The translations under genes were made by a program, and so were the position numbers. The notes below the pieces were generated by a model that was given only the letters and a program-made list of their open reading frames with translations, searched no databases and had not been told where the DNA came from. A stretch of DNA of 64,000 nucleotides, from assembly GCF_002865645.1 (NCBI RefSeq), contig NW_020194684.1, positions 3,477,030 to 3,541,029 on the forward strand. The letters run 5' to 3'. Source of the stretch: Hyaloscypha bicolor E (lineage: Eukaryota; Ascomycota; Leotiomycetes; Helotiales; Hyaloscyphaceae). This document shows, in pieces, positions 1 to 64,000 of this stretch (within the stretch, counting starts at the first letter, position 1; each line of letters begins with the position of its first letter).

Positions 1-848
1 AGGGCGCTCCTAGAGTTTGAGTGCGCGGGCAAAAGTGTGGCGTTAGAGACGATCAATGGGCGGAGTTTCTGTATTTGGCTCGGAGTAGCTATGACTCTTG
101 AACAGTAGACAGATAGCCTTCAATGACATGTAAAGGCTATTTAACATCCACGTACTGCTTCTCGAAAGCCAGGTGTGAAGCACATTTTAAAAACCGACTT
201 CAACTTGATCCTCGACTTCTCGCGCTGCGGTCGCCATGAAGTAAAGCCATCGATACGCGAATTTGTTTTCACGATTCACTCCGTTTTCCGCTCCCTCTTA
301 ATAATTTCAAATAAGGATTTTTGCCTCCAGAGATCTCCAGTCGTGAATTAAGTTTCGAGTATGGTATGGGATAATACCCTAGCTATACTCACCCTAGCTG
401 CTACACCGGGTACAGCTATAACGGGTTCGGCTTTAAAGAGAGCCGCTCTGCCACAGTAAACATGCATAGTTTCTGGTCTTAAGGCTCGGTTCCCATACTT
501 CCGACCTTTCGATTCTTTTGTTCCTCAGTCTTATTTTTGCAACTTTTTTTGCAACGAGTTGTTGAAGCTCGCGGTGTTCCTTGCAAGCGAGAGGTCCGAA
601 TTTTCTCCTTCAGGCTTAGCTTCAAGCTTCCCCAGAAACCAAGCGTGCCATAGCTGGGTCGCGTCCTACACGCCTGAAAATGTCACTGGCGAAACTTGAA
701 CGCTTCCCTGTCCATGGTGCATGTGAAGATATCGCAACCCAACACGTCGCCGTGACCTGTTTCCATATTTTCTCCCTCCGCCTCCATGCAAACATGAGTG
801 CGCGAATCACGACGTGAATGAAGGGTGCATCTCGCTCAGAGCACCACT
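1..848. other. Intergenic, upstream region of the first gene
   Basis: No coding region that I can support. The stretch holds pyrimidine-rich runs (around 515-555 and 600-640) typical of fungal promoters and 5' leaders, and it ends at the first ATG of the next gene. A 62-codon reading frame on the minus strand at 622-810 has no recognisable composition or motif and is not called. Confidence 0.5.
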
Positions 849-3800
849 ATGACCTCCAATCCAAATGCCGAGCCATCACGCAGCCTTCTCCAACGTCACA
901 CTACATCGAGCACGGGATTCTCGAGTTTGTCGAATCGATTTAGCAGTGCGAGTACCGAGACGGGTGAGAGTAGCACGGCAGTAAGCAAACGGAATAGCCT
1001 CATTACTTCTGGCTTCAGCGATGGCGTGGCAGACGAGGCGACTAGGCAGAAGGGCAGCTTGGATGTAGAGATGCCAAGAAAGGACAGCAGAGGAAGCCAC
1101 AGGAGTCACAGAAGCAGGAATAGTGGTGGATTCCTACTTTCGAATGCGGGATTTGACCAGCCTGTTGAAAATGCTGCGGAAGTACAAGCCCGACAACGAC
1201 ATTCAACTCATGAGAGCAAAGGGAAAGCTCCCCTGAGAAGTGCTGAGAAGAAACATACGAAACGGCGGCCAAATGTCGGGGCCAGTCTAGGCGGGAGCCC
1301 TTTGGCTGCGAACGTTATCAGCGCTGGGACTGAATCACCGGAGCACAGTGGCCATAGGGGAGATTCTGCCGCGGATAAAACAAACGAAGGGGACTCTGCC
1401 ACGAAAGCTGCGGCAACACCGCTGGATGTGGACTCTGCGCAGATTGTCAATCTTGCTTTGAATCTGAGTGAGAGCAGACGAAATGCCTCGAGACGGGTCT
1501 TGTCACAGCCGCTTCCCCAACTTTCGGGAGGTATTGGAGACAGCACTGTGGGAGGGAGCTTACGACAACATCTACAACAGCAACGGCGCGTGCCTCGAAA
1601 CATATCGCCGAAGCCTGATCGCACAGAACGAGCGTCTCGACTCCCCTCAGGGCAGAGAATCAACAGTCCTCTACAAGCAGCCTTCGATACACACCCAGAT
1701 GGGCCATACCAGTACCATTTTTCAGCATCTACATTTGCAAGGGCAGAGAAGGCAAAGAGTGCTATTGAACTGATGGCTCAATATCGTCGGCTTTTGCAAT
1801 TTGTTCCACCGTTAAAACCGCAGACTCTTGAGAGGCTTGACACTGGGAGTACAGCGGGAACTGCTCCTGGTTCACCAACATTTTCGGCGGCATCACGGTC
1901 TGTCTCAGCCTCTGCTCAAGCTCGGCAACTTGGCAGACCATATAACCCATTGCAATACATAAGGAACCGCAAAGTGCGAGCACGGAATTCGAAAGCGATA
2001 GATGGCGAGGCGCAAGGATTTGGAGATGTTTTCAGGGTCATGTCTTGGGTGGACGATGTAACAAAGGAAGCAATTTCCGCCGATTATCAAGCCGCAGACT
2101 GCTTGATGTTACCTGCATTCCCCAAAACTGCTGAAGATGCAGCGTCTCCTCACACTTCACCTCCATCAGCCGGCAAGACTCAAACTACGAGCGCGAAGAT
2201 CAGGCGTCCTAGGATAGACTGGGTCACCAATCCGGCAGATATGATTGCTGATATTTTCTGGCTGGAGCAAGATGACAACAAGAAACTCATTGAGGATCAT
2301 CATGGAAGAATAATCTTTCCCCAACGAACGGAGCTAAGAAGGCCAATTTCAAGAAGAAGTGAGGAGCCAGAGCCGAAAATGGCACCTAGTCCAGCTGTCG
2401 TCAAGAAAGAGACGCCCGAACCGAACCTCCGCATAGACACGAAATTGCCAGAGTTCAAGTCAGTCAAGCCTGACTCCGACAAGGCATACGATAGCCCAGC
2501 ATCGAGGGCACGGCAAAAGTTGCGGGACGTTCGTGATGCTACACGCATTCATCACCGTAATAATGGCTCAATAAATGATCGTCGGTTTCTACGGTCTCGT
2601 AGTCGGTCGGACTCGGACTCCTCGGACAGTGATATGGGAAGGCAAAGGAGAAGACGAAGTGGGACGGTAAGCAGCGCGGATCGTGGCAGGGATATTCTCG
2701 AAAGGCAGATGATGGAGATGCTGGCCAAAGAAGCTAAGCAGACAGAATGGGTAATACCGCATAATCCACAAAGCCAACAGATTGTGGACTCGGCCGAGTC
2801 CCGAAGGCCGTCACAGAATGGGGTTCTCGATAGATACAAAACCTCTTCGTCGCCCAGTCACAGCAGATCCGCGTCATTGGTGAAGCAGGACAGCCGCTTG
2901 AAACGAGATTCTCTGAAGAGAGGCTCATCAGGAAGAGCGAGTCTTGAGGTGCCGGGTGGAAACCCAAGAAGGTCTCTGGAATTCGATTCCACTGCCCCAA
3001 ATTCGCCGGAAACGAAAGCTTCAAAAGCCGAGTATGCCTTTGTTCCGAGCATTGCGATGGATTTGTCTCCACCGAGAAGCAGGAATACATCTCCGAGCCA
3101 CAGACCGCTGTCTAAAGTCAGGTCGAAAATTCTGCCATTCTACGAGCGAACCCGTGACTCTAGTCGTGTACGTGGTGAAGATGAGATTCACGAGATCCTC
3201 TCTGGCTCAAAAGAGCCTACTCCTGAAAGTCCAGATACGCCAGAAGACCGACAACGATCACGAAGCCCAATCAAACGAGTAGAGTCCCGGAAGACAGATG
3301 ACAGCTCGAAGCTAAGCAGGAGAGCTGGCAGTATACGTCGAGGAAAGGGAGAGGATTCGGGGATTCGGGGCTTGTTCAAAGGCAGCAAGAACCCTGTCAC
3401 TAGGGTGAGCGACTTTTTCTGGAAGAAGGAGTCTACTGGCATTTCGTCGGGGTTTTCTACAGACGAGTCGGACACTGAGGATGTGCGATCATCTCAGACG
3501 AAGTCAGAGAAGAAAGGCTCCCGTGAAAGTTCTGCTGGGACACCCCTTGACGAGTTTGATGCCATCGCAGCACGGAAAGAGAAGCCATCGTTCATTCTTG
3601 ACATGCCTGTCTTCACATCGCCTTTTGATCGGCGTGGTAGATCTACACGACCTAAAGATGATCCAGTCTCACCAGAGCCATCAATGAGCCAAGAGAAACA
3701 GGCACGAGAGGAGAGAAGAAAGTTCTCTCGAGCCCATCTCTTGGATCTACCACCACGGATTGATGTCCAGTCTGCCTCTCCTACCTCATCACCTGATCTT

Positions 3801-4652
3801 GGTGCGATGGATCATTCCCATAGGGATTCGTCTGTCTCGGATATCGAATCGACAAGAGGCAGTTACTCGAATGGTGTTCACGACGCAGATGCACGTCTGA
3901 ACGCGATCTTGGGCTTACGCCGAAACGCTCTACCGATCACTGGTCTATCTAGTTTGGAAACAAGTCATGATACACGTCCATCACTGGATGGCAAGCGACA
4001 ATGGTCCATCTCCGACCGTGGCACCTCCGTCAACCGTGGTCCCATGACAAAGCGAGAGATTGCCCGCGTGCGAGCCCTTCTCCTCTCCTCCGGCATCAAA
4101 GCCAAAGAAATCTCCCGTCGAGCAGCCGCTCCCAAAGATATACGAACCGATGAAGGCTCACGGTACAAAGACGTCGCCCTCCTCGCCAAGGAAGAGCTCA
4201 AGCTTGTACCGAAAAGCCAAGAGCATCGCCTCGCTGCAAAGATCATCTCTGAAGATATCCAGCTCTCGTCGCAGATGTGGCACGCGTCAGCTGAAACCTT
4301 CTGCAATACCACTGTCTCTGAACTGCTCGATAAAATCGAGACTCTTCGTTCACGAGTTGGCGATACGCTCACGCCTCTTACAAGGAAAGCGGCTGATGAG
4401 GCGGATGAAGTGTCTAAGGATCTGGTTACGAGCCAAACGTTGCAGGTGAAGAGTATCAGTGATACGATCGCGAAGATGATGCGGAGACGGAGCAGGAAGT
4501 TCAGATGGTTAAGACGCGGGGGCTGGGTGATGGTGGAGTGGGCGCTGGTGGGCGTTATGTGGTGGCTTTGGTTTATGGTTGTGCTTGTCAGGGTTGTAAT
4601 GGGGGTTGGGAGGGGCGCAGTTGCGGCGGTTAGGTGGTTGTTTTGGTTGTAG
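849..4652 (+). CDS. Conserved filamentous-fungal protein with C-terminal membrane segment
   Basis: Single-exon gene of 1,267 codons. The frame opens upstream on a GTG at 825, but the first ATG is at 849 (MTSNPNAEPS) and is used as the start. The N-terminal two thirds is low-complexity and rich in Ser, Arg and Asp. It encloses well-ordered patches that look conserved: YRRLLQFVPPLKP (about 1785-1820), NPLQYIRNRKVRARN (about 1945-1990) and WVTNPADMIADIFWLEQDD (about 2220-2275). The last 45 residues are strongly hydrophobic and Trp-rich (about 4519-4649), suggesting one hairpin or two membrane helices, so the protein is probably tail-anchored in an internal membrane. The length, basic SR-rich tracts and tail are seen directly; membrane location is inference. 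I do not recognise a named family or function. Confidence 0.85.
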   Translation: MTSNPNAEPSRSLLQRHTTSSTGFSSLSNRFSSASTETGESSTAVSKRNSLITSGFSDGVADEATRQKGSLDVEMPRKDSRGSHRSHRSRNSGGFLLSNAGFDQPVENAAEVQARQRHSTHESKGKAPLRSAEKKHTKRRPNVGASLGGSPLAANVISAGTESPEHSGHRGDSAADKTNEGDSATKAAATPLDVDSAQIVNLALNLSESRRNASRRVLSQPLPQLSGGIGDSTVGGSLRQHLQQQRRVPRNISPKPDRTERASRLPSGQRINSPLQAAFDTHPDGPYQYHFSASTFARAEKAKSAIELMAQYRRLLQFVPPLKPQTLERLDTGSTAGTAPGSPTFSAASRSVSASAQARQLGRPYNPLQYIRNRKVRARNSKAIDGEAQGFGDVFRVMSWVDDVTKEAISADYQAADCLMLPAFPKTAEDAASPHTSPPSAGKTQTTSAKIRRPRIDWVTNPADMIADIFWLEQDDNKKLIEDHHGRIIFPQRTELRRPISRRSEEPEPKMAPSPAVVKKETPEPNLRIDTKLPEFKSVKPDSDKAYDSPASRARQKLRDVRDATRIHHRNNGSINDRRFLRSRSRSDSDSSDSDMGRQRRRRSGTVSSADRGRDILERQMMEMLAKEAKQTEWVIPHNPQSQQIVDSAESRRPSQNGVLDRYKTSSSPSHSRSASLVKQDSRLKRDSLKRGSSGRASLEVPGGNPRRSLEFDSTAPNSPETKASKAEYAFVPSIAMDLSPPRSRNTSPSHRPLSKVRSKILPFYERTRDSSRVRGEDEIHEILSGSKEPTPESPDTPEDRQRSRSPIKRVESRKTDDSSKLSRRAGSIRRGKGEDSGIRGLFKGSKNPVTRVSDFFWKKESTGISSGFSTDESDTEDVRSSQTKSEKKGSRESSAGTPLDEFDAIAARKEKPSFILDMPVFTSPFDRRGRSTRPKDDPVSPEPSMSQEKQAREERRKFSRAHLLDLPPRIDVQSASPTSSPDLGAMDHSHRDSSVSDIESTRGSYSNGVHDADARLNAILGLRRNALPITGLSSLETSHDTRPSLDGKRQWSISDRGTSVNRGPMTKREIARVRALLLSSGIKAKEISRRAAAPKDIRTDEGSRYKDVALLAKEELKLVPKSQEHRLAAKIISEDIQLSSQMWHASAETFCNTTVSELLDKIETLRSRVGDTLTPLTRKAADEADEVSKDLVTSQTLQVKSISDTIAKMMRRRSRKFRWLRRGGWVMVEWALVGVMWWLWFMVVLVRVVMGVGRGAVAAVRWLFWL

Positions 4653-6500
4653 AGATTGGATTCCTGTGTTAGTGAGAAGTGGCCCATGAGGGGGTTGTGA
4701 TGAGGGTTGTGGTTTGCGGTTTGCATCAGTGTGGGATGGCATTTGATACCCGATCAGTTAATTGTAATGATGTGTGCACATACTCCTGTCGAAATTGAAG
4801 CCAGCTGCTTATCTGTTCTTTTTTTGTGTGTCTTCCATGTCAATTTCACTCACGCAAGGTCATGAGTTACTTTCGACCCATCTCGGGATCACAATTTTGC
4901 CAGTGCAAACATCATTGCCTTGTGGCAAGTAACCACTTCATGCGAGAGTCGGATTATTTTAGCACATACTTAAAGGTCATACATTTATACTCTCTAAAAT
5001 AATTAGTAATAATGAACTAGGTATTAAGACTTTTTTTCTTATTAATACTAGAGTTAATAAAAATACTTTTATTAATTTAAAGTTGATAGAATAATATGAT
5101 TATCCAGTTTTTGTTAGTCATGGCCTCGTTCATCAAAGATTGTACTGGTCCCACTTGCATCTCAGGAAAGATATAATAGTCGATTCTTCCTCCCACCTTC
5201 GCTCCACTCGTAGTTGGTAAAAGCAAGTGGCCCTTCGAGAGGAAAATAAGAACAATTCAACCACTCCTTTGTAGCTTTAGCGAAAAGAAGTTATCCTGCT
5301 GCGAGGAGGCCTTCAGGGCAAAAACAGGTGGCATTATAGCAAAGCCCAAAGCCACTTTGCCAAGCTTTAATTCATGCATAAGACAATGGTCTTAACTAAG
5401 ACCGGAACCAACACAGAACTATTCTCCCCAAACCAAATTTCCAACTTCTTTGCCCTCGGAGCTGGTCCAGCTCCGCTAATATATGAACATATCCCACAGT
5501 GGCACAATTGAACGGAAAGGAAAAGTGAAGCGAACACAAGATGTGGAATGGCATGTGTTTCTCCTTGGCAAGCCCTGCACAAGCTCGGCGCTGTTTGACT
5601 TGTTATTTTTGCATTGCGTCCCGTACAATGCTCGGTCCCACATATGCTATGCCAACAACGTTGTAGCTACTTGCTCTAGTTGCATCCAAGCCAACAGCTT
5701 GGCAGTTTATTTCGCGGGCCCAACTGACTTCTTTATGTTGTGGATATAGACTTGATTCGAGGTTTGGTGCTTTGGTGCTTGTGATGGAGGGTCTTTGCCA
5801 CATTCGATAACGAGAGGTTGGGCTTCTCGACAGCTTTCGTGCTTGGTGGCAGGTAATGAACAACAGAGAAGGTTCAATTGGTGTTGTGAGGCTAAGCTCC
5901 GTCTTTTGGGACGAGGGAGACACTCGTGGGATTCATTCATGCTTGCTTCTGTAAGGTAAGTTGACCACGATAGACTTCAATACAGGCGGATGATAATCTA
6001 TTGAAGATAAAGAATCTACAGCAGGAAGCGAGGCATACGATTCACTCTCATAAGTTATAGCATTGGAAAGCGAGTTTCGAAGACCTCATTGGAGAAATTG
6101 TTTTGGGGTAAGATGACCCGACCGGAAGTCAGCGATGACAGGGAACAATAGATCAGAAAAGAGATATTAGAGAGCAAGAGATTGAGGCCGCTCAAATCGT
6201 CGTGTCCACACAGCAAATGATTGAGGTATAATATTGTTGTTGTTTGAAGAGTAGAGTGAGGCCTGGAGAAGGTTGGTCGCGAAATGACTAGCGCGTTTTC
6301 TCCACTAAAGTGGTTCGCGCCTTTCGCGTCTCTCCAACCTCCTTCATTTCTCACTTCATCCAACATCTCCACGCTGACTATGTCAATTCCCCTAACATCA
6401 TTCTAGCGTCTCATCAATCAAGATGGGAATTCTCGCAACATCGTTCCAATCCAATTTCCAACCCACGGCATTCTCAATTACCCATCCACAACCCTCAACC
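4653..6500. other. Intergenic, 1.8 kb, with a retroelement scrap
   Basis: No gene recognised. Around 4950-5100 the base composition turns AT-rich and holds a short retroelement fragment (separate entry). The rest is of ordinary composition with only short frames on either strand. The 150 bp before 6501 are pyrimidine-rich and serve as the leader of the next gene. Confidence 0.5.
4983..5093 (+). repeat. Fragment of Ty3/Gypsy protease region
   Basis: About 110 bp align by eye with 15602-15720 inside the large Gypsy element, with most differences being C/T or G/A. In the shared frame both read Asn-Glu-Leu, then Leu-Ile-Asn-Thr, then Phe-Ile-Asn. This resembles a retroviral-type aspartic protease active site in which Asp-Ser/Thr-Gly has decayed to Asn-Thr-Arg/Lys. 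Neither LTRs nor flanking pol sequence are visible here, so it is an orphan scrap. Confidence 0.6.
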
Positions 6501-7226
6501 ATGGTTTTAAAGCGAAAGCGATCCGACTCTGAAATCTCGAGCTCTAGCTCCCTTCTCTCATCACCTCCATCCGCGAGCATGATGCATATTGACAGCTATC
6601 ATTCAATCTCACAGCCATCTCTCTTCTCAGCGAGAACCAGGAAGAGACACAGAGACAACCGACCCGCGGAATCCGACGTCCACCGTATGCGACCCTCCTT
6701 CCCGTCAGCCCAGTCCCTGGCATTAATTCCATCTGCAGAACACACATTATCCCTTCTCTACTCTGCGCAACAAACTCCCCAATCTCAATTCCAAGCCCCT
6801 ACTCCCTTTCAACCACAACAACCAGTCGAATCTCTCCCTGCGAGCAATCAGTCGACGCAGCAATCGACACTGCATTCCTTCTGGGCGATTCCGTCATCTC
6901 TGCGCCAATCATCCCCATCGAGTAATGCCTCGTCATCAGCAAATACACCATCTACAACTTCCGCAATGAATGCATTCTTCCAAGCTACCCATTGTGAAAA
7001 TTGTAATTCTTCGCTCAACCCCTCGGTAGATGCGGGCGGGGATGCAATGGACGTCGATATGATGATGGATATTGATATGGATGGTGGAAATCATTGTTGC
7101 ACTAGCTGTGGGAAGCAGGTGTGCCAAAGCTGTTCGGTTAGCAATCTTGGTGCGGACAAGAAGTGCCTTCATTGCGCCGGACGAAAGGCTTGGATTGGGG
7201 GAATTGGATGGTGTGATCAGGATTAG
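6501..7226 (+). CDS. Small Cys-rich protein with PIP-box-like motif
   Basis: The ATG at 6501 is chosen because it has a strong context (caaccATGG) and is followed by a basic patch (VLKRKRS). The frame extends 26 codons further upstream, to an in-frame ATG at 6423, but that part looks like leader. The product is 241 aa. The N-terminal half is Ser/Gln/Pro-rich. Residues 121-128 read QSTLHSFW, which fits the PCNA-interacting consensus Q-x-x-(L/I/M)-x-x-(F/Y)-(F/Y/W). The C-terminal third has Cys pairs CENC, CCTSCGKQVCQSC and CLHC, spaced like a zinc-binding domain, interrupted by an Asp/Met-rich stretch. It may be a nuclear, DNA-damage or replication-linked protein, which is inference from motifs only. 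Single exon. Confidence 0.75.
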   Translation: MVLKRKRSDSEISSSSSLLSSPPSASMMHIDSYHSISQPSLFSARTRKRHRDNRPAESDVHRMRPSFPSAQSLALIPSAEHTLSLLYSAQQTPQSQFQAPTPFQPQQPVESLPASNQSTQQSTLHSFWAIPSSLRQSSPSSNASSSANTPSTTSAMNAFFQATHCENCNSSLNPSVDAGGDAMDVDMMMDIDMDGGNHCCTSCGKQVCQSCSVSNLGADKKCLHCAGRKAWIGGIGWCDQD

Positions 7227-7643
7227 AGAATGGGACATCGACGAGATAAAAGCAGCGTGTATACTAGTGGCATAGGAAACGGCGTTAGGGTTGGTTGGGG
7301 TCAGGATAACGGGGTTCAGGAAGGGGTCCGTCTGCATCAATAACAACATTGATTTCTGACCGCAGATTTCCCAAAATTCCCTCCAAGTTCAAACTCTTCT
7401 GTTTCCTTTTTTCTTGTCCTCCGATGCCCAACGCCTTTTGGCATGATCAAGTGATCTTTGAATGCCGTTGGCGAAGGAGTTCGTGCCGCCTCCCACAGGC
7501 TTTCCGCAAGGCTGCATCTCGACCCCTGCAACTGCGGCTGAGAGACGGCATACACCCCAAGTTGAACGAGGCTTCAAGACGGCCACGCCTCCACCGACAA
7601 TTCTCTTGACGATAGCCTCTGTCACATATCACGGCCGATTACT
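7227..7643. other. Intergenic
   Basis: Divider between the Cys-rich gene and the CorA-like gene. Several short frames overlap here on both strands, none with recognisable content. A missed first exon of the CorA-like gene cannot be excluded. Confidence 0.4.
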
Positions 7644-9376
7644 ATGGGAATTGATCTCAATCGCGGAGACTTGGAGTATGGATATCCTTCCTTCGAGCGG
7701 GGGACCAAGTTTAGCCTCGAGACAAACTGCCTCTACTTCGATATTCTGAATTATGATGCCTCAAATGGTACAGTGGTCAAGACCTCGAGTGGGGATCTAG
7801 ACGATTCGTCGTTAGAAGACTGGCTGTTTAAGGTTATATCCCTTCCTTATTCATTGGTGCCTTACTCATAAGACCAGGATGTCACCGGGCAAGGAGCAGA
7901 CTCTGAAGGCACAACTGAAATTTTCACTGGCGGCCTCAGACTATTGTAAGCGCATATCTAATCTTCAAAATATCATGGTGGCTGACCTTTACAGACTTGG
8001 ACAGTGCGATTTCGAGTCTGAAAATAGCTATCGTCTCCTCCCCTTCGCAGAAGAGAAGTTCCACATCATCTCCGAACACTTCCAACTCCCCTCCCAATTC
8101 ATTCCCTCAATGACAACCACTTTATCGCGCTCCTTTAAGTTCTCGTGCTCTCCCTCAGGGTCATACATCTTCACCCCCGCAACCTGTGAGTCTCATCCCC
8201 CCTTTACTATCCAACGGCCTCCCATCGAACCAAGGCCCAGGTTTCGTCCACAAAGTAGCCCTCTTTGGCGACGGCCAGTACCACATATCCACCAGCTACT
8301 CTCCCCAACAAAATCTAACCTACGCCCTCCTCCTCTTCAAACCCCGTTACGATGTGCCCTCCCCCTACTCCACCATCATTCAAACACTCACCAACAACCC
8401 CTCACTGGCACCCCACCCACTCTACCTCCCCGTACTCATAGCAGAACTGAGTGTCGAGTCCTCAGCCCCGCGTATCCAGTCCGCGGCCCAACGAATTGAT
8501 GGCCTAGAGCGTGCAGCCGGACAGCATGAGTGGGTTGATCTTGCGGTGGGAGACCCTCTTGCACTCGACTTCCCGTCTGCGACGAAGCAGTTGAATTTCG
8601 CGTCTAGGTGGCTAAACATGGAGATCTGGAGATGCAAAGCGAATCTTCTTGTTCTTGAGAACGTGAAGGCTGAGATTGACTTCCTCCGCAATTGCGACGC
8701 GGGGAATGAGGGGGCTCGAGACTTGAAGGAAGAAGGAGCGAGGTTAAAGGAGTTAATCGCCTATCATGCAAATACATGCCATAATTTTATCCATCGAGCC
8801 GAATTCGAGAATCAGAGGCTGCAGACACAGATTGCGGTCGTATGTCAACCTTCAACCCTCCTATCCCTTCTTCTCCTTCAAGGATTGAATTAAGTGTCTG
8901 ACTAATATTGGCAGGTCTACCAATTCATGGTGCAGAAAGACTCAAAAGTCAATCTCTCGCTCGCGGAAACGACGACCATTATCGCGAGGGAAAGCAAGAA
9001 AGATAGCTCGGCAATGAAGGCTATTGCTGTGCTGACTATGTGTTTCTTGCCCGGGACATTCCTCGCTGTATGTACCACCCTTCCCCTCCTCTCTTGCTAA
9101 TACCCCATTTTCTCGAATTGCAGGAAAGGGGAATGAGCAGAATCTTAACTAATGATATAGGCTCTCTATGCGATGCCATTCTTTAATTGGGACGGCGGTG
9201 ATCTTCCGGTTCTTAAAGATGGGTTTAAGTATTATTGGGCGGTTGCTATTCCGTTGACACTGTTGGTGCTGTGTGTTTGGGTGGGGAGTATGTTGCTGCC
9301 GTGGAGAAGGTGGATGGGTAAGAAGCAGGGACGTGATGTTGAAGCGAACGATGGGGAGAGGATGAAAGGAGAGTGA
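7644..9376 (+). CDS. CorA-like membrane protein (fungal-specific branch)
   Basis: Six exons spliced by hand: 7644-7832, 7878-7945, 7995-8185, 8235-8839, 8915-9067 and 9161-9376 (1,422 nt, 473 aa). Four of the five introns have GTATGT, GTAAGC or GTGAGT donors; the first has a weaker GTTATA donor. CTRAY-like branch sites are visible in most. The fourth exon could begin six bases later. The C-terminus has the layout of CorA-like proteins. A long helical stretch (YQFMVQKDSKVNLSLAE, then IARESKKDSSAMK) leads into TM1 (AIAVLTMCFLPGTFLAALYA), a short loop, TM2 (YWAVAIPLTLLVLCVWVGSML) and a basic tail. The canonical GMN motif after TM1 is absent, as in many fungal-only members, so Mg2+ transport should not be assumed. 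The 5' end is the least certain part. Confidence 0.82.
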
Positions 9377-9997
9377 GAGAGTAGTAAGATCAAGTACGCA
9401 CAGTACGTCCTAGATTTACAACACTCCCTCGGTCTGGGCTCTGGCCATTCGTCAGGCCCGCTTGCTTGGGACAGTATAAAAACCCCTCCCAGCATATATT
9501 AACTGGTTCAATGTGTGGGCAAGTGCTTGCCGACCGGAAAGCCAACGGCTCGAGGACCGAAATTCGCGTCGAAAAGTGTTTCGGATTTTGCTTGATGGGT
9601 CAAGGATCCATTTCCAACTCCCACAGATGTATGAACTTTGCGGTCAATTATCAATTTGCTGTCACCATGTCTCTCATCGACACCTTGATATACAGGGCCT
9701 TGATGATTCTTCTAGAGGTACTTTTTCGACGCTTCTCGCAACGAGATTCGAGTTTTGTCCTCCGAGCCTTCCTCGAGACCCGACAACTTGGGCCTAGATC
9801 GCATTCTGGGTCTTGGTCTCTTGCGCCTCGCATTTGCGTAGATGGCAGGAAAAACTGGGGGAAATACTGTGAAGTTCTCAAATACCGTCACAAGCAGGGC
9901 ATAGCAGCTTATTATTTGTACCTCCTCTTAAAAGATACAATGTCAGAGCATGCAATAGTAGAACGGTAATGAGTGAAGGAAAACCCCTTCACAGGTT
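9377..9997. other. Intergenic
   Basis: Shared 3' region between the CorA-like gene on the plus strand and the membrane-protein gene on the minus strand (convergent pair). Two overlapping plus-strand frames (9466-9969) have no recognisable features. Confidence 0.4.
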
Positions 9998-12162
9998 CTA
10001 CTTCTCCTTTCTCTCCATTCCCTCAACCCCAGTATACAAATCCTCCTTCTTAATCGGATCAACCTTCTTCGCAAATCCCACATGACTGCTCGTGTCAACA
10101 TCAACACCAAACATAACACTCAAACTCTTAAACTTCTTCACCAACTTCCCATGTCCCATAACACAAAGCCCAAAAAAAGTCTTATCCCAACCAGGACCTC
10201 TTACGGCAACTGCAACAGTAAGGAACGTCGCTCGGCGCAGGGGGATCTGATGCCGCAAATTTGACAATAGGATTAATATTGTGAGGAGGGGAGCGAGCAC
10301 TAGGATGGCGACCACGACAGCGAGAATATACATGCGTACGAGATATACCGGTTTCGGGATCGAAGCCGGGACTTTCGACACTCCATAGTACCCCGAGGTC
10401 GTAAGGATCGCGAGAGATTGCGCGACGAGGCCGTACATATTATCGTAATTAGACAGTTGAGGGGCAATGGCTAAAACGGAGCCACCATTATTGGCTGCGG
10501 AATCCACTATGAGGGCCAAATACAGAGTAGGGTAGCCTAACACAAGCGTGTCGTCGCTGTTGGCGGACATGGGAATGGCACTCATGTAGAAGGAAAGGGC
10601 GTCGAGGCCCGCATTGTCGATGACGGTGGTGTTGGTGTTTGGAGCAGGGGAGCAAGAGGTCATAGAGTTGTTTTTCCATTGACAGGTGCTTAGTTCCCAA
10701 TTGAAGGTGGGCGTGCATGCTACGCGGGAGATCAAGAACGAGCTGTCTATGACTTGGATTGCGCCTGCAGCTTGGGCCTGGGTTACGTTGGCGAATTGCG
10801 ACGTATCGCCTATCACTGCGTAGTATGTGGTGGTGATGTTGCTGCTTGAGGTGATATTGGTCATGTAGGGACCTGAAATTAGTGGATCCTGGTTCACTAC
10901 CTGATGGCCGTTAGGAAATGTAATGTTGAAAGTCCCGTCTCCATAATTTCCGGACTTGTCAATTGCAAACGTGATGTCTTCTGTGTAGTTGCAGCCAGAT
11001 TTCCAGGAGTAGGTCACGATTCCTTCGTACCATGCACCCTCGACGTAGGTTAGATTAGTCGTAGGCTGCGGGCCCAGCCGAGGGCTTGTCGGGGTGACAA
11101 TACCAGCTTGTCGGATGATAAGTCCCGTGAATACCTCCGTGTTGGCGGGGAGGAAGGCATCTGGTGTTTTTGTTGAACTAGCTAGCTTGGCTAGCATCCA
11201 TTCCTTCCACTCCAGGTTCAATCACTAATTCAGTTCGTCCGATTATTGGGTATTACTTACGTACGAGCACACCAATCGTTTATTAGTATCGCCATTCGAT
11301 TACGTTCCTTAAACGTACGTTCAGGAATCAGATTGGTAAATCGTTCCCACCACCAAGTAAGTGCGGGGTAAATCACATGGTGGGCTGGGAATCAGGAATA
11401 TAGCTAGGGAACCCATTCCCTCTGTTTTTTATGGAATCACTCTCCTGTATCTAGTCAAAACTAGTCATTCTACAGATTGTCAATCTCCAATATATCGATT
11501 TTCCACCGATAAATCGATCCCAGTTCAATAGTTTTGACTGTGGTTACTTCATCTCCTACACCCAATTCAACGCTAAGGGAGAATCCGTTAAGGTTAGGTA
11601 TTCCAACGACAGTGATGTCTGAGAAGGAGGTGGGGGCATAAGTGCCAGTGTACACAAGTAAGGTACCAATGGGAACAAATGTCGCGCCAACAATCATTAA
11701 AAATGTTTGGACAAGAGCGGATGTTGTGGTGTATTTGAAGAGACAGATGAGGGAACAAAGTCCAGGATCCATAAGTTTATCGAGATCGCTCACTCTCACC
11801 TGCTTTTTCGAGGCCACAGCGAACGGATGGAGCAGAGCTAAATCGTTTGAAAATGATCTGATGCAAATAGCGGCGGGAGTCACTAGACACGAGAGGGCAA
11901 GGGATGCGTAGAAGGGGTCCACTTTCAAGTTTCCAGTTGGAAGGACCCTAATGGCTGGCGCTTCCACTGGACATCTTGACATGTATATTGCCAGACCGAT
12001 AGAACTCAATGCGTAGGCTATGACTGCGAGTAGGTACCATATGATCGAGCCTTCGAGTCGATATAGACTGCTGCCAGGTAATCCTGCTTGACTGCCATTT
12101 TGCTCCTCCGCATCGGTAACGGGGTGGTTTTGGATTTCGCTCGCGGGTGTCTTTTCGGCCAT
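9998..12162 (-). CDS. Multipass membrane protein with glycosylated loop (fungal, uncharacterised)
   Basis: Spliced gene beginning at the ATG at 12160-12162 (MAEKTPASEI). Exon 1 has a TM helix (IIWYLLAVIAYALSSIGLAI), a Cys-rich membrane stretch and a third helix. A middle exon at about 11261-11384 encodes WWWERFTNLIPERTF and MAILINDWCAR. The last exon (9998 to about 11177) has a large loop with many Asn-x-Thr/Ser sites and a final TM (YILAVVVAILVLAPLLTILIL) before a basic tail. The middle exon has a clear GTAAGT donor (11255-11260) and a CCCAG acceptor (11385-11387). The donor of exon 1 is unresolved: the best phase-compatible site is a weak GTGTAG, so exon 1 may end before its stop at 11470, or the gene may carry an indel. 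It fits the common fungal class of four-helix surface proteins of unknown role. Confidence 0.68.
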
Positions 12163-12799
12163 GATTCGGTGATATTGGCAATCTGAAGCCCCAGTTAGCT
12201 TCGGCTATGACGACAAGTGAATAGGTGTCTCTAATACGAAGTGATATTAGATTGAATGAAGAAACTGCACCGTACTTTTAGAATACGTTTTACAAAAACT
12301 TATTTGGGGCGGGCCAAAGAACTTTGTGTTTGACGAAGAGGTCTGCTACCAAAAACTGAGCCGCAGTGGATTTTATATCAACACATAACCGAACTCCCCA
12401 CCAAAAGCACGACCCGACCAAAAACACGCTAAATCACGTCCCACCACCAGCATCAAAACCATGGCTAGAATCGACAAATCAGCTCGTGTTACGAAGGCAA
12501 TTGATGTAATTCAAAGAGGAGAGTTTACTGATTACAGCAAGGCAGCTGATTACTATGGATGCTCGCATTCGGCTGTTTCTCGACATATTCGGGGCCTTAC
12601 GAAGACTCGATAGCAAGCTAACTCTTTTTGGTACCAATGCCTTACCATTAAGCAAGAGGAGGTTCTAATTCATCGAATCAATTACCTTACCGATCGGGGT
12701 ATACCGCCCACTAGTTATATTGTCAAGAATCTTGCAGAGGAAATCAGGGGAGAATAAGTGGGGAAGAACTGGGTGGGCCATTTTGTTAAGCGCTATAGT

Positions 12800-15700
12800 A
12801 TTAGGCTAAAAAGCCTTTACCTTTATAATATTAATAATTTACAAGCTGGTACCGAATATGCCCCAAATATTTTAATTCTTCTTTAGTATTATAAGCCACT
12901 TTTCTATTTTATTTTGTATATTTATTATCTGAATACTTACTAATATATATCTGGCCCCCTAGCTTGCGATAGTTATTGAAAAATACAGAATTACGGCCGA
13001 AAATATATATAATTTCGATAAAAAGGGATTCTTGATAGGGTTTAGATATTCCTTAAAGAGAATAATAATATAAGAAGCTTTACGTTTAGGGAGAATTACG
13101 AAAGCTAAGCAGGATAGAAGCCGGGAGTTTATTAGTATCTTGGTATATATATTTGTAATTGGAAAATAGGTACTACTACTTCTAATATATAAAGGCGAAT
13201 CGGGTAATTTAATAAATATATGGGTTAATAAAGTAAAGACAGATTCGATAGTATATTTTACGGTTTTAAGTAATAGATAGTCTAATAATGCAATCGGGCT
13301 AGTATAGCTTCAGAAGGTCTTTAAATGCTATACCAAGCCCAAATATATAATATAAAAGCGTCTTTTAATTATAGATAGATATTTAAGCTATATTAATATA
13401 GTATTTATTAATTAAACTAATTAATATAGTATAATTCTTTTGATTTTACTACCTTATATAATCTATTGCCTTTAATCTCTCAATATTAGCCTTTTCTAAC
13501 CCCTCTTAATATATTACTCTATTAAAATTAATAAATTAATAGACGAAATAATAGAAATAATTAGAATAATAAAAGAACTTTTTTGGCCGAGATTTAAGAT
13601 TGCATTTAATAAAGCTTTTACTAAGGATAATATCCAATTTACTTTTTATAAATCGGGTATCTGGCTAATAGATAGAAGTATAATTATTAAGATAATTAGT
13701 TATTCTATACTCTCTTTACTTAAAAAGACTTAAGAATTACGTATACCTAAGACTTTAAAAGCAATTTATTAATTTTAGCTTATATATAATAAAGAACTAA
13801 CTAAAGACAAAGTCAAGAAACTCTTTTATTACGGTTATTACAATATACGGTACTAGTAGGGGTTAGACTAGAGCTAGCTAGGTATCTGGCATCTATAGTC
13901 ACCTAATAATTATATATAACCCCGACCTTAAGCTAGTATATAGGCCCGTATATAGCTCGCAATTATTTAGATCCGAGGCTCCTTCGAGATCCTCTTCTCT
14001 TTTTAGCTTTAAATCGTCGGAATAGAGACAGTCTAATTATGCCTTCCAGGCCCTAGATCTTATACTTATAATATAATTTAAAGCTTACCCACTTCTCAAT
14101 CCTGCAGAGGATTTAAATAATACCTATCCAATTAGTTTTTTAACGAGTATAGACGCAATACGCTATAGCTACTCCCGTACCGGTTAACTAATATTAGAAT
14201 AAAAGAAAGCCCTAGAATAACTAGGCAAGAAAGCCCTGGACCAGCCAGGCAAGCGAATAGGCTAGTAACTTTACTACTAGACAAAGATCTATAAGAAAGC
14301 AAGTTCCGGAATAACTGGGCAAGTCAGAAGGAGCTATAGTGCGAGATACTACTAGTATACTACTAGAAGATGAACTAGAGCCTCTTATTAAGTCTCTTAA
14401 GGGATCCGAATATCCTATTAATACTTATAATAGGAGAGATACTCTCTTTTAAAGAGCCGAGAAAGAAGAGGGACCTGCCTTATTAAAGGCGAAGTTCTAA
14501 AAGTTATTTCGGAATCTAGAGGCTTTATATAAAGAAATTATTAAGCTAATTCTAAAGATATATAATATCCTTGCCTATAGCGAGAATTATTATAATTAGC
14601 TAAGAGAAACTAAGTAAGCCCTATAAAAGAATAAAGCTATTATTAAGAAGCTTATTATATAGCCTGCCGGAATAACCGGTTCTTCTACTTTAGAAAATAG
14701 ATACTTAGTTAAACTTTCTAACCCTTCTATTTTCGAAGATATAACTAAAAATAGTATTACTTTTAATAATTAATTAATTCAGATTAAGAATAAGCTTTAT
14801 AGTAACTTTAATATCTATTAGATAGAAAACCTTAAGATTATTTATATATCCGGCTATATAGATAGCTATATTCTTATACTAATCTCTTTTTACTTAAACT
14901 AGAATAGTTAATATATATATAAGACTATTAGGGAACTATATATCTATCTGGAAAAGCTATATAGTAACCCAAATAAAGAGTATAATACTCGGTAAGTATT
15001 TAAAAAACTATCTATAAAAAAGGGCTAGATTTTTTAGAAGTTCTATATTCTATTTCTAAAGTATATAGCGGACGGAAATATTAATCTATAGAACCTTAAG
15101 AATAACCTAAATAATAAGTTTACCTGAAAGCTCTAAGAGGCTATAGCTATATACTATAATAACCCGGCTATTTATACTATAGAGTTTGTATAATATTATA
15201 CTATAAATAACTAGTAAATTCGAGCTTGCTATAAAAAGAAAGAATAGATATCCAAGAAAGCTAATAAAGATATAGATAAGTTAAGCCTAGAAAGCGCCTT
15301 TTATATAAAGCCCGCTTCCAAGATTCTAGTAATAGATAAGCCTACTATTCTAAAGCCCGAATTCTTAGATCTTAAGTACTATAATTATAATAGATTTAAT
15401 TATATATCTAGAAACTATCTAGAGCCTAAAATAGAATATATAAAACAAGTTTTAGTAGCTAAGCTAGCGGTATTTATTATAAGTAAGCTATCTAAGGATA
15501 TAGAATAGAGAAATAAAGACCTCTAAAGAAAGTCTTCTTTTTAGGGCTATATTATATAGATATAATAGAAGTTGATTTAAGCTAGCTACTAGAAAGTAAA
15601 GCGTTTATATTTCTTTATATAGTTAATAATAATGAATTAGATATTAAAACTTCTTCTCTTATTAATACCAAAGTAAATAAATATATTTTTATTAATTTTA

Positions 15701-18700
15701 AGTTTATAAAAATAATTAAATAATTTCTAGATATTAAGCCTATTTAATTAGTGTTATCCTATAATATAAAAGGGTTTAATAGCAAGTAGGCCATATTTAT
15801 TACTTACTATATTAAGCTTATATTCTTAATTAATAGACGGAAGGTTCTAGTATTTATACTAATTATAGGGTTAGGTAAATATAATATAATTTTGAGATAA
15901 TAATAGTTTATAAGTACTAGTATCCTAATTAATTATAAGAATAGAAGGTTAATCTGGCCAGATAATTAGCCTAGAAAGAAGGGTTAGGATAAGATCCTAA
16001 CTATTATATATAAGAACTTGAAATCTGGGAAAAGCGACTAGTATTAAGAAGATATAGATAGAAGAGATAAAGCTATAGCTATAGATAAGTTCTAGAGATC
16101 TTAGCTTATAAAGAGGAAATTCTCTTATTTTCTTTCTAAGCCGGGCTTAGAAAGCTATATATAGTAAAAGAATTAAGCTTAATATTATAGAGAAATGCAA
16201 GTAGCCTTAGGGAATATAGAAGTTTCTTCTAAGCTAAAAATAGAGATATTAAAACTATATTATTTAAAGAAAAGCTATAAGATTTAGTTAAGGCCTTTAG
16301 TTAATATTATAGGTATTTTACCGGCCGCTTTTTAGATAAATCTATAGAAAAAGAAGAATCTTTTCTTTATAATATTATTTTTCGAGATTAATAAAAAGCT
16401 AGAATTATAGTAAGAGAATAAGTTTATTCCGGGCAAGTAATAGCTAGAAGAGACAGAGCTATAGTAGCTAGTAAAAGTTTTACTAGAAGAGTTTAAGAAT
16501 TTTATAAATATTTTCTTAAAGAAAGTATTAAATATCTTATTTCTATATTAACTATATAATTATAAGATTTAGATTAATAATTCTAAAGGCCTAGAGAATC
16601 TAAAGTATTTCCTGCTTTATTAATAGTTAATCTATAAGCTATAGAAGATTAAGCGCTTTCTTAAAGAGAATCTCTAATAGGGCTTTATTAAACCAAGCTA
16701 GTTCTTTTTTATATTTCCGATTCTCTTTATAAAGAAAGCTAATAAAGCTTTCCGATTCTATATTAACTATTATAAGCTAAATAATTTAATATAAAAGAAC
16801 TATTATCCTCTCTCTCTTATTTACGAGATTCTTATATAGCTAGCTTAAGCTAAGATCTATATAAAGCTAGATATTTAGTAAATATTCTATTAGATCTAAA
16901 TAGATCTAGAATTAGAAGAACTTATAATATTCCGTATAAGATATAGGGCCTATAAGTATAAAGTCCTTTAGGAAGGCCTAACTAATAGCTTTATTATATA
17001 TTAGAGATATATAAATAATATTCTCTTTAATTACCTTAATATCTTTTATATAGTTTATTTAAATAATATTCTAATTTATTCGGATAATTCCCTAAAGTAT
17101 AAAGACTATATATAAAAAGTTCTTTAGTAGTTATAGAATACTGGCCTTTAAGCGGATATTAAGAAATCCGAGTTTAAAGTTACTTATATAAAGTATCTAG
17201 GCTTTATTATTTCTACTAGAAATATTAAAGTAGATTTAGATAAAATAGCGGTTATTAAAAACTAATAATTACTAAAGATAGTTAAGGAAATATAAGGCTT
17301 TCTGGGTTTTTATAACTTTTATTAGTACTTTATTATAGAATATAGCTATATAGTAAAGCCTCTAATAGCTCTAATATATAAGAGAGTTCCGTTTAAATAG
17401 ATAGATTAGTATTAAGAAGGTTTTATAAAGCTAAAATAAGCTATATTCTTAGTACCGATTCTATATTACTATAATCCGAATCTTTCTATTATAGTTAAGA
17501 CAAATATATTAAATAGAGTTATAGCCGGTATTCTCTTATAATAAGACCTTTAGATAGAACTCTGGTACCTGGTAGTATTCTTTTTTAAGACTATATAGCC
17601 GGTAGAACTGAATTATAATATCTATAATAAAGAGATATTTACTATTATTCTCTTTTTAACCAAATAGCAAGTAGAGCTAGAAGGTCTATAGGAGGCACCC
17701 TTTATAATTTATTTAGACTATTAAGCCTTTAAGTACTTTATAACTATAAAGAAGCTTTTAGTAAAATAAGCTTACTAGGTAAAGTATCTTTTCCGCTACT
17801 ATTTCAAGCTTATATATTAGGTAGGCAAGTCAAATAAATAAGTAAATACTCTAAATAGAAAGTATAAGGATATAATTATCTAGAATAAGGTAATAGTAGC
17901 CTATTAAACCTAAATTCTCTTCCTATAATAAAAGATTAATAATAATATTATATAGGATCTCTAGTTAGCCCTAATTAAGGCTTTAGTAAGCTAGGCTTAG
18001 GAAGAAATCTAGTATAATAGTATCTAGCTAGTAAATAAGCTATTAAATAAGAACCGAGAGTTATTAGAGCTAGAAAAGCTACGGAATAAGGCAAGAAATA
18101 AGAAGGAAGGCACTTAAATATTATAAGACGGCCTTCTTTTATAATATAGTAAACTATTTATATCTAATAGTATAATAATACCCGAAATATCTCTATATAT
18201 TGCCCTTATTTAGGAGATATATATATAGCCTCTAATAGAATATCTAGAATAAGCCAAGCTTTAATAGCTTCTTTAGGCCCGCTATTACTAGCTAGGCTAA
18301 GGTATAGATATTAATTAGTATAGGGATAACTACTATATCTACTAATAATTTTATATTTCTAGAGATAAGAAGCTAGGGCTCTTATATCTATTACTAGTTT
18401 CTGACTGCCTCTAGTAATATATATTAGTGGATTTTAAGAAGTGCCTAGAGAATAGAAATAAGTATAATATAGTAATAATTTTTATTAACTGCCTAAATAA
18501 ATGCTTTATTATAATTTCTATCCGAAATATAGTAATAATTAAAGAGTTAATACCCCTATTTCTTATCTATATAATTTGCTAAGTCGGTATTCCGGAAACT
18601 ATAGTATCTAATTAAGGCCTCTAGTTTATATCGGATTTCTGGAATAAGTTCTATAAATATATTAGTATAAAGCTTAAGTTATTAACTATTAATTATCCCT

Positions 18701-19250
18701 AAACCAATAGCTAGATAGAGATTATTAACTAGTATTTTAACTAATAGCTATATCTCTATATAAATTACTACTAGAATAATTGGGATAAATAGATAGTAAT
18801 AATTAATTACTAGTAGGTAGCTCTGGTCTATAAGACTATAGGCCAATTTCTATTTCTTATAGAGAAGGGCTATAAGCTATAGATATTATTTAACTAGGAA
18901 ATTCAAGTATAATCGGATATTCCGAAAGAAGAGCTAAATAGGCAAGAAGTAAAGGCCCTAATAGTATGACTCTATAAATTATAGTAAAAGATATAAGAGA
19001 ATATAATATAAGTATAAGAGTATTATACTATCTAAGCTAATAAGTACTACTGACTAGTAGACTTTAAAGTAGGAGATAAGGTGTAAATTACTACCAAGTA
19101 CTAGAAGAATAACTATCCGAGCCGCAAGCTGGCTTACTAAATAGAAGAACTATACGAAATTCTGGAATAAGTAGGATATTTCTTTAGGCTTAAGCTTCCG
19201 GAATCTATAAGAATATATCCGGTATTCTATATAGAGAAGCTATATAAGGA
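12800..19250. other. Continuous RIPed, AT-rich block
   Basis: Within these approximate limits TpA is strikingly enriched and CpA/TpG depleted on both strands, and CAA and CAG codons of the transposon genes are mostly TAA and TAG. The block starts inside the left half of the Fot-like element and ends about 430 bp before the right LTR, so its edges do not follow element boundaries. Limits are judged by eye. Confidence 0.7.
13827..14073 (+). repeat. Left LTR of the Gypsy element, strongly RIPed
   Basis: 247 bp, aligned end to end with 19681-19927. CACGTG in the right copy is TATATA here, and most other differences are C-to-T or G-to-A in CpA/TpG context. The left end reads TATTAC where the right LTR has TGTTAC. 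Confidence 0.9.
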
Positions 19251-19680
19251 CCCAGATAATCCCCTTTCCGGATAAGCAAATCCGGAGCCTCTGCTATTGG
19301 AACTATAAGACGGGGAAACGGAATATAAAGTTCAAGAGGTACTAGTAGTAAGGCTGCTCTGTAGGAAGCTCAAGTATCGAGTCTAGTGAAAAGGATAAAA
19401 TCCAGATCCGGAGTGGTATTCTGTATTCTTATTAAGTAATAGCGCTCTGGCTCTTTAGAGCTTCTATAATAAGAACCCCGAATAGCCAGGATCGCCCCAG
19501 AATCTCCCCTATTAGTTAGACTATACTAAGAATAAGATGCTACCGGAACCGTATAATACGGACGGAAATTCTTGTAAGTTATATATAAAAGGCCCTGGCC
19601 TTTCGTATGTAACTGCAACTTAAGAATTCGACAGGGACTTTCGAAGCTCGGGAACGAGCTTACTTCGAGGGGGGGGGTAA

Positions 19681-19927
19681 TGTTACGGTTATTACAATAT
19701 ACGGTACTAGTAGGGGTTAGACTAGAGCTAGCTAGGCATCTGGCATCTGTAGTTACCTGATGATTACACGTGACCCCGACCTTAAGCTAGTACGTGGGCC
19801 CGTGCGTAGCTCGCGATTATTTAGATCCGAGGCTCCTTCGAGATCCTCTTCTCTCTTTAGCTTTGAATCGTCGGAATAGAGACAGTCTAACCATACCTTC
19901 CAGGCCCTAGATCTTGTGCTCGTGACA
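19681..19927 (+). repeat. Right LTR of the Gypsy element, largely spared from RIP
   Basis: 247 bp, TGTTACGG to GTGACA, preceded by the polypurine tract and followed by the target duplication TCTTT. It keeps CpG-containing words that the left copy has lost, so the two LTRs differ mainly through mutation of the left one. Confidence 0.92.
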
Positions 19928-20685
19928 TCTTTGCTATTACCTTATACCTCTCTATATAAGTAGCTTGCCTATAATACCAAAACCGAGGCTTATTTAAGGC
20001 CATTGATCTCCAAAAGAAAAAGGGTCAATAAGGAGTTTGTCTGAATCTTTGTGGCCAGCCAAATAAGGGTATTGTCGATTGCTACTCTCCTGCGCAGGTA
20101 GTTAAGGCTAGGGAATATCAGGAGTAAAAGGAAGCACTGAAAGCAGCTGAGGAGGAGGCGAAATTAGAAAGAAAGATCAAGAGAGCCGCAAATGCCCTCA
20201 AAAATAAGCTAGAAAAAGAGAGGAAAGCCAAGGAGAGGGCTGAGAGGGGGGCTAAGATGGCGAAAGGGAGGGAGGCCAAGGGGCGAGCTACGGTGGCCAA
20301 AAAGATACCAAAGACGCAGCCAAATTGTACTGTTCCGAAGGCCAAAAAGGCTGCTCCGAGAGTATCAAATCGGACAAAGGTGCTCCCTAAGGGAAAGGCA
20401 CTAGTGGAAGTGCCCGTACAACCCAATGTGGTTATACCAGATCAGGGGGTGGTTCCAATGGTGGTGGGAGCAAGGAGAACAGCCACGCGAACAATTAGTT
20501 TACCACAACGCTTTAAATAGCTTTTTTAATTGAAATAACATCGAGTTCTCAATTGATACTACGTATTGCTTCAGTTTTATTATAATCCATTAAGTGGTTA
20601 TTAAATGCTAATTTTTGGAAATTTCGGGGAATCTCGTCAATTCATGTGCTTTTGGTGGGGTCGTGCTTTTGGTAGGGAGTTCGGT

Positions 20686-22044
20686 TACACCGACAAATAG
20701 AAAAATCAATGATAACTCAGCCTTAAGCCACAGGACAGAACAACAAGCCAAAGGGCCTATCCTCAGCCCTGATTGGGAAAACAACTTGCATAATAGAAGT
20801 AAACATTTCCAGTCACGGCCGCGATTCCCTCGCAAATGAAAGCCTCAACTGCAAGCCGCGTGACTGTGCAGGTACGTGGTTACGATGTATTGGTGTTCGG
20901 GTGTCCGGCCGTTCGATTAACAGGGATTACGTCCATCGATAGGGTGATATTTCGTTTCCATCGCCTATTTTTTCCTACTTCAACTCCCACCAAAACGCCC
21001 AGCTGAGGACCCATGCAGCGAGGCTGTGATGTATTCGTGAAAAGATATCGTCCCATTTAAAAGCTAAGCTTCCTGCTCTAATCGAGCCAACTGCTGGGGC
21101 CACACGCTTTACCCGTTCGTACCTTCCACAAGTTACCACTGGTGGTTCGTGAAAGCGACTGGGCCAAGTATTTCACATAGTAAATTTGTATGGGAGGTAC
21201 TTCTAGCTAGTCTCTACTGGTCACTGGTCTGTGCTACAAATTTAGCGAGGAACACCAAATTTGCGGGTGGCCCAGTCGCTAGTATGGCCCAGTCGCTTTC
21301 ACGAACCACCAGTGGTAACTTGTGGAAGGTACGAACGGGTACACGGTTTTGGGAGGCCTGCGGAACAAAATGTCGATCGTAATGACTCCCCGGAAAGGAG
21401 AGCACGTGGGAAGCAGCCTTGAGAATCGACGTGAGGACATGGGAATCCGATCGTAACTATGACGAGCTGGAGGACTTCCCCTTCTCAAACGATGTCTTAT
21501 ATCTTGATAACGAGTGGTGGGCTGACTCGGATAATGAGGAATTTGAGCCCTCACATTTTCGTGACCTTGTCGCTCTGGCACTCTGTCGCCTCGTTCAAAA
21601 TCCGTACTGGACTTGCCTGTAGATAATTCAGGAACTAGCCGTTAGCCCGACCGCTTCGACGCTTGACGAGGGCAATTAAAGCGTGTCCTTTTACATAGTT
21701 CTAATACTTGCCGATATCTTTTGCAAGGTCTTAGATAGTAGCACTTTGAGTTCCCGCATAATAAACGAAAATTCGCTGTATCTATATTATTAAACTTTAT
21801 TAGGCAAAAGCAGAGGTCAAGGGTCCCCGACTGTAAGCGAAGCGAACGGAGAAGGGAGACCGACTATTATCACTATGTGTAAACCTTTTTGGTATTATAC
21901 CTATTCGCCTTTTTAGCTTTACTTGCCCACCAGTAGCCTACTCTTTTGTGCTATATAAGCATAAGTAATTTGAAGAAAATATACTCCCTGGGCAATAATT
22001 GCGCCAGTCCTTGGATATACACATGAGTTATTCAATATCGCAGG
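20686..22044. other. Intergenic with one miniature element
   Basis: Holds the 228-bp inverted-repeat element at 21112-21339 (own entry). A 67-codon acidic frame at 21419-21622 (with LEDFPFSND and WWADSDNEEFEP) has protein-like composition but no ATG and no recognised family. It could be a gene scrap. The remainder to 22044 shows nothing. Confidence 0.45.
21112..21339. mobile_element. MITE with perfect 55-bp inverted repeats, TA target
   Basis: The left arm 21112-21166 and right arm 21285-21339 are exact reverse complements (starting CCCGTTCGTACC). TA flanks both ends (21110-21111 and 21340-21341). The interior is only about 118 bp and non-coding, with a second short copy of GGCCCAGTCGCT next to the right arm. 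The perfect arms point to recent insertion of a Tc1/mariner-type miniature element. Confidence 0.9.
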
Positions 22045-23916
22045 TCATCTCTGTAGCCTAGATCTCCAGAATACAAACTTTCTCAAATTGCTTGACCATC
22101 TCTTCTTCTTCGGAATAATCAATACTGCGGGCTTCTCTTCCGGAGTTTGCGGAAGACTCTCACTCTCCTCCCAAGGAAACTTTATAATCATCACTGGCTC
22201 TTGATCGATGCCACTAAAGATATCGTCCTCCTTCGCTGTGGGTCTGATTTTCTTCCCATACAGCACGGCTAATTCTTCAGCCTGTTCCTCTTTCAGCTGT
22301 GCATCTCTCACCCTCTTCTCTTTCTCCATCTGATCTAATCGCTCTGCCTGTCTCCGAAGTTCTTGGGGCGTCTGCTCCCAGTGCTTCTCTATTTCGTTTG
22401 CTCGCCTCCTCCCAACCTTCGCCTCGAGTTTCTAGCGTATTAATTGCTTGACCTCCAAGGCCTCTTCTGGGAACTTTCGCCCGAATGTCTCGTCGATAAC
22501 GGTTACCGCTGGAATCTGCTAGCCGTTCCAAGAAAGTCGAGCTTCGGGATTCGCTCCAGCACTTACGAGGAGTTTCATGGTTTCTAGCACAGGTAGAAAC
22601 AGCTCTTGCCTGTCGCCGGACTTCAGTGGACGTAAGCCGTCGTTTTCGTAGCAGTATTGTAAGACGTCTGTCCATGTCGTATTATTTCCAAACTCAAGAT
22701 TAGGATCTGCACCGTATTTAAGAAGTATCGCAATGAGCTTCGGGTTCCTAGGCCGCGAACCCCAGATTTCTCGAGGTTTGGGAGCTGCAGCATAGTTGAG
22801 TAGTGGGCGTCCAAGTCGAGTTTTCACTGGTTGTGCATCCTGATCCAGCTTCCATTCCACATAGAGATCCAACCCGTAGGAGACCGCTAACGACAGGAAT
22901 GATGGCTGGGAGTCGTACACAAATTGGTGAACGTGAGGCACGACTTTAACCCAAGCATAGCTACCCTCTTTGTGATATACAGTTCTGTTGCTGGTGACGG
23001 TCCAGTTGAACCACAGGTCGGTCGCGGTCTGGCAGAAGTTTTCCATCAAAGAAGCTTGCACCTGACCGGAAGTTCTCTCAGCTTGCGCTGCGTATTCCAT
23101 GAACTCCCCGGCTAGTAAGCCAAAGGTTCCAACGTCCCATTGCAAAGTGTTGAGGACTTTCATCTGAACCAAGTAGGAACGCATCAGGGAGATATCTGGA
23201 TTGAAACTAGGATCGGATTGAGAGGCGATTGTCTTCCAGATATCTGGGGTGTCCAGGAAGTCTTTAACAGTTCGATGCAGGAAATCGACTTTCGAATCTA
23301 CCAGACGCTCTTTGTCGCTTGATACTCGAACTTCCAGAAGGCCTTTGCAACGGCTGTTTACCCGTCGTACCGTCTCCTCATATCTCCATGACAACTCTTT
23401 TTCATCCAAAGGATCCAATTTCGCTCTGATAGCGAACTCCGGGTCTTCATCATCATCGGCGAACGAGAGCGAGAGCACGGATAATGGGAGTCGTGCTCGA
23501 TGGACTATTTGAAAAAGTTGTGAAGCTTGCTGCTGGTAGAACTTGTCCAGTGTGTTCATCATCAGGAGATACAAGTCTTCGAGACCTGCTGGAAGGGCTC
23601 GTAGGCGTTTCTGGAGATCCGATATTCTGTCCGAGTTTTGTAAACCCTCGAGCAATGATTTGACAACAAGTGTCACCCACAGAAACACGCCTGCTGATTT
23701 GTCGACAATCTCTGTAACGAGTTCTGGGGCACGCTTTGGCTCTCTCATTTTGAGGATCTCGAATCTGGGACTTTTCGCAAGCTCGATATCGGTGTAAAGT
23801 TTAATGTCGTTTTGCGTCAAATTCTGAAGCTTCAGGTTCGGATATTTCCCAAAACCGTCTTCAAAAGCTAGGAGAGGCCTACTAGAAAGGCACATTTTGA
23901 CGTTGGAAGAAGCGGC
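22045..23916 (-). pseudogene. NACHT-ankyrin NTPase, C-terminal half (severed)
   Basis: Minus-strand continuation of the gene whose N-terminal half lies at 29802-31219. It begins at AASSNVKMCLSSRP (about 23873-23914), the segment that follows Walker B in fungal NACHT proteins. It then runs through LQNLTQNDI, the winged-helix-like region (AGVFLWVTLVVKSLLEGL), an HRTVKDFL motif, and ankyrin-like repeats ending KYGADPNLE and SAGANPEA. Two in-frame TAG codons (22519-22521 and 22432-22434) lie where the coding sense clearly continues. The distal part to 22045 is a charged coiled region (ELRRQAERLDQMEKEKR) and a Pro-rich tail. There is no ATG of its own at the 5' edge; the sequence upstream of 23916 belongs to the inserted segment. 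Confidence 0.85.
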
Positions 23917-24477
23917 TACCCTGTTGCATGGCAACTGTGCTCCAGTCACGTGCAGGCCCACGTGACCACATTCACTGTATTTAAGCTCTGGCCACCCGTG
24001 CCATACCTCCTTTCCTCTCTTTATCGAATATATACTACTTACACCCGCATTTACTGCAACATACCCCTTGGAACAGCTTGACAACTTCTGTGTTATTACC
24101 CTCATAATCTCAGACGACAAGTGACTTCACTAAAGTCCATTTCCGTCTTTGGACCTGAGCAGTCGCTGCTCTAACCTGAGCTAAGCCCTGAGTCCTGAGC
24201 ACGCTAGTGAGCCAGCTGGATTTTGTTCAAGGGTCCCATTCCGGTTCCTTGCGGATCGGCTATAGTTTCTATTATTTTGAGGTGATCGTTCTAGACCCCC
24301 AGGTCTATTTTGATATTCGGAGTACTACAATTACGAGTGTATCGGTTTAGAATACTATAGCTCGTAGTACTTGCCTTTACAGTATAACACTTACGCATAT
24401 TACAAAATGGATCATGCGCCTTACTTTTACTTTAAGCCAGAGTAGTCAGGGTAATCGATCGCAGTTTTGTGATAATC

Positions 24478-24790
24478 TACCTAAATTTCGGCTCCTTCAT
24501 TTAGGTGAACAGCCGCATATGGACATAAAATATAAACTCGTCGAAACTCCCTTTATTACTACTAAAATGATGCCCTACATTATGATCTCCTATCACTGGA
24601 ATTATAGGAACAAAGTGGAACCCTTTTGACAGGGGAATATAAAGTTCCTGTCTCAGAAGGCGTCTTTTCCATGCTCAATTCCCTATCGGAGGCCGAACGC
24701 TGTCACCTGTGGTATTGCCCTGGGTATTCTTAGGTTAACGCTATTTACTTATATATCAATCAATACCAAAGGAAATCCCACGCAAACTCG
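24478..24790 (+). pseudogene. HET-domain relic
   Basis: Decayed N-terminal part of a HET protein. It reads FRLLHLGEQ, DIKYKLVE, then PYIMISYHWNYRNK, which correspond in order to the RLL, Cys/Leu-Glu and ALSYVWG blocks of HET domains. After a stop and a frame change it continues with KVPVSEGVFSMLN and a block resembling the DAICINQ motif (NAIYLYINQ) near 24732-24760. Frameshifts and stops are present and nothing recognisable follows. It lies on the same strand as the intact HET gene downstream and within the same inserted segment. Confidence 0.5.
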
Positions 24791-25242
24791 AGGTCTGGCC
24801 TTCCATATTCTGAGGGGTTTCGTTCCAGGCATTTGAGCAGTGGATAATCACTAGCGAACAGATGCGCCAGCGTCAGGGGCGCCGAAGCAGATCCTTGTCA
24901 GAAAAGTTCACCGGCTAATAAATGCCCACACCACTTAGACGCCCAAAAATCCATTTAACTACAATAATGACAAACACACAGAGGAAAATAAATTGATGCT
25001 TGTGATCTGCAACCCAGTTATAGTAACTTTGCAATTTTTCAGAATTTTCTAAGCACGTTTAAAGAATCACGGGTTTCGGTGTTCTGCCAGGGGTACAAGT
25101 CGGCTGTTGCCTGGTGAAGTCTATTTCTGGAAATTTTCTACTTATCCCTTCGTCCGGTGAGACATGGTCCGTACGAGCAGGGGGACCTGGCTCAAGGCGA
25201 AAACGCGTCCCTTTACGCAGGTGCAGGCCCTAATGTTGGTTA

Positions 25243-25796
25243 CGAGCCTGCGACCATGGGTCTGTGCGCACAGGGCATTTTCATCAAAAAATCACGAAAG
25301 TTAGGTATTAAAGTAGCGTTTAATTAGGAGTTGACTACCCATGCCGCTACTCTCCCCCCCCTAATTAAATGTAACAGTGGGTCCCCGCAAAACCAGCCTG
25401 GCACGGTCCAGTTGCCATACCAAAAAACCCCTGCACTTGGACCCACTGTTACATTTAATTAGGGGGGGGGGAGAGTACATAAGTACTTGTACCCAATGCT
25501 CTTGCTTTAAAATCAGCTTATTAGGGCGTCGTCATTCTGGGTAAGGGTAGCTAAGGATCTTGCGGACCGTGGTATCGCTGAGCTTGTATCGTACTATTAG
25601 GGCGCAAACGGGGACCTTTCCAAACCAGCGAAGCTGGCGCATAGCCTCCTTATGTTTCGTAGGGATCTCATAGCCTTTCTCGTGCTGAAAATTGAGCGGT
25701 GGGGGTGTGTTCAGGGCTATGGTGGGTTGTTTAGGGGGCTGGTTAAGTGAAGCCTGAAAAAGCGCCTGTGCGCACAGACCCATGGTCGCAGGCTCG
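25243..25796. mobile_element. MITE A, CGAGCC ends, TTA target duplication
   Basis: Inverted arms CGAGCCTGCGACC and on through GGGTCTGTGCGCACAGG, at 25243 and ending 25796. The 3-bp duplication TTA lies at 25240-25242 and 25797-25799. A 3-bp TWA duplication is characteristic of the PIF/Harbinger superfamily. Length is 554 bp including nested element D. A relative with matching arms sits at 50709-50979. Confidence 0.85.
25350..25475. mobile_element. MITE D, 126 bp, nested in MITE A
   Basis: Arms CTCTCCCCCCC then TAATTAAATGTAACAG at 25350 and the reverse complement ending 25475, flanked by TA on both sides (25348-25349 and 25476-25477). The arms of about 35 bp occupy over half the element, and the C/G run differs in length between arms. 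This is the innermost of four nested layers. Confidence 0.82.
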
Positions 25797-25864
25797 TTAC
25801 ACCGCCTTTGCAGGGGTTGCGCTGAAATGCCCTGTAGTAATGCGCTGTAGCCGACTGTTGCTTA

Positions 25865-26126
25865 CGAGCCTACGGACCAAAGTCCGTGTTTTTAGCGATA
25901 TTTACAGGTATCGCAAAACCAAAGTCGCCACATTCACTTTACAATTTCTTAACAACTATAGATTGAAACTTTACATAATTCAAGAGGATACGATAAAGGA
26001 AGCTAGAATGAATTTAGAAAGCCTTAATAACTAATTTTGAATATAAAAGAAAAGCATCCAAAATAGTTATGGGGTTCGATTCTTAGCGAAATGCCCTAAA
26101 AACACAGACTTTGGTCCGCAGGCTCG
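25865..26126. mobile_element. MITE B, CGAGCC ends, TTA target duplication
   Basis: 262 bp with arms starting CGAGCCTACGGACCAAAG at 25865 and the reverse complement, with a few transitions, ending 26126. TTA duplication lies at 25862-25864 and 26127-26129. It shares the terminal CGAGCC with elements A and C but differs further in, so it is a second family of the same PIF/Harbinger-like type. It sits in the unpaired centre of MITE F. Confidence 0.83.
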
Positions 26127-26633
26127 TTAGCAGAACTCAAGGCGGTGTAACAAACATTAGGGCCTGCACCTGCGTAAAGGCACGCGTTTTCGCCTTGAGC
26201 CAGGTCCCCCTGCTCGTACGGACCATGTCTCACCGGACGAAGGGATACCATCCATTGAAAATGAGCGAAATCCGTGTCGAAAATCAGGGGCTGTGCCCCA
26301 CTTTTAAGTGGAGATGTAATTTCCAGAGTTTTAAGGGAGCTTGAGCTTTCCCAAAAAACACCACAATCAAGATTCAGTTCAACAATCCGAATCCTCAAAA
26401 TTCTGCCAGCCTTGACGAGGACCAATGAATTGGTCGCCTTATTTGACGCTTAGGTATCAACGAATGAGGATCCCTTTCCGGAATAGCGGCTGACTAGTTC
26501 TAGATCTTGACTCCAACCAACACTTTTGAACCAAAGCGCTTCATCTCCCCTACACTCTACAGACCCACGAAGGATCAGACCCGAATTCTCCACTATACAA
26601 GCATCCGCATTCATCTTCATAGTCTCAGAAACC

Positions 26634-28481
26634 ATGTCCGGTCAAATTTATATTCCACTTCCTACCGCCAACTCAATACGTTTGCTGAGGCTAGCGCCTG
26701 GATCCAACGATGACCCTATTACTTGTGAGCTGGAGATTTTCTCGCTCAACGAAGCACCCACCTATGAAGCCCTATCTTATGTTTGGGGTAATCCGCAGCC
26801 TGCAGCATCAATCCTGAATCGTGGCCTTGCTCAAACGGTCACTCCTAATCTAGAGAAAGCTCTCAGGCGGCTTCGACTGCCAGACCTCGAACGGGTGGTC
26901 TGGGCTGATGCAATCTGCATCAACCAAGAGGATATACATGAACGAGAGTGTCAGGTTTTATTGATGCAAGCTATCTACAATCAAGCGTCAAAGGTTCTGG
27001 TATGGCTTGGGGATGATGAGTTTGGTCAAGCAGAGAAGGCCTTAAGAGTTATTGACTTAGCTTCGGGTTGGTGCATGACCGAGACAAACGCAAATTCCTT
27101 ATCGGAAATTGATTTTGACTTGGTCAGTGAGCCGACCCTCATCCAACGAGCGGGCTATGGTTCGCTGCACGCTACCAGCTTTTTGAGCGGTTTTCTTGGT
27201 ACTCCAATGTGGGAGTTCGACATAATGAGGGTCGAAGTAGAAAAATGGGCTTCCCTACGCTGGCTTTTGGAACGTCCTTGGTTTTCAAGGACGTGGATCA
27301 TCCAGGAGGTTGCATTTGCAGATTCCATAATAATGATTGGCCAACATGAGCTCGAATGGGACCAGCTTGCCATTGCTACAGCCTGGCTTGATCGGAAAGC
27401 CTACCCCCCGAATCGTACTGGCCAGGATACACAAAATATGAGACGCATACGAGCAATTTATGCCTGCAGTCCAAGACGAAATATGGGGGTTCGCTTAGAG
27501 CTCGCAGAAGCATTGGAGCTATTACGAGGCTTCGATACATCCGAGATCCGGGACCGAGTATATGCCGCTGTTTGTTTGTCTAATCAAGAAAAACTAAACC
27601 ACTCGCTACTCAAACCAAGCTACTCTAGGCCAATTCCGGAAATATTCACAAATGCAACAGAGTATGTAATACGCAATCCGGGTTCGAGACATGCCCAGTT
27701 GGATATTTTGTCATCTGTTACCGGAGAGCGCAATGTGCTGGATGGTTTTCCGTCCTGGGTTCCTCGTTGGGATGAGAAACCACGTACATCAGAACTGTGG
27801 GTCACGAATATCGGCTCTCGATGGAATGCATGCGCAAGCAAAACAAGCGAAAATGTCTCTGTGAGTGATCGAAAAGGTCTGGTTGTTGAAGGCATACGCC
27901 TCGGAACAATTCAATTCGTAGATGACCGGCTTTCTGGCTTGTCAAGTACCGAAGAAAACCTAGTACAACAGCTATTTGAAGAAAGAGTTGCCAATCTGAG
28001 GAGTTATGGACCCTTTGAGAACCTAGCTGAAGCATTTGCCCAGACGATTACTGCGGGTTCGAGCCGAAATTTTGATGCAGGCGGCGGAAAAGGAGAATCA
28101 TTCCACTGGCAGGATCTAGTATCATATTTTGCGTGGCCGAGGTCAAAGGAAGAGAGAGACCGAATGTCAGAATCACATGCAGAGCGGATGAGGATAATGC
28201 AGGAGACGTCCAATTTCGAAATGTCGATTAAGACAAACCATTCGTTCTTTGTATTAAACAACGGATTGATGGGAATGGGTCATTGTAGTATCAAAGAAGG
28301 CGACGAAGTCTGGATACTCTTTGGAGGTCGGTTACCTTATGTACTGAGGAGTTTCAGGGACCACTACCAATTCCGACGTCAGTGCTATTTAGCTGGATGC
28401 ATGGATGGGAGTCCCGTTACTGCTTGGGAATCTGGTTTGTATCCAGAAGACTTGGATAAAAAAGAGATTGAAATTTGTTAG
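26634..28481 (+). CDS. HET-domain protein (heterokaryon incompatibility type), intact
   Basis: Intronless, 615 aa from the ATG at 26634 (MSGQIYIPLP, context aaaccATGT). The frame is open 36 codons further upstream from a TTG, but no ATG lies there. The HET domain spans about residues 10-225, with all three signature blocks: YEALSYVWG (44-52), WADAICINQ (90-98) and RPWFSRTWIIQE (214-225). The C-terminal part ends with the block SFFVLNNGLMGMG, then GDEVWILFGGRLPYVLR, typical of long fungal HET proteins. In studied fungi, HET domains drive cell death after allorecognition, usually together with NACHT or STAND partners. Here the gene sits inside an insertion that broke a NACHT gene. No frameshift or internal stop is present. 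Confidence 0.93.
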   Translation: MSGQIYIPLPTANSIRLLRLAPGSNDDPITCELEIFSLNEAPTYEALSYVWGNPQPAASILNRGLAQTVTPNLEKALRRLRLPDLERVVWADAICINQEDIHERECQVLLMQAIYNQASKVLVWLGDDEFGQAEKALRVIDLASGWCMTETNANSLSEIDFDLVSEPTLIQRAGYGSLHATSFLSGFLGTPMWEFDIMRVEVEKWASLRWLLERPWFSRTWIIQEVAFADSIIMIGQHELEWDQLAIATAWLDRKAYPPNRTGQDTQNMRRIRAIYACSPRRNMGVRLELAEALELLRGFDTSEIRDRVYAAVCLSNQEKLNHSLLKPSYSRPIPEIFTNATEYVIRNPGSRHAQLDILSSVTGERNVLDGFPSWVPRWDEKPRTSELWVTNIGSRWNACASKTSENVSVSDRKGLVVEGIRLGTIQFVDDRLSGLSSTEENLVQQLFEERVANLRSYGPFENLAEAFAQTITAGSSRNFDAGGGKGESFHWQDLVSYFAWPRSKEERDRMSESHAERMRIMQETSNFEMSIKTNHSFFVLNNGLMGMGHCSIKEGDEVWILFGGRLPYVLRSFRDHYQFRRQCYLAGCMDGSPVTAWESGLYPEDLDKKEIEIC

Positions 28482-29801
28482 TACATAGTTATCCTTTAGT
28501 CATTCACACAATTATATGCTGACTTTGAGCAACACCTGAGCAAAACTGAGTAGACCTTGAGTAGATCGGGAGTAGCCTGAGGCACAATGATTTTGACCAT
28601 GAACAAGCCTGAGTAAGCCCGAGCAAGCGTGATTCAGGCTGAGCAAAATTAAGCTGAAGTTGAGCCGAGTAAGGTTTTGCCGATGTAATGGGCCAAAAGC
28701 AACTAACCCAGTTAGGTGTATGCCAAGAGTAGATTTGACTTGGAAATAGCGAAATATTATAATGACTTAAGAATAGTATATCAAGAAATGTAAAATAGAG
28801 AATAGAAGAGTATCGATTAGTTTATTAAAGTTATTTGACTGTTAGATACGAATATTATACGAAAGCTAGCCGCCGTATTGCAACGGCTGTAACAGAGTAG
28901 TCAAGGCATTGTAACCGCACGAAACACTCAGGGCTGCGTAGAGGCATATGAGAATGCAAATCGGAGACTTGTCAGAGTATATTCATAGGCTAGCTACGAA
29001 AGAAAATAAGAATATATAAAAGAAAATAGGGAGCTTAGCCCTAGGTTACTATTCTATAAGAGAAATAAGATTATCCTTCGACTAGTATCTGAATCGGCTC
29101 CGACCCTGTTTCCTAGAGATCCGCGCAGGGACTAATTCCATCTTCGCAGTCGTTATGGTGAACTTTCGGTAGGCTTGTCCTCACACGTATTACACCCTGA
29201 ATTTGCGTCTTTCACACCAACCATTCTGTCACGTGCTGTGTACAGGCATATTTATAGCTTCTTCACCGCCATTAGGGCTCCATCATTCATGCACAAACAT
29301 ACCAATATACACCCATTTCCACCCCCGCAGCTTGTCCAGGCCGTGACACATTCGCAGTTTCGTATTTCGAACAGTCACAAGCACCGAGGACTCTTCTCTG
29401 CCAGGCTAATAGTGCGTTTGCATGTAAGTGACAACAACATGCCAAAAATTAAGTTGTCTACTGGAAAGGCAAGCAAATTCGGACTTGTAGATGGAGATAG
29501 AGTCTAGTAGAAGAAAGAATAGATTAAAAATATGAGAAGGAGCACGATGGCATATCCTCACTTGGAAAGACCCAAAGCGATTCCATATTGTAGGAAGAAT
29601 CTGCCTCGAGACATAAAGAGGCCCTGTTTGGGTGCCCTAGGGAGCCGAATTCGTGCCCCTCAATACAGTCGTTTAGACTTGCCGACTTTTGTTCTGCATA
29701 ACCGAGTATTAAATTATCGATTGGTAATTAGAGGCGAGAGCAAGAACGTGACTGAGCGACCTGAGCAGAGGGTGAGGCGAGGGTGAGTAGCGCCTGAGTA
29801 G
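28482..29801. other. Non-coding distal part of the HET-bearing insertion
   Basis: No gene recognised. From 28525 to 28670 there are about ten irregular copies of CTGAGCA/CTGAGTA-like words, which recur at 29740-29800 next to the right edge. 28740-29060 is AT-rich. A minor open frame at 29175-29507 has no recognisable domain. Confidence 0.5.
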
Positions 29802-31219
29802 AGCGGCGATGCTGACTAACCGAGACTGGAGAAAAAAGACAAAAACATCGTCTGGGATTACCATCGTATTCATCGAGCCCGTCAACAAAAAAGCAAAACT
29901 TTGCAGAGACGCCGTCTTGTTTAAGCAAGCGATCGAATCCTTTCATGAGCTCCATTCGACTCCAGGGATTCATGTCATCTCCGAAGAAATCGTAAGACCG
30001 CCAGCGATAGGGGAATATCAGAGGAATTAACTCTTCGCATTGAATGAGTGATTCGTAAAGGAGAGACTGAAGAAGACCAGTCTGAGACTTCTGCATTGAC
30101 GTTCCAGAGTTCCAGAAGTAATAGCTCGCGGTGATGAGGGGCATATTTCCTGCCCAGCGTTCTAGTAGTAACCGAGACTTCGGGTTGTTGTATATGTACT
30201 TCATCAAGGTCGACTTTCCAGATCCAGCTTTTCCACTTACCCAATAGATCCCATTTCCCTGCCGAAGCCATGTTTTGAAACAGCTCCAGCTTTGGTCGGC
30301 GGTTACGTTATAAATCCAGTCAAAAGTCGCATTGTGAGCGGCAACTATCTCTTCTTGCCTGTCGGACATGCTCATAAAGCTAAGTCGGTGCAGGAATCTC
30401 TCTCGCAGGAAAGCAATCCTCTCCTGCTCCACCATATCTGTAATCCTGACTGAGAATTCCGCCACATGCATTGGATTATCCCCGTGCCATTGATGCTCCT
30501 TGATAGCCCTTATGATTGCTTGTTGGTTTGTCTTGTTGTCCGTGCGGATTTTGTCCAGAGTTTCGTGGATATCTTGCGTGTTTGAGTCGAGCGCCTTGAA
30601 GCCGTCGGACTGCTTCAAAGCCGCGTCGTTGATGCTAGTCCTATGCGCAATATCAGCGAGTGCAACTCTAATAGCTTGTTTGAAAGACTTTTCACCTCAA
30701 AGATATCAGAAGCTCAGTGTCTAGTGCTTTCCTGCACTCTGTGAGCTTAGACACTGCCTTTTGTATTTGATCCTCGTCCCAGACGGTCTTGAGTGCCATC
30801 CTGAAACTTTTCCATTTGTTGTTATTCCCTTCCACCTTGAACATTCTTAGAATGCTGATTAAGTCGCCTGCTACCTCGCCACATTTGGCATTGATTTCCC
30901 CAAGCTCTATCTCAGCACGATTTTCCGGGGTGTAATCTCGAAGTGTGAAAGCTCTCTCTCTCTCAGCTTGTTTGCTAGAGACATCGTCTCGGAGTTTGAT
31001 GGCCTTGACGGGTGGGAGTAGATGGCGGTTCATGTCTGTTCGCAGTCTTTCGGTCAATCGATTCAAATTAGCTGCAATAGCTTCTAGATCCTTGTTCCCG
31101 ACCAGAGCTCCATCTGTAGACTTATAGAGTTCATGACTTTTGGACATCAATTTGACGGTGAAGTCGACGAATTGCACGATATTGCCAGCCACACCCAATG
31201 CGGTGAGTGGATCGAGCAT
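29802..31219 (-). pseudogene. NACHT-ankyrin NTPase, N-terminal half (severed)
   Basis: Starts at ATG 31217-31219 (MLDPLTALGVAGNIVQFVDF), the N-terminal domain common in fungal STAND proteins. One 55-nt intron (30641-30695) has a GTGAAA donor, CTGAT branch site and CATAG acceptor. The NACHT core follows: P-loop GKAGSGKST at 30208-30234 and Walker B FCFFVDGLDEYDG at 29860-29898. Right after Walker B a one-base shift is needed to continue in the sense that joins the C-terminal half, so the gene carries a frameshift as well as the insertion. Sensible coding ends exactly at the AGCGGC repeat at 29802-29807. Both catalytic motifs look intact, so a truncated NTPase fragment could still be translated. 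Confidence 0.85.
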
Positions 31220-31990
31220 TTTGAAATGATCTCCCTCTCCAAATATTTTGAGAAGGGGGTTCTGGAGGCAGTTTGAGGCATGGGCCGAATGACTGAATTG
31301 AATAAATTGAAGCAATGTTTGAATGGTCGTCGTCGCGGGCGACAAGGCTGCCTTATCATTTTGAATGCCGCACCTATCTTGCCTGCGCCCACTAAGCCTC
31401 CACTGGTTGGCCTGATGCCGTTCTCTTTTGCTTCACCAAGACCCAAAGAAGGCGAGGCTAGATATACGAAGAGATTACTTTCTAACTCGGACACGTACCA
31501 TTTAATTCCAGGATCGAGGATTGTTTGTACCTCCGGCACTCGCTATTAACTGCTCCGTTGCGGTCATCTTTGCTGCACCCTTTTTCTCTTAGTATTGTCA
31601 GTTCAATCTTCACCCCTTGAGTCTCCTTGAGCCATTTTTTCAATGGATGGTGGTGAAGGAGAGTACTTCAGCTTGGGTGAATGATTTGGTATACCTTGCT
31701 TGCCCAAGGACAACCATGCGACTGCTACACCAGACATAATCGCCAACACTGAGCTCTTCCACAGAAGCGACCAGGTATATGCACATCTCTTAGACACAGT
31801 CAGAGAGGCGGTGACGCCCTTCACAGAGAAGTACACAGTCTAGGCAATTACAACGATAAGAATTCATTAATTCAAGGAAACGGGTTTGAAGCGGGTGCTA
31901 CTCGTACAAAATAATTCCCCTCGAAGAAGAACAAGAAAATATTAACCAGTTTCCTACCCCAGCGCTGAAATTTAAGACTGGATCGACAAC
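31220..31990. other. Intergenic
   Basis: Between the NACHT N-terminal half and the end of the giant gene. A minus-strand frame at 31603-31836 has a hydrophobic stretch but no family resemblance. Nothing else supported. Confidence 0.4.
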
Positions 31991-34900
31991 TCAAACCACC
32001 CTCGTCCTCTTCCCGCTATCGTTCAAACTTGTCCCTGAGCTCCGTCTCCTCTTCTCACCCACCTTTCCCGACTCCTCGTCACGAATGAAAACCCCACTAG
32101 TCTGATTGATTCCCAACACCTTATACGCTTTATTCCTCTCTTCCGGTATCAGATTCTCAAACTTCTTCTTCGTACGTTCCTCGACTGCAGCATCGGCCGC
32201 TCTCCTCTTCGTGGCATAGTCATCCCACTGCCGCTGCACCTTGATTTGCTCGATCTCTCTTGGCGTGTGGTAATACTCGAAGATCTCTGGGTTCGGGAAC
32301 TTTGGGGTCCTCTTGGCCATCTCGAGGACATGGGCACGCTTTTGGGAAATTGAGACGCTGTCTGGTACCCAATGCGCCGGGATTTTGGGGAGTGGGTATC
32401 TCTCTCTGCGGAGGTTTTGATCATCACCGCCCTTGCTCTTTCCAAAATGCCACCAGCTGCGGCGTTTTTTCTCTGGGATATGAAACTCGGGTACTGCATC
32501 ACGTCAGTCATTGCTCGTTTTGGTGCCGGAAATACATACCATCTTTCAACTCCTGCTCCATTCCCCAACTCAGAAAAGCTCTCTCGAATGCTGACTCTCC
32601 AAGTGAGAAATATGGCTCTCGGCCCTTGATTTGTCTCACCTTCGTCTTTCGCTGATGCTTGGCATCAACATTGATGTCTGGCATGAGAACAGGTTCTGGC
32701 TTCTCCTGAATCGTGGGTCCGGATGTCTTGATAACAGCCTTCGTCGCGGTACTCTGACAACAAGGTGGATATCTCCGCATATGGAAGTATTGAGTGAGCT
32801 TGGATATTCCCTGAACAGGCCTGCCATTGATAATTCTGGTGGTAGTTTCCAATCTGTTGGAAGCGAAATCCCAAACACGTTCCTTTTCTGGGAACTTGAA
32901 CTCCCAGTTATTGCTCGCCTCTTCGAGGATCTGCATTTGGAACAATGTTGCTGCTTGCTGCTCCGTAATTTCGGCCCCGGGGTTGATCTGGAAACCGGCC
33001 TCTTGAGCAAGATCCGGTGCAATCTTGTGTAAGTCTTGTGCCATCCTTTGAAGGGTGATGCTTCTAGGCGGCGGTTTCACTAGATTGGCTACCCAAGGCT
33101 CTTCTGAACGATCCGCAGGCAAAATGTTTTCCATTTCTGCTTCGGACACATCTCTTGACTTGACCTGATCCTCGACGCGTTTATCGGGTGGCGTTTCATT
33201 CGCAAGGACTTTGGCACTCTCTTTTAAATCACGGCCTAGTCGGAAAGCCAGCCGTTGCAAGTAGTGAAACTTGTTTGACTGAAGTATAGGAGGGCCTACT
33301 CTGCCGGAAGCGTCATAACGAACTTCAAGCTTCCCTTCTTCATTCGTATACACCCCTGGCGAAGTGGCGGCTGCTGCCCTCGAGACCACATACTTGTTCT
33401 CAGGGTGGCCACTGAGTGGAATTCTTGACACAAGAACGTCCCCGGTGGGCAGGCCATCGAGACTATCGCTGTTAACTCGAAACCCTAAATCATGAAGAAT
33501 TACTTACTGTATCCTGCCCATTGATTCCATTGCTCTTAGATATCTGGTCACGCTCCTCAAATCCCAGAGATGAGGTGTTCCAGCACTTCCATCGGTCTTT
33601 GCCATGCGTCTATTTCCAGTAGTCTGCCTCACTTCATCTCCAGTCATCCCTTTCGTGCTCGGTATGGTCGGGCCGTGGGGAATCTGAGTAAATATTTCGA
33701 AAGAATCCTCTTCCATTGGGTCAGGGTCAGGCAAGGGTTCCCACAATGGCAGCTCTGCTATCTCTTCCATGTCTTTCTCAAACTCTTCGAGTCTACCACG
33801 CTCGTCGGACGTGTTTTGAATCCACGGAATATCTTCATCTTCTCCGAGTCTCCCCTCATCCCATGACTCCCCAGCTATCTCATCAAGCAGGTCAGGTCCG
33901 TCTGTTGTCAATCTCTCATCATCCTTTAATTCATGGGGACGGGTGTCATGATTCAGACCCGCATCAACAAGGAGGAGTAATTGCTCAAGAAGTGGTCGTG
34001 GAGCAGCCTTCTCAGCCTCAATTAGTCCTTTTTGAATTGACGCCAGAACAGCGAGTTGTGTTCTCGCAGCGGCATGAACATCATCGACTTTTGCAATTGA
34101 AGCAGGACCCTTGAAATTCTCTGGTGCAGGTAACGATTCATTCCGATCAACGCTTGTACGGATCCTGGAAAGACTGTAGTCATAGTCTTTCCATCGCCGG
34201 AATGCTAACATTTTCCTCGTGTACTCAAAAGGGTCCTGTTCGAGGGGCCTACCTTCCGGCTTCAGGGGCAAGCAAAGAGAGACTTCTTTTTCCGGTTGCT
34301 GTATTTTTGGGGGCAAGTCGACTATTCTGAAGCGATCTTTGGGTCGATGTTGCTCCTGATTGGTGACAAGAAGGTTTAAAGCCAGTTCTATAGCCGCTCT
34401 TTGGATACCTCGCCGTTCAGCTTTGGGAGTAAATTTAATTGGATCGTCTTGACCGCGTCTACCTTGACTTCGAAATTTTTGACGTTGTAAAGGCTATGAC
34501 TTTCAGTGAGAATTAAAGCGGGCGTGCATTTTCAGACTTACCGTTAGTGAAGTGACCCACCCCACACACGATTTCATCAACTGGTCCTTCATTGTGTGCA
34601 GCATCATTGCGTTTGAGGTTTTCTCGGAGTCAGAGCCTTCTTGTACCAGTTGCGCCTGCGTCATTATCTGATGTATTTGGCTGGTGATCTCGGGGGGCAC
34701 GAATCGCAGCAGCAGTTGGTCCATGACCTCAACTTGATCTTGGCATCCATTCTCTACAAAATGCCTCAGAGTAACATATATTTCCTGGCATATTTGGACG
34801 TTCACGTCTTCAAGTTGATTGCTGATGTTTCCAAAGTTGGTCGAACCAGCGGGTTTTGCCACGAATTCCTTCCACTGGCGTGCACGAGAGCAAGCCTCTG

Positions 34901-37900
34901 TAATTGCCTCAGGAGTAGACAGCCAACTGTCCAAGACAATTCCTAAGTCTGAGATACCTTGCTTCCACTTTTTAAACAGGGGTTCAAATTGATCTTGAGC
35001 ATCTGCAAATTCCAGACTGTCCATCATATCAAGCCCAGCCGTCGCAAGATATTGTCCGTCGAGATTGTCGATCCGGTTCTTCAAGAATCGAAGACGAGGG
35101 GGTAATAAGGCCCTCAACAGATAATTTAACTTCTCTTGCTGCTCATTGGTGATTGTGTTGGTTTTCTCTCCTCTGATCAGGTTGTTGATTTCGATTTCCA
35201 GTTCGTGGACTTCGGCCTCGTCTGGGGGAGTCATAAGTGAAGGTGGAGCAAGTGGTGATGACCCTGAAAGCCTTCTTGCTACTAGCACTGGAGATTGGTT
35301 GGCAGGTACAGAATTGCCGAGAATATTCCATATCTTTTTAGCTTGATCCGGAAGCTTCATCAATTGTTTCCAACATAGCCTGACAAGAGCATCCGCTAAT
35401 TCTTTCTGGGTCTGACTATCACTTACCCCTTCCTCTCCGCATGATAACAGGAGCTCTAAGACTCTACCTGCAAGGGTATCAACCTCCATCATTGAGATAT
35501 CCGGGATGTTTTGCGTCAGAAAGTCAAATTCCTCCCCGTTCAAGTCCATCTCTGTCCTAAGACGAAAGGCTAAGTCATGGAACATTATCTTGCTATCTTC
35601 GAGATGAGGTGGACACAGTTGATCGAACAATTGATGCACGTTGGCGGCATATTCTATTTCTGGTACCGGGAAAATAACACCTCCTGTAAAGTCGACAGCC
35701 TCGATCGCATAGTCCCCTGGAACTCTCTCCAGGATATGAATTTTGCGTGTAGCTCTCGACTGAAAAATGCGCTCTTTCAAAATTGTTTGTCCTAAAGATA
35801 TTATTGCCTCCATCAAGGCCTCGTCTTCGGAGTCTTTACCCGAGCGCTTACATATCCTCATTCGATTGTGATCCTGGACTAGATAGCGGAACCTTTCCAG
35901 TATCGGGCGAAATAACGAAGTAAGTACCTCACCAAAATGCGCCCTGTTCTTATCACTTATTCCAGCGGGGTCCGATGCCATTGTATTCATCAGATCCTCG
36001 CGACTTTGGAGGTGAAGTGGGAGATTCTTTGAGCGAGTTATTAGTTGCAGACTCGACGGATCTTCAATTCGCAACTTCAGTACTCCAGGTTCATTTCCAA
36101 TTTGGTCTCCTTTATCGATGGCGATACAGTCGTGCGGAAATTCATCCAACCAGGAGTCGTACCCTTTACGCCAGGCGGTCGACATGTGGTACCAGTTGCC
36201 GAGCTCAGGCTCGGTCAACATCTCTCGCCTCGCCCTTTCATCTAATGCCCTAAATTCAGAGTCGAGTTTCGCCAAGGAAGGAGACATAAAAGCTCCGAGG
36301 TAACCCAGTAGTAGTTCGCTTTCATCCCAAGTCAATTCCGAGGATCTCCGCTTTTGCAGAAGGGCGTTGATCCGAGTTTCTTGGCCATTCAGATGCGCAC
36401 GAAGCACGGTACTGTAGTTGACCGCTGTACTGGAAGGCGGCGTATTATATACGCTCCGGTACACAAGTTTGGATGTATGAATCTCAGATCTCGTGGTCGT
36501 TTCCGGAGTGAGAACACAAAATGCCGGCTCGGGATGTGTTTCAGTAGCTATGAGTGATGTGCCGGGTTGGAAAACCAGTATTGCCTTGTCCGTTGGATAC
36601 GATTCTTCTAACGATGTTTTAATGTGAACTCCAGTTGACTTGATTTCTATTAACCACTTGTTATGTGCTTTTAGAAAGTCCTCATCATAGGCTGCAATGG
36701 TGTCCTCGTACTCCTTGGCGGATATCTCGTGTCCACTCCTTCTGAGAAAGCGGAAGACGGTCTTGTACTTTTCAGCTCTGTTCCACCTTTGATAAACTTG
36801 ATTCGGCCAGAACTGCCGAAGCAATGTCGTCAATCTATTGTGCTCATCCAGATGGCGTAACGCAACCGCTAAAGCATTAGGGTCACCCAGGTAAAATGGC
36901 ATGCCGCCCCCTCCAAACAATGCAAGGAGGCGATTGATCTCCGATTCGACAGTTCGGATTTCCGGCAATAAGGGGATGAGATCCACATTGAGTTGGGTTT
37001 CGATTCTCTGTTCTTGGCTCCAACGGCTCCAAAGAGGGCTCAATGAAGCTTGCGTTCCACTTCCGTTCCCGCAGGCATTGCCGTTGGCAGACACGACCCA
37101 AGTACTAGAAATTGGCGAGTGTGGGTCTGATCTATTTATGGTTGGGGAGAGAGGCTTAGGGGACGGCGGGGCATTCATAAATGCCTGAAGATGCCACTCA
37201 AGAACTGCTCTAGACTCGGGGGAATTCGATTTCTCGTGCGCTTCTATAAGACGCTGAAGTAATGGTGGTAACTCCGACCTCAAGTCTGCTGGAAAAGTGG
37301 GCAGGGAAGAATTTTGGACTGTCTGTATTCTTTTTCGGGTGTACTCGGACAACCCTTGACATTTTTCAGGGGTGAGGAGAGGTCCGCGGTAGTACACCAC
37401 ACTTGGATCATCGTCTAGGTCGATGCGCGGATTGGGAATTTTGATTCGTATGGTATGGCCCTTTTTGCTTTGTATCCAGTGTTTGAAGGCCACTTCCCAT
37501 TGCCGGTGAAGCCTTTCTACCCCTTCCTCGTTTCCGTCATCATAACATTTCTGGTATTGCTCCTCTGTCTTCTTTAAGGCTGGATATTGAAGGTCCTTGC
37601 AGAGATCGTAGAGTTGATTGTAGTACTCCGTCGGCTCTGAGCCTGAAGTCGTCGAAGCAAACCGTGAAAGTACCTGGTTAATTGCAGCGGCTTTGCGCGT
37701 GAAGTAGGTATCTAGATCCTCGCCAATAGCTTTGTGCGGATTTCGACAGTACATGACCCCTGGATTCTTGTTTTGTTGCTCCGGTCTTGGCATTTTGATC
37801 GTGATCTTTGCTCCAAGGCCGTGCCACCATGCGTCCCACAAGGGGTGAACGACAGCTGCCAAAGTGACATATTGCAACGCCTCGTCACCGGTAAGCCGTC

Positions 37901-39727
37901 CACAAGCTGCCTCCTTCGTTCGGAGCGCAGAATAAGGCGTCAAAAGGTCTCGAAGATCGGGATACACCAGTTGTTCAAGTGTCCTCCGGAACTCCCAAGA
38001 CCCTTGATCAATGCTGGGAAGATTGATATTTCGTGGAAGATCTCTATTAACATCTTCTTGTAGATTTTGAACGTGCGGAGGCAAATCCAGATCAGGACGG
38101 GCTTGTATTGGGACCTGAGGGATGACAGTGAGGTTCCAAGGGAGGTAGAGAATGTTGTTTTTGTCTTCCTTCATTTCAGCAGGTCGCAGGTAACGGAATT
38201 CAGCTCCACCAGATCGCTTCAACTCATCTTCCCACCCCAATTTTTGCTCTTGTTCCGTTTTCTCAAGCTCTATAACCTTGGCTTGGTTTTCCTGGTCCAG
38301 GACTGACACGCTGTTGGCACCCTGTACTTCCAAAATTTGAAGTATCTCATTTTGTACCTCCAGAATATCGCTTGGTAACGAGTACTGCATCAAGCTGTCC
38401 AATGCAGTGCTCTCATTTTCCGTGAGATCCATTCGGCCGTTTACCAACAATTTGTCGAGCAATGCCTGTGCCTTTTCAAGGGTCTCTAGGTGTTCAGGCG
38501 TCATGATCCCATCGTCAACATAGATTGCTCCTGGTTGAATAATCTCCGGATCTCCAGGCGTACGGATGATAAAGTACACTCCATTAGTAGCAAGACTATG
38601 CAGCCAAGATCTATATGTATCGTTGTACCTTGCTTTAATCTGATCTTGGGCAGATTTTTGGTTTGCGCTCAAACGACCCAGTAGCGCAGCCTCCGTGAAA
38701 GATTCATTTTGGGCGTGTAGGTTGTGGAGGTCCATCGGTTCGAAAGGGCACAGCAGCTCATGCAAACAAGCGAATTGTTTCGGGGAAGGAGCTGGAATAC
38801 TCAACAACTCATTCATCTTAACCTCGGTAGCAGTGACATGGGCTGGGAGCCATCCTCTGGAAGGTCGTCGATTCTTCCCTGTGTTTGAGCCCGGAACCTG
38901 CAGTCTACTGGAATCTGTAGCTCTAATTCCTTTTGTTGGTATACCAGTTTTCGGATGCATCCAATACGGAATCAGGGCAGGGTCTCTCATTGCCCACAGA
39001 TATGCTCGACTTTCCACCCAAAGAAGATTTGTATCATCTTCGACTTCATCCGGATTCTTCCTGGCATCCTCATTCATCCTCGCCAGGAAAGCGGCGTGGT
39101 CGTTCTCAAGGTTGACTGAAAAAGGAGCGTGATCAGCTCTCATCTGAGTGCCCAGACCTTGTGCTTCTCGTTCTTGACCGAGAGCAGCAGTCGTATCTGC
39201 GCTGATGAGACGTGAAGAGAAGGGTGCAATGAGAAGTGCTTCGCAGCATCCCGTGTCGTATGGCGTAGTTTTACGGTGAGCCTCCCAATCCCGATGGACA
39301 TTAAGTTTGACTTTGACATCGCGAAAGAGTTCAGGATTACAGGAAACCTGGTCACTTTCGATCTGTGCGACCAATTCTTCAACCTGCGCGAGTTTCGTGT
39401 CGAAATTCAGACATCGGTCTGGATCCTCGTCAGCAAGAAAGTTCTTGGCAGCGAAGAGACGCTCATCGACCTGCGGTTGCGGATGACCTTCAAAGGTAAA
39501 TGGCTTTGAGGCCGGTTGTGTAGGTTTGGGGTGCGTGGCAGCTTCAGAGTGTTTCGGTTGAGTAGAAGTTGGCTCGGTGTCAGTGGGTTGATTCTCCTGT
39601 GTACCAGTTCGAGCAGTCTTCTTCACCGGAGGCCTCTCTGAAGGGCTCCTCCTACTTGGGTATTAGCTTTGCTGACGAGAAATTCTATTCAATCTGCTTA
39701 CGAGCCCAGAGCCCTCTTCGAACCCAT
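31991..39727 (-). CDS. Giant uncharacterised protein (~2,516 aa) with degenerate internal repeats
   Basis: Five exons on the minus strand: 39702-39727, 34542-39654, 33508-34493, about 32540-33462 and 31991-32493 (7,551 nt in frame). The start ATG at 39725-39727 (MGSKRALG) has a strong context (gaaacATGG) and needs a 47-nt intron with a CTAAT branch site. The others are 48, about 45 and 46 nt, with GTAAGT or GTATGT donors. The acceptor of the third intron could shift by six bases. The N-terminus is Pro/Thr/Gln-rich. A module of roughly 100-270 aa spacing recurs at least five times: an aromatic residue, then WL or WW, then a Gly and a short beta-like strand (NGVYFII, GAKITIKMP, GHTIRIKIP, GVHIKT, DCIAID), usually followed by a PG or PS turn. 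The C-terminus is basic, with SWWHFGKSKGG. I recognise no catalytic domain. Confidence 0.85.
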
Positions 39728-40331
39728 GTTTCTCCAAGTCGTACACGACCATCAACCTCAAGTTTTGAAAATGGCGATGACGTGCAGGCGGTGTTGCAAC
39801 TTAGTTTGTCTTCTTCGCCGTGAGCGGAATCTGCGTGCAGTTTTTCACACAAAATCGTGATGTTCGCATGCTCTCGAAGTGGGAAGGAGTGTCTCGCCTC
39901 GCTCCATTCTTCGCCAAAAGCGGACACATAACAACTTTGGAATGCATTGGCCACGCAAATTCCCGCCTTCCAATTAATCGGATTCCTGGTCATTGCGGTT
40001 GGCGCTTGCCGAACGGGTGCATTTATTGCAAATATGACATCCCAGGGGGCTGTGATCATATGATGAGACATTCCGCATTCACTCGGCTCTGCCCTTTCTC
40101 AATACCCTCAATACGAACCGAAGACAGCCCAAATGAGAATCCCAGAAGTATGAAATTCTCTATAAGAGAAAATCGCTGGTCCAGCATGGATTGTTCAATC
40201 ATATCAAGCACCAGCAGATCGAATTGCTCGTCAACCTTTTCGTCTTCAACGTCAAGAACTGCACCAGAAAGGGTCATCAGATAGCGACCTAAATCTAACA
40301 TTATGGTCTCGACGCGAACGCGCACTCTCTA
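39728..40331. other. Upstream region of the giant gene
   Basis: Contains the putative promoter. A minus-strand frame of 81 codons with an ATG (40056-40301) is acidic and protein-like (MLDLGRYLMTLSG), but has no recognised family and no flanking splice evidence. It is mentioned rather than called as a gene. Confidence 0.4.
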
Positions 40332-41264
40332 GGGCAGGATTTTAGGCGGTGAAGGGTCAAAACACTCGAGCACCAGAACACTAAAATCATGGAATTCAAA
40401 GCTACGAATCGCATGGTACTTAAAATTAGGCTTGGAATTGCACTAAAATTATACTGAGACTCGTACTTACTTACTATTAATGGGAGCTCTTTACGTATCG
40501 CAGTGAGCTGCGCCCCAGGGAGCTCCCCCCCAGAAGCTGCCTCCCCGCCCCCGCCCCCCCCTCCCAAGAGCTGCCCTCTAGGGAGCTCTTTATATATTGC
40601 AGTGAGCTGCCCCCAAGAAGCCCTTTATATATTATAGTAAGCTGTCCCTAGGGAGCTCTTTACATATTGCGGTGAGCTGCCTCCCAGGGAGCTGTCTCCT
40701 AGGGAGCTTCCCCCAGAAAGCTGCTCCCTAAGAAGCTCTTTATGTATCGCATATAAAGAGCTTTCCAGGAATAGCTTACTGCAATGCGTAAAGAGCTCCC
40801 TCAGGGCGGGGGGGTCCCAGATAGATTCCTGAGGGGCAGCTTGCTAGGTAAAAGCTATAGTGCCTCAGGCAACTAAAGTGCAGAGCCTCATATATTCTCT
40901 TGAGGCATACCTTACCAAATTTATATTATCTTCCTTCTATATCTTTTCTCTGGGGGGCATCTTATTACAATATATAAAGAGCTCCGCAAGGGAGCAGCTT
41001 CTGGGGATAGCTCACTATAATATATAAAGAGCTCTCTGGGGGGCACCTTCTTGGGGGGCAGCTTCCTGCGGGGCAGCTCACTGCGATACGTAAAGAGCTC
41101 CTATTAATAGTAAGTACGAGTCTCAGTATAATTTTAGTGCAATTCCAAGCCTAATTTTAAGTACCATGCGATTCGTAGCTTTAAATTCCATGATTTTGGT
41201 GTTCTGGTGCTCGACTGCTCGACTGCTCGATTGGATTGACCCTTCACCGCCTAAAATCCTGCCC
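40332..41264. mobile_element. Fold-back element with long arms and internal repeat array
   Basis: Arms of at least 170 bp: 40332 begins GGGCAGGATTTTAGGCGG and the reverse complement ends at 41264. TA flanks both ends (40330-40331 and 41265-41266). Inside, a unit of about 60 bp built on GAGCTCTTTACRTATYGCAG and TGAGCTGCC is repeated several times in the left half and appears inverted in the right half, so almost the whole 933 bp can pair with itself. The right arm carries an extra GCTCGACT duplication. No coding capacity. Confidence 0.85.
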
Positions 41265-41990
41265 TACCTGCCCTACTGAATATTTAAATTGATGAAAACG
41301 TCAAGACAGCTCAGCATTCACGTTGCTGCGGCTGAACTTATTGGAACTTGCCGATGACCAGGGGTCGACGCCGCATTTCTAAAATGGGAACTCTGTCTTA
41401 TTAGAAGGTTTCAACATCCACCAATCAATCGCTCAAAATCAAATTTAACCACAAAAGCAGGGGAATTTGAGTGAACCAGCATTAGATCTGAATATTTGGA
41501 GTTTTCTGCATAATCTACAAAGTTTTTAGAGTTTCTGATTGCTTTGAAAATTCCGAGACTTTGGTGTTCCACCTCCACCTGCGCCTCAGGTTTCGCGGGA
41601 ATAGCGGGATGCAGGACTCCAACTTTGTTACTGGCCAACCCCCTTCTTACCCTCACCACTCCCCAGTTGTTATCAACCCCCACACGACATAGATGAACAC
41701 CACAAGCCTGCTCTGTATCTATATAAAGTATATCAATTCAAAGAAAAGGCATATCCCTCACCTGTTCCAACTCCTTGAAAACTATTTCAAAGTTATCTCT
41801 CATCCCATCACTGAAAACGCCCAAATGTGCATTGGCAATTTGACAGAGAACGAACTCATTCCCTCGGCGTTGAACACCTACCACAATCAAGTCCAGAGCC
41901 ACTCTCATTGTGAGAGCAGAACACCGGGTTGGAGCTTACGACGATTGGCCCAAACGCTTTCAAGGTGTGCAATGAAATGTCAGGTGCATA
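41265..41990. other. Intergenic between two repeats
   Basis: A minus-strand frame (41411-41683, no ATG) has a faint BTB-like flavour (YSDLMLVHS), and a plus-strand frame from ATG 41693 runs into the next element. Neither is convincing as a gene. Confidence 0.35.
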
Positions 41991-43078
41991 ACCGAAGTCC
42001 CTATCAAAAGCACGACCCCACTAAAAGCACGTTTTACATAAAAATAGTTTAATTAATTAAAAGATAACCACTTTATAAAATAGTCTAATTTTTCAGATAT
42101 GAGATCTTTCAAGTATATAAAATACACTTTATATATTATATAATCAAAATACTTAATATTTCTTAATATAAGTTTTATATTATATATTATTATAAAGTAA
42201 AAAAATTATAAATTTACTATTTTATAATATTTATATTAAGATATATATTAAAATTCTATATATTATAAGTATAAAAAGCGTAATTATAAAACCAATAATT
42301 TAAATTCTTAAATTTTTAATTTTAAATAAAAAGGTATTTATAAGATATAAAAATAATATAAAAAGTCATATATAATATTTTATATAAAAACTCTAATTAT
42401 TAAAGCTCTATATAAATAAATATAATAAATATAATAAATATATATATTATTAATTATTTAATATTAAATTAATATATATAAGAGGTTCTTTATTATATTT
42501 ATTTAATTATATCTTAAGTTTGTATTTATAATAAAAAGTTTATATTATTTTTATTAATATCTTATAAATTAATAGTAATTAAGAGCTTTATATATTAAAA
42601 AAAAAAAAGCTTATATAAAGTTATAATAAAAATATTATTCAAAGAATATTTAATTAAAAGCTATTAAAATAACTATTAGTTTAAAGACATTGTAATTATT
42701 ATATAATATTATTAATAAAGTTAATATTATTAGTTTTTTATAATATATTGAAATAAGATATTTTTAAAATTATAAAGTTAAATATATAAAGAATTCTTAA
42801 TAAAGATTAAGTAATAAATAAAATCCTTATATATAATTTTTATACTATTTTATATATTTATTATTAAAATATATTAAAAGTTAATAAATAAAATAAAATA
42901 TATATCTTTTAAAATATTTTCTTTAATTATATAAAATACTTTATTATTATATTATTATTTTATTTTATTATATATAGAGAGCCTATGAAATGAAATCTTA
43001 TATAAAACGGATTTATAGTTATCTAATTATTAAGAAATAAAAAATTCGCTAAATCGTGCTTTTGGTAGGGAGTTCGGT
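41991..43078. mobile_element. Fully RIPed relative of the Fot-like transposon
   Basis: The TIRs (ACCGAAGTCCCTATCAAAAG at 41991 and the reverse complement of ACCGAACTCCCTACCAAAAG ending 43078) match those of the element at 12388-20685. TA lies at both ends (41989-41990 and 43079-43080). The 1.0-kb interior is almost devoid of C and G and holds no readable frame. It is either a shortened copy or a MITE of the family, erased by RIP. Confidence 0.85.
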
Positions 43079-43634
43079 TACGTAACTCATAAGGCTCGTC
43101 ACGTGCCACAAGTTCACTTCCCCAACCTAACTCGTACCTCGTGGAGAAGGATCCAAGACGGGCACACTCTCCCCAGAAAATACGCCCGTCGCGAGGCTCG
43201 CTGACGGCGAAGACGCCCTACAACAGGTTACCAAGCACTTTGGCAGCCTGGCGTGGGGTGGGGAGAGGAAGATTCAACGAATGAAACTATGCACACCTAC
43301 ACCCTCAGCTCACGTCGTGCTACTTGAATTTGAATCAAGAAACCGGTGCGGGCCGCACGCATGGTATCCCGCGCTTCCCGGATGTTAGTCCACTGTAGGC
43401 ACCAGCATCCGCCTGCACATCTGTCCTTGCCAGCCTCACTGACAGCCTTACTTGATACCAGCTCTTTGGCTTATATCCTCCTCGTTTCACGTATTGCGCT
43501 TTTGCGCTTAATGCAAAACTCACCTCTCTCATTTTCTACGCCATCTGTGAAAGCAGCAATGATCATTGAGGTTTGAAACCACACGCGACGATTCGCCGCC
43601 ACGCAGCACGCCTTTCACACGTATACAAGTTAAG
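43079..43634. other. Intergenic / promoter of the HET pseudogene
   Basis: Ordinary base composition resumes abruptly after the AT-rich element. No gene is recognised. The ATG of the following gene is at 43635. Confidence 0.4.
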
Positions 43635-45535
43635 ATGTCGTCTGATGCTATGGGAAAGAAAGAAAAAGGGGAATCCAGCGGCCTAACGAGCTTGAAAGTT
43701 CCCCTTTTTCGTCGGCGCGCAAAGTCAGATAGCAATATCCACGAGCTCAGCGAGTCGCAGGACCAAACTCCCAACCGCTCGCGATCAAATTCCACTGCCG
43801 ATAAGGATGGGAACGAGGTCGTTTCCATTCCCTTTGGAGGGAAGAAGCCCAACTTCGTCAAACGAAAGTCTGGGAAGGAAGCCGTTCGCAGTATGATTGA
43901 GAAGGTAACGCGGTTCTCGGATGACATCGCCGCAATGGCCATCGATATCAAGGAGGACACCATGGACATATCGAAGACGGTCGTCGAAGAACGTGGCTTC
44001 AAGCGCCAGAAGAGATTATGCAAAGACTGCTCTAAGATGAACTTTGAGGAATGTCTTCCTGGCGATGGACTTACACCGGGCCGAGAGATATACGAATACG
44101 TTCGACCACTTGAGCGAATTATTTTGCGACGCGAATGGTGTATATTTTGTCGTCTTATCTTCCAGGTCCTGTGTCGTGAAGAGAATGACCCTTTGCTCCA
44201 TGACCACGTACAAGACTACATTCAGACCAGTCTCAAGGGAGTATCGTTTGGCGATTGGGTTGCAAAGGCGACCCTGCTGAAAAGAATGTTCAACAGCGAA
44301 GCAGTTTGGCCCTTTGGACTCAGCCGGGAAGTACCTGACGGCGAAGCCGAAGTACAGAAATTGTTCCACCCTGTTAATAAGAACGACGAGTCGGCATTGA
44401 ACGCAACCAGTCCGATCATGGCCAAAAGCTCTCCGCTTTTAGATGATATTCCAGATAAGTTCCTTCTTGGTGCTTTGGCGGCGGCGAAGATCACAATATT
44501 TGGAGGCGCAGGTATGAGGGAGAGAGATATGAGGATACTTGAAGGAGTGGACGGAGCGTTGACAGCTGCAACGATTTTCTCCGGAAACAAAAGGAAGCGA
44601 CTACCTTGCTGGGTATTAATCAAGTTGCATACACGAGCCAGTAGTGAAGCTGGGCTAATTGCAGTCCATGTCGCTGCACACAACCGGGAGCTCTTGTCGC
44701 CGCTTGCTGAAATAAGCAGGTTTCATCTTAGGGTTGCTACAGGAATAGTCGAGCAGTCTGAGTCTGGATCAACGCTGCGGTACGGCAGAATCCTAGAGAA
44801 GAAGATCGATCTCTCCCTTGGAGGAAAGTGGTTGAGTGCCTGCGAAAATCATCACAGGTGTGGCCCTTTTCCTCCCCGCGGAGAGCAGCGGGGATCTCAA
44901 GTCGCGTATCTTCGGGTTATTGACTTAAAGAAATATCGTCTCTATACGTGTACCTCGGAAGTTGTTCGATATGCCGCTCTGAGCTACGTTTGGGGTGACT
45001 ATACATATGCCAAGCTGGATAACAGAACTATTAATAAATACTTCAACGAAGGAGCTCTTGCACCAGAAAAAGTCACTCTACCACAAGCTATTATAGATGC
45101 AATGGAGGTAGCCCGAGGGGTCGGCCTCTAATACTTATGGGTCGATGCCTTGTGTATAAAACAAGATGATAAAGGCGAGAAAGAGATACAGATTGGACAG
45201 ATGGACAAGATATATGCGACCGCGGTTGTTGCCATCGTTGCAGCTGATGGCAAGAATGCCAATTCTCCCTTGCAAGGCGTTTCCACGGAACGCGAAATCG
45301 ACCAGGTGGTGGCAGAGGTCCGACCTAATGTCAACGTCCTCATTCCGGTTCCTACTAGGAAAAGTCTAGCGTGGATGCTCCAAGCGAAACTACTCTCGAA
45401 TCGTCTGATTGTATTCAGTGGAGGCAATATGATTTGGCATTGCCACGAGGTTGTTCATTTCGAGGACATGACTGCGAAGGATGCGGTGGCAATCTTGGAC
45501 TCACACCTGGGCCATCCTCTATTGAAATCCTCAAT
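43635..45535 (+). pseudogene. HET-domain gene with one nonsense codon, lacking its own C-terminus
   Basis: Opens at ATG 43635 (MSSDAMGKKEKG). A basic, Ser-rich N-terminus is followed by a Cys-containing segment (RLCKDCSKMNFEEC) and the HET domain (YAALSYVWGD near 44970). At 45129-45131 an in-frame TAA interrupts the middle of the domain, and the next codons read YLWVDALCIKQDD, the second HET block, in the same frame. A single C-to-T change at a CAA codon, in the CpA context favoured by RIP, explains it. The third block (AWMLQAKLLSNRL) and WHCHEV then EDMT follow. After EDMT the frame passes without a stop into sequence of another family (next entry). Either the original HET C-terminus was lost, or this is a fusion gene. 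Confidence 0.8.
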
Positions 45536-48500
45536 CAGAACACTGACGAATACAGTGAGAAGTAGTACCGTTTCGGGGCCTCAGTCAACTGCTCCGACAT
45601 CAATAATTGATGTCGTTCCATCAAATGGTCCCAAGGTTGTGGCATTGCAGCGACAAATTACGGAAGGCACTGCCTTACCTGCTATTAATGAGGATCTAGC
45701 GCAGGTGGTGACGCAAGATACCAATGGAGACGGCCAGTCGACGATTTCCTTCGTGACTATGCTACCTTCAGCTCAGAGGAAAGATATTGTCAGAAGGTTC
45801 ACCGAGGCTATCCTGAAGTGCCTTCCTGGGCAATTACTCGGATCCCATAGCAGCCAACAATGGAGGGTTCCATTTCGGCATCGCTTTCAGCTTTTGCTCA
45901 AGAACTATTCCGTGCAAGTTAAGAACGATGCAGGCCAACGAAGCCAAAGACAAGCCGCGAAACAGATTAGACTTTTGCGCCGCGATATTTTAGAGAATTT
46001 CGAAGAAGCCCTGGAGGGTTGTGAAACGAGGCGAGCACAACAAAACCTCGCCAAAGAGAACTTGAAGGGACTCGCACCCGAGTCGACATGGGCGGAGAAA
46101 GTAGGATCATGGTATACAGTATTGCCCGACGAAGCCTCACTGGATGACGAACTTGCCGGCGCTCAACACGAGCGAATACCCAATCGCATAGACCTGGATG
46201 CTGAAGAAACGAAATGGGTTTCAAATTTCGGATCGCTATCCGATTTCGATTGCACAGACTCGAGCAATGGTAGCGAGATGGAAGAACTGATCTATAGAAC
46301 CCTAGGACAGGACAAAGATATTGAGACGTTTCTTATCAATCACCACGCTTTCCAAGATCTCATCGCTGACATTCGGACTTTGCTCGAACATTATCACGAG
46401 AATCAGCTGAATCTTATTCGCAAGCGTATAATGCTTAGTCTTCGAAGACCAATGAAAAAATCTAAGTACGGCCAGTAAACCCTTTTCAAGACTTTCCGTT
46501 CCATTCTTCCTATCCGCTCGAACACCAAACCAACGCTAATCGGATGACAGCAACCGACAGCCAAAATGTCATGCCGCCATGTTTGATTTCGATTGGGATA
46601 TAATTAGTTTCATCCAAGAGCAGTACCCCCTTGGTCTTGACCAGGAGGTGGATTCGATTCTGACAATCACTGGTCGGGGAACAGATGCATACATGTCCAC
46701 GGTTCGCACTTATCTGCAGCGCACATGGCCTGCATACTCTATGCACTTGCTTAACTCGCTTCAAGGAGCGATCAATAGTTATCCACGACAGGATGACTCA
46801 GGAAGTAAGCATTTTTCTATTTCATACTCCATTGTGCTCAAGAACCATCACGCCAAGATTCGCAAACGTGGCGTATATTGAGCTCATTTCCTCCCGGTTC
46901 TTGACGACAACATAACAAGACGAGCTGATTTAACCAAATCTTCAACTGAAAGCGCAAGTGCTCTTACTACCAATGCCCAGGGTATCCTGTAACAGCATGA
47001 TGCCCTGTCTTGTCTCTTACCTGTTCACCAACTATGGCGCTCATCTTCGACTCATTTCTTCCAGTGCCTGCTCCTTCCGCTAATTCTGCCATAGCTATCT
47101 TATTTACCGCCCCAGGAAGTGGTATCGTTGTCAATCTCGTTGAATAATCTCTCCTAGTCACCGGGAGTGAAGAGTTCATTGTCGCTATAGCACAGCAAAT
47201 TGCCTGGATCACCTCTGCTTGTCGAGTATCACCACTTGGACTGGGATATTCTTACGTGACGTTTCAAGAAACTTCATCGAGATTCGATGTGCCTTTACGT
47301 ACCTTTCACATAGCTAGCGAGCTGTGTCCCCTCACATCGGACGACCCTGGTAGTTGCTGGAATGAAATTGTCGGAAATTCCACCATAGCCACCGGATTCC
47401 CTATCCCAGAGCGTTCGAACAACGAGAAAGGATTAGAGCTTCCACTTGAGGTCATGGCTGGCCTTGGTGGAGTTCCCCTAGCTACACGGTTCCATAATGC
47501 CTACATCTTGACAGGCAGATGTATAGCATTTGTGCCAGTGGCGCGCAATGGTGACTCAGTTCAGTGGCATGTCTTGAAAAACGGACAAGCAACAATCAGA
47601 TATGAAGACATCGCTTCTCTTTGTCCAGTTCGCTTGCCAGCTGAAATATTAAATGAAGAGGATTTACTGTCCACGAGGACGTTTCTAGGATGGTGTTCTG
47701 AATCGATGAATCATCTTGGTAAGCCATACGTACAAAGACATGGACCTGACTGTTCCGACAATCAACTGCATGTATCACGCTAACACTACTCCGTCTCCTA
47801 GGAGCATCCAGCTTGCAGTCCAATAGTATCGGATTTTCTAATGCAAAGTCGCCAGCGAAACTGAGCGTCAAGTTAACCTCGGGAAGTGTCGGGTTTGGAA
47901 AGATTGGTACAGGCCAGTTGACTTTCTCTTTTGGGAAGCATAGTGGTTCATTCACCTCCGAAAAGCCAAATTACTATTTGGAGACTCTCGACTATGCAAA
48001 ACAGATCCACGTCATTCTCCAGGACACGGCACATCGACGTGCGTGGCTGACTGATGGTGAAAGGGCAATTCTTCACATCATCTTTCACGCCCAGAGGATG
48101 GGCTCATGTGGCATTGGAGGCAAGGATATTGAGCTACAAGGTGCAGATCCGAAGTCACAATCTTCTGTACGTGCAGCGATGGTTGCCAATGCCAATGTCG
48201 TTGTTAGGCGTGACTATTGTATGGGCAAGGATGAAGTCGGCACGCAACGTTTCAAAGATTTGGTTGGAGATCTATACAGTCGCCTTGAGGTCTGTCAAGC
48301 CAATGCCAAAGGTGAGACGGGGGCTGGAATAGAGCTCAAGATGTCGCGGAAAAGGCAGATTCGAGGCTACGAGTTCATGGATCTGGTTACGAAGAGACGA
48401 GAAATGTTTCTGAAGGAATTCAACTTGAGAAGAGCTGTGGAAATTGGCCTGAGTTCGCTCGAGACATTAACGCTCTCGTGCTTCTAGGGACAAACTTTGG

Positions 48501-49850
48501 GGAAGTCTTTCAGCCACATGATCCCGGCGCGCTGTGTGAAGTATTCAGAGAGATGCCGTCGGGCAGCGATTATCTTGCCGTAAGTCAAATTACTCCATCT
48601 GTACTATTTTCTCTAGATATGGCAATCAGAATATCTCCACTAAACTGGAGTATTGCAATCCCGCTCGTGAATTTTTCGAAAGGTATATACTGACTTTGCG
48701 GACATTATAGGTAGAGGTACCGACTCTGCAAGCCCTATACCTCCAATGTGGTTCCCAACAGACCCAGAAGGAGATCACTCCATCTGGTATACAGTGGCAT
48801 CGTTCTGATCATCTTTTCGAACCTTGCCTTCGTCAGGGGCAAAAGCTAAAGGATGAGTGGTGCAAATGCGATCGTATACAACAATTTGCAACGAACAGCG
48901 TATTCCGACATGCTAGGAAACCGGGACGCTTGAAACAATCTGGTGCTGTGATATTTGGCCAGGGACAAGTTCAGTGTTTCAAAGAGTCAACTAGCGATGT
49001 GTCCGGGCTTGGCGAGTCTTCTCAGCAATATACCAGCCCGCAATCTATTAAGGAGGTGCCCGTCGATGATTGTCTTGCTGTAACATCTAAGGTATCACCC
49101 CAAGGGCTCGAGATGGATGAGTCGTTATTGTATACGGCAACAGCTGGCTCAACAATAACGTTTAACAACCTACAGAAGCTGGACTATGGCATTGGCGATT
49201 CAAGACCCGCCCCTCTGCACCCTCGCAATCCAACATCTCAACTTTCCGCTCGTACTAACTTGAGCACTGGGAGAAGGTAGAACGCCACGGACTCTTACAA
49301 AACACTAGGGACATTTTGTATTGGCTCAGAGGGCGGAGAATGGCTATCGGCCTCGGGCAATGTGGCTTGCTCTTCACAAAGTTCCCCCAACATTTTGCGA
49401 GAACAAAATGAACAGGAACTCTCGACTGTATCTGAATTACCTTTAGGGAGTTCTGCTAGCCGCAAGCAGGGGAACATCTCATACACCTACACTGCAAAAT
49501 CAGGATCAAGATCGAAATCCCCAACCCCCTCATCTTTCATACCGGCCATGGCAGAGCCGTCGAAGATAAAACCGAATCTTAATATTCAGGGTCATGAGAT
49601 GAGTAGCGAAGCTTCATTTCTCAAGTTCCACGACACACCCCAAAAGATACGCCCTCTAACTCGTAGCATCCCGGCATTGCCTCCTGTCTCAAGACAGCCG
49701 AGTTTGCAGTTTGGCAGGCCGGGAAACCATACTTTGCGTAGGATGCCGGGATTTCGTCGAGATTTGGTTGGCGGTTATGGGGCTGGGGATGGGAGGGTTG
49801 GGCAGGTAGCTGACAAGGGAATGGGGTTTGGAGATTTGACATTTGGCTGA
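45536..49850 (+). pseudogene. Uncharacterised fungal multi-exon family member, disabled
   Basis: Continuous in frame with the HET domain upstream; a plausible independent start is ATG 45759 (MLPSAQRKDIV). Family-like blocks follow in order: KDIVRRFTEAILKCLP, the DWDIISFIQEQY exon, AIAQQIAWITSACR, PLEVMAGLGGVPLATRF, GRCIAFVPV, GDSVQWHVL, FLGWCSESMNHLG, GYEFMDLVTK, INALVLLGTNFGEV and QWHRSDHLFEPC. I know these from a large-protein family common in filamentous ascomycetes without assigned function. Introns: 46475-46550, about 46805-47157 (unusually long), 47719-47801 and 48580-48710. Lesions: a one-base loss near 48435 and an in-frame TAG at 49278-49280, after which the same frame stays open to 49850 with a Ser/Pro-rich tail. 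Confidence 0.72.
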
Positions 49851-50043
49851 GGCCGAAGTGAACTGTCATGTTTCGACGGATGGCATAAAGCAGCGCAGGG
49901 CATTCTGTGAGGCTGAATCCTCCTCACAGCTCTTTAAAATACTTCGTTTCCCGCTATTAGGCCGGTTACGTCAATTCCGTCATCACCTCAGGTTCAAGAT
50001 CGTCAGTCCCACTTTCAGTCAGTAGCCACTCAATCTCGCAGAA

Positions 50044-50310
50044 ATGGCAGAGGTACTAGGCGTCTTCGCTAGCGGTGTCGCCGTCGTCCAGATATCCACA
50101 CAGGTCGGCGGCAGTATCCTTCAGCTCAAGCGGCTCTGGGACGACGTCAGGAACGTGCCTGACACGATCAACCTGTCCCTTTGCATCCGCTGGATGAACG
50201 TCTGAAAGGAATCTTGTCTTTCTGCCGGCTAGTCCTGACTCGGGAGCAGGTGCGGTCGGGAAGCGGCGTTCAAGGCGAGGAGGATGGGAGATCAGATGCA
50301 GGGGTGAAAC
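50044..50310 (+). pseudogene. STAND-protein N-terminal stub
   Basis: ATG 50044 opens MAEVLGVFASGVAVVQIS, then QVGGSILQLKRLWDDV and PDTIN, the standard N-terminal domain of fungal STAND/NACHT proteins. The frame breaks at about 50165 and stops at 50205. Related sense (LHPLDERLKG) continues in another frame, and the gene is then cut by a repeat element starting at about 50311. No NACHT core is found on the far side. Confidence 0.7.
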
Positions 50311-51220
50311 GGGAAAATGTAAAACGACACCGTTCCCCTCCCCCCCCGGTGTCGATTAGGGGTGTCGATTACCAGGATTAGGGTGTCGATTGGGGCAGGG
50401 ATATTTAATTGGCTATCTGAGCTCTTTAAAAATCTGAAATTAGATTTTTCAATACAAGTCTAAGCTAGTATATTATAACCATTGTATTATAATCACGTGC
50501 TTTCTAACTTATAATAAAAAGATACCTTAAAATAGTATTTTAATTTTAGGGAGTATATACTAATTAAATAAGTTCTAGTTTTTGAGCCCTATAAGGCCTT
50601 ATAAATTATGGGTTTATAGGGCTCTTAAATCTGGTTTTAGGGACTTTTTCGCTAAATTTCTAGGCTTTCTTGAGCTTACTTATAGGTTATAAAATATAAA
50701 ACTTTTAACGAGCCCACCCTCATAGGTCTGTGCACACAGGGCATTTTAGTGATAAATAAAATTTCAAACCTAGAAATCTTTAAAGATTAATTAATCAAAT
50801 CGTACTTCGGTTCCTTTAGTCCCAAATTCCCGAATATGAAGTTGTAGTTATTCTTTATTATCTTCTAACTTTCTAGTAATTAAGAGGATTTTGGTTCTCG
50901 AAAGCCCCTAAGCGAATTCGTGAAGCCTGAAAATTCTCGCTTAATGCCCTGTGTGTACAGACCCATGAGGTTGGGCTCGTAACTTCTTTAATTTAAAGAG
51001 CTATTGCTAACCCAAAATTTATTAAAAAAAAATATATTTAAATAGCCTTTAATTAGCGCTATAAGGAAATAGAACAAGTATTAAATTATATTAATTCATT
51101 ATAAAGTTAAATTAAAATAAAGAAAAAGCCAGAGTTTTGGTGTTCCTGTCCGAGCGCCTAGCCTGCTCCCAATCGACACCCCTAATCGACACCGGGGGGG
51201 GGGGGGTTTTACATTTTCCC
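50311..51220. mobile_element. Element E: inverted-repeat element with GTGTCGATT subrepeats
   Basis: Ends GGGAAAATGTAAAA (50311-50324) and its reverse complement (51207-51220). Inside both ends lie C- or G-runs followed by inverted copies of GGTGTCGATTAGGGGTG (from 50348 and ending 51193). The interior is AT-rich, RIP-like and non-coding, and contains element C. I cannot identify a target duplication, so exact ends are tentative. Confidence 0.7.
50709..50979. mobile_element. MITE C, CGAGCC ends, TAA target duplication
   Basis: 271 bp. Arms are CGAGCCCACCCTCAT then AGGTCTGTGCACACAGGGC and the reverse complement with a few transitions. The 3-bp duplication TAA lies at 50706-50708 and 50980-50982. 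It is the same family as MITE A at 25243-25796, nested here in element E. TAA in this copy and TTA in A and B together give the TWA preference of PIF/Harbinger elements. Confidence 0.83.
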
Positions 51221-53205
51221 CGCGTTTTGTCAACTAGCTCGCTAATGGCCTCGCCTCAGTAGCAGCCACGGCCATGAGGAAATATCCACCTGGCAGTCTG
51301 TCGAGTGTCGCTAGCTATTTGAGAATTCCGAGGGACTCAGTTCGTTACTCCTAAGCCCGTCACTTCACGATGCTCGGAGTCTTTTGGAAATAGCAAATAT
51401 TCATCGGAGCGGATAGTTACGACGTGCCCCCATACAGACAGACATCATGATCTCACATCTGGAAGTCGTACGAAGCAAATTCATTCAGGATTGACTATGG
51501 ACATATTCTCTGGACAGCAATCCTCGACTCTCTTCTCATCCCTCACCCAATATTTGGTGGATCCTTCTCCTACCGCTTCAGCCCTATCAGGCCTGCGATT
51601 GTATACTGTGCATCCCCTCTCAGGAATCCGGCCGTTCCGAAGCTGGATCATATTAGGAAGAGACTTTTGCAAGGGCAATGGCGTATCTAGACTGAAAATA
51701 ATTTGTGGTATACGCAAGGCAATAGCCTTATTCTTTAAAAGACGGAAGTATTAGCCCGGGCAACTCATCTCGAGTTTTGTGTAATCTCTGTAAAACGTGG
51801 CAAAACAGACGGTTTTCATTCCTGTCCACGAACGAGCCCTTTAATGCTTGTAGGACTCTCGGAAGCCACACAATCGCCGCAGCTATATCAGGGAGGTTTT
51901 GTGTTAGCGGTGAGGCGACGTATGTTCCCTTTGCAACGTTTTCCGCGATGCGAGATAAACTATACCAGGAGGCACGAAGCGTGGACCGTAGGCTTCCAAG
52001 AGCCTTGCGAGCGTCAGAAAGAGGCAGAAGCCTCCCTCCCGAACCCGTTATTACAGAGCTTCGGGTATTACGAGACCCAACCTGCCCACAGTCTCCAAGA
52101 CTACCTCCAAGCTTATTTAGAGGCTCTCAAGGATCTCGTCTATAACCTCATCCTCCGCCTTCTCCCGTTCATATTTGCTTTGCGATAAAGCTACAGCCAT
52201 TCGAGCAAGGTAGTAAGGTGATTTTGACGAGATCATGCCAAATAGCGATAGGAAGTAATGTGAGCCGAGCCCCATCACTCGCAAGCATTTGGAATTGGGC
52301 CGATCTTGCTCACGGGAGCAGAAGATTTACTGGAGAGTGTCTCTTATCTCAGCCAATGGGCTTCGATTTATGGTTCGTTGCCATGTTCGTGAGATGAGAT
52401 ACGCACCTAATTAGCAGCCAGCTCACCTAGATAAACATTATTGACTGTGAGCAGAATACTAGAAAAGGATTCCTTAGCGATGTAACTCAAGAATATGATT
52501 AAATAGGGCTATTAGTATAATTTATGTGACCACGAAGATCGACAGAGTTCACCAAAATTGGATGACCCGCCGTCTAGAGCGACACATAGCCATCAATCAC
52601 CCAACCCTCCTCGATCTCAGAACCCAGGCATATGGTCTGGGTTGAGAACTAGAGGAGCCTTGCCATCTCAAAAGCATCTTTATAGAATAATCCCTGCACC
52701 CTCTATACCCAATGTTGATCCGAAAATCCATCGAGCGGGTTCAATAAAGGTAGGTCTGTATCAAGCACAGTGACGAGAAATTGAATCACTTCCTGATACT
52801 CGTCTCCGAAAGTTCCCAGAACTGGCACAAATGAATACATCATGCGCTACTGTATTGCACAGTGAGAGATGAAAGTGGCGCCGAAGAAGCTGAGTCACCA
52901 TGAAGGATTCAGAACGCAAGTTCTGCAAGTAGTGTACGAGTGATTCACCACTTCAAAGCCGCTGCGCTCGGGCAGCGTTGAAAGGTGACGTGCCGAAGCA
53001 TAGAAATTCAAATTGACCTGTCATGTCTCGTATTCCCAAGAACCCAAAGGTTTAGGGACAATCTCGCCTTGCCCTCATTCCTATTCATAGAATGAAGCAT
53101 TTCGCTCATCAGCTAGTCATGCTCTACTACCATCTCCGTCGGTAATCTCACAAGGAACACTTGAAAGTCTATCAAGAAGAATCTGTGGTCATTCGACTTG
53201 AGCAA
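51221..53205. other. Non-coding / degraded stretch
   Basis: No intact gene. Plus-strand frames at 51491-51754 and 51777-52188 have protein-like composition (for example LSGLRLYTVHPLSGIRPFR and SLQDYLQAYLEALKDL) and follow the STAND stub on the same strand, so they may be remains of its distal exons. I cannot match them to a known domain. 52190-53205 shows nothing. Confidence 0.4.
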
Positions 53206-54856
53206 TTACCACACAACCTCTTCCCTTAACCAAGTCCACTCGCCATCCACCCCATTTTCCCTCCTCCCTGCCCTAATCTCCGTCTTCCTCCCTTTCAAAT
53301 TCATCTCCCACCCATGGTCATGTAGTCTCAACCATTCCGGAACTCTGCTTCCACTCTCGCTCATTCCGCGATTCCCACCAATACCACGAATCTGCTCTTC
53401 TTCCATCTCGACGAACTTCTCCGCCATCGCGACCATCATCTCCGCATTCCACACCCCTTCTTGCCAAGTGATCTTTCTCAGCATACCAATCGCACGATGA
53501 CGGATCGAGTGACAGCGGCACTTAATCGCAGTCCAAAACAGTGCTTCGATGATGCCCATATCAAAACTCAGTACCACCTTCTTTTTCTCCCTTTCCCCTC
53601 TACTCTTCCTCTCAAACCCGTTTGACAAGTAAATCAAATACTCCGCCAAACAAAGAATCTCTTCAAACTCTTGGTCAAACTGATCAAATAACGTTTCCTC
53701 GGCATAGAAACAAGTAATAGCTTTCATAAACGTAACTTTCTGCTGGATTGAAAGCACATTTGCGCCTTGCTGTTCTTGACGTGAGAGTTTTGTCGCTGGA
53801 TCGGCGAGAAAGGCGGAGAATGAGACTTCCCATTCTTTGAGTCGTGCTTGGTGGAGATTGACTTCGGCGATGATGGGCAGAGGGATGGGGTCCATGTTGG
53901 TTTTATAGGCATCTTCCGTGGAACGCATGAAGGAGTGAAGTTGGCTAGTGAGACCGTAGAGGAGCTGGCGTGCTTGGGTGATGGAGGCGAAGGCTGTTGG
54001 TATTTCCAGTAAAGTTTCTGATACGCAGAGTCCTGGAGAGCGTTTGCCCAAAGTGCACGATGCTTCGATATCGAGACGTGCGAAGGCTTGTACGATGTCG
54101 CCATCGATCTGCATACTGTTGTCGGTGGTATGTGTGAGCCAGCTTCTTTCGCTTGGTAACAGTGACTGGAGGACCAGTAAACAGTTCTCTAGATGGACCT
54201 GTGAAGTTTCGAAGTTCGCTTGCAGAGCTTCGTAGTACATGCACAATAGAGCCCCAATCAGAGCAAGCTCAATTGATCGATGATCTGAGTTGGTGAGGAG
54301 GGAGCTGAGGAAGATCAAAGCTTGGGCATATTGTTGGGTTGCGTATTCGATATCCTTGTTTCCTTGAGGGGTGGAGTTGTCTGCAGAGGTTTTCCCACTT
54401 TCGAGATGTTCATGAAGTGCACCAATAGCAGCAGCTGCGTGTCGGAGTGCAGGTTCTGAGCTGCTGGCTTGGAGAACTAATCGAGTCCAGCGTGGAGAGC
54501 CGAAGTGAAGGGATATATTAGGGAGTGTGCAGGCACAGAAGAAATTAAAGCTTCGGCCCTGAGGTGTCTGGCTTGGGAGGCTGTTAATCGTCACGGCTGT
54601 CAAGTTTGGATCTGGTAGATTCGAGGGTGGACCTTGGCCGGCATAGCCGTCACATTTGCGACCGGTGCTTGTACATCGGAAACAGAGAGGCCTCGCCTCA
54701 TCACATTTAATACGCCTAACTCTTTATAGATGGTCATCATCAAGTTTCTGATGCCCTTTCACTTGGCGCAGGGAAAGATATCAACGCTTACTTGCAGGTG
54801 AAACATCCTCTTCTAGATTTTGGAGCTCCCTTTCTCGGTACAAAAGCGCGTGTCAT
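53206..54856 (-). CDS. Zn2Cys6 transcription factor
   Basis: Two exons on the minus strand, 54792-54856 and 53206-54721 (526 aa). The start ATG is MTRAFVPRKGAPKSRRG. The intron (54722-54791, GTAAGC donor) falls inside the zinc cluster. Joined, the cluster has C-x2-C-x6-C-x6-C-x2-C-x6-C spacing, with blocks CFTC, RRIKCDEARPLCFRC and TGRKC. The acceptor at 54722 is chosen because the next AG would remove two residues and break this spacing. The rest is the helical fungal-specific regulatory region (HAAAAIGALHEH, YAQALIFLSS, ALLCMYYEALQ). It is probably a nuclear DNA-binding regulator of a neighbouring or unlinked pathway; no target can be read from context. Confidence 0.92.
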
Positions 54857-55689
54857 AGTGCTATTGGGCAGTTCCTGCTGTTCTATATTGCCTCTACTTT
54901 CGGCTAGTGATGGCTCTGGCCGTGGAAGCTGCCAGGTTTTCGGCCCCGAGGGAGCAAGGTGGAAAAGGGGGCGGGGTAGATCGTATTCGTATTCGTATTC
55001 AGGGGCTTCAAAGACGATGGAAAGCATAGAGATGGAGGGTGAAACAGCATTTCTGGGATTGAAAAGGTAGAGAACGTTGTTTAAGACGGTCGCTGGTCCC
55101 TGAAGAAATGAAACAGTGACGACTCGTTTAGGCACGGAATATTCTGCCCTTTCATTGGTTGGTTCGTATTCGCTTCGGACTTGAGGGAAGAACAGGCAGG
55201 GTCACGCGATTGAGGGTCAACGAAGGCAACATGAAAGCAGAACAGAAGTCGTGATAAGGGCGAGGATTGAATAAATAGATATTTCTTTCTTCACGCATCG
55301 CTGAATTAAACTGCTAACAGCGACCAGTTGATTCACCTCGGCCCTGGCGTGAGACAGCGTATCAACGCTTGATCATTACGCTTGGCGAGGGAAAGGAAGA
55401 GTCGTTTCCTCGTCGTCGGCGCTAAAATTGCAGTGACCTGACAAACGCATTAGCCACAGGGCGTTGCACCTCAACTTTGTAACTTATCTTCAAAACGTGG
55501 CTTCTGGAATTTTATTGGGTGCCACAGCTGTGGCTAATACGCTAGTAATGTCTCACCAGACGAGAGGATAGGATGAGAGGCATACTGCGTAGAGGTTCAT
55601 GTTGGAAAACTCAACAGTAATTCACTCGTAATAACGATGCACTTTCTCTGCACGGCGCTTCAACTTGGCAACTTCCAACCACTTTCGAA
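54857..55689. other. Intergenic
   Basis: Upstream of the Zn2Cys6 gene and downstream of the RTA1-like gene, both on the minus strand. A small (CGTATT)n-like run sits near 54980-54998. No gene recognised. Confidence 0.4.
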
Positions 55690-56831
55690 TTACACTCCGC
55701 GACCACAGAACCCCTTATTCTTGAGCTTGAAGTTTGCAGCATCCCAATATCCATGAAAAGCCATACCTGGATGCAAGATCGTGAGGCAAAGGCTTGCCAA
55801 CGCAACCATTGTTCCATCACATACCACTGGTGAATATGAATTTAGCACGACTCATTAACAATAGCAAAAGCGAAAGATTTCCTTGAAGGTCACACTTACT
55901 GAAGTCCACTTCACTGTTCCAAAGCTTGCCATGGAACCCACCTTGCAATTCGAAAATTCTGTATGTTGAGCGCGTAAGGATGGCAAGTGTAGCAAAAAGG
56001 AGTCCTTTCTCCAGTCAGCCATCAAGTACGCAACCTCTCAAACTTTCACCAACTCACCACCAAGAAACGATCTAAACAACCCTTTTCGTCTGATCCTCTG
56101 ATGGGCATCCACACTCGACAACACCTTCCCCATCCCCCTGCACCTCCTCACAAAATCCGCACACCCTAGTAACAACAGACCCAAACTTGCAACCTGCAAG
56201 CCGAGTCCCGCAACCGTAAGATGGATCCCAATCCTTTCCGTCGCGACGTCATTCGCAATTTCCACCACCGCGCCACCACCCGCTTGGAGAAGTAGTGAAA
56301 AGAAGTCCGAGACCATGAAGGAGATAGCAATTGTGCCAGGCAGGAGAAGAGAGAGGTGGGTCCCGTAAACGACGATGATGCGCGAGAGGCCGAGGTAGAT
56401 AGCTGCGGTGAAGAAGACGGGGGCGATTGTTACGCAGATGAGTTGCCTGTCCTCCCTTTAATACCAGAACTCCAGAGCGAGGTGTAGTTGAAGGGAAAGG
56501 GGGAGGGAACTTACATCATGAAAGGCTGTTGGATGAAGGGATTGAAATGCATTTGCACTCGACCAATGTAGCCGATTATTTCGAGGATGAGGCCGCAGGA
56601 CATGGCGATTGTGAAGCCAATTGTTCGGTAGTAGCTTCCGAGGATGAGTTGGAGGAGAAGGAGGAGGCTGAAAATGGAGGCAACGAAAGCGTTTCCGGTG
56701 AGGGAGGGGTCATATGTGTATTGGGCTTGAAGGAGGGAGCAGGTTGTGAGAGTGCATTCTTCTGAGCTATTGACGGTGTAGTTGTATGGGTGATCGCGGA
56801 TCAGGAGACCGGGTGTGGTGTAGAGCGACAT
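55690..56831 (-). CDS. RTA1-like seven-helix lipid-translocation/stress protein
   Basis: Four exons on the minus strand: 56515-56831, 56058-56446, 55900-56004 and 55690-55826 (948 nt, 315 aa). Donors are GTAAGT, GTGAGT and GTAAGT, and phases match throughout. The ATG at 56829-56831 (MSLYTTPGLL) precedes an extracellular N-terminus with N-glycosylation sites, then helices around FVASIFSLLLLLQLILGSYY, IGFTIAMSCGLILEIIGYIGR, QLICVTIAPVFFTAAIYLGL, SDFFSLLLQAGGGAV, VAGLGLQVASLGLLLLG, LLFATLAILTRSTYRIFELQGG and a final helix ending ILHPG. The motifs IGYIGR, DFFSLLLQAGGGA and RIFELQGGF are diagnostic of the RTA1 family. Length is usual (about 300). Members act in the plasma membrane and are linked to resistance to lipid-active drugs such as 7-aminocholesterol; the substrate here is unknown. 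Confidence 0.93.
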
Positions 56832-57431
56832 CTTGAATATAGTCAGTGGATTGGATTGGATGGTGCGTGAATGCTGATTTGGAAGTCTGTGAGAGAACAA
56901 GATAATGAAAAGACACCCGCATCAGAAAAAAGTGGTGGATTTATGTTCTCTTAAACCGAAGCACCGTCTGTAATTAAACAGTTGCCTAGAGACCGGTCGT
57001 CGTAGTGTTGTATCTGAATGAGGTCCCAATATCAAATTTATCCCCTTTGATCATTGGCCAGTTCGTATTCAGGGGTCGGAGGGAAGCGAATACTGTCCGC
57101 CATGAGATTGATCAACTTTGATGCTGGCTCACAGCGCCGTCTCAAGCCTACTTACGTATCCGGGCTGTGAACAATGCAGCGTTCCAAATATCCTCGCACC
57201 ATGAAACCCTCGGGCGTAAAATGGTAGTGCCTTTGTAGCAAGAGTATGGGTTGTTTAATCCATTAACTAAAGATCGGTTAGAAATTAAGACAGTAGCGGG
57301 AAATTCCCGGGAAGATTGTCCAAACGACTGAACGCTCTTCCGTAGTCCTCTGTTCCTCTAATCCCCTTTGATCGCTGTATCGTAGTCATTGATCAAATCG
57401 AACCATCTCCCGTCATCCAGTGAGAGCAAGT
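56832..57431. other. Intergenic
   Basis: Upstream region of the RTA1-like gene and 3' flank of the WSC gene. No coding sequence or repeat recognised. Confidence 0.4.
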
Positions 57432-58620
57432 TCAAGTAAACACCGCATTAACACAAGGACCTCCCACAGCACACTTCTTGTAGAGACTCAACCACGAATC
57501 TCCACCACAGTATTGCGTTGTGTCTCCTCCGCACTTGAAGCTACACCCAGCCAAACTAGCAACTGTCGTCCCTGGCTGTCTGCCAGGAGCGACGGAATTC
57601 CCACACCAACACTCCCTGCGGTACTCCGTGCCGGCAAATGCGTACCCTTTCGATGTACAGAAATCCATACACTTCCCGTTCGTCATGGCGTCGTCTGCGT
57701 AGAGGGCTCCACTGAGTGTTCGTCCGGGGCCGTCGGTGGCACGTCGTTGCTCTGGAGAGCAGCCTACAAAGGCGTAGCCTTTGGCGGTCATGTCTGTGTA
57801 TGGAAGATTTGTTGCGGTCGATGTGGGGGCTGTTGTGGCGGTTGTAGGATTTGTGGTTGTCGGCTTTGTGGTTGTCGATGTGGCTGTGGTTGTCGGTATT
57901 GTCGTTTTTGTGGGAACAGTGGTGACAACACTGCCAGATGTCACCAAAACCATTGTCACCGGCATGCATGGATTCGTCGGGTCAAATGCTAAGAAACTTA
58001 GTGTCATGACCTTCAAGTTTCACTCTGTCGAATTCAATGACTTACCAGGATTATTCGGAGGGGAGTATCTAAACTCATACCCCCTGTTTCCTGAGGCTAC
58101 ACGAACGCAGATGAGCCCCCCGACGGGTGACTGTTCGCGAGTTACAAAAGCTAGCTGAACTTGTAAAGCGTCGTTATCCGGATTGCAGCCATACACTGGT
58201 TGAAAACTCGCCTTTGGATCACCACGCTCCGTCATGAACATCTTCGTTGTGTTGTCGACGGCAGAATACTACAATTCAACGTCAATAACTCAATTCGTGG
58301 TATTGGGTTCGCGTAGGGCAAGTTATGGCAAATCTTACCTCGCCGTTGATCACAGCGTGAATAATATTTTGTGCGAGGACACCGGCGTTGAGTACGAGGT
58401 TGAATGTACGGGCGCCAACAGGATCCAGGAACAAATGCTGGTCACCACCACCAGCGGCATCCAGATTCATATAACGGTCATGAATGACGGGGAATGCAGG
58501 ATTCTGGACTAGAACGCCGAATCCGGTGGTAATGGTATTAGAGAGGGTGCCAGGAGGAATCACGCATGCTGTGGTAACAGCTGCCGCAGCCAGCAGGGTG
58601 CAGAAGAGCGAGTATAGCAT
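57432..58620 (-). CDS. Secreted WSC-domain protein
   Basis: Three exons on the minus strand: 58339-58620, 58046-58268 and 57432-57988 (1,062 nt, 353 aa), with introns of 70 and 57 nt (GTAAGA and GTAAGT donors). Starts at ATG 58618-58620 with a clear signal peptide (MLYSLFCTLLAAAAVTTAC). An N-terminal beta-rich domain (GFGVLVQNPAFPVIHDRYMN, then QHLFLDPVGARTFNL) is followed by a Thr-rich, probably O-glycosylated linker. The C-terminal WSC domain has blocks YAFVGCSPEQR, CMDFCTSKGYAFAGTEY, ECWCGNS, and SFKCGGDTTQYCGG with LYKKC. WSC domains bind carbohydrate and occur in cell-wall sensors and secreted proteins. No TM or GPI-type tail is seen after the WSC, so secretion is the likelier fate. Confidence 0.92.
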
Positions 58621-60514
58621 TTCTCGTATTGAAACTTCAAGGTTGGAGGCTCAAATTTGCGTTCCGTTGCTAGAGCATCAGCAGATGGATTGCGGGGAAG
58701 CTGTCGCTTATCAAGATATCAGATTGTTGAAAGCATCTGGCCAGCCCCTCAGCTGAAAGTGCTCAGATGCACAATTGCTGTATTATGGCTCGTGATCTCG
58801 TAAGTTCAGCATGCATTGCCTTGCTTGGCGTGGTAGTTTCTTACCACGATACTGTTTCCGTACGCTGCTGTGAAGAAATTGGTCTTCGTGCGTCGAGGCA
58901 GCTGCAGTGAAGACCATTTGGGAATTCAGCTCGAGGGTCCCGCTTTCCGGCCAGGGGTAGAAACCAGTCGTGAGGGGGGAAGTGAGGGGTAAATGTTCAA
59001 CCCGTGAACAGCTCATCTCTTGTGAGTCTTGGCAATCCTTCGTTCGGACGGCCTGGGCCGAAGAAATATTGGAAAATGGGCGCCACGTCGTCGCGCGGAT
59101 CAGATTTGTGGATATGTCCTTTTTTCTTCTTTATTTCTTGGCCAATACCAAGTGATACTTCGTTTATCACAACCAATCGCTTCTGTGGGCAGGATTCGTG
59201 GGTCGTTGCAAAGCCATGATACTCCACGATCTCTTCCGATTGTGCAGATCAGATTATTGTACTACGGCTATACACCTTTGGTATTCGTTGTCTATTAAAA
59301 GACCCTCATCGGTACCTCGCCAATCTCACTCCCCCAACCCAGTTTGAGGCCTATTAAGTAGGAATTTCGATTAAGCATTCAAGCCTGCATACTCCCGTTT
59401 GTTCAAAATCCTCCGAGGTGTAAGCTTTCAATTATTTCTCTTAATTCTTCGTTTGCAGCTAGGATGTAACAGCAAGCGCATGTGAATTGCCCAATCATTC
59501 TCTGCGCTCCTCACTGCTATTAACAATCACATACAAGTAAATGATCCGCTAATTTTCTGGACGTTACTTCCAACACTTCAAAACTTCAGCGCTTCCTAGA
59601 TGGGAACCTTCCATTTGTACAGGTCTGAATAAGGTTAAATACAGTTCGAACACACTACATCTCTATTTTTCATTCTTAAATCTATCTAGCCGTTGATTGG
59701 ACCTTTAAAGTGTTCTTGACGTGTCAGCGAAATGTTCCGCGGTTCGCGGTGAACAGAAAAAGCTCTCAATGTCCGATGGCAAGCCGGACAATGCAAATAC
59801 TTGCGCTATTGGACACTCAAAGTCTACTCTCATTGTGTACTCCTGGAAATTCTAGAAAATCTGTTTTCTCCCCTCTAGAATTTAAATAGATGTTCAAATT
59901 TGGCTTAGGACATTGAATGTGAGTCCCGCTTTTTCTGTCTACCAGGAGCGGTGGAGCTTGAGAGCTCGGCCCGAAGGCAATATGCTATCCACCTGCGAAA
60001 GAGGGAAGAGCAATAAGTAAAGTCAAATTTTCCGTTACGTTATTATTTGATTATTTCAACTATCAATAGTACCTGGACAGCGGCTTTAGTGTTCGGGAAG
60101 CACTTTCTGGCGAGTGCGGGGAAGCGAGCCGCTAAAACATTAGGCCCAACCTACGGAGGTACAGCCCATAATGATAGTAATAGCGCTAGCAGGGGTCCGA
60201 ACTTTTCAACCTGGTATCGCAACAACAACGTATTGCAAAAACTTGAAAAAAGGTAGTACTACTATACGGCACTGTTATGGATATTTACAGCGTTTAAATG
60301 AACTTTTTATGTTTTGTGTAGCAAAAGTTATCGAGTATTGAAATCACGAGTTTTCTATTGACCCCTGCTAGCGCTATTACTATCATTATGGGCTGTACCT
60401 CCGTAAAACAACCCCGCCATCTCGACGCTCTTCCCTCACTCGATCACGACATCTCAACTCAACACCTCACTTCCTTCTCACCACGTCAACCTCCGCCCTT
60501 GAGCGCCACGAAAC
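58621..60514. other. Intergenic, 1.9 kb, with one MITE
   Basis: No gene recognised. Short frames overlap at 58780-59300 on both strands without domain content. The 250-bp inverted-repeat element at 60154-60403 lies about 110 bp before the start of the peptidase gene (own entry). Confidence 0.45.
60154..60403. mobile_element. MITE with 44-bp inverted repeats, TA target
   Basis: The left arm from 60154 (CGGAGGTACAGCCCATAATG and on) and the right arm ending 60403 are reverse complements over about 44 bp. TA flanks both ends (60152-60153 and 60404-60405). The interior is non-coding and about 160 bp. It sits in the proximal promoter of the pyroglutamyl peptidase gene. Confidence 0.88.
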
Positions 60515-61415
60515 ATGGGTTCAAATCCCGATGAACCATTGACTCACGAAGACGAGATCACAGTTCTCATAACGGGCTTCGGTGTAGGTCTCTCCCTAAC
60601 CAGTCGCGTGCCAGGTCGCACAATCCACCAGCCTACAAAAATCCTCCTCTGTGCAACTGTTGGCCACACCAGAACCAGCTAACATAGGTCATCCTCTAGC
60701 CTTTCCGAGCCCAGTATCCCGTGAATCCTTCCTGGGAGATCGCGAAGTCTCTACCACCCTTCCTCCCCCCACCGGCATCGCCAACAGCTGATCTCTCAGC
60801 GATCGCAAGCAGTCCTCCCGTTCGAATACTGGTCCATACTGAACCCATAAAGGTCGCGTACAAGACGGTAAGGGAATTGGTGCCAAAGCTATGGGAGGGG
60901 AGGAAGATCGACTATGCAGTTCATATCGGGATGGCGTCAGGGAGGAGGTTCTACAGTGTAGAGAGGCGAGCACACCGGGACGGCTACGGCATGGAGGATG
61001 TGGATAACGAGCTCTTAGGAGATCATGTAAGGAAGAATATTGAGGGCCAGGAGTGGATCTGGCACGGATTGCCGGAAAAGCTGTTGACGGCTGTTGACGT
61101 CGATGACGTGTGGAGGAGATGGCGGATCGCAATGCCTGTGAGGGTGTTATACTGCGAGTAGAAGCTTATGCTAATGTGAGCCAGACAACTGATGTTAGAA
61201 TATCCGAGGATGCGGGCAGATATCTTTGCGACTTCATATATTACTCAAGCCTGGCACACCTTACAAAGAAGGACGAGAAGCGGCGAGCGGTATTCCTCCA
61301 CGTTCCTGTTGATAGCGACGCTGCTGCGGTCAAGACTGGGGTTGAGGTTACGATCGAGTTGATAAGAGCAATGGTGCGAAGTGGCAGATTGAAGAAGGCG
61401 ACCAAAGAAGATTGA
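60515..61415 (+). CDS. Pyroglutamyl peptidase I-like cysteine peptidase (family C15)
   Basis: Three exons: 60515-60583, 60700-61137 and 61185-61415 (738 nt, 245 aa). The ATG at 60515 has context gaaacATGG. The first intron (116 nt) has a GCTAAC branch site; the second (47 nt) a GCTAAT. It starts with the family's VLITGFG, then PFRAQYPVNPSWEIA after the splice. The catalytic triad of family C15 is recognisable: Glu in GRRFYSVERRAHRDGY, Cys in EDAGRYLCDFIYY, His in AVFLHVPVD. Length matches the roughly 215-250 aa of the family. The enzyme removes N-terminal pyroglutamate from peptides in the cytosol. Confidence 0.93.
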
Positions 61416-62167
61416 GATGTTTCTCTATTCATCATTTCCGAGGGAGCATACTAACATGGATCATGATTTACGATAGCGTTGCATATCAGCTGGTGGGTAT
61501 ATAAGAGAGGAAATTGCTTTCTTGAACATACTGCTCGTAACTAGTACGCTCGGAACAAGGCCATTTTGAGGAATATATTAATATGGGAGTCGATCGAAAC
61601 GTTATGCATAGCGTATGGACCTAGGATCATTTTAATCGCATCATCCTTTCCTGTTACCTTTCCTTGGTGAAGTGTTCTCCCGTATCCATTATTTCACTTC
61701 CGCCACGGGACTACTCATTCCTGTTGAGCAGAGCTCATTTTGCAATAATGTTGTTGGCAGGAGTTTACAACAGTAACTCGATTCAAGTGCATCGCTCTAC
61801 TTCAACCAATTTCAACCAATTGCAGGGATAGAAAGCACCTAGTCTGCCTTGTCGTTTTAGGGAATAGTAAAACGATAGGAAAACGACTCTTGCCCGGGAA
61901 CTTGTCAAAGATTCACTCCCAAGACTTGCCCTCTTCTCTGTATGCCAGCAAGAGCCGCTTGTCCAGGTCAGACCATCGGCTCTGCTTGCTCGTGCTCAAA
62001 CGGCCCTACTCGGCCTCGCTCGAACATCCATCATCGTCGCTGCTAGACTAGGGATGACCATCACCACTTCGTACATTTTTAATGGTCCTACGCGAAAGAA
62101 AAATCATTCCAATGGGGTTCATTATCGCTACATCATACTCAGAAGCTCAAAACTACGTTCAATCTTT
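61416..62167. other. Intergenic, convergent 3' ends
   Basis: Lies between the peptidase gene (plus) and the 311-aa gene (minus). No coding sequence, RNA gene or repeat recognised. Confidence 0.45.
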
Positions 62168-63166
62168 CTATGACAATCCCGCAGCTAACTCAGTCAACAG
62201 AAGATAGCTTGCCTCCATGCCACGCATGCTACAGGTGCTCTGGATACTGCCCACCATTTCACTGATCGTGAATAACACCGGGGTTGAACCTTCAGGTGCC
62301 CACTTCTGGACCGACGCCGGTGGAAGCAGTTGCGCGACGTCAAAAACTGGCATTTGCCCCACTGGCGCATCGGGTAGTACAAGCGCCGGACTGGTAGTAC
62401 CAGGCAACGGAACTGGCAGGCTGTCACGACCCGAATCCATAATGTCGTCCATAGGCTCATAGTTGAATAACACCCAGACACTGCGGTCGACGGGGTTGAG
62501 AACAGCGACGTAATTCGTGTCTTGCCAAGGAGTACTCGTATTCGTTGCTGCTCGGTCACCTGGTGGGAATAGCGTCGGTGATGTGACGACTAGCTTGCCA
62601 AGTTGGAGGCCGATTGACGGGGTTGAACTTTTCGACTTTCCAGCTTGTAACCGCGTTGTCAATTTCACGAGATACGGGGTGTAAAGTTGAGTGTCTTCTT
62701 GGCCAGCCTTAGTATCCCTCCTCTCGAAGATACCCTCGTCCATTGTTGGAGGTCCATTACTCTTCGCGTCGAGATCTTTGATGTCGAGCTGCGAAAACGA
62801 GGGCTGTATGGCGACGATATGAGTATCAGAGGAGCTGAGGACGAGAGTTGGGGCTTGATTGACGTAAAGGACATTGGTCAGAGCAATAATGGAGTCCTCA
62901 GAGGAGAAATTGGTTTTTTGCAGGGTCGAGATAACGTCGGTCGCCGTTGGTGGTTTGATTGCTGCCATTTCGACAGCATATTGCTTTTCTTTCCAATCGA
63001 GGTAGGCAGATGGGTTTCCACCGGTGGCATCACCTAGTGCATCACTGTAGGTAGCGGTATCTGTTCAAATTTTCTAGTTAGTTATGATCTAAGTCATGAT
63101 GTTCTGCAAAGAAAGCGACAGACCTAAGGGGTCCACAGCGCTCATTCTCTTATCAATTTCCTCCAT
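62168..63166 (-). CDS. Unrecognised 311-aa fungal protein
   Basis: Two exons on the minus strand, 63124-63166 and 62168-63060 (936 nt). The short first exon starts at ATG 63164-63166 (MEEIDKRMSAVDPL) and is joined across a 63-nt intron with a CTAAC branch site and CAG acceptor. The donor GTCTGT is non-standard but phase-compatible. The second exon reads DTATYSDALGDATGGNPSAY, then LDWKEKQYAVE, upstream of a later Met (62968), which shows that the internal Met is not the true start. No signal peptide, TM segment or known motif is seen. The sequence alternates beta-like strands and Pro-rich loops (FPPGDRAATNTSTPWQD, LPVPLPGTTSPALVLPDAP). Function unknown. Confidence 0.8.
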
Positions 63167-64000
63167 AGCGGCCTCAGTCACTTCGAAGATCTAAGATGCT
63201 TGATTTGGAAAATAGGTTCGTCGCGAGTCAAATGAAGAAAGTTTTATGTTCTGTTCATTTCTGACCGGGTGCAAAATCGAGGAAGGAATTCTCGAGACCT
63301 ACTTCCCGTCGCGCTGATAAGTTTGCTGTGGTTTACTCTCTTATCCTCCCCGAAGAAACTGTTTTTAGCTGGTAGTTCATAAGACCTTTTTCTCGTGGTC
63401 TGTGATTGAATCCAGGTGCTGTTGCCGGTGGCGAGGCATCCGAAAATGTGGCTGCTTAAAAGCGGCATTGCGACGCTCTTCCGGTCCGTATATGCAAGCC
63501 TCAATTTATGTCTGAACTTGACTGACCGCCTCAATGTTAAATACAAATAGTCTATGCAGTAGCGAGGTCACCATATAGCCAGCCACAAAGAGGGGTCAAT
63601 TGAAGTCTTGTTCTACGGATGATATTCCGTCCACATACGACCTTCGTGCAGGCCTTATCCGAAAAGAGGCTTGCAGCAATGCAGCATGGTTTCAACAAAT
63701 TATCGTATCATGGCGGAACACGTTCGGGATGTTCTCAGGGACCAAAGCAACAGGTTGCTAAACTGTTGTGCTCTGCATGCACTGTGATCAGCTTACTTTA
63801 TAGTCTCAGCTGTGGATGCGAAACACTTCGTGGAGGGTGTCATGGGTACAATCTCAGCTTCTAGATGCCTACAGGTCTCGATCAAATGAAAATTTCAGCT
63901 ACCACCATTTTCCCTCTGTTCCGCTTTCTGTCTGTCCAATTTCGATGAAACATTCAGCTGAACTTGGCAGTGGAATCTCAGAGTCTCCCATACGGCGGTC
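63167..64000. other. Intergenic to the window end
   Basis: No gene recognised. A plus-strand frame at 63619-63864 is Cys-rich towards its end but has no signal peptide or family resemblance. A gene starting beyond 64000 cannot be excluded. Confidence 0.4.

What the first reader, a model, noticed from the sequence alone, without database searches (positions are those of the whole stretch)
23911..29807. A 5.9-kb segment carrying an intact HET gene is inserted, with a 6-bp direct repeat, into a NACHT-ankyrin gene
AGCGGC occurs at 23911-23916 and 29802-29807. On the minus strand, codons leading to the right-hand repeat continue without loss into the AASSNVKM...CLSSRP block at the left-hand repeat once the segment and one repeat are removed. 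The host gene halves are collinear and same-strand. The insert has no LTR, no obvious TIR and no transposase, yet carries a full-length HET gene and a HET relic. A mobile element that moves an incompatibility gene and destroys an NLR-like gene in the same step would be a new route for reshaping the allorecognition repertoire. I also considered that the HET pair was already a local cluster and the repeat is chance: a 6-mer match at the exact codon junction makes that less likely but not impossible.
Basis: partly seen in the sequence, partly recalled or inferred. Interest (0 to 1): 0.88.

Follow-up and report, generated by a model that had tools for sequence, protein, structure and literature searches.

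The report
Mobile cassettes carrying fungal self-recognition genes
In a root-associated fungus, a small mobile DNA element carrying an intact self/non-self recognition-type gene has jumped into and broken an immune-receptor-like gene, and related elements elsewhere in the same genome carry other such genes, which suggests a way for fungi to shuffle the genes by which they tell friend from stranger.

Summary
A 5.76-kb element (24101-29856) interrupts an NLR-like NACHT gene and is flanked by ATTACC (24095-24100, 29857-29862), not AGCGGC. Leaving out the element and a separate 140-bp solo LTR gives one open frame, which aligns without a gap at the junction to 10 of 10 homologues aligned (best: Lachnellula, 79%). 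The AGCGGC join is out of frame.

Both ends belong to a repeat family (49 left-end and 40 right-end pattern hits; reversed-pattern controls 0). Most insertion sites read YTWCC and some copies abut end to end, which fits site-specific, tyrosine-recombinase-like integration. No enzyme was found.

The ends are shared, the cargo is not. Of nine paired-end stretches of 3.6-9.4 kb, five carry a HET-domain gene and one an ankyrin NLR (0.69 expected by genome density). The HET cargo proteins compared are 23-36% identical in their best local match.

The organism is Hyaloscypha bicolor E. I read this as a captain-less, cargo-swapping family that moves allorecognition-type genes. Strain-level empty sites, activity and a recombinase were not shown, and some end pairs may be chance neighbours.

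The parts
24101..29856 (+). HET-carrying mobile element (5,756 bp, about 4.5 kb without the nested insertions)
   Evidence: edges fixed by the ATTACC repeats, restored host frame and copies elsewhere
24095..24100 (.). left direct repeat ATTACC (host target, GGTAAT in the host frame)
29857..29862 (.). right direct repeat ATTACC
24101..24277 (+). left end 'B' of the repeat family; starts CTCATAATCTCAGACGAC
   Evidence: 40 of 89 candidates scored; 49 pattern hits, 0 in control
29594..29856 (+). right end 'A' of the repeat family; ends CATCGTCTGGG before ATTACC
   Evidence: 40 of 183 candidates scored; 40 pattern hits, 0 in control
26634..28481 (+). open HET-domain gene, 615 aa, no intron needed
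   Evidence: PF06985 6.5e-30; full-length 92% relative P0121; highest-scoring other match in own genome 37% over residues 6-390
24733..24824 (+). possible relic of a second HET gene
   Evidence: 72% over 92 bp to a HET ORF in L039; weak
25143..26247 (.). later nested TIR DNA elements (TA at both outer ends; smaller TIR elements inside)
   Evidence: inverted repeats I1-I4; edges; relatives in L050
29227..29348 (.). solo LTR nested in the element, flanked by CATTC
   Evidence: (hits at query 740-878)
23922..24061 (.). separate solo LTR (140 bp) in the host gene, flanked by TACCC; not part of the element
29863..31219 (-). 5' half of the broken NLR-like host gene (start to NACHT/NPHP3_N; intron 30641-30695 inferred by comparison with P0001)
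22045..24094 (-). 3' part of the host gene (rest of NPHP3_N, DUF7791, tail), cut by the solo LTR and with two in-frame TAG codons (22519-22521, 22432-22434)
   Evidence: the public model P0004 splices around both TAGs

Best explanation
24101-29856 is one copy of a family of small, captain-less, cargo-swapping mobile elements. Copies share about 180 bp at the left end and 230-270 bp at the right end, with short inverted arms. Between the ends lies an allorecognition-type gene (a HET-domain gene or an NLR) in six of nine paired-end cases, and other DNA in the rest. They integrate at a YTWCC core (mostly TTACC or CTTCC), which ends up on both sides. The mechanism I infer is this. A recombinase supplied in trans, most likely a tyrosine recombinase of Starship/Crypton type, joins the two ends into a circle, making a site of inverted arms around a 6-bp spacer that begins with CC. 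It then recombines that site with a chromosomal YTWCC, including the one at the end of a resident copy, which gives tandem arrays. Here the target lay in an NLR-like gene, so one event added a HET gene and broke an NLR gene. Shown: the insertion, its repeat and edges, the restored host frame, the shared ends, site preference, end-to-end junctions and diverse HET/NLR content between paired ends. Inferred: the circle, the tyrosine recombinase, mobility of the cargo as one unit in copies other than this one, and any effect on incompatibility.
For: Family: 49 left-end and 40 right-end pattern hits, reversed controls 0. Site: YTWCC beside 17 of 22 left ends and 14 of 18 right ends read (tallied by hand). 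Seven right-end/left-end junctions abutting within about 3 bp in the fetched loci. Cargo: HET in 5 and NLR-ankyrin in 1 of 9 paired-end stretches, against 0.69 expected (P 8.4e-5); HET also inward of a left end in L038. Six cargo HETs, all 15 pairs: 22.9-36.3% identical in the best local stretch, while their left ends are 57-83% identical. Arms of own ends match better than swapped ends in the 7 of 9 elements tested: 91 of 5,040 permutations as good.
Against: None of the 9 ORFs of 90 aa or more in the element is a recombinase by Pfam, and none of 38 DUF3435 places lies within 12 kb of an end found by pattern; other recombinase families were not searched. The left arm is not significantly similar to any of 10 captain upstream regions. 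Three of the nine paired-end stretches enclose no full HET/NLR: L052 (macro-domain ORF and others), L036 (no Pfam match), C5 (only a short HET-like fragment). Extra end fragments lie inside the L052 and C5 stretches, and the L046 right end is truncated. L051 and L036 have ends of different subfamilies, and the two repeats differ in L036, L049, L050, L051 and L052. Some pairs may therefore be chance neighbours or recombinants. HET-like ORFs also lie just outside ends in L039, L043 and L048. HET genes may be clustered, which the Poisson test ignores. Some site counts are not independent because a flank is a neighbour's end. Cargo orientation varies. Only the window copy has an empty site proven by a reading frame.
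Confidence: 0.7

Rival explanations
1. Non-autonomous DDE (cut-and-paste) transposons with unusual target choice: short TIRs, a 5-6 bp target duplication, and cargo captured between two ends.
For: Short TIRs and a 6-bp duplication around the window copy; several other TIR families are present in the same region, and DDE transposase ORFs occur nested in other copies.
Against: If the TIR starts at TAATCTCAG, the bases directly beside it on the two sides do not match: the repeated core stands 4 bp further out on the left and overlaps the arm on the right. The core is nearly fixed (YTWCC at 17 of 22 left ends) and copies abut exactly, which is unusual for DDE elements (recalled).
Confidence: 0.2
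2. Small MITE-like copies of the ends landed on both sides of pre-existing HET/NLR genes in gene clusters; the HET gene is not cargo.
For: Many ends are unpaired; a 0.4-kb mini copy exists (L042); L051 and L036 ends are mismatched; the genome has 785 HET candidates; HET-like ORFs also lie outside some ends.
Against: In the window the HET gene lies between the two ATTACC repeats inside a gene whose frame is otherwise continuous, so it arrived after the gene existed. L049 has an 18-bp matching inverted arm at its two ends and L050 a near-match.
Confidence: 0.12
3. A mini element landed in the NLR gene first and the HET gene entered that element later by another route.
For: The element has collected at least two later insertions (nested TIR elements, solo LTR).
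Against: HET or NLR genes recur between ends of other copies. (repeats of 14 bp or more) shows no repeat pair bracketing the HET gene alone, although a short duplication would be missed.
Confidence: 0.1

Closest known systems
Starship elements (captain DUF3435 tyrosine recombinase), Hephaestus family
   Same: Direct repeats of a few bp, short TIRs, a TTAC-containing site, gene cargo. PMC12153272 (passages read) gives TTAC(N7)A for Hephaestus and TTACA(N5)AAT for Nebuchadnezzar. The left junction here reads TTACC(N5)AAT in 9 of the 9 left ends (of 22 read) that have TTACC (rows). One putative NLR as Starship cargo is on record in PMC12134995 (passage read).
   Different: No captain found; 3.6-9.4 kb, while PMC12153272 discarded elements under 15 kb; tens of end copies; mostly single-gene cargo. 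In the window the empty host site itself reads TTACCATCGTATT, so only the TTACC half fits.
Cryptons
   Same: Recalled: tyrosine-recombinase DNA elements of fungi with short direct repeats and circular intermediates.
   Different: No recombinase found in the window element; gene cargo and short TIRs present, two points in which PMC12134995 (passage read) contrasts Starships with Cryptons.
Bacterial integron gene cassettes (recalled)
   Same: Mostly one gene per unit, a recombination site at the unit edge, tandem units, cargo of one functional theme.
   Different: Eukaryotic; two conserved ends and not one attC site; no platform or integrase found.
het-d/het-e NLR repertoire of Podospora (PMC1805685, passages read)
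   Same: HET and NACHT genes; diversified and RIP-inactivated members; one NWD pseudogene preceded by a transposon relic.
   Different: Diversity there comes from repeat shuffling and mutation; the passages I saw describe no element carrying HET genes.

Membership tests
Starship | DUF3435 captain at the 5' end | tested here: not met
   One search lists 62 DUF3435 matches; of 38 places standing for them, none lies within 12 kb of a pattern-found end; no Pfam recombinase among the 9 ORFs of 90 aa or more in the window element
Starship | size of about 15 kb or more | tested here: not met
   3.6-9.4 kb in the 9 paired-end stretches
Starship | direct repeats of 2-12 bp from a target motif | tested here: met
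   ATTACC on both sides in the window and L040; imperfect in L036, L049, L050, L051, L052
Starship | Hephaestus target TTAC(N7)A in the empty site | tested here: inconclusive
   9 of 9 TTACC left junctions fit; the window's empty host site fits only TTACC
Starship | termini like those of captain elements | tested here: inconclusive
   0 of 10 captain upstream regions significant; in 2 of the 7 with an estimated element start (L061, L062) the best hit fell at that start
Tyrosine-recombinase element (general) | recombinase gene in an autonomous copy | tested here: inconclusive
   none found for this family; in the genome only DUF3435 was searched
Tyrosine-recombinase element (general) | circular intermediate | not testable with these tools
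   inferred from ends and end-to-end junctions
DDE TIR transposon | duplication directly beside the TIR on both sides | tested here: not met
   4 bp between repeat and left arm, overlap on the right
LTR retrotransposon | paired LTRs at the element ends | tested here: not met
   only unrelated solo LTRs, one outside and one inside the element
HET-domain protein (cargo) | PF06985 above cut-off | tested here: met
   104.8 bits, cut-off 22.5
Fungal NLR (broken host gene) | NACHT/NPHP3_N NTPase plus repeat tail | tested here: inconclusive
   PF24883 and PF25053 (DUF7791) over cut-off; PF05729 NACHT just below its cut-off; no repeat tail over cut-off in the window, ankyrin (PF00023) in some homologues
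Vegetative incompatibility gene | causes cell death on fusion of unlike strains | not testable with these tools
   a HET domain alone does not show this

The most novel reading that the evidence does not exclude
A eukaryotic counterpart of a gene-cassette system: small circularising cassettes, each with mostly one HET or NLR gene between standard recombination ends, inserted at TTACC/CTTCC sites and stacked in tandem, so that a trans-acting recombinase continually adds, breaks and re-sorts allorecognition genes and may pass them between species.
Probability: 0.2. Interest if true: 0.95.

Novelty: new variant of a known kind. Interest (0 to 1): 0.8.

Why it matters
This genome alone has 785 HET and 295 NPHP3_N first-look candidates, and how such genes reach new loci is an open question (recalled). 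A transposable cassette with standard ends and interchangeable HET/NLR cargo would explain gain, loss and dispersal in one step. It also makes a testable prediction: each cassette should be polymorphic between strains at a YTWCC core. The same ends offer a handle for finding such genes in other genomes.

Tried and rejected
Rejected: AGCGGC as the target duplication (frame breaks; inside a repeat family). The ancient HET cluster: the 10 homologues aligned have no gene there. A DUF3435 captain next to the ends: none within 12 kb among 38 places compared with pattern-found ends. Homology of the left arm with captain upstream regions: not significant in 10 of 10. A first left-end pattern had its spacing one base off and is not used: 8 hits against 3 in controls. 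The corrected pattern gave 26 hits against 10 in controls, so it is not used as a count.

Position controls: HET top-150 list: 7 within 6 kb inward of pattern-found ends and 3 outward, 2 of the 3 outward being inside a tandem neighbour; expected about 0.5 per side for each kind of end. NLR top-150: 5 inward and 2 outward over the pattern-found ends and 17 further left ends, both outward ones being inside a tandem neighbour. One gene can be counted from both ends (4 distinct NLR genes inward), and only 150 of 785 and 150 of 295 candidates were scored. Rows dropped: of 10 end pairs under 10 kb, the 0.3-0.4-kb pair in L042 was set aside before the count of 9; P0004 and P0007, which match only the 3' half of this gene at 99-100%, were left out of the alignment; L012 repeats L040 and was dropped from the right-end tally.

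Literature: the listings (at most 20 of 28, 20 of 32 and 12 of 204 papers shown) show no paper on HET genes carried by small non-autonomous elements. I saw matching passages only of PMC12506042, PMC12153272, PMC12134995 and PMC1805685, and listings of the rest. Most subscription papers are not in the library.
Full report
WHERE IT IS. The window lies at C70:3477030-3541029 of an 82-Mb, 76-contig genome. A protein that matches the 3' half of the host gene at 100% is named Hyaloscypha bicolor E and sits on a contig of 6,473,820 bases, the length of C70 (P0004). The fungus is, from memory, an ericoid and ectomycorrhizal root associate.

THE REAL EDGES. One search lists 40 matches to this stretch, itself included and many partial (40 of 79 candidates scored). 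It lies in the host gene. Beyond it, host sequence continues to 24100. The shared flank is ATTACC at 24095-24100 and 29857-29862.

PROOF OF THE EMPTY SITE. The NPHP3_N domain then reaches its last position (11-164 of 164, 76.8 bits), against 11-137 (63.4 bits) in the right half alone. Ten homologues, chosen from the best 12 of 2,995 (P0004 and P0007 left out because they are the 3' half of this gene), align without a gap at the junction. The best, from Lachnellula subtilissima, is 79% identical over 98% of the query and reads DGLDEYDGDHREVVKLFQGVAASSSVKMC where the host reads DGLDEYDGNNTEVVKLFQGVAASSNVKMC. The host gene is broken three ways: the element, the solo LTR, and two in-frame TAG codons near its 3' end. 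The public gene model P0004 splices around those two TAGs, but the homologue P0001 has coding sequence there.

WHAT THE ELEMENT IS. Its two ends are repeat families. Pattern searches with up to 3 mismatches found 49 left ends and 40 right ends, with 0 in the reversed-pattern controls. The bases just outside are YTWCC at 17 of 22 left ends and 14 of 18 right ends read in fetched loci (tallied by hand); some flanks are a neighbour's end, so these are not all independent. The arm tends to change with the core: all 9 TTACC left ends continue N5-AAT, while 3 of the 4 CTTCC left ends continue TCTAAAGTCTCA (L010 is the exception). If an element's own ends were joined through one core they would give inverted arms around a 6-bp spacer that starts with CC, for example in L049 AATTGTCGTCTGAGACTT-CC-TATA-AAGTCTCAGACGACAATT. 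In the fetched loci, seven right ends run directly into a left end (L040 twice, L041, L042 twice, L050, L051). Integration into the end of a resident copy explains this; random insertion does not.

CARGO. Ten places have a left and a right end in the right order less than 10 kb apart; one of them, about 0.4 kb (L042), is set aside. In the other nine (3.6-9.4 kb) HET domains lie inside five: the window, L040, L046, L049 and L051. L050 holds an 840-aa ORF with NPHP3_N and ankyrin repeats over cut-off. The other three are L052 (a macro-domain ORF and two larger ORFs without a Pfam match), L036 (a 364-aa ORF without a Pfam match) and the C5 pair (a short HET-like fragment; one kilobase of it was not read). 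Extra end fragments lie inside the L052 and C5 stretches and the L046 right end is truncated. From 785 HET and 295 NPHP3_N first-look candidates the expectation in these 52.5 kb is 0.69, against 6 seen (P 8.4e-5). This ignores clustering of such genes, and candidate counts are not gene counts. HET also lies inward of a left end in L038. By position alone, NLR domains lie about 3-4 kb inward of ends at C14, C36 and C19. Against this, HET-like ORFs also lie just outside ends in L039, L043 and L048. Six cargo HETs compared in all 15 pairs are 22.9-36.3% identical in their best local stretch, some of which are short or not significant, while the left ends are 57-83% identical over 164-176 bp. Outside the ends, the six interiors compared share only stretches of 48-290 bp at 69-86%. 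So the ends stay and the cargo changes.

THE WINDOW'S HET GENE. It is 615 aa and open, with a 92% identical full-length relative (P0121) in another data set. In its own genome no other match above 50% identity was listed (71 of 480 candidates scored). Its donor is therefore probably not a present-day close paralogue here. Since landing, the element has taken up nested TIR elements (25143-26247) and a solo LTR (29227-29348). The 8 other ORFs of 90 aa or more in the element have no Pfam match at E 0.01.

MECHANISM. A nearly fixed core, end-to-end copies and inverted arms around a short spacer point to site-specific recombination rather than cut-and-paste transposition. In PMC12153272 (passages read) Hephaestus-family Starships use TTAC(N7)A, or TTACA(N5)AAT. 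All 9 left junctions here with TTACC read TTACC(N5)AAT. Against membership: no captain found, small size, and an empty host site that fits only TTACC. A direct comparison of the left arm with 10 captain upstream regions was not significant. The genome does hold DUF3435 genes, many with several stops and a few open, so a trans-acting recombinase is possible but unproven.

LIMITS. Only the window copy has an empty site proven by a reading frame. Ends of L051 and L036 belong to different subfamilies, and the two repeats differ in L036, L049, L050, L051 and L052. Some pairs may be chance neighbours or recombinants. No strain comparison, expression or activity data were available.

Noticed in passing
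window 13001-19000 and 42001-43000: AT-rich blocks (GC 0.24-0.31 and 0.106), possibly RIP-type decayed repeats.
   Followed up: no
window 45132-46475 (+): A second, weaker HET-like ORF (E 2e-10 with a home-made profile).
   Followed up: no
L050:5301-6595: A fuller relative of the nested TIR element of the window (25237-25800), carrying a 175-aa ORF with a DDE_3 domain (PF13358 2.4e-9).
   Followed up: partly
L051:4254-5042 (-): A 263-aa ORF with a DDE_Tnp_1_7 (piggyBac-type) domain (PF13843 6.4e-22) lies inside a HET-carrying paired-end stretch.
   Followed up: partly
L048:4108-4557 and 5801-7204: The right end of another copy abuts an ORF that looks HET-like by eye, a second ORF has PF06985 at 9.4e-8, and a NACHT/NPHP3_N ORF lies inward; this copy may itself have landed in a HET gene.
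   Followed up: partly
G000:C51:2033550, C28:40436, C28:897808 (-): DUF3435 (Starship captain) genes still largely open, among many with multiple stop codons.
   Followed up: partly
own genome: 785 HET and 295 NPHP3_N first-look candidates, a large allorecognition-type repertoire.
   Followed up: no
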